Assembly (NCBI GenBank): GCA_946807835.1
Contig: OX327702.1
Location: forward strand, 10,850,001 to 10,914,000
DNA: 64,000 nucleotides
DNA from: Ailanthus altissimus
Lineage: Eukaryota > Streptophyta > Magnoliopsida > Sapindales > Simaroubaceae
Direction of reading: 5' to 3'
Below the pieces are notes generated by a model, which ran no database searches, was not told where the DNA came from, and saw nothing but the letters and a program-made list of their open reading frames with translations. This document shows positions 1 to 64,000 of the stretch, piece after piece. A program made the position numbers and the translations under genes. Within the stretch, counting starts at the first letter, position 1, and every line of letters starts with the position of its first letter.

Positions 1-660
1 AAGAATAAATATTTTTAAATTAAATTGATAAATATATATTTAATAAATAAGGACACGTGTGATAATTTTGGCATTTATTTTGCAATTGTTTTTCAAAAAT
101 TGACATCACCATTGTGTAAATAAAAAAAATAGAGTCAAATGATGTAAAATTTGATAAATTTCATAATCGAAATGTTGTTGAAAAATGGTGGCCAGCAGTC
201 AACCGATAGCCATTTTTCGGCGACGGTGGCAGCTCTATTTTAATTTATTTTAAAAATATTTAATAAAATTTTAATTAATTAAGTGATAACACGTATCATA
301 TGATTGGTGGATATTTGACTAAAGATATTATAGTAAAATTGATAAAAAAAAGCAAATATTTAATAGCAAAATTTTAACGACAAAGATTAACGTAAAAATT
401 ATTGGAACATGAGAGACTAATTGGTATATACCCTTAAAATAAAGGATTAAAATATCATTTTTCTTCAAAGATAATCACATTCTTAAAACTAATGGAGGAG
501 TTGCTATCTCCTTAATCGGTTAATTTATTAATTAGTCAATTACTACCTTTAATCATGGAATTGATAGAAAATTACTTTCTCTTAATTATGGAATTTATGG
601 AGTTAGTAAGATTAATTATATTTCTAAAAGACTTTGCTAACAACATCTATAAAAGAAGCA

Positions 661-1082
661 CTCAATAATGAAGATAGAGTTTCAATGGATTCAAAGTAGT
701 CACTTTCTCCTTATAAGCCCAAATTAGGTTGAACAATTATATTTTGGTGCTCTTTTTCTCTTTTATATTTTATTTTATTAGTTTCACTTAATGGGTTTTA
801 AATAAAATAAATAAATTTAACTTATTGATTTAAAAATTATTTAAATTTCTAAATCAACAACAATATAAAATTTCTATTAATGGTTTTTCAATAATCATGG
901 TGGGAAATAACTTTATGATCATCAACAAATTTTCTCGATCCATCTTCATCTTGCAATTGTATTAGAAAAGAAAATGTATGAGTAATCAAAAAGAAATAAA
1001 AGTCAATAAACAAAAACAAGTAGAAAAAAATGAAATAACCTTTTTTTTTAAAAAATTATCATACAATACATTTATACTAGGG
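661..1082 (+). repeat. Direct repeat, copy 1
   Basis: This block recurs in the same order and orientation at 1777-2262, about 1116 bp downstream. Shared landmarks run from CTCAAYAATGAARATAGA at the left, through TTTTCTCTTTTATATTTTAT, to a T-run followed by an A-run and ATTATCATA at the right. The copies differ by many substitutions and indels, so the duplication is old or the pair belongs to a dispersed repeat. Confidence 0.6.
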
Positions 1083-1776
1083 TCAGGCTAGTAACCTTGG
1101 CGCGTGGAACCATGCACCAGTACATATACCACTAGGTGGAGGTAATTCCATCCTGAATTTATTTATTTTGGTCATTTTTAATTTTTTATATTTATTTTTA
1201 ATTATATTTTTACCTTCTTAATATTAAATCTACACATTTAAATTACTAAATATCAACAACAAAAAATAACTATTTTTTATTTTTTTTTAATTTTTTAATT
1301 TTATAATCGATTATTTTACTTCTAATATTCAAAATGTAATGCATTTGAAGTTCATCTTCGAATAATGTTTGATAATGCATTTGTGTAAAAAGTTTGATAA
1401 TGAATTTAAAAAAAAAATTAGTGTCCAAAAGAGACAGAGAGAAATAAAGATAAAGAGAGAGAGATAAGGAGAGAGAGTGCTTCTTTGTAAAATAAAATTT
1501 AGAATAAATAATAAAAAAATTAAATTATTTAATAAAAAAATTTTAAAAAATAAAAAATTATTCTTTGCCAAGAGAAGGCACCACAAGGCACCTTGCTGTT
1601 AGGCAACGTGCCCAACAATTGTGTTTTGAGACAAATTATAATTGAGGAAAAAATGATCCAAATTCTATTTCTTTAGTTAATAAAGATGTAAAAATTTAAC
1701 TTGGTCAAATAAGAATAATAAAAAAAAAATAGTGATATATATTTAAAGATTGTAAAAAATACTTATAAAAAAAAAG

Positions 1777-2262
1777 CTCAACAATGAAAATAGAACTTCA
1801 ATGGATCTAAAGCAAACATTTTATCTTTATGACAACGTTAACATAATTTTAATTTTTTTTATTATTATTTTTGTAATGGTTATAATATTTTGTATTACTG
1901 TTATAAAATAATTATTTTATAGAGTATATGAGTGAATTTAAAATTTTTAATAAAGTAAAAATAAGTTTAAATTAAACTAAACTATTATATTTTGGTGTTT
2001 TTTCTCTTTTATATTTTATTTTATTAGTCTTAATTAATAATTTTAAATAAAAAGTAAATTTGATTTGTTAATTAAAAAAATAATTTATGATGATGAATAA
2101 ATTTTCTCAATCCATCTTCACCTTGCAATTTTATTAGAAAAGAAAAAAAATGAATGAATAATCGAAAAGAAATAAAAGTCAGTAAACGAATACAAGTACA
2201 AAAATTGAAATAACCCCTTTTTTTTTAAAAAAAAATTATCATATAGTACAGATATACTATGA
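1777..2262 (+). repeat. Direct repeat, copy 2
   Basis: Second copy of the block at 661-1082, matched by eye through the same ordered landmarks. It is somewhat longer, mainly from extra A/T-rich sequence in the middle. No terminal inverted repeats or target duplications were seen at its edges, so its origin is unresolved. Confidence 0.6.
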
Positions 2263-2897
2263 ATGACAGGCTATATACGCATTCAAAACCACAACTTGAA
2301 AAGTCAACGGGTTATCAAAACCAGATTCCACTTTGTTGTCACAACTTTAACGAGGTGGATGAAAAATGATAAATATTAATTGGAGTTGAATTTGGACGGT
2401 TTTTATGTTATTGAGTTGAATTTACAGAAATAAACACATCATAGTTGTTTTACACGTGAATTTAAGGTGATGAACATTGTAAAATAAAAAATTCGGTCAT
2501 AATCTAGCCAATTATATCGATGGAGATTCTCTTATGTTTAAGTTTGCACTGAAATATAAAATATACAAAGAAAAATAATAGAGAGAAAACTTGTGAGAGC
2601 TAAATTTTCTATTAAAAAGAGAGCGTAATTTTTTATTTTTTATTAAAGGGTCTTCTTTATATAAATATAGTAAGAGAATCTTATTTAGTCAGGTATCCTA
2701 TTTAGACAAGTCCGCTATCTTCTCATAAATTTCATCTTAAAAGAGGATAAGAAAAATTCTTAATTTAAAAGATAATTATTTTTTAATAAATTCTTGAATT
2801 TTGAGGATAATGTTACTTCTCTATTTTAATTGATCTTCTTATAAATGAGGGACCTTAATTTTAGAGTTTGACCTAACCCAAAATTTAGGAGGAACAA

Positions 2898-3660
2898 TGT
2901 TAGAGTTGGTGCTTACATGTTATTCTAATATTGTATGAATATTAATTATTTAATATTTATAGAATAAATATTTTGAATAAAAAAATTATTAATTTTATAA
3001 TCATATAGTATAATGCTTGTAACATTACAGATGTTGTATAATCTAAAGAAGTTCAGATCTAGTCTAAATGCGTTTAGACTAGGGCTAAGAGTTAATAATG
3101 TTGAGAATTATAAATGCTAAGAGTTAGCACTATTAAGAGTTAGCAGGTTATAAGAGTCAGTAATATTTAAAGAGTTAGAACCTTGTTTATAATGAGACAA
3201 AGACCTGAGAGTATACTAGTAATGACATAGTTGCAAAGCATTACAATAGGAGTTAAGAAATGTCATTGTGTAAGTATGTCTCAAACATCATATTCCTGAT
3301 CTATGTTCACCAATGTGGGTCTATCGGTGAATCACTATAATATAGATCAATGTATGTCTATATCTGCATGGTACAGATGGTTGTTCTTAGTTGACTATGA
3401 GTTTATGTCCGGTCATTTATGGATAATCTCATGAGTGCTGCCTCCTACGAGTTTAAATAATTATCCTCGTAAAGTACATCTCACTGAGCTTTACCATATC
3501 TGGTGGTCTATGGGTAATCTCGTGAGTGTCGCCCCCCTACGGGTCTTCATAATTACCTTTGTGGGGTACACCTCACTGAATCTTATCATGTCTGGTGGTC
3601 TGTAGATAATCTCGTGAGTGTCGCCTCCTTACAGGTCTTTACAAGTGAGGGTTCATTTCC
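2898..3660 (-). mobile_element. Diverged LTR fragment (same family as the solo LTRs at 7523 and 29025)
   Basis: It begins TGTTAGAGTTGGTGCTTACA, the reverse complement of the 3' end of the solo LTRs at 7523-9766 and 29025-31115. It follows their order of landmarks: a short ACATTRCAGATGTTGTA-like segment, then AATGAGACAAAGACCTGA and a TCTATRTAGATCA-like region. Homology fades around 3400, where a 91-bp tandem repeat begins. The right end is unclear and no target duplication was found. Confidence 0.55.
3421..3650. repeat. Tandem repeat, unit about 91 bp, about 2.4 copies
   Basis: Units start near 3421, 3512 and 3604. Each opens with RGRTAATCTCRTGAGTG, followed by GCCTCCTACG-like and CACTGARYTTTAYCAT-like blocks. 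The copies are imperfect. The array sits inside or at the edge of the LTR fragment starting at 2898. Confidence 0.65.
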
Positions 3661-3914
3661 TATAAGCAGAAAGAAAAAGTCATGTAGAAAAGATCCAACA
3701 ATGAGTGAAAAGTGGCTTAATTTATTTCTCATAAAAGTTTAGGTCAAATGCTATGCCTCAGAGTTTCTGTGCTTGGATAGTAATTAGACCCTCCGAGTTT
3801 TTATGGTCGACTCAAGTTCTTTAGTTGAGAATGTTTTTCTTAAATCGGTGATTATTTTAGGGTTGAAGAATTTTCCTTGAGTTTGTATCAGGCCTGTTAG
3901 GGGTTACTTGCTCT

Positions 3915-4160
3915 TGGACCTGCTTAGGATCCTTTAGTCTTGAACCTGTTCAAAATTTTCTGCTTTAATACATGCTCAGAATTTTTACTCTTACACTTGC
4001 TTGGAATTTTTTACACCTACACTTATTCAGAATTTTTTGTTTGAATACCTACTCAAAAATTTTATTGTTTGAAAATTCTTTTAGACTTGTTCGAAATTTT
4101 TTCTTGAACCTGTTCAGAATTTCTTCTCTTAGTCTTGCTTGGATTTTTGAACTTTTATTT
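3915..4160. repeat. Degenerate tandem repeat, unit about 30 bp
   Basis: A motif of the form CTTGYTCRGAATTTTTT followed by a pyrimidine-rich spacer recurs about seven or eight times with small length changes. The open frame across it (3972-4193) only translates this repeat into a Leu/Phe-rich string and is not supported as a gene. Confidence 0.6.
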
Positions 4161-4559
4161 TGTCCTCGGGAGTCAATCAAAAAGAGTATGTGACCGGTTC
4201 GGGACTTCAACTTCTCCAATTATTCAGGTGCTTTTTATCTACATATGAATGTGACCTTAGCTAGTTTGTGTGTCAGGATGTCATTTGGTCACCTCTTTAG
4301 TGTTTCAAAAAGTTGCCTGCATATGACATGATAAGGAATGTTGACCGAAAGAAATGGTTCTTCAGGCCAACGAACTTTGAATTTGTTTACTAGCGAAAAT
4401 CAATTTTTGGGCCTCCTCTTACTTAGGCTTGCTTGCATGAGCTTGGATTTTCTCTTCGTCGTAAGCTATGGCGGGACTTGTAAAATACTAATATAACTAT
4501 CGTGATGATCTCATCGGGGTGGGTTTCGGCAAAGATTCTTCGATGCTTAAGTCATAAAG

Positions 4560-7337
4560 TGACAGGACCCGACCCGAGACCCTCTACTATAGATCCTAGC
4601 AGCCCTGCCGGGCACCCCGACGGAAGTTCCTCCGACCTAACTGGGTAATTTGAGAAATTTCGCAAGGCGAACCCCTTTTTAATTCTTACTACTACTGAGA
4701 AGGTCTTGTAATATACATGAAAATGACATCTTAATTTAAAAAACAAACGGACAGAGTTCTCCTTGTTTTTTGGAAAATCCATATAAAATCTGTAAAGAAA
4801 TTTCACTTCTATTTCCAATACATCTCAATACTACCAATTTGGACCTCCGATCCTTTCCAAATCAAATCCAACACAACTCAATTATTCATTTAAACCACAA
4901 AATGAGCATACTCATGAAAGCAAAAGTGATCATCATAATCTTGAATTCTTTTCTTGTTAGTTCAAAACATACATATAAATAAACATGCCTACAACTACTA
5001 TGCATAAAGTAAAGAGTGCTATTTAGCACATTTACATGTACAAAAATGATCTTCGAATTCGGCCCACTACTTGGCAATAGAAGAATCAGCAGCTTGCGTA
5101 TCGAGACCTGCACCTGGAAAAGGGGTTTAGAAAACATAAAACACAAAACGGGTGAGCTAAAGGAGCTCAGTGAGCGCAAATAAAATTTCAATAAAATAAC
5201 ATCATGTATAGATAGCAAATTCTAAAGTTCATGTAAAAATCATGCTTCTAAAACTGATGTAAAACTGTAAAACGGTTTCTAACATTATATGCTATTGAAA
5301 TCTTGACGAGCGGGTTTTATCTATATCTTTGAAAACCCACATCCAGAATCTATATAACATAATAACTGTTGTGTGCATATAAATGCATAAATACTATCGG
5401 TAAATCAAAAACTAGTAAAATTCTCGCTCGGCCATTATTTTTCTAAACTGTAGCAATGGTAACCCTAAAGCTCTATACCCACGCAGCGACTCAACTAGCA
5501 CTGCACACGTGAGTAGGTTACAGGGCACCTCAACTAGCAGCACCCACAGTGACATCTCAAGACATCTTACTGGCTATGCAGCGAAATCCTACATCGCATG
5601 CATATAGCGAGACAATACCCCGTACACATAGAGCGACTCACATGACTCGACATCCTGACTTTTCGGAGTTAGTGACACACCCCCAAGACCTGCCCATGTG
5701 CACGGGATATACCGGCCGGGTCTAATACAATCATCACCACTACAATCTGAGGGTACCAATGGCCTTTAAAACAAATGCAGAAATTCTAAAACTGTTTCTC
5801 AAATCGAACTTGTAAAAGCATGTCTATGAATATATATATCAAGATCATAAATCATGTTTATGCATCGAAAGCTCATAAAACATACATATTCATTATGCGA
5901 AAACATAATAAACGAAAAGTAAAAGAAATGGCAGATTTCCACTCACTACCGCTTCATGCTCAATTTTGCTCTCGATTTCTGCTCCCGTTATCACTCTCGG
6001 TTATCTTCACCTACGCGCCATAAATGACATTTAGAACCAAATCGAATGCTAGAATCTCATTTAACTACTAAATGCCTTAATCGGCATACAAAGCCCGAAT
6101 GCGTACTACTTCCCGATTTTTATTTACGGAGTCATTTAATCTAATCTAACTCACTATCCGGCGCCCTGAAAATTATTGCACGCCCTATAACTTGGTTGGA
6201 CATACATGCCCTTCACCTTTCCAAAATGGATAATTATATCCCATTTTCTTCATTTTTGATTTTTCCATCAACTATATACATTCAATTTACAATATGCACA
6301 ATTTACACACAACAACTCAATCAAAACACCACTCAATCCCTAACTTCCCTAAAGTGGCAGAATTTCACCCTAGGTTCCAACACATTCCTTTTCTCAATTT
6401 CTTGTTCCAATTATAACAAAATTAAGCCAATTTCATTCTAAAGCCCTAATTACAACCAATTGAAATCTCTACAATAAAATCACTAAAAACCCTAATTCTT
6501 ACCTTGCCAATTTCTGCAAATTGATGACTCCTTCAAGCTTCACACTAGAATTCAATTCAATCTAAGCCAAGAATACATACAAGAACATCAATTTAAGCAT
6601 TCTTGAAAGCTCACTTATCAAAGTTATAAAACAATGCTTTTCTTACCTCTTTTTCTTGAATTTCTACTAATTGAGGCTTCAATTGAGCTTAGGGATTCAT
6701 ATGTAACCTTATTTTAGCTTGATTACACATGAAAAATCATGAAAAAAAATTGAAATTTTATTGTAGCAGCACTTTCCCCCCTTGCATGAATTTGCTCTCT
6801 TTTGCTCTAAGTGTTTGCTTTTCATCTCTTGAAAATTCCACAACCTTCCAATATATATATAGTGCTCCCTCAATTGACCATTTTGCCCTTCAACTTACTC
6901 AAAATTTCTAATTTGCCATTAGTTCAAATGAAAAGATTTAATTGGTTCCTTTGTAACTATCTAGTTAGAATAGTCAAAAGAACTAACTAGAGTTTTCAAC
7001 TTGGCAATACATGAGATTGCTTCTAATTGGTCCATTATTTAATATATGGATTGTATTTCTCAACAAAGGCTTGTTCTATACATAACCCTTAAATGAAAAT
7101 TCATGTAGTAAATTAGGATTTCCTTTTCTAAGCCAATAGAGAAAAATTCTAAAAATATTCTAGGGTCGTCCGGCGCACCCATCGAGTGTGAAATTACCAA
7201 ATTAGGTCTAATATCTCTCACGTGCACTATAAAGGGAATATTTCTAATAGGGTTTAAATTGAGTAACCCTACGGTGTCTTATTTGCTCTATACCAAAATC
7301 TAGGCGCCAATACTATTAATAGGGATTGGATATTACA
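4560..7337 (-). mobile_element. Solo LTR, Tekay/Del-like chromovirus family
   Basis: The 2778-bp segment starts TGACAGGACCCGACCCGAGA and ends GGATATTACA, the ends of the Tekay-type LTR seen at 52793-55563 in the same orientation. Flanking bases TAAAG (4555-4559) and GAAAG (7338-7342) form a target duplication with one mismatch. No internal retrotransposon sequence is attached, so this is a solo LTR left by recombination. It interrupts the Tat 3' LTR. The open frames inside are short and unsupported. Confidence 0.85.
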
Positions 7338-7522
7338 GAAAGGGTCTCTAAAATGAGCATCTGATGAGAGAAAGAGTAAAAAATATATGTTTAGAATAAA
7401 GGAGAAAAAAACCTTTCTCCATTATTTCGTTCTTTTGTAGAACATTTTCATGGGCAATTTTTCATCATCCTCTTTTTGTATTTTTCTCTTTTTCTTATTG
7501 GGCAACTTTTTAGGGGACACTT

Positions 7523-9766
7523 TGTTGGGGTTTAATATTCATTAGTGTATGCATGTGCAATAGTATTTATTGCATAAAATACGTATCTCATGCATATTTA
7601 GTGCTTCAGAATAATTAAATCATACAATAAATACAATAAATAATATATTAGTCATATTAATATATTTAAAGGGTTGAGAAATCACCGAAACATGTAATGT
7701 TATACACATGTATCCTGGGAGTCCACCTGGAGACCAACTCGTTAGCAGTTCTAGTCACCAACTCGGTAGGTTTGGTAAGTTCGAACAGCAGCTCTAAATC
7801 CAGCATTGGGTTTAACATTTAAACCCTTTGAATTTATTTTTTTCTTGATCAACTCTTTGATCAATAAAATAAATTCCTATGTTGTTGTAACTGGTAGCCA
7901 ATCAATGCAAGCAAAAGAATTAATTTCAGCACTTAAAATTAATCTTTAAAATGTATCTATATCTATTTGTTTTGCTTACCCACTTGGCTGGCTACCATTA
8001 GCTCAAGAAAAACAATGTCTCTTCTCCAAGCAAAAACAACACAAAAGAAGCAATTCTTGTCAATTCCTTTTCTCGGCTCACAAGAAAAAAAAATGAAACA
8101 ATTTCATTTTGTTTCCTTGATCAACATGAAAAATAGAAGAATGAAGCAAATTTTTCCTTAAAACGCTTCTCCTACAATTAACACAAATATATCTCAAATA
8201 TATATATATATATATATTAAAATAATAATATAATATTATATTAATAAAAATGAAATGGAAGACAACTACAAGGCATTATAAAAAAAAATAATATTATATA
8301 ATATAATAATATATTATAATGAGATATTTTTTATTATTTAATAATTAAATAATTAGTATGTGAAATTACTATTTTGCTCTTCATAAATAGTTACCTCTAG
8401 TGGGTCTCATCATACCCGCACTTAGGTAAAGTCAATTGAGGGTTCACAATGTATCACGTGTTATTATACAATTAGAAAATAACAATTATTGACAAATTGT
8501 TATATTTAACGCTTAAATACAGACACGGGCGTATTTTTCTAGTAATGCTAGATATTACTAGATTAAATAATTTAATCTGGTACGCTACCCCAGTGCACAA
8601 CAAGTACACTCCATATTGCTGGACTCCTTACGTCCACTCCCGATTCGTCAAATGAAACTATTCCATAAGTCCGTGAATATTGCCCTCACACACACGTCAC
8701 AAAAATACAAATTAGCACGTCAACCATCCAAGTTGAGGTTACAACGTATATGTATAGTCCTTCTGTCATGATATCTTGGATATGCGCGGATATAGATTAT
8801 CACCGTCAAATTCCCACGTGCTCATTCATGTCATATTCCTAGGCTTGTATCTCACTGAACAATATGTGAAAACTCCTTTGCCATACTGTTACACTCTGAC
8901 GGAAACTCTTTCTCGAGATTAATGCTTGTGACCATAAGAACTTTTAAGATAAAGTCTCAAAGCATCTGGATATCTGACTCCCTATGTGAGCTGACAGATC
9001 CCATATATGTTGTACACACCAGACTCTATAAGCATCGGACTATACCCAACGACACCTAGCAAACACACCATGAAAGGTCTGTGACATACACGGAACCAAA
9101 GTATGGTGGATCACTTATAAGCCCACCGTGGCACTCAGGTCAAAGGACCACGTATACTACTCAACTCGAGAGGATCCTCTATTGACGGCTCACATAGGGT
9201 GTCTATCTAAGGTCTTTTATAAGTCTGTCCCATATCTAGTCCTAACTGGATACTCATATATCAATACGAGCTCCAAGTTCACAGTCGGCTAGAAACGACC
9301 ATCTATACCCTATAGGTACGACATATGCTGATCTATATAAGGTATCCACTGACAGACTGGCATCGGTAGAAATAGATCAGGGATAATATTCGAGAACATA
9401 CTTATGCAACTAATATTTCTTGACACCCGATTATAACTCTTGCAACTATACAGTTACTAGTATATTTCTAGGTCTATGTCCCATTACAGATAATGCTCTA
9501 ACTCTTGGATCTTCATTGAGTATTATAACCAGCTAACAATTAGTTGTGCTAACATTTAGCATTTATATCTCAGTGTGGCCAACTATAGGCCCTTATCTAA
9601 ACTCCTTTAGATCAGATTTAAACTTCTTCAAATCATATAATATCTATAATGTTACATTGCATAATATCATTTAAATAGGCATTATCGATTTAATGGGAAT
9701 GTACACTTGTATAAATACATAAGTATATGTACATTCAAGGATGGCACGTAAGTACCAACCTTAACA
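7523..9766 (+). mobile_element. Solo LTR, unclassified family, perfect 5-bp target duplication
   Basis: The 2244-bp segment starts TGTTGGGGTTTAATATTC and ends CCAACCTTAACA, the canonical TG...CA ends. CACTT flanks it exactly at 7518-7522 and 9767-9771. The copy at 29025-31115 is homologous along its length, including GTGTATGCATGTGCWAT near the start and TATATGTAYATTCARGGAT near the end. No internal region is attached, so the superfamily cannot be assigned. TA-rich microsatellite sequence lies around 8190-8340. Confidence 0.9.
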
Positions 9767-9771
9767 CACTT

Positions 9772-11490
9772 CGAGTATTCTACCTCTGTTGTGCCATTGT
9801 CATATGCCAAATATCATTCTACATATATTTTGTCACGCTTCTGACACTACTTTTTCTATTCTTCTGACGTGTGCTAGGTATCTTTCTGATATCCATTTTA
9901 AGCATATTTATGGCATATTCTTTATGCCTGTCTTCGCCGGTTGGTTTAGTTAAGTGTGGGGCTAGGTTTGATCTGTCCAGGGTCGACCCCCTAATAGTTT
10001 CTTTTTGTTCAGCTCGGTCACGGCCCGAAGATGTCCCAAATGGTTGTCTCTTGCCAACTATACTGGCCATACCTTGTCGGCTTGTTTGTCAAAGAGCTGA
10101 TCTGGGTCTCTCGTTGATTTGTAGGTATTGAGACGAACCAATCCGGTTAATGTGTAAAGGGTGATCTTGGTCATATATTGGCCGATTCCACTAATCAAGT
10201 GCTTCAGGTTAATGATCAAGTTCTCTAAACCCGAGAAACTTCTACACTGTAGCCCTACCAGAGCCTGGCTCACTACTTATCACAATGGTTCTACCTGTGG
10301 AGTAGGATGTCCTACAAAGAGCGGTGAGCTCTGAGAATGGCTGTCCCTTGGGAAGGCTTCTAGCTAGGCTCTTTGGGGGCCGACTTCTTATTAGGCCTAG
10401 GGGCTTTAGGTTTAGAGGCGGTTTTCTAAGGGAACAAGGGTCTGTCAGTTTCTAGTTTTGATTTATTCAAAATTAAAAACTCTGTTCTTTCCTGGCTAGC
10501 TCGGGTTGTACTTCTGCTTCATACAGCTTCCTCTACTCCTATCTGGATCATCGCTTGTCCGAGTTGACCTGAACAGGTTTTTGGGGAATACGTCGTCAAA
10601 TGCTTTAGTTGTTCGGAGGATATTAGGGCTGGTCGGCTCGCTATGATGACATTGTGACTACTCAAAAGCTTGCTTTCACGTAATGGTGATTTATCCACAA
10701 CTCTCTTCAAATAATAATGACGAGTCTTTTCAAGCATCATCCTTAGCCAGCATGAGAAGCTTCTTGAATAATGAATTTGTTATTATCCATCTATGTATTT
10801 TCAATCGTGTGGCTGAGATTATTCGAGCACTAAAGCCTACGTATTTGTTTATTCCTATATACCGTTTGGTTAACCGAGGCAATTTGGGCGGTTAATTCGT
10901 TTAGATCCATAGGTCTGGGTCATTTTTCTTCGAAGAGGTGCATTTAATTCATTTGGGAACCCGAGGCATCACTCCATTTTCCTAATAGGTGTCTCTTCGA
11001 CTTTTCAGTTGATCTTGTCTGTTCGTTTGATTTGGACGACCTAGATTCTTCCACCGTTATCTATAAATTATTGTCTTCTTCTTTATTTGGCTCTTTACTC
11101 AGCATCTTTCTTTCTCACTATCATTCTCTTTCTTGCCATCATTTTGCTATATTGGCGTGATTTCATTTCTAGGAAGGCACCTTTCTTGTTTGTCGATTCT
11201 TGATTATTGCTACTGTCGATTTTTTATTTCTGCGCTTCCTCCCGGTGAATGTGTGCTTATCTTGTCTTTCTCTTTTTGAAGTTTTACTTTAATATTCTTG
11301 CATTCGTTTTGTATTTATTCGTCATTGCCTTTGTTTCCTAGGTAACTTTATAGTCTTTTAGGCCATTTTTTGTGGTTTTGTCACTATTTCCTTGCTTTGG
11401 TTACCTTCGTATTTCTGGTTTTGATGTTTGTTGCCTACTTTCATTATTTTCTATGTATGGTTGGTTTGTTTTTGTCCTTGCCTTGTTGTG
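9772..11490. other. Tat LTR remnant and leader of the antisense-type ORF
   Basis: The left part matches the Tat LTR segment on the far side of the element. From about 10450 to 11490 I recognise no protein and no defined repeat. Short open frames occur on both strands, including 9871-10131 (+) and 9819-10070 (-), but overlap each other and show no family motif. A TATA-like sequence at 11061-11068 followed by a pyrimidine-rich stretch could serve the plus-strand ORF starting at 11525. Confidence 0.4.
11061..11068 (+). promoter_or_regulatory. Candidate TATA box for the antisense-type ORF
   Basis: CTATAAAT stands in a pyrimidine-rich context about 460 bp upstream of the ATG at 11525. In Tat elements the antisense ORF must be transcribed from its own promoter, because it opposes the LTR transcript. 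The assignment rests only on the motif and its position. Confidence 0.3.
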
Positions 11491-11524
11491 TCAATAGTTT
11501 TTTAAGAAGCGTTCTTTTGCTTCA

Positions 11525-12810
11525 ATGGCTTTTAGAGACAATTTAGGTTTTCCAACTGTGAACATGGCTGATGTGGAGAAGGAGGAACTGACCCCTGAGA
11601 TCCTGCTGGTCAGGAGAGGTAGTAGGGCCAGAACTAGTGAAGGGGTGTCCACCTCAGTAGGTGACATGCCTTCTTTGTCAGGAGTAGTCTTTAGTGAGGC
11701 TAAGCCGGTCTCTTGTATCAGAAAGAGGGAGAGTAATGAATCAGTGGTCCTTAAAGGGGCAAATGTTGTGAAGGTGGTAGGGTTTGAGCTGGACACCAAG
11801 TATTGTTTGTCTTACTTGATCAAGGTTGACCTGAACCTTATTAGTTACTCTTATGATATCCTCGAGTCGATCACCCATAGGCTGCCTACTGAGCAGGATT
11901 ACCCGAGCAACTCTATCAATGGGGAGGTGGCCATTCATGTGGAGTTTCTAAGGCTGGGCCTCAAGCTCCCCATGTAGCGTTACTTTACTAAGATGTTGGC
12001 CCGCTTAGGAATAGCTCTGTCTCAACTAGGGCCTAATTCCTAGATAGTATTAGTTGGTCTATATGTCTTGTAGACAAGGGCAAGGCAGTCTTCTCCTCAT
12101 TTTCAGGAACTGTTCCACTTGTATCACTTTAGGAACAATGCTAGGAGCCAAAGGGGATTCTACTATTTCTTTTTCCATGTTCTTCAAAATTCAGTCTCCG
12201 ATTGACCTACCTCCATGAAAGACTAGAAGGGAGAATGGTTCTTCGCTAGAAGAGAGTGGGATCAAAGAGTCCCTAAGAGAGATGGGGAGAGTACGTTGTC
12301 CATGCTGGCTTTTACTGTGGATGCATATCTTTGTCTTTTTTGTAGTATATATAAATTTTTTTTATAGCTTGGCTGATATCTCTAACTTTTTATAGTGACC
12401 TGGGCTATTGACGTGGAGGTATCTGAGCAAGCCCTAAAATTGAAAAATCAACGCACTTTAGCACATTTGTCGGGTTCAGGAGTTATTGTCACCAGCCAGC
12501 CTTGTTGGATCAGGCTTAGTTACCTCTGTGTCGTCCCTACCTTGTATCCGAAGTAAGTTTCCCTACCTTGAATTGATCTTTCTTCTGTACTTCTTAAGCT
12601 TACACCATCAATACTATACAGGGATGTCTGAACAAGGTGGTAGTGAGAGTAGGAAATAGAGCTGGACCAAAGGCTCTTCTGCTAGTGGTCGGGGACCTCT
12701 AAACCCTAACAAAGTGATAGGGATGCTGTTCGATTTTGGCTCGAGTGAAAGCCTAATGAGGTGGCCATCCCACAAAAAGGGGTCATCTGGGCAGACTGCT
12801 GGTTGATGAG
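11525..12810 (+). pseudogene. Tat antisense-type ORF, copy 1 (gypsy-type transposon-domain protein), degenerate
   Basis: The frame opens at ATG 11525 and runs 150 codons to a stop after 11974. The reading continues beyond with a QLGPNS motif and an FYYFFFHVLQ-like aromatic stretch before further stops. This order resembles the 'putative gypsy-type transposon' domain (Pfam PF04195, from memory) of plant retroelement proteins. Intron-like junctions fall near 12400 (pyrimidine tract, then TATAG before TGACCTGGGCTA) and near 12620 (TATACAG before GGATGTCTGA). The same boundaries occur in copy 2 at 26.1-28.1 kb, suggesting a multi-exon gene. The Athila element inserted at 12810 splits the copy, which resumes at 25250-25583. 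No function is established. In Tat elements an extra antisense ORF lies between pol and the 3' LTR, and this position fits. Confidence 0.5.
12806..12810. repeat. Target-site duplication of the Athila element (left)
   Basis: ATGAG immediately precedes the LTR start and is repeated exactly at 25245-25249 after the LTR end. It fixes both boundaries and shows this is an integrated element rather than an assembly join. The target was the Tat antisense-type ORF remnant. Confidence 0.95.
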
Positions 12811-14364
12811 TGATCAACACATGAAAATGCATGTTGTTAAGAGATTCAATCACCATTTAATGTCACTAATTTTAGTATTTTCTGTATTTTTAACTTGAAA
12901 TAAAGTGTTCTCCTTAAATTGTGATTAATGAATGTTATTTGGACAGGTTTAGGTAAACTGGACATAACTCTTAATGTAGAAATCAAAATGAAGAAATTCT
13001 TGAACCTGGTGCAACATGACTCAATCTTACACAAATTTGAAGAATAGTGGAAAAGCCAAATCCAACATGTTATGGGCCAACAATTGAGATACAACAAAAT
13101 CGGACTACAACTCTTACCCAGCTTGACCCAACTCATGTATTTGGACCGTATCTCACAAAATATGTACTCAATTGGTATAATTCTTGAAGCTGTGAATTTC
13201 TGACTTAACTATCAACAACTCGTATGTTTATGGTAAAGTCCAAATCAGCCGTTATCATAGACCAAATCGCATTGCAAGTGGGTAAAATGGTTGTTGGCTG
13301 AATTCTGATGTATCTTTAGAATTTTGCTCATATCGCATTGGATACTCATCCAATTTGCATGAAATTAGTGCCTATGGAAAGAAGAGTCAAAATTCTACAA
13401 CTTTCATGTCGGCTATAGAAGCTGAATTGATCATTTACATTATCAAAAATGTACTGCAAGTGGATACACGAGTTATTGGCTTAAAATTATTAAAGATTGA
13501 TGTCATCCATGACATATGTCCATTCATTGCCTATATAAGGAGACCCTTAGGACATTTTTATTAGATAATTCTCTCTTCTTTTATTCTCATTAACATGTAT
13601 TGTAATTTAGGCTAGAGTTTGTAGCAAGGCTAAGAGATGAACTTTTATGTGTAGTAAATCTACTTCCATGCTTTGATTCGGTGTCAAGAGCTATAAATGT
13701 TGTAAGTTTGGTTTTGATTAAACTCTTATCTATTTTATTTTCTATAATCCAGAGGTTATAATTCTCATGTCTCATATATGTTCAGTCATACTTTTCTTAT
13801 GTGATTCATGTTGATTTATAATTGTTACTGGTTACATTGTTTTATATGTTAATCTTTTACTGCAGTATTGTCAATTTGATATATTGTCGATCTTGGATAA
13901 CATGTAAGGGCAATAAATGTTTGATATTCAAATTAATCTTTTACTGCAATATTGTCAAAATGGTATATTGTCGATCTTAGATAACTTGTATAAATAACAT
14001 GATGTGTGTTAATGCTTGCAAAGAGTTTAACTAAATCAAATACATGTGTTATCAAATGTGCTATATATTATATACCTTCTGATTGATTGTTTGGGATGTG
14101 AAACTTTCAGTTGAGTTATAAATATCGAATCAAAGTATAGAGTAGATTTATAAAGCATAATTGTGATTCTCAAAGCCTTGCTTAAATCATCATAAGACAT
14201 TTTTCTCAATTCATAGACAATTCTATCTCATCCGTTTAAATCAATTAACCCTTTGCTACTGCTTTAATATTTTACTTCACTAACCTATTTTGCCAAGAGC
14301 TTCCTCGTGGGATCGACACCTCAATCTATACTGCGATAGCTGCGTTATATTTTGAGCGTAAACA
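12811..14364 (+). mobile_element. 5' LTR of the Athila element
   Basis: This LTR begins TGATCAACACATG and ends GAGCGTAAACA. It aligns gap-free with 23691-25244. A TATA box at 13532 and the position of the PBS just after 14364 define the U3/R/U5 layout roughly. Homologous Athila-type LTR tails are not otherwise repeated in the window. Confidence 0.95.
13532..13539 (+). promoter_or_regulatory. TATA box of the Athila LTR promoter
   Basis: TATATAAG lies in the middle of the LTR and is conserved at the equivalent place in the 3' LTR (24412-24419). Transcription would be expected to start about 30 bp downstream, near 13565. Confidence 0.6.
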
Positions 14365-14370
14365 AAAATT

Positions 14371-14388
14371 TAGCGCCGTTGCCAGGGA
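14371..14388 (+). promoter_or_regulatory. Primer binding site, tRNA-Asp type
   Basis: TAGCGCCGTTGCCAGGGA lies six bases after the LTR end. It differs at two positions from the usual Athila PBS, and both differences are G to A. This is where minus-strand DNA synthesis would be primed. Confidence 0.8.
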
Positions 14389-15196
14389 GGCACACTAAGC
14401 GAAAGTCGGTTGCGATTATAAATACTAAAGTGGTAACTTTGTACATTTTCTTTTCTTTGTAAAATCTTAGTTTTATTTCCTTTGTTGTAATTTATTTATT
14501 ATTCATGGTTGGTTCTACCACCTAATTTATTTTATTTTCTTTAGTTAATTTGTTAAATGTTATATTATCTTAATGGCTGGTTTTACCGCCTAATTAGTTT
14601 ATTTTCTTTTATCTATTTATCGCACTTTATTTTCTTTAGTTTATTTATTGCATTTTTTTTTAATGGCTGGTTTTACCGCCTAACTTCATTCACTTTCTTT
14701 TATTTATTTATTGTACTTTATTTTTTTAGTTAATTTGTTGTATTTTTTTTTTTTTGTGGTTGGTTCTACCGCCTAACTTAGTTTCTTTATTTTTTATTGT
14801 ACTTTATTTATTTATTGCACTTTTTTATTGCACTCTATTTTCATTTTCTTTTACGTATTTATTGCACTTTATTTACTTTAGTTAACATGTTGTATTTTCT
14901 TTTTATGGCTGGTTCTACCGCCTAACATTTTATTTATTTACTTATTGTATTTTCTTTTTATTATTTATTTATTGTACTTTTTTTTTCGTACTTTATAGTC
15001 TTTTGTTTAGTTATTGTATTTATATTTCATGGTTGGTCTTATCACCTAACATATTTCTATTTCTTGTTGTGTTTATTCCACTTCTTAATTTTCCTTAAGC
15101 ATTTCTTTCCTTAAAATATATATATATATATATATATACAAAAAAAAAAAAAAATTAGGATGTATACATCGACCTAGAGACAAACGAGGAAGATTT
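14389..15196 (+). repeat. Athila leader with six copies of a TGGYTGGTTYTACCGCCTAA motif
   Basis: A motif close to TGGCTGGTTCTACCGCCTAA recurs about six times (near 14505, 14574, 14659, 14759, 14905 and 15030), separated by T-rich spacers of variable length. GGT and ACC flank a short loop, so each could form a small stem. A (TA)n run at 15117-15138 and an A-run follow. No coding sequence is supported. Confidence 0.75.
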
Positions 15197-16258
15197 GTGA
15201 GAGAACTAGAACTAGAACTAGAACTAGAACCACCCCCACAATTTGTAAGTGAAGAGAATTCACCTTCTAGTTCATCTTGTAATTCTAACACAATGAGCCA
15301 ACACGAAGAAAACCCTGTTAGAACTCTAAAAGATTACTTGCATCCTACTCGCACAGCCACACCATCATGCATTATATTTCCACCTAACATACCACATTCG
15401 GATTTTAAACCTGGAATGATACAACTTCTTCCCACTTTTCATGGTCTAGATAGTGAAAATCCTTATGTACATGTTAGGGAATTTGAAGAGGTAATTGCCA
15501 CCTTCCATAGCCAACCTGAAGCCATAGACACTGTTAGACTTAAATTTTTCCCTTTTTCTTTGAAAGACAAAGCAAAGAGTTGGCTATACTCTTTGAGGCC
15601 GAGGTCTATAGGAACTTGGACAGAAATGACCCAAGAATTTTTCAATAAATACTTCCCACAACACAAAACTAATGGCCTGAAAAGATAAATTTCTTCATTC
15701 TCCCAAAAAGATAGTGAAACCTTATATCAAGCATGGGAAAGGTTTAAAGAGTTGTTAAATCTGTGCCCTCACCATGGGTATGAAAATTGGCGCTTGGTTA
15801 GTTATTTCTATAAGGGACTCACAATTAGAGAGCGCCAATTTGTTGAGATGATGTGTAATGGAGAGTTCCTTCACAAAGATCCTGAGGAAGCCATAGAATT
15901 CCTTAATGACTTAGACGAAAAAGCCCATACATGGACTGGACCTAGCATTACTGAAAGCACAAATAGGTCACGACCCAATGGAGTTTTCCATCTTAGGGAA
16001 GAGGATAACCTCAAAGCCCAATTAGAGGTCTTAACTAGGGAGTTAGAGGCCTTGAAAACCAAAGATAGAAGGGTCACCCACACGGTTGCTAGAGTTGAGT
16101 CACACAATGTCTATTTTGTCTGTGGAGGAGTGGAACACTTAGCTCAGGATTGTCCCACGTATAGTGAGATGAGAGGGATATATGAGGAACAATGTAATGC
16201 CCTAGGGATGTACAAGAAGCCTTATTCACCCTACTCTGAAACATATAATCCTAGCTAG
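15197..16258 (+). pseudogene. gag: Athila gag (capsid/nucleocapsid), two in-frame stops
   Basis: Gag forms the virus-like particle and packages the RNA. The frame contains the Athila-type capsid region, with LLPTFHGL near residues 75-82 and AWERFKELLNLCPHHGYENW after the first stop. The first ATG in frame is at 15293; the codons before it are a GAACTA hexanucleotide repeat (15203-15228) reading Glu-Leu, so the true start may be 15293. Stops lie at 15686-15688 (TAA) and 16256-16258 (TAG), with no frameshift. A nucleocapsid knuckle is visible as CGGVEHLAQDC, but the first cysteine of the expected CCHC appears to be tyrosine. Downstream domains stay in the same frame, so this was one gag-pol polyprotein. 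Confidence 0.85.
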
Positions 16259-16405
16259 AGAAACCACCCAAATTTCAGTTGGAAATCTGACCAACAAGCC
16301 AACAACCAATGGAAACAAGAACAACAAGCACCCAAGTCTTATGTTGCACCTCAATATAATGCACGGCCAACTAGGAGTTCTTTAGAGGATACATTACAAG
16401 CATTT

Positions 16406-17605
16406 ATGGAGGCACAAAGTAAGACTAATAAAAAATTTGAAACAATTCTTGCACAGGTGGTGGACGAAAACAAAGAAATCAAGAGTCAAATCACAAAGTT
16501 GACCAGTGCCTTAACTATACAAGAGCGAGGTAAGTTTCCATCTCAACCTCAATCCAATCCGAAAGGACAATTCATGGCACAAGCTTCTACTTCTAATGTT
16601 CAAAATCTCAAAGAAGTCAATGCCATTACTACTCGAAGTGGTAAAATTGTAAGTGAGCCTACTCCTGAAATTAACACATCTATGAGTAGTAAAGACGCTC
16701 CCCTTGAAAAAGAGGCCACAATGGAAAAAGAGCCCGAAAGTAAGTTTTCAATCCCAGTGCCTTTTCCTCAAGCTCTTCGACCGGTTGGGAAAAATTCAGA
16801 AATTCAAGGTGAGATTTTGGAACATTTGAAACAAGTTAAAATTAACCTTCCCTTGTTACATTTGATTAAGCAGGATCCAACTTATGCCAAAGTCATCAAG
16901 GATTTATGCACTATCAAAAGAAAACACCATGTGAAGAAAACTGCATTTTTGGCAGAACAGGTAAGTGCAGTGATTGAACAAAAGACACCACCCAAGTATA
17001 AAGACCCAGGATGTCCCACAATCTCCTGCCAAATTGGGACACATGAGTTTGGTCAAGCTTTATTGGACTTAGGAGCAAGTGTAAATTTAATGCCTTATTC
17101 TATTTACTTGCAGTTGGGACTTGGCGAGATTAAACTAACATCTATAGTCCTACAATTAGCTGACCGATCAATCAAGAAACCACGGGGAATAGTAGAAGAT
17201 ATTTTGTTGCAAATTGATAAATTTTACTACCCTGTTGATTTTCTTGTTTTAGATACTCATTCTATTGTTAACATGGAGTCAAAAATCCCTCTTATTTTGG
17301 GGAGACCTTTTCTAGCCACTGCTAACGCTCTTATTAATTGCAAAAATGGTCTAATGAAATTATCTTTTGGGAATATGACTCTTGAGGTAAACATTTTCAA
17401 TATTGACAAACAAACACGAGAAGAAGACGAGTGCTATCATTCATATATAATAGACACACTTGTAGCAGAGGAAGCTTATAAAAATCATGGCTATGATTCT
17501 TCGAAAAACCTTCTCAATTTTGATTTTGAAGAATTGTATTATCCTAATGTAACAACTGATGTGTTTAGTATTTTTGACTCACAGGATAAACGGAATCGAT
17601 TTTAG
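16406..17605 (+). pseudogene. Athila gag C-terminal region and aspartic protease
   Basis: This open segment continues the gag-pol frame after the TAG at 16256 and ends at a TAG at 17603. Residues 1-120 are a charged linker typical of the Athila Gag-protease junction. The protease follows: the catalytic box is LLDLGAS (Asp at residue 221), then the ILGRPFLATA segment, a hallmark of Ty3-type retropepsins. DLGAS rather than DTGAS is usual for Athila. The enzyme cleaves the polyprotein inside the particle. Catalytic residues look intact here, but translation would have to pass two upstream stops. Confidence 0.85.
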
Positions 17606-17623
17606 CAGCCACACTTTGAAGAG

Positions 17624-18499
17624 TTGCCACGAGAGAGGGAGAGACCAAAACCATCAAACCTCGAGACACCACAAGTTGAGCTTTCTTCACTGCCCAAAGG
17701 TTTGAAACACGCATTCTTGGGACCAGGTGATACCTTTCCTATCATCATTTCTTCTGAACTTAGTGCTGAACAAGAGAAAAAATTGATAAAATTGTTAAAA
17801 GAACATAAGTCTGCACTAGGTTGGACCATAGCTGATATTAAAGGTATTTCTCCATTGATATGCTCCCATAGAATTCATTTAGAGGAAGGTTCCCAACCTC
17901 GTAGAGACCCACAAAGAAGACTTAACCCAACAATGAAAGAAGTAGTGAAGAAAGAGGTCTTGAAACTATTAGATGCGGGTATAATCTACCCAATTTCTGA
18001 TAGTCAATGGGTAAGTCCAACTCAAGTAGTTCCTAAGAAATCTGGGGTTACTGTTGTTGAAAATGAGAATGGGATACCTGTTCCAACTAGGGTAGTAAAT
18101 GGTTGGAGAATGTGTATTGATTATAGAAAGTTAAACACAGCCACTAGGAAAGACTATTTTCCATTGCCTTTTATCGACCAAATTTTAGAACGTGTAGCTG
18201 GACATCCTTTTTATTGCTTTCTTGATGGGTATTCAGGGTATTACCAGATTGAGATAGCTATAGAAGATCAAGAAAAAACTACTTTTACATGCCCTTTTGG
18301 TACTTATGCTTTTCGTAGAATGCCATTTGGATTATGTAATGCACCAGCTACTTTCCAGCATTGCATGTTGAGTATTTTCTCTGATATGGTTGAAAAATGC
18401 ATGGAAGTCTTTATGGATGATTTGACTGTTTTTGGTAATTCTTTTGATTTGTGCCTACTTAACTTGAAATCTGTTTTGAGTAGATGTGAAGAAAAATGA
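17624..18499 (+). pseudogene. pol: Athila reverse transcriptase, palm and fingers
   Basis: This segment continues the same frame six codons after the TAG at 17603 and ends at a TGA at 18497. The RT order is complete: a WVSPTQVVPKKSG block, the MCIDYRKLN motif, FLDGYSGYYQI, the RRMPFGLCNAPATFQ motif and the catalytic FMDD near residue 265. FMDD followed by VFG is characteristic of Athila. The polymerase residues appear intact, so the stop at 18497, just before the thumb and RNase H, is the main lesion. RT copies the element's RNA in the cytoplasmic particle. Confidence 0.9.
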
Positions 18500-18502
18500 C
18501 TT

Positions 18503-20569
18503 GTGCTAAATTGGGAGAAATGTCATTTCATGGTATCTTCAGGAATCGTTTTGGGGCACATTGTATCTGAAAGAGGGATAGAGGTTGACAAGGCAAAAAT
18601 TGAATTAATCTCTAAATTACCTACACCTAAAACGGTAAAAGATGTCCGATCCTTTCTTGGACACGCTGGCTTTTACAGAAGGTTTATACAAAAATTTTCT
18701 GCCATATCTAGACCATTGTGTAACCTTTTGCTAAAAGATGCAGAATTTACATGGACACAAGAGTGTAAGGAGGCATTCCGAATACTCATTGCCAAACTCA
18801 CCACCGCTTCTATCATGCAATCACCGGATTGGAAGCTCCCATTTGAAATTATGTGTGATGCAAGTAATTATGCTGTAGGAGCAGTTCTTGGGCAATGGAG
18901 GAAGGGAAAACCCTTTGTTGTTTATTATGCTAGTAGGACTTTGAATGATGCTCAAATGAATTACACTACTACTGAAAAAGAACTATTAGCTGTTGTTTTT
19001 GCCTTAGATAAATTTCGTTCTTATTTGATTGGTTCACCCATTGTTATTTTTATTAACCACGCAGCCCTTAAGTACCTTCTTTCTAAGAAGGATGCTAAAA
19101 CCCGTTTAATTAGATGGATTCTTATTTTGCAGGAATTTGATATAACCATCAAAGATAAGAAAGGCGTTGCTGATCATCTATCCCGCCTTGAGTTCTCTGA
19201 CTCTACTGATTTGCCACCCATTCGAGACGATTTTCCAGATGAACATCTTTTTGCTATAAGCCAAATACCTTGGTATGCACATATCGTAAATTATTTGGTT
19301 TGTGGTGAACTTCCATCTGACTGGAGTGCACAAGATAAGCGTAAGTTCTTGGTTGAGGTACGTAACTTTTATTGGGATGATCCATATCTTTTCAAATACT
19401 GTCCTAACCAAATCATGAGACGTTGCATTCCTGAAAGTGAAGTTTCTAGTGTCTTAAATTTTTGCCATAGTGCTGCTTGCGGTGGCCATTTTTCTATGAA
19501 GAAGACAGCTGTGAAAATTTTACAATGTGGTCTTTATTGGCCTACTTTGTTCAAAGACACTAATAATTTTTGTCGTTCCTGTGAAAGATGTCAAAAGTTA
19601 GGTGCTTTATCTCGAAGAAATATGATGCCTCTTAACCCTATTCTTATTATCGAGATATTTGACTGTTGGGGTATCGATTTTATGGGTCCTTTTCCTTCAT
19701 CTTTTGGCTATCTTTACATCCTTTTAGCTATTGACTATGTATCAAAATGGGTGGAGGCTGTAGCTTGTCGTACTAATGATAATACAACTGTGGTAAAATT
19801 CTTAAAAGAAAATGTGTTATCTAGGTACGGTACGCCACGTGTCATCATTAGTGACCAAGGAACACATTTTTGTAATCGTTCTTTTGAAGCTTTGATGCGC
19901 AGGTATGGTGTTCTTCACAAAGTTTCCACTGCATACCATCCACAGAAAAATGGACAAGCTGAGCTAGCAAATAGAGAGGTTAAACAGATTTTGAAAAAGA
20001 CGGTTAACCCGAATCGCAAAGATTGGTCTCTACGCCTTTCTGATGCATTATGGGCATATCGTACTGCATACAAAACCATCTTAGGAATGTCCCCATACTG
20101 GCTTGTTTATGGGAAAGCTTGCCATTTACCTGTTGAGCTAGAACATAAAGCTTATTGGGCTGTCAAAGCCCTTAACTTTGATTTGAATGCTGCAGGTCTC
20201 CAGAGAAAGTTACAATTGTCAGAAATAGAAGAGCTACGAAATAACGCATATGACAACTCCAGAATTTACAAAGCTAAAATGAAAGTAGCTCATGATAAAC
20301 AGATCTCAAGGAAACACTTTGAGCCAAATCAACGGGTCTATCTTTATGATTCTCGATTGCATTTACACCCTAGAAAGTTGAGATCTCGATGGACTGGTCC
20401 ATTTATGGTAAGACATGTTTTTCCTAATGGTGCTGTTGAAATAGAAGACCCCACTGATGGACGGACTTTCAAAGTGAATAGACAGCGGCTAAAAAGCTAC
20501 GTGGAAAAGGTAAACGACTTTATGTACCTAGGCGAGATCCCTCTTGTGGATCCTGTCTATCGTGATTGA
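18503..20569 (+). pseudogene. pol: Athila RT thumb, RNase H and integrase (688-codon open segment)
   Basis: The frame resumes one codon after the TGA at 18497. RNase H spans about residues 110-230, with CDAS (Asp119), EKELLAVV and a DHLSR end. The third catalytic position, normally Asp in a DHAALKYL-type box, is Asn185 here, which should damage RNase H. Integrase follows: the zinc module uses H322/H329 and C360/C363, and the catalytic triad is D392 (WGIDFMGPF), D451 (ISDQGTHF) and E487 ([10 protein letters not shown]), giving the D-35-E spacing. The C-terminus is complete to 20569. Integrase thus looks functional in sequence while RNase H does not. Confidence 0.9.
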
Positions 20570-20689
20570 TCAGGTTCAATCTATCTGTACCATATTTTAT
20601 ATTTTGTCTATATTTTATCTATATTTTATCTTTTGACTTTCTATTTTTGCTTTTATTTTCTTGCAAGTTTTATTTTACTTTATTTTCTT

Positions 20690-20774
20690 CTTTTTATTTT
20701 TTCTTCAGTGTGATTTTATTTCCCGGTCAAGTGGTGGATACGGTACTCCGTGACTATTAAAGTCGGTTTTTCAG
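20690..20774 (+). promoter_or_regulatory. Candidate 3' splice sites for a spliced mRNA of the downstream ORFs
   Basis: A long pyrimidine tract ends in TTCTTCAG (AG at 20707-20708), and a second, weaker one ends in TTTTTCAG (AG at 20773-20774). No ATG lies between either site and the ATG at 20829, so splicing here would make the cysteine-rich ORF the first one on the mRNA. Env-like genes of plant retroelements are thought to be expressed this way. The donor was not identified. Confidence 0.4.
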
Positions 20775-20828
20775 TTCCCTAAAAACTGTCCCTCAAACTG
20801 TGCATTCATCTCTTTTCTTTCTTTCAAA

Positions 20829-21377
20829 ATGGATCGCATTCTTGTCAACCTTAAAAAACGTTTTCCTTCATTTCCTCAAAATGCTCTACTTAAGATTTAT
20901 AAAGAACGGTGTGAAAGACTAAGGCTATTGATGTTGGGTAATATCCCTGTGGACCTTCGTTGGTTAATTGAAGCCAAGGTTCGGTTGTCTGGTGAGTTTG
21001 AAAATAATTTTGTTTCTCATATGTCTGGTCTTGGAAGAAGCTCCTATGCCAAAAGGCGACGAGCAAAAAGGTTACAAGTCTGTCATAAATGTGCTCGATG
21101 GAATTGTAATCGGAGTTGTCATTCTTTAGGATTCGTATCTAGAAATCGAGAAGACAAAATTCAGTTCATTAAGGATGGACTGAGTAAGGAGTCTTTGGAT
21201 GATATCCTATTGACTCTTGAGACGCATCCCTGTGGGCTCGTGCAATGTGAACTTCTCGATTTATGGAACAAATTCAAAAATGAACATCAACGGTATAGTC
21301 TCGGGAATCTGACTCTAAAAGACCCTGTTTGTCAATTTATAAGAAAATTGGATGGGAAGCCTATCCTCGACCCATAG
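20829..21377 (+). CDS. Cysteine-rich basic protein resembling plant RNA-virus nucleic-acid-binding proteins
   Basis: An intact 182-aa ORF begins 260 bp after integrase in good start context (A at -3, G at +4). The centre carries a Gly-rich, very basic stretch (residues 66-81, with KRRRAKR at 75-81). It is followed at once by a cysteine cluster C85-x2-C88-x4-C93-x3-C97, then an NR-rich segment and a FIKDG turn at about 113-117. This order (basic nuclear-localisation-like patch, C-x2-C finger, NRSC, glycine) resembles the cysteine-rich nucleic-acid-binding proteins of carlavirus-type viruses (Pfam PF05515 family, from memory). Several of those suppress RNA silencing and enter the nucleus. The last 65 residues have no match I recognise. 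It occupies the usual env-like position, but no signal peptide or membrane segment is present. Kinship to the viral family is inference. A generic retroelement zinc-finger protein is the alternative. Confidence 0.6.
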   Translation: MDRILVNLKKRFPSFPQNALLKIYKERCERLRLLMLGNIPVDLRWLIEAKVRLSGEFENNFVSHMSGLGRSSYAKRRRAKRLQVCHKCARWNCNRSCHSLGFVSRNREDKIQFIKDGLSKESLDDILLTLETHPCGLVQCELLDLWNKFKNEHQRYSLGNLTLKDPVCQFIRKLDGKPILDP

Positions 21378-21631
21378 AGGGCGTTTAAGCCGTTACTGGA
21401 CGTAAAACCAGAGGAAAATGTGAGCCACAATCACAACTACTTGTAAATACATGTGTTTTAATTTCAAACTTTATTTTATGAATAGTAGGGCTACTCATGT
21501 AGATGTCTTAAATTCAAATCGTTTTGTTCAATAATGCATGTGGGTCATTATGTTTAAATTTTTGTGTTTTATTTTTAACTCTCTTTTGACAAACTGTCGG
21601 GTTACCATAATCATTGTTATCATTTGGCACT

Positions 21632-21640
21632 CTATAAATA
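21632..21640 (+). promoter_or_regulatory. Candidate TATA box of the LOG-like gene
   Basis: CTATAAATA lies 53 bp upstream of the LOG ATG. A start about 30 bp downstream would give a short leader with no intervening ATG. This suggests the gene has its own promoter, perhaps acquired with it, although upstream promoter elements were not examined. Confidence 0.4.
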
Positions 21641-21692
21641 CAGCACCTCAGTTTCTTCATTTTCATATATTGAGATAAAGGTGAGAGTAGAT

Positions 21693-22340
21693 ATGGAGGA
21701 AACCCAAGTTCGACAATTTCGAAATATATGTGTATTTTGTGGATCTAGTCCTGGGGAGAGTAAAGTGTTCGTAGAAGCAGCAAACAATCTAGGAAAAATA
21801 TTAGCTGCAAGAAAAATTCATTTGATTTATGGAGGAGGTAGCCTTAGGCTAATGGGGTGTGTGTCAACAGCTGCACATTTAGGAGGAAGTCAAGTTTTAG
21901 GTATTATTCCTACAGTTTTGGCCGTGGGAAACCTGACCGAAAAAACAATAGGGGAAGAATTACAAGTCTCATCCATGCATGAACGTATAGCCAGAATGCT
22001 TTGCAATGCAGACGCTTTTATTGCTTTACCAGGTGGTTTTGGTACCTTGGAAGAAATTTTTCAAATTGTCTCTTGGGCCAAACTGAATATCCACCGAAAA
22101 CCCATAGGTTTGTTGAATGTTAATAACTATTTTGATTGCTTACTTTGTTTTCTTGATCAAGCTGTGGAACAGAATTTTATTTCACATTCGGCGCGACAGA
22201 TCCTGGTTTCTGCTACTGAGGTGGATGAATTGATTAACAAATTACAGGCAGTTATCTACGAACCTGACCCAGCAATAACTCGGATCGATTGGTCAGTGGG
22301 CCTTAACAAGCGAAAATTGGATCTGACACTTCGTTTGTAA
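21693..22340 (+). CDS. LOG-like: LOG-like cytokinin riboside 5'-monophosphate phosphoribohydrolase inside a retrotransposon
   Basis: LOG enzymes release active cytokinin bases from their nucleotides in one step, in cytosol and nucleus. This intact 215-aa ORF matches a full-length plant LOG (usually about 210-220 aa). Visible motifs are CVFCGSSPG (13-21), YGGGSLRLMG (46-55), MHER (95-98), the signature PGGFGTLEE (113-121), then KPIGLLN (136-142) and FISHSAR (162-168). Two usually conserved positions differ: Arg52 where LOGs have Gly in the GLMG turn, and Ile99 where they have Lys after MHxR. The ATG at 21693 is chosen because it gives the normal LOG N-terminus with G at -3 and +4; the frame is open further upstream but lacks an ATG. 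Plant LOG genes normally have several introns and this one has none, so it was probably captured from spliced mRNA. It lies 315 bp after the cysteine-rich ORF, in the same strand and frame register, between integrase and the 3' LTR. Activity is not proven. Confidence 0.9.
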   Translation: MEETQVRQFRNICVFCGSSPGESKVFVEAANNLGKILAARKIHLIYGGGSLRLMGCVSTAAHLGGSQVLGIIPTVLAVGNLTEKTIGEELQVSSMHERIARMLCNADAFIALPGGFGTLEEIFQIVSWAKLNIHRKPIGLLNVNNYFDCLLCFLDQAVEQNFISHSARQILVSATEVDELINKLQAVIYEPDPAITRIDWSVGLNKRKLDLTLRL

Positions 22341-22473
22341 ATTTTTCTTTTTATTTATTTATTTATCAGTACCATCATTTTAGTTTATATTTGCTTAAGT
22401 GTCTCTCAGGTTTGTTTCTTTCAAATAACTGGCGTTTCAGGTAATGTCTCCTATACTTTATCTCTCTCTATTT

Positions 22474-22513
22474 AAACATTGAGGACAATGTTTCATCTGG
22501 TTTGGGGGGAGGA
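22474..22513 (+). promoter_or_regulatory. Hairpin plus internal polypurine tract
   Basis: AAACATTG and CAATGTTT pair perfectly across an AGGA loop (22474-22493). Nine bases later comes the purine-rich GGTTTGGGGGGAGGA. The same arrangement occurs at 44854-44893 in the gag-only element, with a compensating base-pair change in the stem. It may be a second, central initiation site for plus-strand DNA. Confidence 0.6.
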
Positions 22514-23682
22514 TAGTAGACATACGTTGTATTTTGCGAAAAAAAAAAAATTGTGGTCCGACATTTGATTAAAATGGCAGAGTAAAGAGTTCATTCTTGA
22601 ACTCTTGAGATGCATTCTAGGTCAAATTAGAATGGCAGAGTAAGGAGTTTTAGTACTAACTTTTGAAATGCATTTTAACTAACTTTTTGTTATTTTGTTT
22701 TATATTTCATGCATTGTCGTTTACTGCTTGTAGTCTTGGTAATTCTTGTATAAAGGAATTTGCTTTTCTGCCTAAGTATGATTTCAGAATTGTTTAGGTT
22801 GAGTCACTGTTTCTATCTAGGTTACTAAAGAATGACTTCCAAAATATTTTTGACCACAATGCTAAGCCTTTGGTAAGATGGATGATTCAATTTATATAGC
22901 CAAGAGAATTCCCATGTTTAAGTATATATTTTTCTAATCTCACATATCTTTTGTGAGTAAGTGGAAAGGTTGAGAAAACAGCTTATGAACCTTCATTGAT
23001 CCTTTGAATTGATTAATTTTTGTTTAGAATGATATTATTTGAATTAAGGGATAAGTTGGTTGCATTTGTGCATAATATAATTTGGTGAAAAACCTTTGTA
23101 ATGCTTCTTTGTATTCTTCAAAAAAAAAAAAAAAACACAAAAATACCAAAAACAGAAAAAAAAAAAAAAAAAGCAATTCAGTTTAATAAAGTCTTCATTC
23201 AATTTTATAAGACAAATATCTTGTAAAACAGTTTTCTCACCAAGATTATAATTGTATTATTCTCACAAGCCAATTAAAGTTCTAAAGTTAGCGTATGATA
23301 TGAATAATTAATTTTTAAACAAATAATTTTTCTATCTTCGGATCAATGTTAGTTTATATGTCTGTCCTTAAAATTGACTTTTTCTTGAGTGCTTAACTAT
23401 TTTCCAACTCCATAAGAGAAGTCCTAACCTTTTAAACAGTCATACACCTGTGAGGATATGGAGTTGAGGCTTTTACTCAGAGAAATTCTCAAGGCTATAT
23501 CTATTGTGGTTTGTGGTTAGATGGTTATGGCTTAGTTCACACACACACAAATTATGGAAGTTGTAATTGAAAAAACCATGATAGCAACAGTGATCTCGAA
23601 CTGACGTTTTGATTGAAATGCTTAGGTAGTTTTACATATTCTATTTACGCTTGAATTGCTAGAGACTACCAATAAGCTGGTT
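22514..23682 (+). other. Athila 3' non-coding region
   Basis: No gene is supported. Two copies of a 58-bp unit containing AATGGCAGAGTAARGAGTT lie at about 22570-22620 and 22628-22678. A-rich runs sit at 23119-23135 and 23155-23172. The stretch separates the internal polypurine tract from the terminal one, which is longer than needed for replication signals alone. Confidence 0.6.
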
Positions 23683-23690
23683 GGGGGCTG
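23683..23690 (+). promoter_or_regulatory. Terminal polypurine tract of the Athila element
   Basis: GGGGGCTG directly abuts the 3' LTR. It is shorter and less pure than the internal tract at 22500, but its position at the LTR edge makes it the expected plus-strand primer site. Confidence 0.5.
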
Positions 23691-25244
23691 TGATGAACAC
23701 ATGAAAATGCATGTTGTTAAGAGATTCAATCACCATTTAATGTCACTAATTTTAGTATTTTCTATATTTTTAGCTTGAAATAAAGTATTCTCCTTAAATT
23801 GTGATTAATGAATGTTATTTGGACAGGTTTAGGTAAACTGGACATAACTCTTAATGTAGAAATCAAAATGAAGAAATTCTTGAACCTGGTGCAACATGAC
23901 TCAATCTTACACAAATTTAAAGAATAGTGGAAAAGCCAAATCAAACATGTTATGGGCCAACAATTGAGATACAACAAAATCGGACTACAACTCTTACCCA
24001 GCTTGACCCAACTCATGTATTTGGACCGTATCTCACAAAATATGTACTCAATTGGTATAATTCTTGAAGCTGTGAATTTCTGACTTAACTATCAACAACT
24101 CGTATGTTTATGGTAAAGTCCAAATCAGCCGTTATCATAGACCAAATCGCATTGCAAGTGGGTAAAATGGTTGTTGGCTGAATTCTGATGTATCTTTAGA
24201 ATTTTGCTCATATCGCATTGGATACTCATCCAATTTGCATGAAATTAGTGCCTATGGAAAGAAGAGTCAAAATTCTACAACTTTCATGTCAGCTATAGAA
24301 GTTGAATTGATCATTTACATTATCAAAAATGTACTGCAAGTGGATACACGAGTTATTGGCTTAAAATTATTAAAGATTGATGTCATCCATGACATATGTC
24401 CATTCATTGCCTATATAAGGAGACCCTTAGGACATTTTTATTAGATAATTCTCTCTTCTTTTATTCTCATTAACATGTATTGTAATTTAGGCTAGAGTTT
24501 GTAGCAAGGCTAAGAGATGAACTTTTATGTGTAGTAAATCTACTTCCATGCTTTGATTCGGTGTCAAGAGCTATAAATGTTGTAAGTTTGGTTTTGATTA
24601 AACTCTTATCTATTTTATTTTCTATAATCCAGAGGTTATAATTCTCATGTCTCATATATGTTCAGTCATACTTTTCTTATGTGATTCATGTTGATTTATA
24701 ATTGTTACTGGTTATATTGTTTTATATGTTAATCTTTTACTGCAGTATTGTCAATTTGATATATTGTCGATCTTGGATAACATGTAAGGGTAATAAATGT
24801 TTGATATTCAAGTTAATCTTTTACTGCAATATTGTCAAAATGATATATTGTCAATCTTAGATAACTTGTATAAATAACATGATGTGTGTTAATGCTTGCA
24901 AAGAGTTTAACTAAATCAAATACATGTGTTATCAAATGTGCTATATATTACATACCTTCTGATTGATTGTTTGGGATGTGAAACTTTCAGTTGAGTTATA
25001 AATATCGAATCAAAGTATAGAGTAGATTTATAAAGCATAATTGTGATTCTCAAAGCCTTGCTTAAATCATCATAAGACATTTTCCTCAATTCATAGACAA
25101 TTCTATCTCATCCGTTTAAATCAATTAACCCTTTGCTACTGCTTTAATATTTTACTTCACTAACCTATTTTGCCAAGAGCTTCCTCGTGGGATCGACACC
25201 TCAATCTATACTGCGATAGCCGCATTATATTTTAAGCGTAAACA
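23691..25244 (+). mobile_element. 3' LTR of the Athila element
   Basis: Aligned with the 5' LTR it has the same length and 18 substitutions by hand count. It begins TGATGAACACATG and ends AAGCGTAAACA, followed by the ATGAG duplication. The TATA box is conserved at 24412-24419. Most differences are C/T or G/A transitions, as expected for methylated plant repeats. Confidence 0.95.
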
Positions 25245-25249
25245 ATGAG

Positions 25250-25583
25250 GTTGCGAAGAAAAAGCTACACGGAGCCTAACCACCCGAGAAGGGGGATAAG
25301 TCTAAGATAGTTCTTCAGGGAGAGGGCAAGCCTCTACCCAGACTCCCCGGACACAAGACACCCCTACCTTCCCAAACTCAAGATAAGGGCGGGGTTCATC
25401 GGCTTGCCCCTTAACATAAACAACTCTGACTGATCGAGCCTCGACGGTTCCCAGCTCTAGGAGGTGGAAGGGTTGCCATCCAGCGAAAGTCTTTCCTATA
25501 TGACTGCTTCTGTGCTGGTTCTAGAAGTAAGAGAGGATCTAGGCTTCCTGCTCCTTGTGATACGGGAGCTAGAGAGGTACGTG
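25250..25583 (+). pseudogene. Tat antisense-type ORF, copy 1, continuation after the Athila insertion
   Basis: This piece rejoins the remnant at 12810 once the Athila element and one target duplication are removed. It parallels copy 2 around 27090-27340: a CACAAGAC...CCC block, then CTCAAGATAAGGGCGGGG against GTCAAGTAGGGGGCAGGG, and finally GAGCTRGAGAGGTA. It is riddled with stops in all frames. It ends exactly where an LTR fragment begins at 25584. Confidence 0.5.
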
Positions 25584-26049
25584 TGTTAGGGTTGGTGCTT
25601 ACGTGACATCCCTAAATGTACATATACCTATGTATTTATACAAGTATACATTCTCATTAAATCACTAATACCTATTTATATGGTATTATGCAATGTTACA
25701 TTATAGACATTGTATGATCTGAAGGAGTTCAGATCAGATCTAAAGGAGTTTAGATAAGGGCCTATAGTTGGCCATACTAAGAGATATAAATGTTAAATGT
25801 TAGCATAACTAATTGTTAGCTAGTTATAATACTCAGCGAAGATCCAAGAGTTAAAGCCTTGTCTGTAATGAGACATAGACCTGAAAATATACTAGTAACT
25901 ACATAGTTGCAATCGGATGCCAAGAAATGTCAGTTGTGCAAGTATGTTCTCAAATATTGTCTATGATCTATTTCTGCCGATACGGGTCTGTCGGTGGATA
26001 CCTTTACATAGATCAGGATATGTCGTATCTATAGGGTATAGATGGTTAT
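25584..26049 (-). mobile_element. Truncated LTR fragment (family of the solo LTRs at 7523 and 29025)
   Basis: It begins TGTTAGGGTTGGTGCTTACG, the reverse complement of the 3' end of that LTR family. It follows the family closely through GTATGATCTGAAGGAGTTC and the TATAGGGTATAGATGGTT block, then stops abruptly near 26049. Sequence beyond belongs to the second antisense-type ORF copy. The break may be a deletion or a recombination between the two ORF copies. Confidence 0.8.
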
Positions 26050-26079
26050 GAGATAAATGCTAGATACTGAGCCTCTTGC

Positions 26080-28092
26080 CTTAGTAGGACGACTTAGATC
26101 TCATCAGGCATTCTTATGACATTCCTGAGACAGTTACCATCAGGCTGCCCTCCGAGGAGGATTACCTCAGCAACCCTACTAATGGCGAGGTGGTCATTCA
26201 TGTTGAGTTCCTAAGGCTCCATGTAGTGGTATTTCATCTTATGGGCAAGGGCAGGACAATCCCCCTCACCTCAATTTTTAGAAGTTATGCTACTTGTTGA
26301 ATTTCAGGAGCAATGCTAGAAGCTAGAGGAGTTTCTATTACCTATTGTTTTATGGCCTTCAGAACCTGGTCCCGGGTTAACCGACCTTTTTAAATGACTG
26401 AAAGTGGGAATGGTTTTTTTACCGGGGCAGAGTGGGGTCAGAAGGTCCCTAAGAATGGTGGAAGAGAGTAGGTCGTCCCTGCCGTCTTTTCTGCGAATGC
26501 AGGTCTTAATTCTCTTGCATATGTTGATTTAATAAATCTACTCAGTTTAGCTGACTTTCCTTTGTTTGACCGTTTTTCTGCAGTTACCTGGGCTACTCAC
26601 GTGGAAGTTTTTGAAAAGACCCTTAATTGGATAGATGCCACGCTTTAACACATTTGTCTAGTTTAGGAGCTGTTATCCCCGTGTAGCCTTGTCGAATCGA
26701 GACTAGTTCCTTCCATTCCCTCCCTACCTCGAACCCAAAGCAGGTTTCTATCCTTTTGCTCCAAACTTCTCCTTTCCATCCCCCCTTCCCCCTCTCTTTT
26801 TAGTTTTACGTTGTGCAAAACGCAGGAATGTCTGAGTAAGGAGGTGGTGACATGAGGAAGAGGAGTCGAGCTGAGGGCTCTTGCTCAGGTAGTTGAGGGC
26901 CTCTAAACCCTGACAGTGTCATGGGATGTTGTTAAGTTCCGGGAAGAGCCGGGCGAGGGGGCCCTCCCAAGGGAAGGGCTCATCTTTATCATTTGCTGGT
27001 GATCGGGCCGTGAGGATAGGACTGCCCAGAGTCTGACTATCCCAGAGAGGGGTCTGACCTAGAGGGGTTCTTCTAGGGAACGGGCTTTTACCGAGGCTCA
27101 GCCACAAGACTCCCCCATTTTCCAAACGTCAAGTAGGGGGCAGGGCTCTCCGGCTCATCCATAAACACAGGTTACTCAGGTCGGGCGAGCTGCAGCTTCG
27201 TTGAGCTCCCTAAGGCAGGAGGGGTGGTCTTCCCTCGAGGGGCCCTCCCGAGTGTCCACCTCAGCTCTGTTCCCAGAGGTCAGGGAGAACTTTGGCTTTT
27301 TACTCCCAGTGATGCATGAGCTGGAGAGGTATGTGACCCCCACTTAGGCGGCTCACATATCTTTCCTAGATCTCGCCACGGGCTTCAACATCGTGTTGGG
27401 ATCTGCTATTGACGTAAGTTACTTGGTACTTGATTCAGTTCTTCTTTTGTTATCTGCTTGTTCTTACCCCCTATTTTCCTATAGTCCGTTTTCTTGCTTT
27501 ATCGGTTCTGAGCTGATATCATGGGTTTCACTGCCTATGCTCAAAAAGAGGAGGATGATCTTGCTCTATCCAAGGTTGAAACTCAGAGAGCAAGAAGGAT
27601 AGCTGAGCAGGAAAGAAATATGGCTGGCGGTCAGCTCGAGCAACAGAGAAACTAGTGGTCCACTAATCATGAATAATGCTTCCACCAGGGCACTATGGAA
27701 GGGTTTCAAAGGTACATCGCCCTTTTTAAGGAGCACTACTAGGAGATTGCCTCTAGTGACTGTGGTCCTTAGCCACTGGCAGCTCTTTCTATGAAGGGGA
27801 AGCTTCCGTGGCTAGTGATGATGATGCGCTGATGCCTGCTGACGTCGGTGGTGATGATGCCCTTTCGCCCAATGTGCCTGTCCCTGTTGGGAGTGCCACT
27901 GTTGTGAGTGGTGGTAAGGTTACCCCCCTTGCCAACCAAGGGCAAGCTAGCGGCACTGCCCCTGCTAAGCCACAAAGGGATTGTTGATGTTCCGACCGAC
28001 CCACCCATTGTCAAGGTTCCTCCAATCGGCAATGTTCCTGAAGCTATTCCCAACGTGGATCTAAACATGCCTGACACCGCTCCTGCAGCCTG
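26080..28092 (+). pseudogene. Tat antisense-type ORF, copy 2, degenerate but longer
   Basis: It matches copy 1 from the RLPSEEDYLSNPTNGEV region (RLPTEQDYPSNSINGEV in copy 1) onward, and extends it to a natural end near 28092. Intron-like junctions sit near 26500-26580 (ending TTTTTCTGCAG before TTACCTGGGCTA) and near 26740-26825 (ending ACGCAG before GAATGTCTGA), at the same places as in copy 1. The 3' part, 27770-28092, reads as an Ala/Pro/Val-rich tail. Stops and frameshifts interrupt it, so no protein is expected. The plus orientation opposes the Tat pol, and the position between pol and 3' LTR is that of the antisense ORF described in Tat elements. Function is unknown. Confidence 0.5.
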
Positions 28093-28739
28093 AATGATCC
28101 CTCTTCCTTTGTAGGATTATTTTTAATACCTTGTAATTGATCTGTGTAATTATCTTCAATGAATGGATCATTACGCTTCTCAATATGTGTGCTTGTTCTT
28201 TTTTACCTGCTCAAAGTAATTTTAGTTTGCCACAGCGAAAACGTGGTAACGTAGTCCAACCATTTATAAAACGTCAATCTTGTTAACATAACCCTACTAT
28301 TAGCAAATGTCATCGTTCCGAATAAGACAATTCATGAATGAAAATAAGGTTTGTAGTTAAATAGGCTGACCATTTTTGCCGAATGGCTTTAATCAGGACC
28401 ATTCCGTAGTTATTAGTTCCAACGTACAAGATAGTAAGGCCGAGCAGCTTTAGATTGGACCGAACGGTGTTTGGGTAACCCGGTCAGTGCGTCTTATAAT
28501 GGGATAGGACAACTTTAGATGCCTAATCTGAGTAGCTATGACGGCTTTGGCGATACGTCGGCAATGGGTGCAGTCCAAGTTGGGTGGCCAGGACTCTATC
28601 GAGTATGGAACCTTTTGACACCTTTGAAGGACCGGCTCAATGTAATAACGCTGAACAACATGTCATGGGTGCTGTGGATAGGCCACGATCAAAACTTCTT
28701 CAGTGGGAGCCATAGTTAAACCCATAGTAATGTTGTAGA
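28093..28739. other. Non-coding Tat 3' region
   Basis: The open frame at 28519-28719 has no recognisable motif. The start of this stretch, after the ORF stop, is T-rich and could be an old 3' untranslated region. Nothing else is identified. Confidence 0.4.
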
Positions 28740-29024
28740 AGCGTCATAGCCCTCGCCCTACTGAGCTATCCAAGAGTAATGCTAGAGAACGATCGTCGAA
28801 TTGGTCATGATGAAATGCTCTGCGAGCGTCGAACCAGTGACGGTGAAATAGAGCGATACTCGAATTGATCACGATAAAATGCTCCACGAGCATTGAATAA
28901 ATGATAGGGAAATAGAGTGAAAGTAAAACCGGTCACGGTAAAATGCTCCTCGAGCATCAAACTGGTCAAGGTAAAATGCTCCGCGAGCGTCGAAACCAGT
29001 GACAGTAAAATATAGTGAAAGTTG
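28740..29024. repeat. Tandem repeats with a TGCTCNNCGAGCA hairpin (left part)
   Basis: Units of roughly 50 bp contain GGTAAAATGCTCCGCGAGC followed by RTCGAACYRGTSACGG. Each holds the dyad GCTC-N3-GAGC. The array continues at 31121-31250 once the solo LTR 29025-31115 is removed. Tat elements are known to carry tandem arrays between pol and the 3' LTR that can seed satellite DNA. Confidence 0.7.
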
Positions 29025-31115
29025 TGTTGTCAGGGGATCTAATATACGTGGGTGTATGCATGTGCTATTGTGTCTATTGCCTATTATATGTATCATATAC
29101 GAATTTAAATATTGCGGAAGTATGAAATATACAATAAACACAATAAATAAATATATTAATCATAATAATATATTAGAAAGCTAGAGAACTCACCTTAACA
29201 TGTAACGTTATACACGTATTTCTTTGGAATTCGCATAGAGACCAACTCATGTGCAGTTCTAGTCACCAATATGATGGGCTTGGTGAGCTAGAACAGCAGC
29301 CCGATATCCAGCACGAGATTAACTCTTAATCCCCAAAATGACCGGGTGTGTGTTTGTATCATTTTCTCCAAAAGGATAAGAAATGGAGATTGAAGCAATT
29401 CTCAATTGCTTCAATTAGAAGCATAGAGAAAATGAAACAATTTTATTTTCCTTTTTTTTTCTTTTCTTCTTCTTCTTTCTTCTTTTTCTCCATTTCTCTT
29501 CTCCATTCTCTCGGCATAACATACTTCTCTCTCTCTCTCTCTCTCTTTATATATATATAATATAATATATTATATGATATAAATAATAATATAATGGGTG
29601 CCAACTATTTGGTACCCAAATATAATAATAATATATATAATATAATATAATATAATAAAGAGAGAGAATGATTATTTAATTGATAATTAAATAATTATAG
29701 TGTGAAATGACCATTTTTTTCTCATGAATAGTTACCAAGCATACCCCCTAGTAGGTCTCACCAAATTTTACACTAGGGCAAACTCAATTGAGGATTTATA
29801 ATACGTTACGTGTCATTATACAATTAGTAAATTATTATTATTAACTAATTATTGTATTAACACTTAAATACAGACATGCACGCATTCCCGTGCTAGTTCT
29901 AAATATTGCTAGATTAAACACTTTAATTTGGCATGCTGCCCTAGTACACAATGAGTACACTCCATATCACGGGACTCCCTAGCTCCTACGCCGGATTCGT
30001 CAAATAAAACTATTCCATAAGTACGTGGGCAATTTCCCATGCACACGTTACGGATATACAAATTAGTACGTTAAACCATGCAAGTTGAGGTTACAACGCA
30101 TACGTATAGTCCTTCCGTCATGATATCCTAGATGTTCAGGGATATAAATTATCACTGTCAAATCCCCTAGTGCTAATCAATGTCTTATCTCTAGACTTGT
30201 ATCTCACTGAACAGTATGTGCAATATCCTTTGCCATATTGTTCTACCCTAGCGAAACTTTTTCCCGAGATTTATGTTTGTGGCCACAAGACTTTTTGAGA
30301 TACACTCTCGAAGCATCTGGATATTGAACTCTCTATACAAGCTGACGAATCCCATATTTGTACACACTGGACTTCATAAGCATCAGACCATACCCAGCAA
30401 CACCCAGTGGTCATACCATGAAAGCTCTGTGACAGGCGTGGAACCAAAATATGGTGGATCAGTTACAAGCCCACTGTAGCACTCAGGTCAAAAGAGCACG
30501 TTTACTACTCAACTCGAGAGGACCCTCCGTTGACGGCTTATATAGGATGTCTATCGGAGGCCCCCGTTAGTCTGTACCATATCCAGTCCTAACTGGATAC
30601 CCATATGTCAATACGAGTTCTAAGCTCATAGTCGACTAAGAACAATCATCTATACCCTATAAGTATGACATATGCTGATCTATATTAAAAGTATCTACTG
30701 ACAGACCCGCATAGGCAGAAATAGATCAGAGATAATTATTCGAGAACATACTTACGCAACTAACATTTATTGGCACCCGATGCCAACTCTTGCAACTATG
30801 CAGTTACTAATATATTCTCAAGTCTATGTCCCATTACAGAAAAGGCTTCAACTCTTGGATATGCTGAGTATTATAACAAGCTAACCCTTAGCTGTGCTAA
30901 CATTTAGCATTTATATTTCTCAGCATGTTTAACCATGAGCCTTTACCTAAACTCCTTTAGATCTGATCCGAACTCCTTCAGATCTACAATGTCTGTAACG
31001 TTACATTGCATGGTACCATATAAATAGGTATTAGCAATTTAATGAGAATATACACTTATATAAATACACAAGTATATGTATATTCAGGGATAGCACATAA
31101 GCACCGACCCTAACA
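29025..31115 (+). mobile_element. Solo LTR, unclassified family, perfect 5-bp target duplication
   Basis: The 2091-bp segment starts TGTTGTCAGGGGATC and ends CCGACCCTAACA. AGTTG flanks it exactly at 29020-29024 and 31116-31120. It is homologous in the same orientation to the solo LTR at 7523-9766. A (CT)n run at 29529-29556 and TA-rich repeats around 29558-29660 lie inside. It interrupts the hairpin tandem array. Confidence 0.9.
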
Positions 31116-31120
31116 AGTTG

Positions 31121-31250
31121 AACCAGCCATTGTGAAATGCTCAATGAGTATTGAACCGGTCACGGTGAAATACTCCGCGAGCATCGAACTATTGATGGCA
31201 AAATAGAGTGAAAGTTAAACCAGTCACAGTGAAATGCTTCGCATAACATG
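31121..31250. repeat. Tandem repeats with a TGCTCNNCGAGCA hairpin (right part)
   Basis: Continuation of the array at 28740-29024. Here the units read ATGCTCAATGAGTATTGAACC and TACTCCGCGAGCATCGAAC. The last unit is degenerate (ATGCTTCGCATAAC). Confidence 0.7.
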
Positions 31251-31489
31251 GTAATGCTTCATTAAAAATAAGGATATCCTTGCGATGCCAATGTCACAAA
31301 ACTCCTGAGATAAGGCGTGATATGCCGTTTCAGACGGTTTGATGCAAGTCCTCTTGTAAAATAATCCGAGGGCGTCTGCATGGATGACTGATTCCACATT
31401 TTGATCAATTTGCTCCTTGCAAACGTTCATACAAAAAATGAAAGAGTTCTTACTCAAGTACGATGTTTATACAACGATTGGTTACAAAC

Positions 31490-31874
31490 AAAAGCTTAGA
31501 GATAGTATTTTCTTAGTAGCTCGGCATTCTATGGTTTCTTGATGATTCACCCGTCTGTCCTTTCGAGTTCGTATGCCTCTCCAACACGCCTTAGGATATT
31601 GTACTACCCTTTCCAGGTGGGTCCTAGGACTCCGTTTGCGGGGTTCTTTATGTTGAGCACTATCCTTCTTAGCACTAGGTCTCCCTCTTCGAAACTCCAA
31701 GCCCTGACCTCTTTGTTGTAGTATCTGGTCACCTTTTCTTAGTAGGCTGCTGCTTAAATCTAGGCTCTGTCTCTAAGTTATTCAATCGAGTCCAGCCTTC
31801 CTTTTATTAGTTCATTATTGATGGCTTCGGAAAAGTTTAGTACTCGGTGGGTTGGGGTCTCAATTTCTGCAAGG
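31490..31874 (-). pseudogene. Tat integrase C-terminal domain, fragment
   Basis: Read on the minus strand, this piece gives a RYYNKEVRAWSFEEGDLVLR segment and a LGPTWKG box, followed by a GEAYELE stretch with stops. That order is the C-terminal domain of Ty3-type integrases of the Tat lineage. The solo LTR at 31880-33184 separates it from the integrase core. It marks the end of the Tat pol. Confidence 0.65.
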
Positions 31875-31879
31875 ATCAT

Positions 31880-33184
31880 TGATTGGGATGCTATAGTAGC
31901 TAAGTGCAAGTGCACGCTATTGTATCAAGTAATATAAGATTTTAAGTCCAGATATCGATCCCACTGGGACTATGCAATCTAATTCTATAAATCAAGTACT
32001 AAAATTATACATACTTAACTTTTATTAAGAAAATCATAATCTGAAATTTATTTAACTAATTTAATTCTATCAATTAACTAAACAAAAAATAAAGAGTAGA
32101 ATTCACAAATAAAAATAATCTAGGTTTTTGACTCGTCCCCTAGTATTTCATTGGATTCATTAACCACTTAGTTAATCCCTTAATACCAATTGATTGGCTT
32201 AGACACTAATCTCATCACAAGCCTCTGTCAATGGTCAAGTGACTATATTACGCATTCTAACAATCGCCTATATGTCTATGGTAATCAAAACAGAATGTAA
32301 TTCATTAAGATCAAGTCTAAATTATACCATACATGCCACCTAGGTATATATCTATCCTAGATGGAACTCATAGTTGTTACCCTATGATCATGCATCAAAC
32401 TATCCTAAGCTAAACACATGAATCCATCTGTCGAGTTCATCATGATTCCTCAATCATTTAAAATATTGATCAGGTATAATAAAAGCATTAAACATAAGAT
32501 AGAATGAATCAATTGAATTTATCAAGTTCATAAACTAAAAATTAACACAATCCAAATTCATACTAGGTTTACATATTCTAACCCTAGATGAACAAATTAA
32601 CCCATCACAAAATTAAAAGTATCTAACCAATTCATAAAGATCAACAAGAACAAGAACATAATGATAAAGAAAGAGAAGAAAAACTATTCAAAGTGACTCC
32701 TTGATGTGCTTCTCCCTCAATCGTGACTTAAAGTTTGAATCTTCAATCTTTGATTTTGATCTTTGATTTGTGTTGTGAATTCTCTCTCTAAGTTTTTGCC
32801 TCTTTTCTCTCTTTTTCTTTAGGGTTTTTTTTTGGCTTTCTATTTATAAGTTTTTGTCTTCAAAAATACTGTTTACAAGTTACTATTCATATTGGTACTG
32901 TTCACTGCCACGAGCACCGCGGAGCTGGGTTGTGGGGGCTGCAGCGCTCAGCTACTATTATAGGCGCTGCAGCGCTCAATAGCTGACCTGGTGCCCCTTT
33001 CGTATTTTGAGCATAACTTCTTCGTTTGATGTCTGATTCGCCTTTCGTTTATTCCTATGCGTCACATTTTCTATCGTGCATCTATTTATGATCAAAAGCA
33101 ATATTAAATAGCTAAATATTTATAATTTGAAGCAAAATATAAAATTTGGGTGCAAATAATAATAGTACTTTTACGCCCCTATCA
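31880..33184 (-). mobile_element. Solo LTR of the gag-only Athila-like family
   Basis: The 1305-bp segment starts TGATTGGGATGCTATAGTAG and ends GCCCCTATCA, the reverse complement of the LTR ends of the element at 39764-47564. ATCAT flanks it exactly at 31875-31879 and 33185-33189. It contains the same GC-rich dyad block (about 32915-32990) as its relatives. It lies inside the Tat integrase. Confidence 0.9.
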
Positions 33185-33189
33185 ATCAT

Positions 33190-33900
33190 CACTTCACTTT
33201 CGTAGGCTAAAAGGAACGGTGTCTCGCTGGTGGCTATCTTGCTAGTCGTTCGGAGCGCCCATAGTACCTTTGATAGCTTCTGTACCCACGCTTCTTTTCT
33301 TTTTGTCAGCTTCATCTTTAGCAATATTTTGATCAGCTTATTAGAGGATTCGACCTGGCCATTCGTTTTAGAGTGTGCAAGGAAGGCGAACGACAGTCGA
33401 ACTCCTAGTTGTTCGCAAAATTGCTTAAAGTTGTTATTGTCAAATTGCTTCCTGTGGTCATGATGATGATGTGAGGGATGCTGTACCAATATATCATGCT
33501 CCTCTATACAAAATCCTAGACACTCTTCTCTGTGATTTTCGATAGTGGCTTGCCTCGATATATTTTATGAAATAGTCGAACACCACGACCACATACTTGC
33601 AAGACCCCTTGCCTCGGGGGAGTGGTCTGATCAAGTTGAGCCCCCATTGGGTGAACAGCCATGGTCCGCTCATTGTGGTCAGCTCCCTCGCGGGTGCTTG
33701 GATCATGTCTGCCAACCTTTGACATGCGTCACAGTGCTGAACTAGGTGTTTAGCGTTTTGAAGGGCGGTGGGTTGATAATAACCGATTCAGAAAACTTTA
33801 TGGCCCAAAGCTTCCCTCCCCAAATGGTTGCCGCACACCCCTTCATAGATCTCCCTTAGGACCTGCTCCGCCTCTAAGAGGCCCAGGCACCTTATGTAAT
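33190..33900 (-). pseudogene. Tat integrase core, degenerate
   Basis: Minus-strand pieces give APARELTTMSGPWLFTQWGL with a PLPRGKG box, then a SKTNGQVESSNKLIK box and the LSKVLWALRTT and ATSETPFLLAY boxes. This order is the catalytic core and following region of Tat-type integrases. The first catalytic Asp, expected just after WG, appears as Asn in WGLNLIRP. Frameshifts and stops divide the frame at about 33490. A solo LTR inserted at 33900 cuts off the upstream part. Confidence 0.75.
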
Positions 33901-36673
33901 TGTAATATCCAATCCCTATTAGTAGTATTGGCGCCTAGATTTCGGTATAGAACAAATAAGACACCGTAGGGTTACTCAATTTTAACCCTATTAGAAATAT
34001 TCCCTTTATAGTGCACGTGAGAGATATTAGACCTAATTTGATAATTTCACCCTCGATCGGTGCGCCGGACGACCCTAGAATATTTTTAGAATTTTTCTCT
34101 ATTGGCTTGGAAAAGAAAATTCTAAGTTACTACATGAATTTCCATTTAAGGTTTATGAATGGAACAAGCCTTTGTTGAGAAACATAATCCATATATTAGA
34201 GAATGGACCAATTAAAAGAAATCTTATGGATTGCCAAGTTGGAAGTTCTAGTTAGTTCTTTGAACTATTCTAACTAAATAGTTACAAATGAACTAATTAC
34301 ATAATTAGTTTTTAACTAATGGCAAATTAGAAGTTTTAAGTAAGTTGAAGGGCAAAATGGTAAATTGAGGGAGCACTATATATATGTTAGAAGTGTGTAG
34401 AAATTTGAAGAGAGATCAAAACCAACACTTAGCCAAAAAAAAGAGAGAAATTCGAGCTTCAAAGGGGGTGCTACTACAGTGACTATTCAAGTTTTTTTTT
34501 CATGATTTTTCATGTGTAATCAAGCCAAATTAAGGTTACAAACCAATCCCTAAGCTCAATTGAAGTCTCTATTAGTGGAAATTCAAGAAAAAGAGGTAAG
34601 AAAAGCATCTTTTATGAGTTTGATAAGTGAGAATTCAAGAATGTGTTAATTGATGTTCTTATGTGTATTCTTGACTTAGATTAAGTTAAATTCTAGTTTG
34701 GAGATTGAAGGAGTCATCAATTTGAAGAAATTGGCAAGGTGAGAATTAGGGTTTTTGGTGATTTTGTTGTAGAGATTTCAATTGATTGTAATTAGGGCTT
34801 TAGAATGAAATTGGCATGATTTTGTTGTAATTGGAACAAGAAATTGAGAAAAGGAATGTGTTGGAACCTAGGGTGAAATTCTGCCACTTTAGGGAAGTTA
34901 GGAATTGAGTGGTGTTTTGATTGAATTGTTGTGTGTAAATGATGCATTTTGTGAATGGAATGTATATGGTTGGTGAAAAACCCAAAAATGAAGAAAATAG
35001 GACATAATTGTCCATGTTGGAAAGGTGAAGGGCAAGTATATCCAATCAAATGATAAGGTGTTCAATAATTTTCAGGGCGCCGGATGGTGAGTTAGTTTCG
35101 ATTATGGCTCCGTAACTAAAATCGGGAAGTAGTTTACCTTCGGGCTTTGTATGCCAATTAGGGCATTTAGTAGTTAAATGAGATTCTAGTGTTCGATTTG
35201 GTTCTAAATGTCATTTATGGCGCATAGGTGAGGATAACCGAGAGTGTTAACAGGAGCAGGAATCGGGAGCGAAATTGGGCGCGGAGCGGTAGTGAGTGGA
35301 AATCTGCCATTTCTTTTACTTTTCGGTTATTATGTTTTCGCACAATGACTATGTATGTTTTGTGAGCTTTCAATGCATAAACATGATTTATGATCTTGAT
35401 ATATTCATAGACATGCTTTTACATGATCGATTTGTGAAACAGTTTGAAAATTACTGCATTTGTTTTAAGGCCATTGGTACCCTCAGATTATAGTGGTGAT
35501 GATTGTATTAGACCCGGCCGGTATATCCCGTGCACATGGGCAGGTCTTGGGGGTGTGTCACTAACTCTGGAAAGTCGGAATGTCGAGTCATGTGAGTCGC
35601 TCTATGTGTACGGGATATTGTCTCGCTATATGCATGCGATGTAGGATTCCGCTGCGTAGCCAGTGAGATGTCTTGAGATGTCACTGGGGGTGCTGCTAGT
35701 TGAGGTGCCCCGTGACCTACTCACGTATGCGGTGCTAGTTGAGTCGTTGCGTGGGTATAGAGCTTTAGGGTTACCATTGGTACAGTTTAGAAAGAAAATG
35801 GCCGAGCGAGGATTTTACTAGTTTTCGATTTACCGATAGCATTTATGCATTTATATGCACACAGCAGTTATTATGTTATACAGATTCTGAATATAGTTTT
35901 CCAAAGATGTAGATAAAACCCGCTCGGCAAGATTTCATTAGCATATGATATTAGAAACCGTTTTACAATTTTACATCAGTTTTAGAAGCATAATTTCTGC
36001 ATGTACTTTAGAACTTGCTATCTTTGTATAATATTCTTGTAATTGAATTCTCATTTACACTCACTGAGCTCCTTTAGCTCACTCATTTTATGTTTTATGT
36101 TTTAAACCCCTTTCCCAGGTGTAGGTCTCGGAACGCAAGCTGCTGATTCTTCTATCGCTGAGTAATGGGCCGAATCCAAAGATAATTTTTGTACATGTAA
36201 ATGTGCTAATAGCACTCTTTACTTTATGCATAATAGTTGTAGGCATGTATATTTGTAAGTATGTGTTGAATCAAGAAGAAGAGATTTCTAGTTTATGATA
36301 ATCGTTTTTACTTTTTATGATTATGCTTATTTTGTGATTTATACGAAATAATTGAGTTGTGTTGGATTTGATTTGAAAAGGACCGGAGGTCCGAATTGGT
36401 AGAATTGAGATGTGTTGGAATTAGAAGTGAAATTTCTTTGCAGGTTTATATGGATTTTCCGAAAAACAGGGGAAACTCTGTCCGTTTGTTTTTAAAACTA
36501 AGATGTCGTTTTCATGTATATTACTAGATCTTCTTAGCAGTAACAAGAATTAAAAAGGGGTTCGCCTCGCGGAATTTTTTAACTTACCCAATTAGGTTCG
36601 GAGGAACTTCCGTCGGGGTGCCCGGCAGGGCCGCTGGGATATATAGTAGAGGGTCTCGAGTCGGGTCTTGTCA
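33901..36673 (+). mobile_element. Solo LTR, Tekay/Del-like chromovirus family
   Basis: The 2773-bp segment starts TGTAATATCCAATCCC and ends GGGTCTTGTCA. Flanks GTAAT (33896-33900) and GTAAG (36674-36678) are an imperfect target duplication. A TATATA run lies near 34378-34384 and could be the LTR TATA box. It is inserted between the Tat RNase H and integrase regions. Confidence 0.88.
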
Positions 36674-36678
36674 GTAAG

Positions 36679-37300
36679 GGTGAGAGAAACCCCTCCGATA
36701 CAATAGCCTATCAATTACTGAGTATCTAGCGGCCTGGTACTTAATTTTTAAGGCTTCCTTTCTGTCAACCAGAATCATCCCATTCAAAATGTAATCCTTG
36801 ATGGGGTTCATCCAGCTTGGCCCTGATTCGATCTGCATAAATTACTCGCCTTCTTAAGTACTAGGTTTTGACAAGAATTTTATAGGTACCGTATGGGGGA
36901 GCCTAGTATCTTCTGTTGATACCATTCGGGCGATGATATCTGCTTGATGGATCTCATTTCTTGTGATCAGCTCCATCTTTATTTTCTTGAACTGACCAAT
37001 CAACTTCTGTACTATTGCGAGATAGACAACCATTCTTTATTCTCTTACTTCGATGTTGTCGTGAACTTGATTTACCACCAGCTGAGAATCACTCTTGACT
37101 AGTACCTCTTTTGCGGCCAATGCTTGAGCCACTCTTAAACCGACTATGAGAGCTTTGTATTCTACTTTATTGTTCAACGCTTTGAATCCGAAGCAAATAG
37201 CATACCTTATTGCATCTCCCCCGGGGCTAATGAGGATGATCCCTGCTTTGCTCCCCTATAAGTTAGACGCCCCGTCAAAAATACAATACCCATTTTTTTG
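36679..37300 (-). pseudogene. Tat second (archaeal-type) RNase H domain
   Basis: Minus-strand reading between about 37276 and 37035 gives DGASNL, a GIILISPGGDAIRYAI stretch, KVEYKALIVGL and a KSDSQLVVNQV box. These are the Asp, Glu and Asp positions of an archaeal-type RNase H. This extra domain after the ordinary RNase H is diagnostic of the Tat lineage. One in-frame stop follows DGASNL. The rest of the stretch toward 36679 is the degenerate spacer before integrase. Confidence 0.75.
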
Positions 37301-37439
37301 AAATTGCCTCGAGGACTTGGTCATTTATCCCCTTACTCATGATTGTCACGTATGTATTCTCGACCACAAAATCGTCCAGGGTCTACCATTTAATGGCGGT
37401 TCGGGGCTTGTAATGAATGTCGAATTCACTCAACTCTAT

Positions 37440-37790
37440 GGACTATTTAATCAGTCGGCCAGATAGATCGAGCTTGTGCAGGATTTATCTCAATAATTGG
37501 TTGGTTAACACCACGATGGTATGCACTTGAAAATAGGGTCGTAATTTTCTTACAATCGTGATTAATGCAAAAGCCAATTTTGTTTTTGGGGGGGTGGAGG
37601 GTATCGAGATTCTGGCTCGAAAAGGGCCCTACTAGTGTAGTACACTGGTTGTTGTACCCTTCCCTCCTCTCTGGCGAGAACTGAGGTGACAACCCATTCT
37701 GAGACTTCTAGGTATACCACCAAAGACTCTCTTTGTACGGAAATTGCCATGTGTACTGGTTCAGAGGGGTAGGTCTACAGCCGCTAAAAG
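37440..37790 (-). pseudogene. Tat first RNase H domain, degenerate
   Basis: The minus-strand frame gives a LVVYLEVSEWVVTSVLAREE segment followed by QPVYYTSRAL, the start of a Ty3-type RNase H as found in Tat elements. The expected first catalytic Asp is replaced in this lineage (YL rather than CDAS), which is why Tat relies on the second RNase H. The C-terminal half is frameshifted. Confidence 0.65.
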
Positions 37791-38703
37791 GCTTGTTCGT
37801 ACTCTTCAGTCCACTGATTCTTTTCTTTTCTTTTGATTGCCTGAAAAAAGGTAAAGCACTTGTCAGTGGCTCTGGAGATGAATTTGTTTAATGGCGCAAT
37901 CTTGCCTGTCAGCCGTTGTATCTCTTTCACTGTACTTGGGGACTTTATTTCTATGATAGCTTGGACTTTATCGAGATTGGCTTCTATTTCCCGTTGGCTC
38001 ACCATGAAGCCCAAGCAGTTTTCGAACCTTACACCAAAGACGCACTTCTCAAGGTTCAATTTCATTTCGTTCTTCCTCAATACCATGAAGGCCTCTCTAA
38101 GGTCGATCACCTGGTCCGCTGCCTTTATTGACTCGGCTATCATGTCATCCACATAGACTTTTATATTTTTTTTTATTAGGTTTTCAAAAAGATTGTTTAC
38201 CAATCTTTGTTAGGTGGCTCCTGCATTTTTTAATTCGAACAGCATCACTTGGTAGCAGTAGGTCCCCTGATGGGTGATGAATGATATTTTTTTTTGGTCA
38301 AGAGGAACCATCGGGATCCGATTATAGCCAAAAAAAATGCGTCCATGAAACTTGGCAGCTTGTGCCCCGTCGTCACGTCCACTGGCTAGTCAATCTTCGG
38401 GATGAGGAAACTATCTTTGGGGCATGCCTTATTTAAATTAGTGAAGTCAATGTACATCCTCCACTTTTCACTCGCCTTTTTTACCATCACCACGTTGGAC
38501 AACCATTCTGGGTAACGGACTTCTCGCATAAACCAAGCCGCCAGTAGCTTCTCTACCTCTTCTGCTATGGCTTCATTTCGCTCCCGGTTGAAGATTTTTC
38601 TTTTTTGTCTGATTGGTCGAGACGTAGGACAGACGGTCAGCTTATGGGCAGCTAGTTTTTTTATCAATTCCAAGCATGTCTTGGTAGGACTAGGTGAAGA
38701 CAT
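37784..38703 (-). pseudogene. Tat reverse transcriptase, broken
   Basis: Two minus-strand open pieces cover the enzyme. The upstream piece (38386-38703) contains RYPEWLSNVVMVKKASEKWR and the MYIDFTNLNKACPKDSF block. The downstream piece (37784-38203) contains YVDDMIAES, the catalytic YVDD box, and GFMVSQREIEANLDKV of the thumb. The region between them, about 38204-38385, holds a degenerate GYHQI-type segment with stops. NKACPKD and the YVDDMI box mark the Tat lineage. Confidence 0.8.
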
Positions 38704-39500
38704 CTGAAAACTTTTGAACTAGTTGGGTTAGCCCTTGCTCGACCTTTGGTTCTAACTGAGTTCCCACTCTAACCACTCTCTTAGGTTCCTCAGCCTCGAC
38801 CTGAAGTTCTTGTATTTCTTCCACCGACTCCAGGGATTTATGGACTCCCTCTTTTGGATCGATGGCAGAGATGCAAAACACTTTCCTCACCGTCATCATG
38901 TAATAGTTCCTTGCTGCCTTCTAATCTCCCAATGGTACTCCGATCCCTTCTCCCGCAAGGAATTTCAACTTCAGGTAATGGATGGATAGGGTTGCATTAG
39001 TACTTACCATAAACGGTCGCCCGAGGAGAATTCTATACGGGAATGGCCAGTCTACCACCAGGAACTTGGTCATCACTATCTTCTCATAAGGCTTTCATCC
39101 AATGGTGAGAGGGAGCGTCACCACTCCGATCTGTATCACACAGCTATCCCCGAATCCTTGTAGCGATGTTTAGGTCTCCTCTATGTGGAGGTTCCTGATT
39201 TTTAGGTTGTTTATGGTTTTCTTAAAAATTATGTCGACCGAGCTACCCGAGTCAACGAATACCATGTTTATCTTCTCTCCCACTACCATAACTTTAATCA
39301 TAAGTGCGTCGTTGTGGGAGTAACTGATTCCTTGAGCATCTTCATTCGTGAACATGATTGGCACCTCTTGTGGTAGCCTTAGTTTCTTACCTAAAAGGGT
39401 GTTGCATATGATTTGATGTGCCACTATTGAGTACTTGGAGTAATTTTTCCGTTGTTTATTCGAGTCTCTTGCCAACATGGATCTGTATAAGATAATCACG
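38690..39500 (-). pseudogene. Tat aspartic protease and linker, broken
   Basis: The frame at 39170-39499 (minus) shows YSHNDALMIKVMV followed by FVDSGSSVDII, a retropepsin active site of the DSGSS type in its usual Tat context. The linker between protease and RT (38690-38899 and the gap before it) is acidic and degenerate. Multiple stops separate it from both neighbours. Confidence 0.75.
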
Positions 39501-39549
39501 ATAGGGTCGGGGTTCGATGCACTGGGTTGGCTAGTAGTCGTTGTCTGCC

Positions 39550-39758
39550 GACTTGCCTAGAATTCTTTCAGGTATCCATTTCTTATCAGGTGGTCGACCT
39601 GTTTCCTCAACTCGGTGCATTCTCTGGTGGCGTGCCCAGGACCCTTGTGCATGTTGCACCATTTCTTAGAATCTGTTCATCGCTCTACTATATTTCCCTT
39701 GAAATTCCTCTATAACAATCCCCTATCCCGGATTGCTTCGTAAACATCCTCGAGTGGC
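39550..39758 (-). pseudogene. Tat gag C-terminal zinc-finger region, cut by an insertion
   Basis: Minus-strand reading of about 39665-39560 gives KKWCNMHKGPGHATRECTEL followed by a VDHLIRNGYLKEF stretch, the conserved C-terminal end of Tat Gag. The frame stops after KEF. The upstream part of gag continues at 47570, across the element inserted at 39764-47564. Confidence 0.75.
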
Positions 39759-40658
39759 ACAGCTGATAGGGGCATAAAAGCACTAGTATGATTTGTACCC
39801 AACTTTCATATTTTATTCCAAATAATAAATATTTGGGTATGTAATTGTATTTTTTAATCATAAATAAATGTACGATGGAAAATGTGATGCATAGGAATAA
39901 ATAGGAGGCAAATCGGATGCCAAACGAAAAAAGTTACGCTCAGAATATGAAAACAATGCTAGGGTTGGATGCCGCAGCACCCATGACTGAGTGCCGCAGC
40001 ACCCAGGTCAGTAGCTGAGCGTCGGGGTGCCCACAACACAACATTGCAGTGCCCGTGCGATTTATAAAATCTCTCATCAACTCTTTTATTTCAACTTGAA
40101 TTCGAAGCCCCTCGCCCATAGGGTTTCTCATACCGACAAAAATACTCTTTTCAGGTAAAATACACAAACTTTGAAGAGGTAAAAACGTAGAGAAAGAATT
40201 CACAACATAAAATCAAAGATCAAAACCAAGAAATCAAGATTCACATCAAGATTCAAGCTTCAAGTTAAGATTGAGAGAGATACAACCTAACACATCTTCT
40301 TGATTAGTTTTTCTTCTCTTTTCTTATTATTATTTTCTTGTTCTTGCTGTTCTTTATGGATTGGCTTGATACTTTTTATTTTGTGATGAGCTAAACTTGT
40401 TATTTTAGGGTTAGACTATGTGAACATAGTATGTATTAGATTTTATTAATTCTTAATTTATGACTTGATTATTATAATTGATTCATTCTATCTTGTGTTT
40501 AATGTTTTCATTATATTTGGCCAATATTATGAATGATTGAGGAACCATGATGAACTTGACAAAGGGATTCATGTGTTTAGCCTAGGATAGTTTGATGTAT
40601 AATCATAGGTAATAACTATAAGTTCTATCTAGGATAGACATATACCTAGGTGGCATGT

Positions 40659-42097
40659 TGATACGATATTTCTATATCATAAAATTAAGTGCAAGTATAC
40701 ACTATCGTATGCAAGTAATAAAGGGACTAAATAAGTCGAATGTCGAACCCACAGAGATAATTTCTTCTTTTTAACCAATTACTAAAATTATATCTTCCTA
40801 ATAATTATTCAGATAAATAAAAATCTAAGAATGAATGTAGAAAATACAAAGGCAAAAACACAATGCAAAGAGATTTGAGTGATAGTAATATAGAGAAAAC
40901 CTAGAATTAATACTATCCCTCAATATGCTTTCTAATGATTAACCTTCTAATATTTAACTCCCCTAGTCTTTGTTATTGATCAAGACACTAATTTATTCAT
41001 AAGCCTCTTCTAAGGTCATGCAAGTATACCTTAATTTACCAAATACCTATATTCTTATAGTACTTGTAATAAATTAAGATTCATTAAGATTAGGTCTTAT
41101 TGATCATACATGCCAATTAGGTATATTCCTATCCTAAATTGAAACTTGTATATGCAACATTGAATGTTACTCTATAATCATGCATCAAATTACCTAGGTC
41201 TAAACATTATGATTCCTCTTCCGAGTTTATCAATAATATTACCAACTCATTCACCATATATTGGCCAGATATATTGAAACATTAAGATCAAATAATTTAA
41301 ATATCAAAGAACTAAGTTTATTAAATATTCTAAAGATATGGCAATTAAGCATACATATTGAGTTTAAGTATTAACCCTAGAAAATAAGTTTAGCTCATGG
41401 CTACAAGAGAACAGCAGTATAAATAATAATAAATCATGATACAATCAATAGCAAACCGATATAGACGTCGAATTGCTCTTGATTATGCTACCTAAGATAC
41501 TCTTGATGTCGAAGAATGCCTTGAATCTCTCTCTAAAGTTGCTTCAATTAAACTCCTATTGCTCTCCAAGACTCGTGCTCTGTATTCTTAGTGCTCTTGA
41601 ATGTGTCTTGGCTCCTCTAGGATTCTGGGAACGAGTGGCTTTTTATAGGGATTGATTTGAGCTTGAAAATCTCAATTCTCGTCGGACTAGGACTCGCGCT
41701 ACCACTGGGGGCGCTATGCATTTGTCGCTGGGGCGACGCGTGAAAAAGGCTTTACAGCTAGAGCGGTGGATTGATGGTGCTGGGGCGCTGTCTTGTCGCT
41801 GGCGCGATGACTGTTTGGCGCTGGGGTGCCAGATGTGACTTAAACAGATCGTTTTTTTTATTTCGATCATTATTCCAACGCTGGGGCGATAATACTCGTG
41901 GCGCTGGGGCGCTGAACACATACTTTAAAAAGTTTGCATTTTAGTCCCTATTTTCGCTCCTTTTGCATTCTTTCTTTAATTTTAGTTCAAGTTTTATAAA
42001 TAACAATAAAGCACATAAATAGCCATCTATTCTCTTAAAACCATAAAATATCAAAATAAAAACATGAGAAATATATATGACAATTTTGCCCTTATCA
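40659..42097 (-). mobile_element. Nested solo LTR, related family
   Basis: The 1439-bp segment starts TGATACGATATTTCTATATC and ends TTTTGCCCTTATCA. Flanks CATGT (40654-40658) and CATCT (42098-42102) form a one-mismatch duplication. The intact 3' LTR reads straight through this point at about 47096-47101, proving the insertion. The left end resembles the reversed tail of the host family, so the families are related. A cluster of GCTGGGGCG motifs lies at 41700-41905. Confidence 0.88.
41700..41905. repeat. Cluster of GCTGGGGCG motifs in the nested LTR
   Basis: About seven copies of GCTGGGGCG or close variants occur at irregular spacing in 200 bp, several extended to the dyad GGCGCTGGGGCGCTG. 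Equivalent GC-rich repeated dyads occur in the related LTRs near 32915-32990, 39965-40060 and 46405-46500, standing out from very AT-rich surroundings. Confidence 0.65.
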
Positions 42098-42550
42098 CAT
42101 CTATGGTATGATTTAGACTTGATCTTAATGAATTACATTCTAATTTGATTACCATAGATATATAGGTGATTGTTAGAATGTGTAATATAGTCACTTGACC
42201 ATCGACAGAGAGTTGTGATGAGATTAGTGTCTAAGTCAATCAAGTGGTTCATGAATCCAATGTAATACTAGGGGATGAGTCTATACCCTAGATTATTATC
42301 GTTTGGTGAATTTATATCTCTTGTTTGTTTGGTATTTAAGTTTAGTTTAATTTAATAGAATTAGGTTAATAAATTCAATTTTAGATTTTAATTTTTCTAA
42401 ATGAAAGTTAAGTAGATATAATTTTAGTACTTGATTTATAGAATTAGATTGCATAGTTCCCGTGGGATCGATATTTGGACTTAAAATCCTATATAACTTG
42501 ATATAATAGCGTGCACTTGCGCTTAGCTAGTATAGCAATACAATCAAGTT

Positions 42551-42571
42551 TTTAGTACCGTTGCCGGGGAC
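42551..42571 (+). promoter_or_regulatory. Primer binding site of the gag-only element
   Basis: TTTAGTACCGTTGCCGGGGA follows the LTR end by a few bases and resembles the tRNA-Asp-type PBS of the Athila element at 14371, with changes in its first half. It supports a shared lineage. Confidence 0.65.
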
Positions 42572-42699
42572 TAGTTTTATCTATTCTTTTAATTAATACT
42601 AATACCAAACTACTTACTTTTAATTCAGATTTTGGTTTTTATTTTATCTTCTTCTTTTTACTTTGATTTTATTTTTATTTTTCTTTGACTATTCATACT

Positions 42700-43780
42700 A
42701 TGGAGGAAAACAATGATCATATCAATGATCCTGTGTTTGAATCCATGATACTATAAAGAGCTTTGAAATAGTATGCTATTCCAACTATAAATGGTGTTGA
42801 GTCTAGTATTCGGCGACCAACCATCAACGCTAATAACTTTGAGATCAAGTCAAATATTATTCAGATGCTGAAAGAAACTGTATAGTTTAATGGAGCTCCT
42901 AATGACGATCCTAACATGCATATCATAAATTTCTTAAAAATTTGTGATACCTTCAAATACAACAGAGCCAAGAGTTGGTTGATATCATTGCCATCAGGAT
43001 CTATATCAATGTGGGAAGATCTAGCATAAAAGTTTTTAGCCAAGTTTTTTCCATCAACAAATATGAGGAATGACATTACTTCATTCATTTAGATTGATGG
43101 AGAGTCATTGTATGAGGCATGGGAGCGCTTCAAGGACATGTTGAGGAAGTGTCCTCATCATAGAGTCCCTAAATAACTATTAATCCAAACATTCTACAAT
43201 GGACTAGTAGGCTATTTGGGGACCATTGTAGATACTACTACTGGAGGAGCTTTAATGAATAGGTCTATAGATGAGACTTATAATCTATTAGAAGAGATGG
43301 CATCAAACTATTACCAATGGCCAACAGAGAGAGTTACACCCAAAAGAGTTGCTGGTATATATGAAATTTACGCATTTAATGTATTGATAGCTCAAATCAA
43401 TACTTTATCTAAGAAGTTTGATATGATGAATGATGTCAAAACTCGACAAGTGACATGCGACTTTTGTGATGAATGGGTAGTGCATAAAAGCAGTGAATTA
43501 TGTGGGCAATTTCTATCATCAACAACCTAACCCATAATCAAATTCTTACAATCCGGGGTAGAGAGATCATCATAACTTATTTTGGCATTACAACCAAGAG
43601 GAGCCATTTAGACTAATGAATCCCCTAGGATTCCGTCACCACAAGAGAATAAATCGACATTGGAAGATATGTTTATACAATATATGAAGTTCAATGATGT
43701 CATCCTACAGAATCATTTAGCATCTTTGAAGAATTTAAAGGTTCAAATAAGGCAACTTGTTGCTGCAATTAATAGGAGAC
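42700..43780 (+). pseudogene. gag: Athila-like gag, several stops
   Basis: The ATG at 42700 begins a MEENNDH N-terminus. The capsid region reads with a LISLPSGSISMWEDLA segment, then EAWERFKDMLRKCPHH, matching the AWERFKELL...CPHHG block of the Athila gag at 15.8 kb. The open stretch 43216-43530 contains GGALMNRSIDETYNLLEEMA and a remnant knuckle with C-x2-C (CDFC). At least five in-frame stops interrupt the gene, so it is not expected to make Gag. No pol follows. Confidence 0.75.
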
Positions 43781-44853
43781 CTTAAGGCACTCTACTGAGA
43801 CAAATCCAAAAGAGAATGTAAAGCAATGTCAAACCGTCAACTTACGAAGTAGTAAGATCTTACATAATGACACATTACCAACACCACTTCAAAAGATGAA
43901 GGAAAATGAAAGGGTTGATCAACAAGAAAATGTGCAACTATATAGACCACCTATTCCTTTTCCTAAAAGGCTACAGAGGTGTCAAACAAGTGTTGTAACA
44001 GAAAATCAGCAACATACCAGTCTAGAAAATAGTGCAGAATCTAAAAACAATACATAATTTTCAATAATGGAACATGTAGAAACTGGTATTAAAGTGCAAC
44101 AACATTCTAAGGTGCAAAAAAGTGACAACACAGTAGAAAATACTAGTAACAAAGAGCAGAATTAGCCCATGCACACTACATTACTTTCCTGTTACAGCAT
44201 TAATATGATGCCATCAAACACCAAAGAGCTCAAAGACATGAAGATGTTGAATCCTCACATAAAAAAGAAGGCGTTAAAGCATAAAAAGAGAAGAAGAAAA
44301 AAAGAAGCAGTATGATGATAGGATCGAAGAGAAGGGCACAAAAAAGACACTTCACCAATCTAAAATTCAAGTCTTTTCAGAGAAACACAAGGAGAAAGAG
44401 GAACAAGTTACTGCCCAAGATCTGATAAAGAAGGTGTGGAAGTTAAAAAAAAAAGAAAGTGTAACAAGCTTATATATAAATATGCTTCCACCATTAACTT
44501 TGATCCTCCATAAGAGTAGAAAGAGCCCCGACAAGTTGACGGTGTTAAATCAAGCGCTTATTAGGAGGAAACCTTAATTTTTATTTTTATTAGCTTATTT
44601 TCAGTTTTAGTTATGTTAGTTTCTTTGTTTCTTTTAGGAATAAAATTAGCAAGTCAAGCATTCAAGAAAGCAGCATATTAGTTTCTTTGCTTCTTTTAGG
44701 AATAAAATCAGCAAGTCAAGCATTCAAGAAAGTAGCACACGCAATTTTAAGCGTTAAGAGTAAAAGAATACTGCTGTCCAATCAATGGATAACAACGTTG
44801 CATTGCTTCAACTTCATCTAACAAGGAGTTTTTCTTACTTTTAAATTTATTTT
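43781..44853 (+). other. Non-coding internal region of the gag-only element
   Basis: A/G-rich sequence with only short open frames. At 44210-44460 it reads as a lysine/glutamate-rich string with stops, perhaps the remnant of a charged gag tail. A 62-bp tandem duplication occupies 44616-44739. Confidence 0.5.
44616..44739. repeat. Tandem duplication, unit 62 bp, 2 copies
   Basis: TTAGTTTCTTTGYTTCTTTT begins both units, at 44616 and 44678, and each continues through CAAGTCAAGCATTCAAGAAA. The copies are nearly identical, so the duplication is recent compared with the decay of gag. Confidence 0.85.
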
Positions 44854-44893
44854 TAGACATTGAGGGCAATGTCTAATTTAAGTTTGGGGGTGG
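44854..44893 (+). promoter_or_regulatory. Hairpin plus internal polypurine tract
   Basis: TAGACATTG and CAATGTCTA pair perfectly around an AGGG loop (44854-44875). AAGTTTGGGGGTGGAAAAAA follows at once. The layout matches 22474-22513 in the Athila element, with an A-T pair there replaced by G-C here. Confidence 0.65.
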
Positions 44894-46173
44894 AAAAAAT
44901 AATTTCTTGTGTTTATTTTGCTGCTTATATTGGTTGGTTTTCTTGTGGGGTAATTTTTTTTTTTTTTTAGTTTTTGTTGATACAATGATCATTAGTCCAT
45001 GATAAGAAATAAAATATTGGTTGAATTTATTTTTACAAGTCTTTAGGAAACAATAAATACTTGAGATAATTCTTATATCATGAATCTTGGATGAAGTTCA
45101 AGTATATTTTTGATCACTTATTCTTGGGCACATTGAAAAAAGCTTGTATTAGTTGAATTTTTTGCTTAAGTTACTCATGCTTAAGTAGTACACCATAGTC
45201 TCAAGGATTAACACTCTAGAACTTGCTTGATTATTATTTGAGGCAAAATTCTAAAATTCACATGCTTAGGGAGATGACATTAGGCTATCTTTGGACCATT
45301 TGAGCTTTTTTGAGCCTACCTTATATACATATTTATCCCTAGTTACCCTATTTGGGCCTAATTGTTCATTTTTTTTTTCTGTTTAACCACATTATAAGAC
45401 TAAAGACTTTGAGTTTACTTACCCTAAAATCTACTTATAGCACTATAAACCTTGAGTTTACTTAGAAATATTCTTAAAATGAAAAAGGTTATGGATGCAT
45501 GAAAGAATGGTACTACAATGAAAAGCAATAAGTCTTGAAGGTGCATATCAATCTAAGTTTGTGGGTATATAAAAAAAAAAGAAAAAATGTTTAAATACAT
45601 AATCCCCCTAGCTTGAGAAAAAGAAGAAATTCTTTGTAAAAGTGATTAAAAGAAAGATGAAAATTCAAGGAGGAGAAGGAATCAAAAGGTTTCTAAGTAA
45701 AGTCTAGGTGTTAATAGGTGTGATTTATGCTTTATATATATCTTTATATCCCACCTTTACCTTAGTCTTACATTACAAGCTAATTAAAGTTCTAAATAGA
45801 TCCTTAGACATGTATATTTCTACATTAGTGGAGAGTAGTACGAAAAACAAACTTATGGTAGTGTTATAATTGAAAATATGCCGAGATATAATCTTTATGT
45901 ACTTTTTTAAGTATTGAGTAAATCTATGTTGTATTTAGCTAATTACTTGTTTATTATACACACGCACAAGTGATCATTTAGAAGGAAGAATTAAGTACTT
46001 GATGAATGGTATAAGGATTGTTGAAATTTGTTTGTCAATTTTTAAAAAGTCTTGTGCTATTGAACAGCCTATGCGATAATAAAGATGATCATCTAATCAC
46101 CCTGAGCTTGTTTTTAGCTTTTAGTTTTTATTTTTGAGTCATGAATAAGTTGTGAATAGTTTTCTTTGTTTTG
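44894..46173 (+). other. Non-coding sequence between internal and terminal polypurine tracts
   Basis: AT-rich, without a supportable ORF. Short A-runs occur near 45569-45586. Its length (about 1.3 kb) and place match the equivalent stretch of the Athila element (22514-23682). Confidence 0.5.
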
Positions 46174-46208
46174 CTCGAGGACGAGTAAAGTCTTAAGTTT
46201 GGGGTATT
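46174..46208 (+). promoter_or_regulatory. Terminal hairpin and polypurine tract of the gag-only element
   Basis: CTCG-AGGA-CGAG forms a short stem (46174-46185). AAGTTTGGGG follows 9 bases later, just ahead of the 3' LTR at 46209. The loop and spacing echo the internal site at 44854. Confidence 0.55.
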
Positions 46209-47564
46209 TTATAGGGGCGAAAAAGCACTAATATAATTTGTACCTAACTTTAGTATTTTGGTCCAAATCATAAATGTTTAGCTATTTAATTATGTTTTTT
46301 TATCATAAATAAATGCGTGATGGAAAATGTGACGTATAGGAATAAACAAGAGGCAAATCGGACGTCAAACAAAGAAGTTACGCTCAAAATATGAAAGCGA
46401 TGCCAGGGCTGGGCACCGCAGCTCCCATGATTGAGCGCCGCGGTGCCCAGGTCAGTAGTTGAGTGCCAGGGAGCCCGTAATCCAGTGCCACGACGCCGGT
46501 ATGATATATAAAATACCCTCTCAACTCTCTTATTTCAACTTAGATTCAAAGCCCTTCACTCTTAGGTTTTCTCATACCAACATAAACACTCTTTTGATGT
46601 AAAATACACAGACTTTGAAGAGGCAAAAACGTAGAGAAAGAATTCACAACATAAAATCAAAGATCAAAACCAAGAAATCAAGATTCACATCAAGATTCAA
46701 GCTTCAAGTTAAGATTGAGAGATACAACCTAACACATCTTCTTGATTAGTTTTTCTTTTCTTTTCTTATTATTATGTTCTTGTTCTTGCTGTTCTTCATG
46801 GATTGACTTGATACTTTTTTTGTGATGAGCTAAACTTGTTATTCTAGGGTTAGACTATGTGAACCTAGTATGTAGTCATATTTTATTGATTCTTAATTTA
46901 TGAACTTGATTATTATAATTGATTCATTATATCTTGTGTTTAATATTTTCATTATATCTGGCCAATATTATGAATGATTGAGGAACCATGATGAATTTGA
47001 CAAAGGGATTCATATTTTTAGCCTATGATAGTTTGATGCATGATCATAGGGTAATAACTATGAGTTTCATCTAGGATAGACATATACCTAGGTGGCATGT
47101 ATGGTATGATTTAGACTTGATCTTAATGAATTACATTCTGATTTGATTACCATAGATATATAAGTGATTGTTAGAATGTGTAATATAGTCACTTGACCAT
47201 TGATAGAGGCTTGTGATGAGATTAGTATCTAAGCCAATCAATTGGTATTAAGGGATGAACTACATTGTTAATGAATCCAATGAAATACTAAGGGATGAGT
47301 CTATACACTAGATTATTATCCTTTGGTGAATTTATATCTCTTGTTTGTTTGCTATTTAGGTTTAGTTTAATTTGATAGAATTAGGTTAATAAATTCAGAT
47401 TCAGATTTTGATTTTTCTGAATAAAAGTTAAGTAGATATAATTTTAGTAATTGATTTATAAAATTAGATTGCATAGTCCATGTGGGATCGATATCTAAAC
47501 TTAAAATCTTATATTACTTGATACGATAGCTTGCACTTGCGCATAGCTAGTATAGTATCAATCA
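46209..47564 (+). mobile_element. 3' LTR of the gag-only element
   Basis: The uninterrupted 1356-bp LTR runs from TTATAGGGGCGAAAAAGC to GTATCAATCA; the first two bases differ from the canonical TG. It matches the 5' LTR over its length with scattered substitutions and small indels, clearly more than in the Athila element, so the insertion is older. Confidence 0.88.
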
Positions 47565-47569
47565 ACAGC

Positions 47570-49010
47570 CAATGGTACAAAATTCTCAACATGAGCCACT
47601 CTTCTCTCCTCGGCCCGTAATTTGTTATTTCTTGGATTCCAGGGCGCCCCCGAGGGCCACCTAGTCGAAAATGGTTCTACCCTTACCCCCAATTTTGGGA
47701 TCCGTCATCTGACACATTGTTCCTTAGATTTTCTGGCAGGTTGCGCCAATTCGTAAAAGTTCCCCTCTGTTAGGGACGGTATTCTCCATACATTTTTCGG
47801 TATTTCGACAGGAAGGGCATAGGCCCTTCTCTCCCCTTAGTCTCTTCACCTTCTTCTATTGACATATATTTTGGTGCTTTATTGTATACTGCTGCGTAGC
47901 TTGTGGTACCATTTTCTGCTATGTGGTACCAGAATCTGTTCAATCGTAATCCTGCCTTTAGGGTATCCAAGGGCGATGAGCTGGTCGAACACCCTCAGCA
48001 TTATCACTTCATTGTGGAACCTCCGGATATAGTCCCTCAGGCTCTCCTCTTGACCCTGTTTGATCTGCTTCAACTACTTCGGGTCCCTAACTACTTCGCA
48101 TGAGCAGGTGAATTTCTCGGTCAGCTCATTATAGGAGGTAATGATGCACTGTTTCAGCCCCGTGTACTTCTAGTAAAGCTGGCCTCTCTAAGTTCATGTG
48201 GAAGAGCCAACACATTTGGTCATGCCTTAGTCCTATGATGTTTAGGAGGCAATGATGTGCTGTTTCAGCCCCTTGTACTAGGGTAAAGCTGACCCCTCTA
48301 AGTTCATGTGGAAAAGCTGGCATATTTGGTTCTACCTTAGTCCTACGATGAATAGCAGGTCGATGATCTAGTCTACGTAATGATTAGGGTCAGTGACTCC
48401 CCTATAGGTGGGTAGGTTAGGGAGTCAGAAACCACTCGAAAGTTCCATATCTCTCACCTCATCCATTAGTGGTAACCTTCTCTCCCTTTCTGTCTTCTTC
48501 ACGAAAGACTGGTCCTTCTCCTTTCTTTCTGCCAAGAGGCTTTCCAATTTTCCTTCCAAACTACGAACCTTGCTTTCACAGCCTAATTCACCTCGTCAGT
48601 ACTGTCACGGCTTGGTCGACGGCTCTCTCTCGATTAATGGCTCTAGATCCCTAGGCTTCGCGTCTCCCTCTCGAGTATCGCTTAGCTTGGTCTATTTATC
48701 TAGATCAAATTGTGCAGAGTCTCTAGTCCTTCTTTTTGCTCCGTCTGTCCTCGAATCTCCTCCTGAGACTCCCTCCCCCGATTTGTTGCTCTCAGTTTCT
48801 TATTCCTAATCAGTTCAGTCATGTGCTATCTCAATTCCTCTTTTTCTTCTCTCAGGATTCTTAATTCTGCTCGTATTTCAGGGTGCATAGAGCTTTCTAT
48901 TCAAGGAATGGGTCAGTTTGGATTTGGGCTTTGCTCTCCAGCAACATGATTCCTGCTAGCGGATGATTGTTCAGCTATTCTAGACTATTGCTTTTCCAGA
49001 CAAAGCTTTT
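47570..49010 (-). pseudogene. gag: Tat gag, main part, degenerate
   Basis: Minus-strand open pieces at 47770-47970 and 47879-48073 overlap in different frames. The second gives QGQEESLRDYIRRFHNEVIM, the conserved capsid motif of Tat Gag. A tandem-like duplication of about 110 bp (GGAGGTAATGATGCACTGTTTCAGCCCC-type segments near 48137 and 48247) disturbs the region. Upstream, 48400-48850 is a degenerate charged N-terminal segment. The reading continues across the inserted element to the zinc-finger end at 39550-39758. Confidence 0.65.
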
Positions 49011-49011
49011 T

Positions 49012-49040
49012 GCTCGATTCCCACAGACGATGCAAAAAAC
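49012..49040 (-). promoter_or_regulatory. Primer binding site of the Tat element
   Basis: On the minus strand the sequence after the LTR reads TTGCATCGTCTGTGGGAA, a mutated form of the CGTCTGTGGG-type PBS common in Tat elements. It fixes the orientation of the Tat element and the inner edge of its 5' LTR at 49041. Confidence 0.65.
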
Positions 49041-52000
49041 TGTTGACCTGAAGAAATGGTCCTCCGGGTCAACGAGCCTTGAATTTATTTGTGAGGGGGA
49101 ATAAAACCTGGGCCTCATCTCAATAGGAGCGGTTATTGAGGGCTTGGGAGTTCCTTCTTTATCGTGAGTTACGGGGGGCCTACAAAGAGAACACGAACAC
49201 AAGCTTGATGAAGGGCTTGCTGGGGTGGGTTTCGGCGAAGACACTCCGATACTTAAGTCAAAAGATATTTTGTTTCTTTAAAAAGGGAAAATAAGACAAA
49301 AATAAATTCCCCTAATACCGGGGACAGGAGGGAGCATTTCTTTCCTGTTTTCTCTTTAATTTTCGTTCATTTAGAATTTTTTTCATCATCATTTCAAATG
49401 TTTTCTTCTTTCTTCTTTATAGTAATGGTTTTTCAGAGGCCTGTTTGGGTTTTCCTTTGCAGATTTTGTCTTGCGCCGAATATTTCTTGTTGCACTTTTG
49501 ACATACGCCGAATATCTTTCTATAGATTTTATGACCTCGTTCCTATTGCACGTTAGCTTTTCCTTTGATGTGTTAAGCATATTCATCGGGGTTGTCTCCG
49601 CCGACGATGTAATATCCAATCCCTATTAATAGTCTTGGCGCCTAGATTTTGGTATAGAGTAATAAAGACTCCGTAGGATTATCCGATTTTAACCCTATTA
49701 GAAATATTTTCTTTATGGTGCGTGTGAGAGATATTAGATCTAATTTGGTAATTGCACACTCGATCAAAGTGTCGAACGACCTTAGAATATTTTTGGAATT
49801 TTTTTCTATTGGCTTGAAAAAGGAAATTCAAATTTACTATATGAATTTCCATTTAAGGATTATGTATGGAACAAGTCATTGTTGAGAAATACAATCCATA
49901 TATTAAAGAATGGACCAATTAGAAGCAATCTCATGGATTGCCAAGTTGGGAATTCTAGTTAGTTCCTTTGACTATTCTAACTAGATAGTTACAAAAGAAC
50001 CAATTAAATCCTTCCATTTGAACTAATGGCAAATTAGGAATTTTGAGTAAGTTGAAGGGCAAAATGGTCAATTGAGGGAGCACTATATATATATTAGAAG
50101 TGTGTAGAGTTTTCAAGAGATCAAAAGCAAATATTTAGAGCAAAATTCGTGCAAGTGTTGAAGGTGCGGCTATAGTGAAATTTCAGTTTCTTTTTCATGA
50201 TTTTTCATGCTTAATCAAGCTAAAATAAGGTTACATACCAATCCCTAAGCTCCATTGAAGCCTCCATTAGTGAAAATTCAAGAAAAAGAGGTGAGAAAAG
50301 CATTGTTTTGTGAAATTTATAAGTGAGCTTTTAAGATTACTTCAATTGATGTTCTTGTGTGTATTCTTGGTTTAGATTGAGTTGAATTCTAGTGTGGAGC
50401 TTAAAGGAGTCATCAATTTGAAGAAATTGGCAAGGTAAGAATTAGGGTTTTGGGTGATTTGAATGTAGAAACTTCAATTGGTTGTAATTAGGGCATTAGA
50501 ATTAAATTGGCTTGATTTTGATGTAATTGGAACAAGAAATTGAGAAAAGAAATGTGTTGGAGCATAGGGTGAAATTCTGCCACTTTAGGGAAGTTAGGGA
50601 TTGAGTGGTATTTTGATTGAGTTGTTGTATGTAAATAATACATTATGTATGTTGAATGTATATGGTTGATGGAAAAACCAAAAATGAAGAAAATGGGACA
50701 TAATTGTTCATTTTGGAAAGGTAAAGGGCAATTATGTTCAACCAAGTTATAAGGCGTTTAATAATTTTCAGGGCGCCGGGTGGTGAGTTAGATTAGATTA
50801 AATGACTCTATAAATGAAAATCGGGAAGCAGTATGCATTCGGACTTTGAATGCCAATTAGGACGTTTAGTAGTTAAATGAGATTCTGGCATTCGATTTGG
50901 TTCTAAATGTCATTTATGGCGCGTAGGTGAAGAAAACCGAGAGCGGTAACGGGAGCAGAAATCTAGAGCGAAATTGAGCATGGAGCGGTTGTGAGTGAAA
51001 ATCTGCCATTTCTTTTATCTTTCGTTTATTATATTTCCGCATAATGAAAATGTATGTTTTATGAGCTTTCAATGCATAAACATGATTATGATCTTGATAT
51101 GTATCCATAGATATGCATTTACATGTTCGGTTTAAGAAACAGTTTTAACATTTTTGTATTTGTTTTAAAGGCTATTGGTACCCTCAGATTATAGTGGTGG
51201 TGATTGTATTAGATCCGGCCGGTATATCCCGTGCACATGGGCAGGTTTGGGGGTGTGTCACTAACTCCGAAAAGTCAGGATATCGAGTCATGTGAGTCAC
51301 TCTATGTGTACGGGGTATTGTCTCGCTATATGTATACGATGTAGGATTCCGCTGCATAGCCAGTGAGATGTCTTGAGATGTCACTGTGGGTGCTGCTAGT
51401 TGAGGTGCCCCGTGACCTACACACGTGTGCGGTGCTAGTTGAGTCGTTGTGTGAGTATAGAGCTTTAGGATTACCATTGGTACAGTTTAGAAAGAAAATG
51501 GCCGAGCAAGGACTTTACTAGTTTTTTATTTACCGATAGCATTTATGCATTTATATGCACACAGTAGTTATTATGTTATACAGATTTTGGATATTGCTTT
51601 CCAAAGATGTAAATAAAACCCGCTCGGTAAGATTTTATCAGCATATGATATTAGAAACCATTTTACAGCTTTACATCCATTTTAGAAGCATGATTTATGC
51701 ATGTACTTTAGAATTTGCTATCTATGCATAATGTTATTTTATTTGAAATCTTAATTGCACTCACTAAGCTCCTTTAGCTCACTCGTTTTGTGTTTTATGT
51801 TTTCTAAACCCTTCCCAGGTGCAGGTATTGGTACGCAAGCTGTTGATTCTCTTATTGCCGAGTAGTGGGCCAAATCTGAAGATTATTTTTGTATATGTAA
51901 ATGTGCTAAATAGCACCCTTTACTTTATGCATAGTAGTTGTAGGCATATATATTTGTATATATATTTTGAACCAATAAGAAGAGATTTCGATATTACGAT

Positions 52001-52792
52001 GATCGTTTTTGCTTTTTATGAGTATGCTCATTTTGTGATTCAAATGAAACAATTGAGTTGTGAAGGATTTGATTTGGAAATGATCGGAGGTCTGAATTGG
52101 TAGTATTGAGAAGTGTTTGAAATAGAAGTGAAATTTCTTTACAGGTTTTATATGGATTTTTCGAAAAATAGGGGAAACTCTGCCCGTTTTTTTAAAAATT
52201 AAGATGTCATTTTCATATATATTACAAGATTTTCTCAATAGTAGCAAGAACTAAAAGGGGGTTCGCCTTGCAAAAATTTCTCAACTTATCTAGTTATATT
52301 TTGAGAAACTTTCGTCGAAGTGCCTGGCAGGCAGCTGGGACCTATAGTAGAGGGTCTCGGGGCGAGTCCTGTCAGGCGATTTTCGTTTAAGTAAGGCTTA
52401 TTTCAAGTGGCTCGGGTCAAATTTTGAACGGCCCTCCCTTACTAGTTCGATGTTGACATAGAATTCCTACAAGTGAAACTTGTGGAATGTGTTGTCACTA
52501 CCCGATCAGCTGTGGTTGTGTTTGGGTCGACAAGGGCGAACATGTATTCTCGTTTGCTAGCCAGATCCTTTCGATTCCAAGCCAGTTCTCTGTCCTTTGT
52601 CTCTGTTAGGTTTTGACCCGTTGGCATTTGCTCTTAAGCCTGTCTCTAGATTGGACTCGTTATGCAAGCTTTGGTAAATCTTTTGAGATGAGAGTGGCCT
52701 CTTGAAAGAAGCGTCTGGCTGGGCTTCCAGGAGGCCGGTCTCGATTGAATTAGAGGCCTTGGGCCCAAAGACCAAAAAATTGGGGTTTTTAG
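49041..52792 (-). mobile_element. 5' LTR of the Tat element, interrupted (49041-49607, 52375-52792)
   Basis: It starts TGTTGACCTGAAGAAATGG and matches the copy at 4339 through GGGGTGGGTTTCGGC and GATACTTAAGTCA. The solo LTR 49608-52374 splits it, and the Tekay-like element at 52793 cuts it again. Its outer end lies beyond the window. Open frames within 52442-52865 (minus) are not supported as genes. Confidence 0.6.
49608..52374 (+). mobile_element. Solo LTR, Tekay/Del-like chromovirus family
   Basis: The 2767-bp segment starts TGTAATATCCAATCCC and ends GCGAGTCCTGTCA. Flanks GACGA (49603-49607) and GGCGA (52375-52379) are a one-mismatch duplication. A TATATATATA run at about 50083-50095 is the probable LTR TATA box. 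Confidence 0.88.
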
Positions 52793-55563
52793 TGATAGGA
52801 CCCGCCCCGAAACCCTCTACTATAGATCCCAGCAGCCCTGCCGAACACCCTAATAGAAGTTCCACAAAAGCTACTGTTTAAGTTGAGAAATTCCGCGAGG
52901 CAAAACTCTTTTTAATTCTTGCTATTATTGAGAAAATACTGGAATATACGTGAAAATAACTTATTAAATTTTATAAAAAAAAAACGGATAGAGTTTCCCC
53001 AATTTTTCTGAAAATTTAATACAAAGCCTGCAAAGAAAATTACACTTCTATTTCAACCAGCTTCTCAACTTTCAAATAGGACCTCCGTTCCTTTTCAAAA
53101 CCAAATTCAACTCAACTCAACAATTTTATTTCAACCACAAAACTGGCATACTAATAAAAAGTGAAACAATCATCATAATATCGAAACCTCTTCTTGTTTG
53201 TTCAAAACATATTTACAAAATACACAAATCTATAACTACAATGCAGAAAGAAAAATGTGCTACTTAGCATATTTATTTTTACAAAATGATCGTCATACTA
53301 AGCCTACTAATCAGTTGTAGGAGAATTAGCAACTTGCGCACCGAGGCCTGTACCTGGAGGGGGTTTAGAAAATATAAAACACAAAACGGGTGAGCTAAAA
53401 GAGCCCAGTGAATGCATTTAAGATTTCTAGTAAAAATAAAATTCTGTATAGATATTCAATTCTAAAATATATGCATAAAACGTGCTTCTAAAATTTTTAT
53501 AAAACTGTAAAATGGTTTCTAATGTCATATACTGATGAAATCTTGCCGAGCGGGATTTCTTTATATCTTCGGATAACAATATCTAAAATATGTTAGACAT
53601 AATAACTAACATGTACATATATAAATATATAATGTGCATTCATTAGCTTGAAAACTATTAAAGCCCTCATTCGGACATTTTCTTTCTAAATTGTACCAAT
53701 GGTAATCCTAAAGCTCTATACCCACGTAGCGACTCAACTAGCACCGCACAACGTGAGTAGGTCACAGGGCGTCTAAACTAGCAATACTCATTGTGACATC
53801 TCAAGACATCTCACTGGCTATGCAGCAGAATCCTGCGTCGCCTACATATAGTGAGACAATATCTCATAGACATAGAGCGACTCACAAGACTTGACAACCC
53901 GACTTCCCGGAGTTAGTGACTTACACCCCAATACTTGCTCATGCGTACGGGATATACTAGCCTGGTCTTAGACCATCACTACAACTATAAATCTAAGGGT
54001 ATCAATGGTCTTTGAAACTAATTTAGCAGTTTTAAAACTATTTCTTAAACCGAATATATAAATGCATATTTATAACTGTTTATCAAAATCGTAAATTATG
54101 TTTATGCATTAAAAGTACGCAAAACATACAATTTCAATATGCAGAAACATATTAAATGAAAGATAAACCATGACAGATTTTCACTCACTAACCGCTCCGA
54201 GCTCAATTCTTCTCTGGACTTTTACGCTCTTTACTGCTCTTGGCTTTCTTCACCTACATGCCATAAATGACAGTTAAAACCTTTAATCGCTAAAATTTCA
54301 CTTAACTAATAAGGGCCATAATCGGCTCACAAAGCACTAATAGATACCACTTTCTGATTTTTATTTACAAAGTTATTTCATCTTGTTTAATTCACCATCC
54401 GACGTCATGAAAATTGTTTAACACCCTATAAATTTGGTTGGACATAATTACCCTTTACCTTACCAAAATGAACAACTATGTCATATTTTTTTTATTTTTT
54501 ATTTTCCATCAACCATATACATCCCATTGACACAAGGAATCATTCATATACAACAATTTAACCAAAACACAACTCAACCCTAAAATCACAATTGGTTGAA
54601 ATTACCATCTTCACCTAACACATTTCTTTTTTTCCAATTTCTTTTTCTAATGATATTCAAATCAAACCAATTTAATTCTAATGCCCTAATAATATCCAAT
54701 TGAAGTTTCTACAATACAATCACACTAAATCCTAATTCGTACCTTACTAATTCCTTTACCTTGATGACTCCTTTAAGCTGCACACTTGAAGTCAAATAAA
54801 TCTAAATCAAGAATTCTCACAAAAACATCAATTGAAACAATCTTGAAAATTCAAACATCATAATTACAAAACAATATTTTTCTTACCTATTTTTCTTGGA
54901 TTTTCACTAATGGAAGCTTCAATTGATTTTAAGAACTTGTGTTTGGCTTGATAAAGCATGAAAACTCATAAAAGAAGCCTTGGGTCTTACTGTAGCAGTG
55001 TCCCCTTCACCTTGGCCGAATTTCCTCTCTTTAGCTCTTAATGTTATACTTTTAACTTAGCCAAAATTTCTACACACTTCCTCCTTATATAATGTTCTTT
55101 AAAGTCCAATTTATCACTCAACTAACCCAAATTTTCTAAATTTCCATTGGTTCAAAATGGAAGGATTTAATTAGTTCCTTTTTAACTGTTTAGTTAGAAT
55201 AGTCAAAGAAATTAACTAGACCTCTAACTTGACAATTCATGAATTTGTCTCTAATTGGTCCATTTTCTAACATATGGATTGTGTTTCTTAACAAAGGCTT
55301 GTTCTATGCATAACCCTTAAATGAAAATTCATGTATTAAATTATAATTTTCTTTTCTAAGCCAATAGAGAAAAATTTCAAAAATATTCTATGAATGTCCC
55401 ATGCTCTGATCGAGTGTGAAATTACCAATTTAGGTCTAATACTTCTCACGTGCACCATAAAAAATATTACTAATTGGGTTAGAATTGGGTAACCCTATGG
55501 TGTCTTTATCGCTTTATACTAAAATCTAGAGATCTATACTACTAGTAGGGATCAGATATTACA
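52793..55563 (-). mobile_element. 3' LTR of the Tekay-like element
   Basis: The 2771-bp LTR begins (plus strand) TGATAGGACCCGCCCC and ends GATCAGATATTACA. It is the reference for the solo LTRs at 4560, 33901 and 49608, all within a few bases of the same length. Confidence 0.9.
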
Positions 55564-55577
55564 ATTTTACCCCTCTT
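55564..55577 (-). promoter_or_regulatory. Polypurine tract of the Tekay-like element
   Basis: On the minus strand GAAGAGGGGTAAAAT directly precedes the 3' LTR. Its place and composition are those of the plus-strand primer. Confidence 0.7.
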
Positions 55578-57228
55578 CAAAAATAATTTGTCCTCGAAAT
55601 TAAAACCATACCTGTTTGAAAGAGCTGGGGATGTTGTACTCGCATCTAATCTTCCCACGATTCATTTATATCACTTTCACTAAGGGAATGCTTTTATTAC
55701 GAAGCACTTGCTCTTTCTGGTCTAGAATTTGCACAGGCTTCTCTTCGTAGGTCAAATTCTCATTCAATTCTACTAATTGTTTCCTTAAGATGTGCAAATG
55801 ATCTGCTAAGTACTTGTGAAGCATGGAAACGTAAAACACATTGTCGATTCTAGCCAGATCTTCTGGTAACCGTAGATGATATGCCACCTCCTCAACTCTT
55901 TCAACTATTTTATACGGCCCAATGTATTGGGGACTCAACTTCCCTTACTTCTCGAATCTTAGTACTCCCTTCCATGGCAATATCTTCAAAAAGACTTTAT
56001 CACCAACCTGGAACTCTAAGTATCTTCTCCTATTATTTGCATAACTCTTCTGTCTATCATTAGCTATTTTTAATCTCTACCTGATAACTTGAATCTTTTC
56101 TGAAGTAATCTGAAAAATTTATGGGCCAACAAGCTTCCTTTCATTGACCTCATCCCAATACACTGGAGTTCTGCATTTCCTTCTATACAATGCTTCATAC
56201 GGTGCCATGCCGATGCTAGCTTAGTAGCTATTATTGTAAGCAAACTCCATTAATGGGAGATGAGTATCCCAGCTCCCCTTAAACTCTATAACACACGCTC
56301 TAAACATATCCTCGAGTATCTGAATTGTCCGCTCAGACTGACCATCTTTCTATAGATGAAAAGCCGCATTAAAATTTAATTTAGTGCCTAGGGCTTTCTG
56401 TAAGTTGGGCAAAAATCAGGAAGTGAATCTTGGATTTCTATCCGATACTATGGATACTGGAGTGCCATGAAGTCGTATTACCTTATCTACATACAGCTAG
56501 GGCAATTTATCCAAGAAATAATTACTTCTGATAGGTAAGAAATGGGCAGATTTTATCAATCCATCAATAATTACCCATATCGCATCATTGCCTCTTTGGC
56601 TACGCGGAAGTCCTACAATGAAATTCATTATTATCCTCTCTCATTTTCACTTAGGAATCGAAAATGGTTGTAAGAGTCCTACAGGTTTCTGATGTTCAGC
56701 CTTTATTTGTTGGCAAGTCAAGCATCTTGAGACAAATTTGGCTACATTTTTTATTATGTCTTCCCACCAGTAATGCTCATTTAGGGTATTGTACATCTTT
56801 GTACTCCTCGGATTCATAGTATATACAAAAGAATGAGCCTCTTCCATAATCTCTCTTCTTAACTCATTCACATCCAATACACGCAATCCCCGACCTAAGG
56901 TTACTACACCATCCATTATCGCTGAAAAATCTTTTCGCTGCCCAGACTCAATTTCACCCTTCAGTTTAATTACCTGTGAATCTTGAGTTTGTAATTCTCT
57001 GATTCGATCAACTAATATCGGATGAACATGAAATATGGCTAATAGTGCTCCCGAATCTGACAACTCCAATCTCACACACAAAGACCTTAATTCTATTAAT
57101 ATGGATAGATATACGACCTTCAGGTGAGCTACTGAGATGACAAACTTCTTGCTGAGAGCATCTGCTACTACATTAGCTTTTCTCGGATGGTACTCAAGTG
57201 TGCACTCATAATCCTTGATAAGCTCCAA
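55575..57228 (-). pseudogene. Tekay-like integrase, broken
   Basis: The open piece 56647-57228 begins with the end of RNase H (KANVVADALSKK) and holds the integrase zinc module, HYWWEDI and CLTCQQIKAEHQKP. The catalytic core between about 56646 and 55939 is readable in pieces with several stops. The last piece, 55666-55938, carries the GPYKIVERVEEVAYHLRLP box and VFYVSMLHKY, the conserved C-terminal region of Tekay-type integrase. A frameshifted tail near 55600-55665 resembles the end of a truncated chromodomain. No active enzyme is expected. Confidence 0.8.
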
Positions 57229-57782
57229 CTATCTTCTATGCCTCATATACAATTCTTTCTGGGTGAACAAGTATTGCAGGCTTTTGTGGTCGGTGAAAAT
57301 CCAATAGGGAACTCCATACAAATAATGTCTCCAAATTCTTATAGCAAAAACTACCGCAACCAGCTCTAGGTCATGTATGGGATAATTCTGCTCATGCTTC
57401 TTCAATTGTCGGGAAGCATAGGCTATTACCTTCTCCTTCTGCATCAATACACAACCTAGACCTTGACTGGAAGCATCACAATATATGGTAAATTCATCAT
57501 TCCCTGATGGAAGCGGAAGCACTGAGGTTGAGGTCAATCTTCTTTTCAACTCATCAAAACTCTGCTGACACATCTCTGACCATTGAACTTCTCTTTTTTT
57601 CGAGTTAGCTTAGTCAAAGGAACAACTATCTTTGAAAATCCCTCAACAAACTTCCTATAGTATCCAGCCAAACCCAAAAAACTACGAACCTCCGTCACAT
57701 TCGTGGGTTGTCTCCAATTCACTATGGCTTCAATCTTCTGGGAATCTACAGTTACCCCATCTGCAGAGACAACATGTCTCAA
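57229..57782 (-). pseudogene. Tekay-like RT thumb and RNase H, frameshifted
   Basis: Two overlapping minus-strand frames cover this part. The piece 57546-57782 contains [15 protein letters not shown], the connection after RT. The piece 57229-57573 contains [33 protein letters not shown] and TDHKSLQYL, so the RNase H Asp, Glu and Asp residues are all present. A frameshift near 57560 separates them. Confidence 0.8.
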
Positions 57783-57833
57783 AAATGTAATTTTGTCTAG
57801 CCGAAACTGACATTTACTGAGTTTGGCGTATAG

Positions 57834-58477
57834 TCAATGCTCCCTTAGAGTTTGCAAAATAATCCTCAGATGTTTTACGTACTCTTCCTCACTACTTGAA
57901 TAAACTAGTATATCATCAACAAATATTATCACAAAATGATCTAAATAAGGCCAAAAAATTCTTTTCATAAGATTTATAAAAATGTATGGCGCATTAGTCA
58001 GCCCAAAAGGCATGACCAAGAATTCATAGTGCCCGTATCGTGTTCTAAAGGCTGTCTTAGGAATATCTTCCTCTCGAATTTTCAATGATGATAGCCTAAC
58101 CTTAGATCTATCTTAAAAATTACTCTGGCCCTCTGTAGCTGATCAAATAAATTGTCAATTCTCAGAAGTGGATATTGATTGCACACTGTTACTTTATTCA
58201 GTTTCTTGTAGTCAATACATAATCTCATTCTTCTGTCTGTCTTCTTTACAAACAAAACCGGTGCCCCCCAAAGAGATGTACTCGACCTAATGAAACCCTT
58301 ATCCACTAACTCTTCTATCTGAACCTTCAATTCTTTCAATTCTGAAGGAGACATTCTATAGGGGGTTTTAGAAATTAGTTTTGTTCCGAGGGCTAATTCT
58401 ATTCGAAACTCTACTTTCCTATTTGGGGGTAATCCTAGAAGATCGTCTGGGAACACATCCGAAAATTCTCTAACCAC
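57834..58477 (-). pseudogene. Tekay-like reverse transcriptase, one break
   Basis: The piece 58082-58477 runs from [16 protein letters not shown] through APVLFVKK to [12 protein letters not shown] frame change near 58082, in the [17 protein letters not shown] area, leads to 57834-58085 with [15 protein letters not shown] and the catalytic FVDDILVYS. Polymerase motifs are intact on both sides of the break. The sequence is of the chromovirus type. Confidence 0.85.
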
Positions 58478-58680
58478 TGAAATATCCTCTAATTTTTTTC
58501 CACCATCTCTTACTTCTATAGCATAGACTAGATACCCTTGACACGACTTTTAGAGCATCTTCATTGCCCTCATAACAAACACCATACTAGCATAAAGTAA
58601 TTTTCATGCTCCACAGAAAATAACTTCTGTTCTTTCTGGACTATGCAATTTGACGTCTTCCGAAAGCAATCTACTGTGGC

Positions 58681-58974
58681 TTAATATTGGGACAACCAAT
58701 CCATCCCAAAAATTACATCAAATTCACTGATGCCCAGAACAATCAAGTCCACCAAAAATTCTTGACCCCTTATACAAATTTTACTACCCCTATATACATT
58801 TTCTGCTATAATAGAGTCTCTAGTAGGAAGAGACACTGCCACATTATAATCTAATAATTGTAGCGCTATACTAGCATTTGCAGTAATTACCATAAAAATA
58901 AATGAGTGGGTAGATCCAGGATCTATCAATACATAAGCATCTCGATCAAAAATGGACATCGTACCTGTCACCAC
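58681..58974 (-). pseudogene. Tekay-like aspartic protease
   Basis: The open frame contains ALIDPGSTHSFI-type sequence (LIDPGSTHSF), where DSGSTHSF is usual for chromoviruses, so Ser is replaced by Pro next to the catalytic Asp. VILGMDWL-type sequence (VIFGMDWLSQY) ends the domain. Stops on both sides separate it from Gag and RT. Confidence 0.75.
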
Positions 58975-59003
58975 TTATAGAGCCGCATTTGCCTGCTGCT
59001 GGG

Positions 59004-60056
59004 TCACTGCAAATACCATAACCTGGGTATGAGGTCTACCTTGCTGCCCTCCGGATGATCCTCCTCAACCGGCTCCCCTATTAGGTTGGCCTGAATCGCT
59101 CGGCCTTCTAAATTGGGAACCACCTTGAATCTATCATTAGCCACCACTGGTTTGTCCTGGAGCTGGTGGTCTATCTTTTGGCTTACTACTAGCTCTAGCA
59201 TTTGGGCAATCTCTCATATAGTGGCCCTCTTGACCACACTTATAACAACCAGTAGTCCCCTTCCTACAATCCCCTGGATGGGTCTTGCCATATTTGTTAC
59301 ACACCAGAAAATCCTTCCAACTCTCTTTAGTACTTCGGGATCCGGCTGATGGTTGCCTAATGAACGATTGATTGGATTGAGCTCCTTGGCTTAGTTTCTG
59401 ACTGTTGGATTATGTTGATCTCTCATTTGTTCTTACGGATTTACTAGGTCCTCCCCGAGAATCACCTGTCCAGCCCCTTTTCTGGCCTGATTGTTTCAGT
59501 TTAGGAATGGCTGCCATGCTTTTTTCAACTCGAGTTGTAGCTTCCACCAATGCTTCGTACTGAGTGTGAGCTGTTGATACCTCGTAAGCCCTGATCCGAG
59601 GATTAAGGCCTACTGCAAACCGATTAGCCTTCTACTCTTCATTATCAACTATAAAGGGAACGGCACAGAACAGCTCTAAAAACTTCTTTTCATACTCTGC
59701 CACAGAGAGAAAACCTTGTTCTAGCTTGAAGAACTCTTCTATCTTCGCATCTTTATAACTTTTGGGGAAGAAGTTATCCAAAAATTTCCTTTTAAAAAAA
59801 GCCCAAGACACGCCGTCAGAATTCCTCCTCTGCAAGGCCTTCCACTAGTCTTTCGCCATTTCCTTCAATAGAAATGCAAAGTATGCAACCATTTGTTGTT
59901 CAGTACATCTCATAACCGAGAAACTTTCTTTGTTGTTCTCTAACCAGGAGGGGTCTAAGGCATGGGAACATTTACCGACTCATTCCCATGCTCCTCTTCA
60001 GACGCAAAAGCCTCTACAGCTGCTCTCCTAGTACGTGGGCTCCCATGACGATGCAT
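59004..60056 (-). pseudogene. gag: Tekay-like gag with an intact CCHC knuckle
   Basis: The likely ATG is at 60056 on the minus strand (MHRHGSPRTRR). The capsid core at 59632-59835 reads FFKRKFLDNFFPKSYKD and EFFKLEQGFLSVAEYEKKF, typical of chromovirus Gag. A CCHC nucleocapsid knuckle, CYKCGQEGHYMRDC, lies at 59206-59247 and is complete. Stops at about 59955 and elsewhere break the frame. The 59113-59349 plus-strand frame is only its shadow. Confidence 0.8.
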
Positions 60057-60190
60057 ATTTTTTATGAATTTAATAATGCAAATGATTATCAAATGCATAG
60101 AATTCAATTTAATAAACTTAGAAAAAATATCCATGCGATTTCGAGGATCACAATTTAAAAACTTTTTAACTAAAAGCTTCAAAATTCGGA

Positions 60191-60204
60191 CTTTGATACC
60201 ACTC
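60191..60204 (-). promoter_or_regulatory. Primer binding site, tRNA-iMet type
   Basis: On the minus strand, GAGTGGTATCAAAG follows the 5' LTR end. TGGTATCA is the start of the initiator-methionine tRNA-type PBS used by many plant retroelements. Confidence 0.75.
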
Positions 60205-62786
60205 TGATAGGACCTGCCCCGAGATCCTCTACTGTAGATCCCAGCGGTCCTGCCGGGCACCCCAATGGAAGTTCCTCAGAATCTACTGTTTAAGTTGAGA
60301 AATTCGTGAAGCGAATCCCTTTTTAATTCTTACTATTATTGAGAAAATCCTGAAATATATTTGAAAATAACTTATTAAATTTTATAAAAAAAACAGACAA
60401 AGTTTCCATAATTTTTCTAAAAATTTAATACAAAGCCTGCAGAGAAAATTACACTTCTATTTCAACCAGCTTCTCAACTTTCAAATAGGAACTCCGTTCC
60501 TTTTCAAAACCAAATCCAACTCAACTCAATAATTTTATTTCAATCATAAAACTGGCATACTAATAAAAAGTGAAACAATCATCATAATATTGAAACCTCT
60601 TCTTGTTTGTTCAAAACATATTTACAAAATACACAAATCTATAACTACAATGCAGGAAAAAAAAAAGGTGCAACTTAGTACATTTATATTTACAAAATGA
60701 TCGTCAGACTAAACCCACTAATAAGTTGTAGGAGAATCAGCAACTTGTGCACCGAGGCCTGCACTTGGAGGGGGTTTAGAAAACATAAAATACAAAACGA
60801 GTGAGCTAAAAGAGCCCGGTAAGTGCATTTAAGATTTCTAATAAAAATAAAATTCTGCATAGATATTCAATTCTAAAAGATATGCATAAAACGTACTACT
60901 AAAATATTTATAAAACTGTAAAATAGTTTCTAATGTCATATGCTGATGAAATCTTGCCGAGCGAGATTTCTTTATATTTTAGGAAAACAATATCCAAAAT
61001 CTGGTAGACATAATAACTAACATGTACATATATAAATACGTAATGTGCGTTCAGTAGCTCGAAAACTATTAAAGCCCTTGCTCAGCTATTTTCTTTTTAA
61101 ACTGTACCAATGGTAACCCTAAAACTCTATACTTACGCAGCAACTCAACTAGCACCGCACAACATGAGTGGGTCACAGGGTGTCTAAACTAGCAATACTC
61201 ATTGTGACATCTCAAGACATATCACTGGCTATGTAGCGGAATCCTGCACCGCCTGCATATAACGAGACAATACCCCATACACATAGAGTGACTCACATAA
61301 CTCGACAACCCGACTTCCCGGAGTTAGTGACTCACCCCCCAATACTTGCCCATGCGTACGAGATATACCGACCAAGTCTCAAACCATCACCATAACTATA
61401 AATCTAAGGGTACCAATGGCCTTTGAAACTAATTTAGTAGTTTTAAAACTATTTCTTAAACCGAACATATAAATGCATATTTATAACTGTATACCAAAAT
61501 CGTAAATCATGTTTATTCATTAAAAGCACATAAAACATACAATTTCAATACGCAGAAACATATTAAATGAAAGATAAACCTTGACAGATTTTCTCTCACC
61601 AACCGCTCCGAGTTCAATTCTTCTCTAAAATTTTACTCCTTTTACTGCTCTCGGCTTTCTTCACTACACGACATAAATAACAGTTAAAACTTTTATAATC
61701 GCTAAAATGTCACTTAACTAATAAGCGCCTTAATCGGCTCGCAAAGCCCAGATGGATATCACTTTTCGATTTTCATTTACAAAGTCATTCCATCTTGTTT
61801 AATTCACCATCCGATGCCGTGAAAATTGTTTAACACCTTATAAATTTAGTTTGACATAATTATCCTTCACCTTACCAAAATGGACAACTATGTCATATTT
61901 TCTTCATTTTTGATTTTCCATCAATCATATACATCTTATTGACACAAGGAATCATTCATATACAACAATTTAACCAAAACACAACTTAACCTTAAAATCC
62001 CTAATTGGCCGAAATTACCATCTTCACTCAACACATTTCTTTTTTTTCCAATTTCTTGTTGTAATGATATTCAAATCAAGCCAATTTAATTATAATGCCC
62101 TAATAACATCCAATTGAAGTTTTTACAATAAAATCACACCTAACCCTAATTCTTACCTTACTAATTCCTTTACTTTGATGACCCATTTAAGCTCCATACT
62201 TGAATTCAACTAAATTTAAATCAAGAATCCCAAAAAAATATCAATTGAAGCAATTTTAAAAATTCACACATCATCATTACAAAACAATGCTTTTCTTACC
62301 TATTTTTCTTAGATTTTCACTAATAAAAGTTTCAATTGATCTTAAGAACTTGTGTTTGGCTTTATTTTGGCTTGATCAAGCATGAAAACTCAGAAAAGAA
62401 GCCTTGGGTTTTATTGTAGCAATATCGCTTCACCTTGGCCGAATTTCCTCTCTTTAGCTCTTATTGTTATACTTTTAACTTAACCAAATTTCTACACACT
62501 TCCTCCTTATATAGTGTTCTTCTAAAAGTCCAATTTACCCCTCAACTAACTCAAAATTTCTAAATTGTCATTGGTTCAAAATGGAAGGAATTAATTGGTT
62601 CCTTTCTAACTATTTAGTTAGAATAGTCAAAGGAACTAACTAGACCTTTAACTTGGCAATTCATGAACTTGTCTCTAATTGGTCCATTTTCTAAAGTATG
62701 AATTATGTTTCTTAATAAAGGCTTGTTCCATGCATAACCCTTAAATAGAAATTCATATACTAAATTAAAATTTTCTTTTCCAAGCC
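60205..62786 (-). mobile_element. 5' LTR of the Tekay-like element, truncated by insertion
   Basis: It begins TGATAGGACCTGCCCC (plus strand) and follows the 3' LTR closely until TTTTCTTTTCCAAGCC at 62786. In the 3' LTR the corresponding place continues AATAGAGAAAAATT. The missing end (about 190 bp) presumably lies beyond the inserted LTR, outside the window. Confidence 0.85.
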
Positions 62787-64000
62787 TGACAGGACCCAGC
62801 CCGAGACCCTCTACTGTAGGTCCTAGCGGCCCTGCCGGGCATCTCAACGGAAGTTCCTCAGAATATAACTAAGTAAGTTGAGAAATTTCTGTGAGGAGAA
62901 CCTCTTTTTAGTTCTTGCTACTATTGAGAAAATCTCATAATATACATGAAAATGACATCTTAATTTTTTTTTTAAAAAGGGGCAAAGTTTCTCTTATTTT
63001 TCAAAAAATCCATATAAAACATGCAAAGAAATTTCACTTCTATTTCAAACACTTCTCAATACTACCAATTTAGACCTCCGGTCCTTTCCAAATCAAATCC
63101 ACCACAACTCAATTGTTTCATTTGAATCACAAAATGAGCATAATCATAACAAGCAAAAACGATCATCATAATATCGAAATCTCTTCTTGTTGGTTCAAAA
63201 TATACATACAAATATACATGCCTACAACTACTATACAGAAAGTAAAGGGTGCTATTTAGCACATTTACATATACAAAAATGATCTTCAGATTTGGCCCAC
63301 TACTCGGCAATAGAAGAATCAGCAGCTTGCGTACCGAGACCTATACTTGGGAATGGGGTTTAGAAAACATAAAACACAAAACGAGTGAGCTAAAGGAGCT
63401 CAGTGAGTGCAATTAAAATTTTAAATAAAATAACATTATGCATAGATAGCAAATTCTAAAGTACATGCATAAATCATGCTTCTAAAACTGATGTAAAGCT
63501 GTAAAATGGTTTCTAATATCATATGCTGATGAAATCTTGCCGAGCCGGTTTTATTTACATATTTGGAAAGCAATATCCAAAATCTGTATAACATAATAAC
63601 TACCGCGTGCATATAAATGCATAAATGCTATCGGTAAATAAAAAACTAGTAAAGTCCTTACTCGGCCATTTTCTTTCTAAACTATACCAATGGTAACCCT
63701 AAAGCTTTATACTCACACAACGACTCAACAAGCATGGTACACGCGTGTAGGTCACGGGGCACCTCAACTAGCAGCACCCACAGTGACATCTCAAGACATT
63801 TCACTAGCTATGCAGCGGAATCCTACATCGCATACATATAGCGAGACAATACCCCGTACATATAGAGCGACTCACATGACTCGACATCCTGACTTTTCGG
63901 AGTTAGTGACACACCCCTAGACCTGCCCATGTGCACGGGATATACCGGCCGGATCTAATACAATCACCACCACTATAATCTGAGGGTACTAATAGCCTTT
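62787..64000 (-). mobile_element. Further Tekay-family LTR inserted in the 5' LTR (partial, runs off the window)
   Basis: It starts TGACAGGACCCAGCCCGAGA and follows the family, closest by eye to the solo copy at 4560 and the reverse of 49608, to the window end. AAGCC at 62782-62786 would be its left target duplication. Whether it is a solo LTR or part of a complete element cannot be told. Confidence 0.8.

Follow-up and report, generated by a model that had tools for sequence, protein, structure and literature searches.

That plant Gypsy elements can carry LOG is already known from Alvarado-Marchena et al. (2022, PMC9289625). In the parts of that paper drawn on here, a YgdH (LOG) domain is reported in Gypsy consensuses of Citrus sinensis and C. 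clementina and, under less strict filtering, of P. trichocarpa; the link between YgdH and LOG is named, and the result is said to agree with Steinbauerova et al. 2011. The same parts describe an AlkB-type demethylase of orchid Gypsy elements, likewise a host-type enzyme carried as an extra domain, although the enzyme is a different one and only two Phalaenopsis species are concerned there (PMC9289625). The element described below resembles those of Citrus and Populus in having a LOG-family extra domain in a Ty3/gypsy context, and the statement of the original prediction that no plant retroelement with a LOG gene had been described could thus not be upheld. The consulted parts of PMC9289625 contain no pocket, tail or NABP analysis. 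In the literature on LOG in retroelements, as far as covered here, PMC9289625 is the only paper that we found to connect the two, and we found no mention of a pocket replacement or an LxLxL tail, nor, there or in the part covered on carlavirus-like NABPs, of a retrotransposon NABP-LOG neighbourhood. Within similar bounds no report was found that connects a retrotransposon with a carlavirus nucleic acid binding protein, and in PMC7264820, PMC6317226 and PMC11963269 the main text mentions neither cytokinin nor YgdH nor carlavirus. As far as these sources go, the replaced pocket, the LxLxL tail and the NABP neighbour are apparently new points beyond the known occurrence of LOG in Gypsy elements.

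The window (the whole 64-kb stretch of DNA that was analyzed) contains a complete LTR element with an open, intron-free LOG-family gene in the env position, just as had been predicted, and the predicted ATGAG duplication bounds it (Table 1). Its LTRs, target site duplication (TSD), PBS-like stretch and RT-RNaseH-integrase order place the element in Ty3/gypsy, whereas the Athila label is our assumption, based on the original prediction and on a PBS that we take to be of the tRNA-Asp type. In a direct comparison the two LTRs are 98.8% identical (18 differences, of which 16 are transitions, and no gaps); the BLAST match overran their limits by one base, a chance identity. An LTR divergence of 1.2% means that the insertion is fairly young: at a rate of 1.3e-8 it corresponds to about half a million years, and to a longer time in slow-evolving trees. 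Four premature in-frame stops interrupt the gag-pol frame (its gag start is provisional), every one of them in the same frame; they lie in gag, gag/protease, protease/RT and RT, so this copy is probably non-autonomous. Despite the broken gag-pol, both ORFs downstream of integrase (NABP-like and LOG) are open. Nonetheless the LOG copy of this element is itself ageing, given the state of gag-pol and a non-consensus residue in its glycine loop.

Table 1. Features of the LOG-bearing element, in positions of the window
Feature	Position	Strand	Basis
LTR retrotransposon	12811-25244		ATGAG TSD and paired LTRs
Left TSD ATGAG	12806..12810	.	sequence
5' LTR, 1554 b, TG...CA	12811..14364	+	self-BLAST and direct comparison
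PBS-like stretch (approximate limits)	14370..14388	+	sequence, behind 5' LTR
gag-protease-RT-RNaseH-integrase frame	15197..20569	+	Pfam on ORF pieces separately, stop count
Open NABP-like ORF of 182 aa; basic stretch and cysteine cluster conserved	20829..21377	+	Pfam
TATA-box-like CTATAAATA	21632..21640	+	sequence, noticed post hoc
LOG-family ORF, 215 aa (P0001)	21693..22340	+	Pfam, NCBIfam, structure match
Codons R98-I99: catalytic Arg retained, pocket Lys replaced by Ile	21984..21989	+	alignment
Codons E120 to Q124: E120 and catalytic E121 retained, pocket Glu replaced by Gln	22050..22064	+	alignment
C-terminal tail KRKLDLTLRL, basic and LxLxLxL	22308..22337	+	alignment, tail counts
3' LTR, 1554 b	23691..25244	+	self-BLAST and direct comparison
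Right TSD ATGAG	25245..25249	.	sequence

Other repeats surround the element. On either side it is flanked by a direct repeat (8207-9766 and 29548-31115); the two are about 1.57 kb long, share 80% identity and are probably the LTRs of an older element that hosts this insertion. A further family of about 2.8 kb with 76-93% identity occurs at 4560-7337, 33901-36673, 49608-52374, 52793-55563, 60205-62786 and 62787-64000, in both orientations, with some copies almost abutting and with TGA...ACA ends in four of the six; these copies probably represent a different family, as LTRs or solo LTRs. Pieces of other elements are present on the - strand (37784-38203, 56647-57228 and 58082-58477), comprising an integrase zinc-binding domain (6e-14) and two reverse transcriptase matches that are weak and under the Pfam cut-off.

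The LOG ORF lies between the end of integrase and the 3' LTR and consists of 215 open codons starting with ATG; of the aligned relatives without a gap at this column, 98% likewise have a Met. Membership of the LOG family, as predicted, is borne out by Pfam (Lysine_decarbox/LOG, PF03641, 2.8e-38), by NCBIfam TIGR00730 (169.5 bits against a curated cut-off of 96.35) and by the best solved relative, AtLOG3 (2a33, 2.3e-62). The model of P0001 (pLDDT 84.0) superposes on 2a33 with a TM score of 0.94 (by target) and an rmsd of 1.4. All three boxes that had been pointed out (CVFCGSSPG, YGGG and PGGFGTLEE) are present, so that a profile score above the cut-off, a LOG fold and PGGxGTxxE with the catalytic Arg/Glu coincide in one protein. 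For the NF058542 equivalog (cut-off 300 bits) P0001 reaches 118.6 bits, and an ordinary plant LOG (P0242) likewise just 132.4. AtLOG3 (At2g37210) and AtLOG8 (At5g11950, 1ydh) share the fold, PGGxGTxEE and catalytic Arg/Glu with P0001, at 53% and 49% identity respectively in the fold alignment. No second LOG was found in the window at E 1e-3. The TATA-box-like CTATAAATA, noticed post hoc, lies 61 b upstream of the LOG ATG and occurs in the window once on the + strand and once on the - strand.

To compare residues we used P0001 together with the best 120 of 7899 matches (out of 8000 candidates scored), ranked by likeness to P0001 and here called retro-type LOGs, and as ordinary LOGs the best 120 of 7998 matches to a profile of AtLOG3 and AtLOG8; both sets are top-ranked matches and hence not random samples. 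Arg99 and Glu122 of C. glutamicum LOG have been proposed to act in catalysis, and Met96, His97, Lys100, Glu125 and Trp129 to make up the prenyl-binding site; according to the parts of PMC4979012 used here, AtLOG3, OsLOG and CpLOG have the identical five site residues. The catalytic Arg is found in 115/121 and the Glu in 119/121 retro-type LOGs; Arg, GGxGT and Glu occur jointly in 103, and the other 18 miss at least one of the counted catalytic-motif residues. The pocket has fared differently: two of the five proposed prenyl-site residues are replaced in P0001, which consequently lacks the canonical pocket of a cytokinin-activating LOG (Met, His, Lys, Glu, Trp), while Met95, His96 and Trp128 are retained. 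Lys100 and Glu125, both kept in AtLOG3 and AtLOG8 and in all 120 ordinary LOGs, are nearly always lost together (neither in 115 of the 121 retro-type LOGs, Lys only in one, both in five, namely P0003, P0004, P0054, P0087 and P0091). Of the other site residues Trp is present in 119, Met in 97 and His in 63 of the 121. In the glycine loop P0001 has an Arg, a residue found in six of the 121 (Gly in 114). It was predicted that the protein could raise active cytokinin where the element is transcribed; two replaced prenyl-site residues and the unusual glycine-loop residue make such an increase doubtful for P0001, even though the catalytic pair is retained.

The second difference is found at the C-terminus. 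LxLxL occurs within the last 12 residues of 98/121 retro-type against 0/120 ordinary LOGs (about 1% per protein is expected by chance), and a basic pair in 112/121 against 6/120; the tail is likewise absent from P0242 (98% identical to AtLOG3) and P0243 (At5g11950). Among the 23 proteins without LxLxL, about six are one residue away and the others are shortened or end otherwise. For the 99 of 121 proteins with a length of 214-218 aa, Leu stands at -5, -3 and -1 in 98, 95 and 97 members, and Lys at -10 in 95, while -8 is occupied by Lys or Arg in 97; the preceding linker is variable, whereas the tail is sharply conserved. The model has a pLDDT below 50 over residues 202-215 of P0001, as would be expected of a disordered linear motif. 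EAR repressors are known to bind TOPLESS. The P0001 tail contains an EAR-like motif, since LxLxL or DLNxxP is given as the EAR-motif repressor signature in the parts of PMC6479872 considered here. On this resemblance the tail is predicted to bind TOPLESS-type corepressors, with the reservation that LxLxL is a short pattern that may have another use.

A tree was built from 31 of the 121 retro-type LOGs, 20 ordinary plant LOGs (out of the 120) and two bacterial proteins. In this tree the retro-type LOGs form one clade (support 99/98, recovered in 100% of 200 bootstrap trees) and the ordinary LOGs another (98/91). The ordinary rows stem from the best 120 matches to AtLOG3 and AtLOG8, so other types, such as LOG5/7, are missing from it. 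The joining point may lie with the LOG8-like rows (p-AU 0.272) or with the LOG1/3-like rows (p-AU 0.268), neither of which is rejected, and the rooting is unsure because the tree program flagged the bacterial rows and a single retro row as long. The proteins P0087 and P0091, which are the two in the tree out of the five with the old pocket, are the first branches of the retro-type clade, which suggests that the pocket probably changed inside the clade. P0091 combines the old pocket with the LxLxL tail, and the tail may therefore be the older change; in P0087 the old pocket goes with a C-terminus that is basic but lacks LxLxL.

With respect to origin, a recent capture from a host LOG, as implied by the original prediction, is disfavoured and was not borne out: the clade stands apart from all 20 sampled ordinary plant LOGs (99/98). 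An origin from spliced mRNA is plausible, although the lack of introns says little, as any gene that passes through retroelement RNA loses them. The 28 relatives of alignment A2 (29 sequences including the window's own, the others picked by eye from the 120 listed relatives for spread and full length; A3 was composed in the same way) are 58-97% identical to P0001 and have open frames of nearly constant length, and all 29 match Lysine_decarbox. Among the matches listed we counted, by eye, at least 33 separate 90% clusters in Reevesia (with 16 chromosome labels) and at least nine in Diplodiscus. The concern that the ORF might be a single copy is thereby removed as far as related proteins go. In P0003 (Xanthoceras) a piece resembling the gag-protease linker of this element lies between two LOG parts (18/36 identical, E 8e-5). 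Hosts among the matches listed include Paulownia and Rehmannia (Lamiales) and rosids of the families Malvaceae, Salicaceae, Sapindaceae, Meliaceae and Cannabaceae; with such a wide range, the LOG gene has either long been with the elements or moved between hosts. Populus proteins annotated as LOGL10 (P0060, P0070 and similar) also belong to the retro-type matches, P0060 being part of the tree; perhaps these are element genes labelled as host genes.

Between integrase and LOG the element carries an NABP-like ORF which, like the gag-pol stops, is absent from the original prediction. Over its basic, cysteine-rich stretch it matches Carla_C4 (PF01623, 2.8e-7) and Viral_NABP (PF05515, 1e-6), both above the Pfam cut-off (30.9 against 20.9 and 29.3 against 23 bits), and among the 29 members of alignment A3, including the window's own, Viral_NABP is found in 25 and Carla_C4 in 23 (E 1e-3). 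The corresponding proteins of carlaviruses are known to bind nucleic acids and to suppress silencing; the ORF described here differs in that each profile is matched in part only and in being encoded by a retroelement. It has 521 relatives at E 1e-3, the named ones among the best 120 being plants, and in this family a conserved basic stretch is followed by a cysteine cluster. Its structure model is poor (pLDDT 50.7), and a search of solved structures with the alignment gave two matches (E 0.32 and 0.33) that we take as noise.

Contig sizes suggest that the NABP-LOG pairing exists on three further contigs. The closest LOG among the matches listed (P0002, 97% identical) is on a contig of 8723 b, and a 95% NABP match (P0122) is on a contig of equally 8723 b. 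Within the best 120 of 7899 LOG and best 120 of 521 NABP matches, and restricted to contigs of 2-50 kb (thus excluding smaller ones and whole chromosomes), three of 19 LOG contigs are identical in size to one of 43 NABP contigs, where 0.12 is expected by jittering (P ~0.0002); their LOGs are 97, 69 and 61% identical to P0001. By eye, some equal sizes are seen below 2 kb as well. Copy number, these three matches, the hybrid P0003 and the literature lead us to infer that most LOG relatives sit in retroelements. Scans of viral_contigs found no relative, whereas in genome_contigs the NABP alignment matched a single contig, L001 (DAIEQH010000041.1, 194-2347). This contig combines a retroelement integrase with a plant-type NABP and is filed under a Candidatus Nomurabacteria MAG, which makes it a probable contaminant. 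In the 983 b after its NABP no match to LOG fell below E 0.01 (in the window LOG starts 316 b on), which indicates that not every element of this kind includes LOG.

If the protein were a plain cytokinin activator, as originally predicted, ordinary LOG activity wherever the element is transcribed (e.g. in meristems) would favour passage through the germ line. The retained catalytic Arg/Glu, phosphate loop and LOG fold, together with Met95, His96 and Trp128 of the prenyl site, agree with this, but the joint replacement of Lys100 and Glu125 (C. glutamicum numbering) in 115/121 and a His97 that is kept in just 63/121 do not, and the new tail would be left unexplained; we regard this reading as doubtful. 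The opposite view, that the protein is no longer an enzyme and that the LOG fold is a nucleotide-binding or dimerising scaffold for a nuclear, corepressor-binding tail as its working part, accounts for the lost pocket residues and for a tail more sharply conserved than the linker before it. A mere scaffold would have no need of the catalytic residues, which nonetheless persist (Arg in 115/121, Glu in 119/121), and this makes the explanation rather unlikely.

It might also be argued that a retrocopy of a host LOG was trapped by chance in one element family and is now drifting as a pseudogene, a view to which the broken gag-pol and the glycine-loop residue of this copy lend something. We give it very little credence, however, since the A2 relatives remain open at near-constant length down to 58% identity (a point weakened by the preference of predicted-protein databases for open frames), active-site residues and tail are retained, the clade is separate from the sampled ordinary LOGs, and reports from other genera exist. 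A related possibility is that the clade consists partly of host genes with many dispersed copies, one of which was picked up by the element: the annotation treats some relatives as ordinary genes (LOGL10 of Populus is an example), and the listed relatives are known here from their protein sequences. Against it stand the dozens of clusters in one genome, the three contig-size matches with NABP and the Gypsy consensuses with a LOG domain in the consulted parts of PMC9289625, so that we consider it quite improbable.

The reading that we prefer, at about even odds (a probability of roughly 0.5), is that P0001 belongs to an old accessory gene family of LOG-bearing Athila-like elements of eudicots and encodes a nuclear, substrate-shifted LOG-type hydrolase. 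According to this reading the gene would be kept in the env position behind the carlavirus-like NABP ORF, and its transcription would either be that of the whole element or start at an internal promoter. The protein would fold as a LOG-type Rossmann dimer and would still split a nucleoside 5'-monophosphate between base and ribose. The base/prenyl pocket would have been rebuilt, and for that reason the preferred substrate would probably no longer be the usual cytokinin nucleotide, or be so to a lesser degree. The basic LxLxL tail may direct the protein to the nucleus and bind TOPLESS-type corepressors there, with a putative benefit to the element. A tentative extension, to which we would assign a small but real chance, is that NABP and LOG act as a two-gene cassette for host manipulation on LOG-bearing Athila-like elements. 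In that case the nuclear, TOPLESS-recruiting LOG-type hydrolase would have a pocket adapted to a different nucleotide (perhaps one that is modified or serves in signalling, with a use in silencing or defence), and the elements would have spread the cassette across much of the eudicots.

The use of the extra genes carried by plant retrotransposons is, to our knowledge, mostly unknown. Here the extra gene is a recognizable enzyme with a solved relative; most of the listed relatives share its pocket change, which is directly testable, and from its tail a partner in the nucleus can be predicted. The question why an element keeps a hormone enzyme can thereby be turned into two simple ones: which nucleotide is cleaved, and is TOPLESS bound? 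Some of the relatives that are now annotated as cytokinin enzymes may need relabelling.
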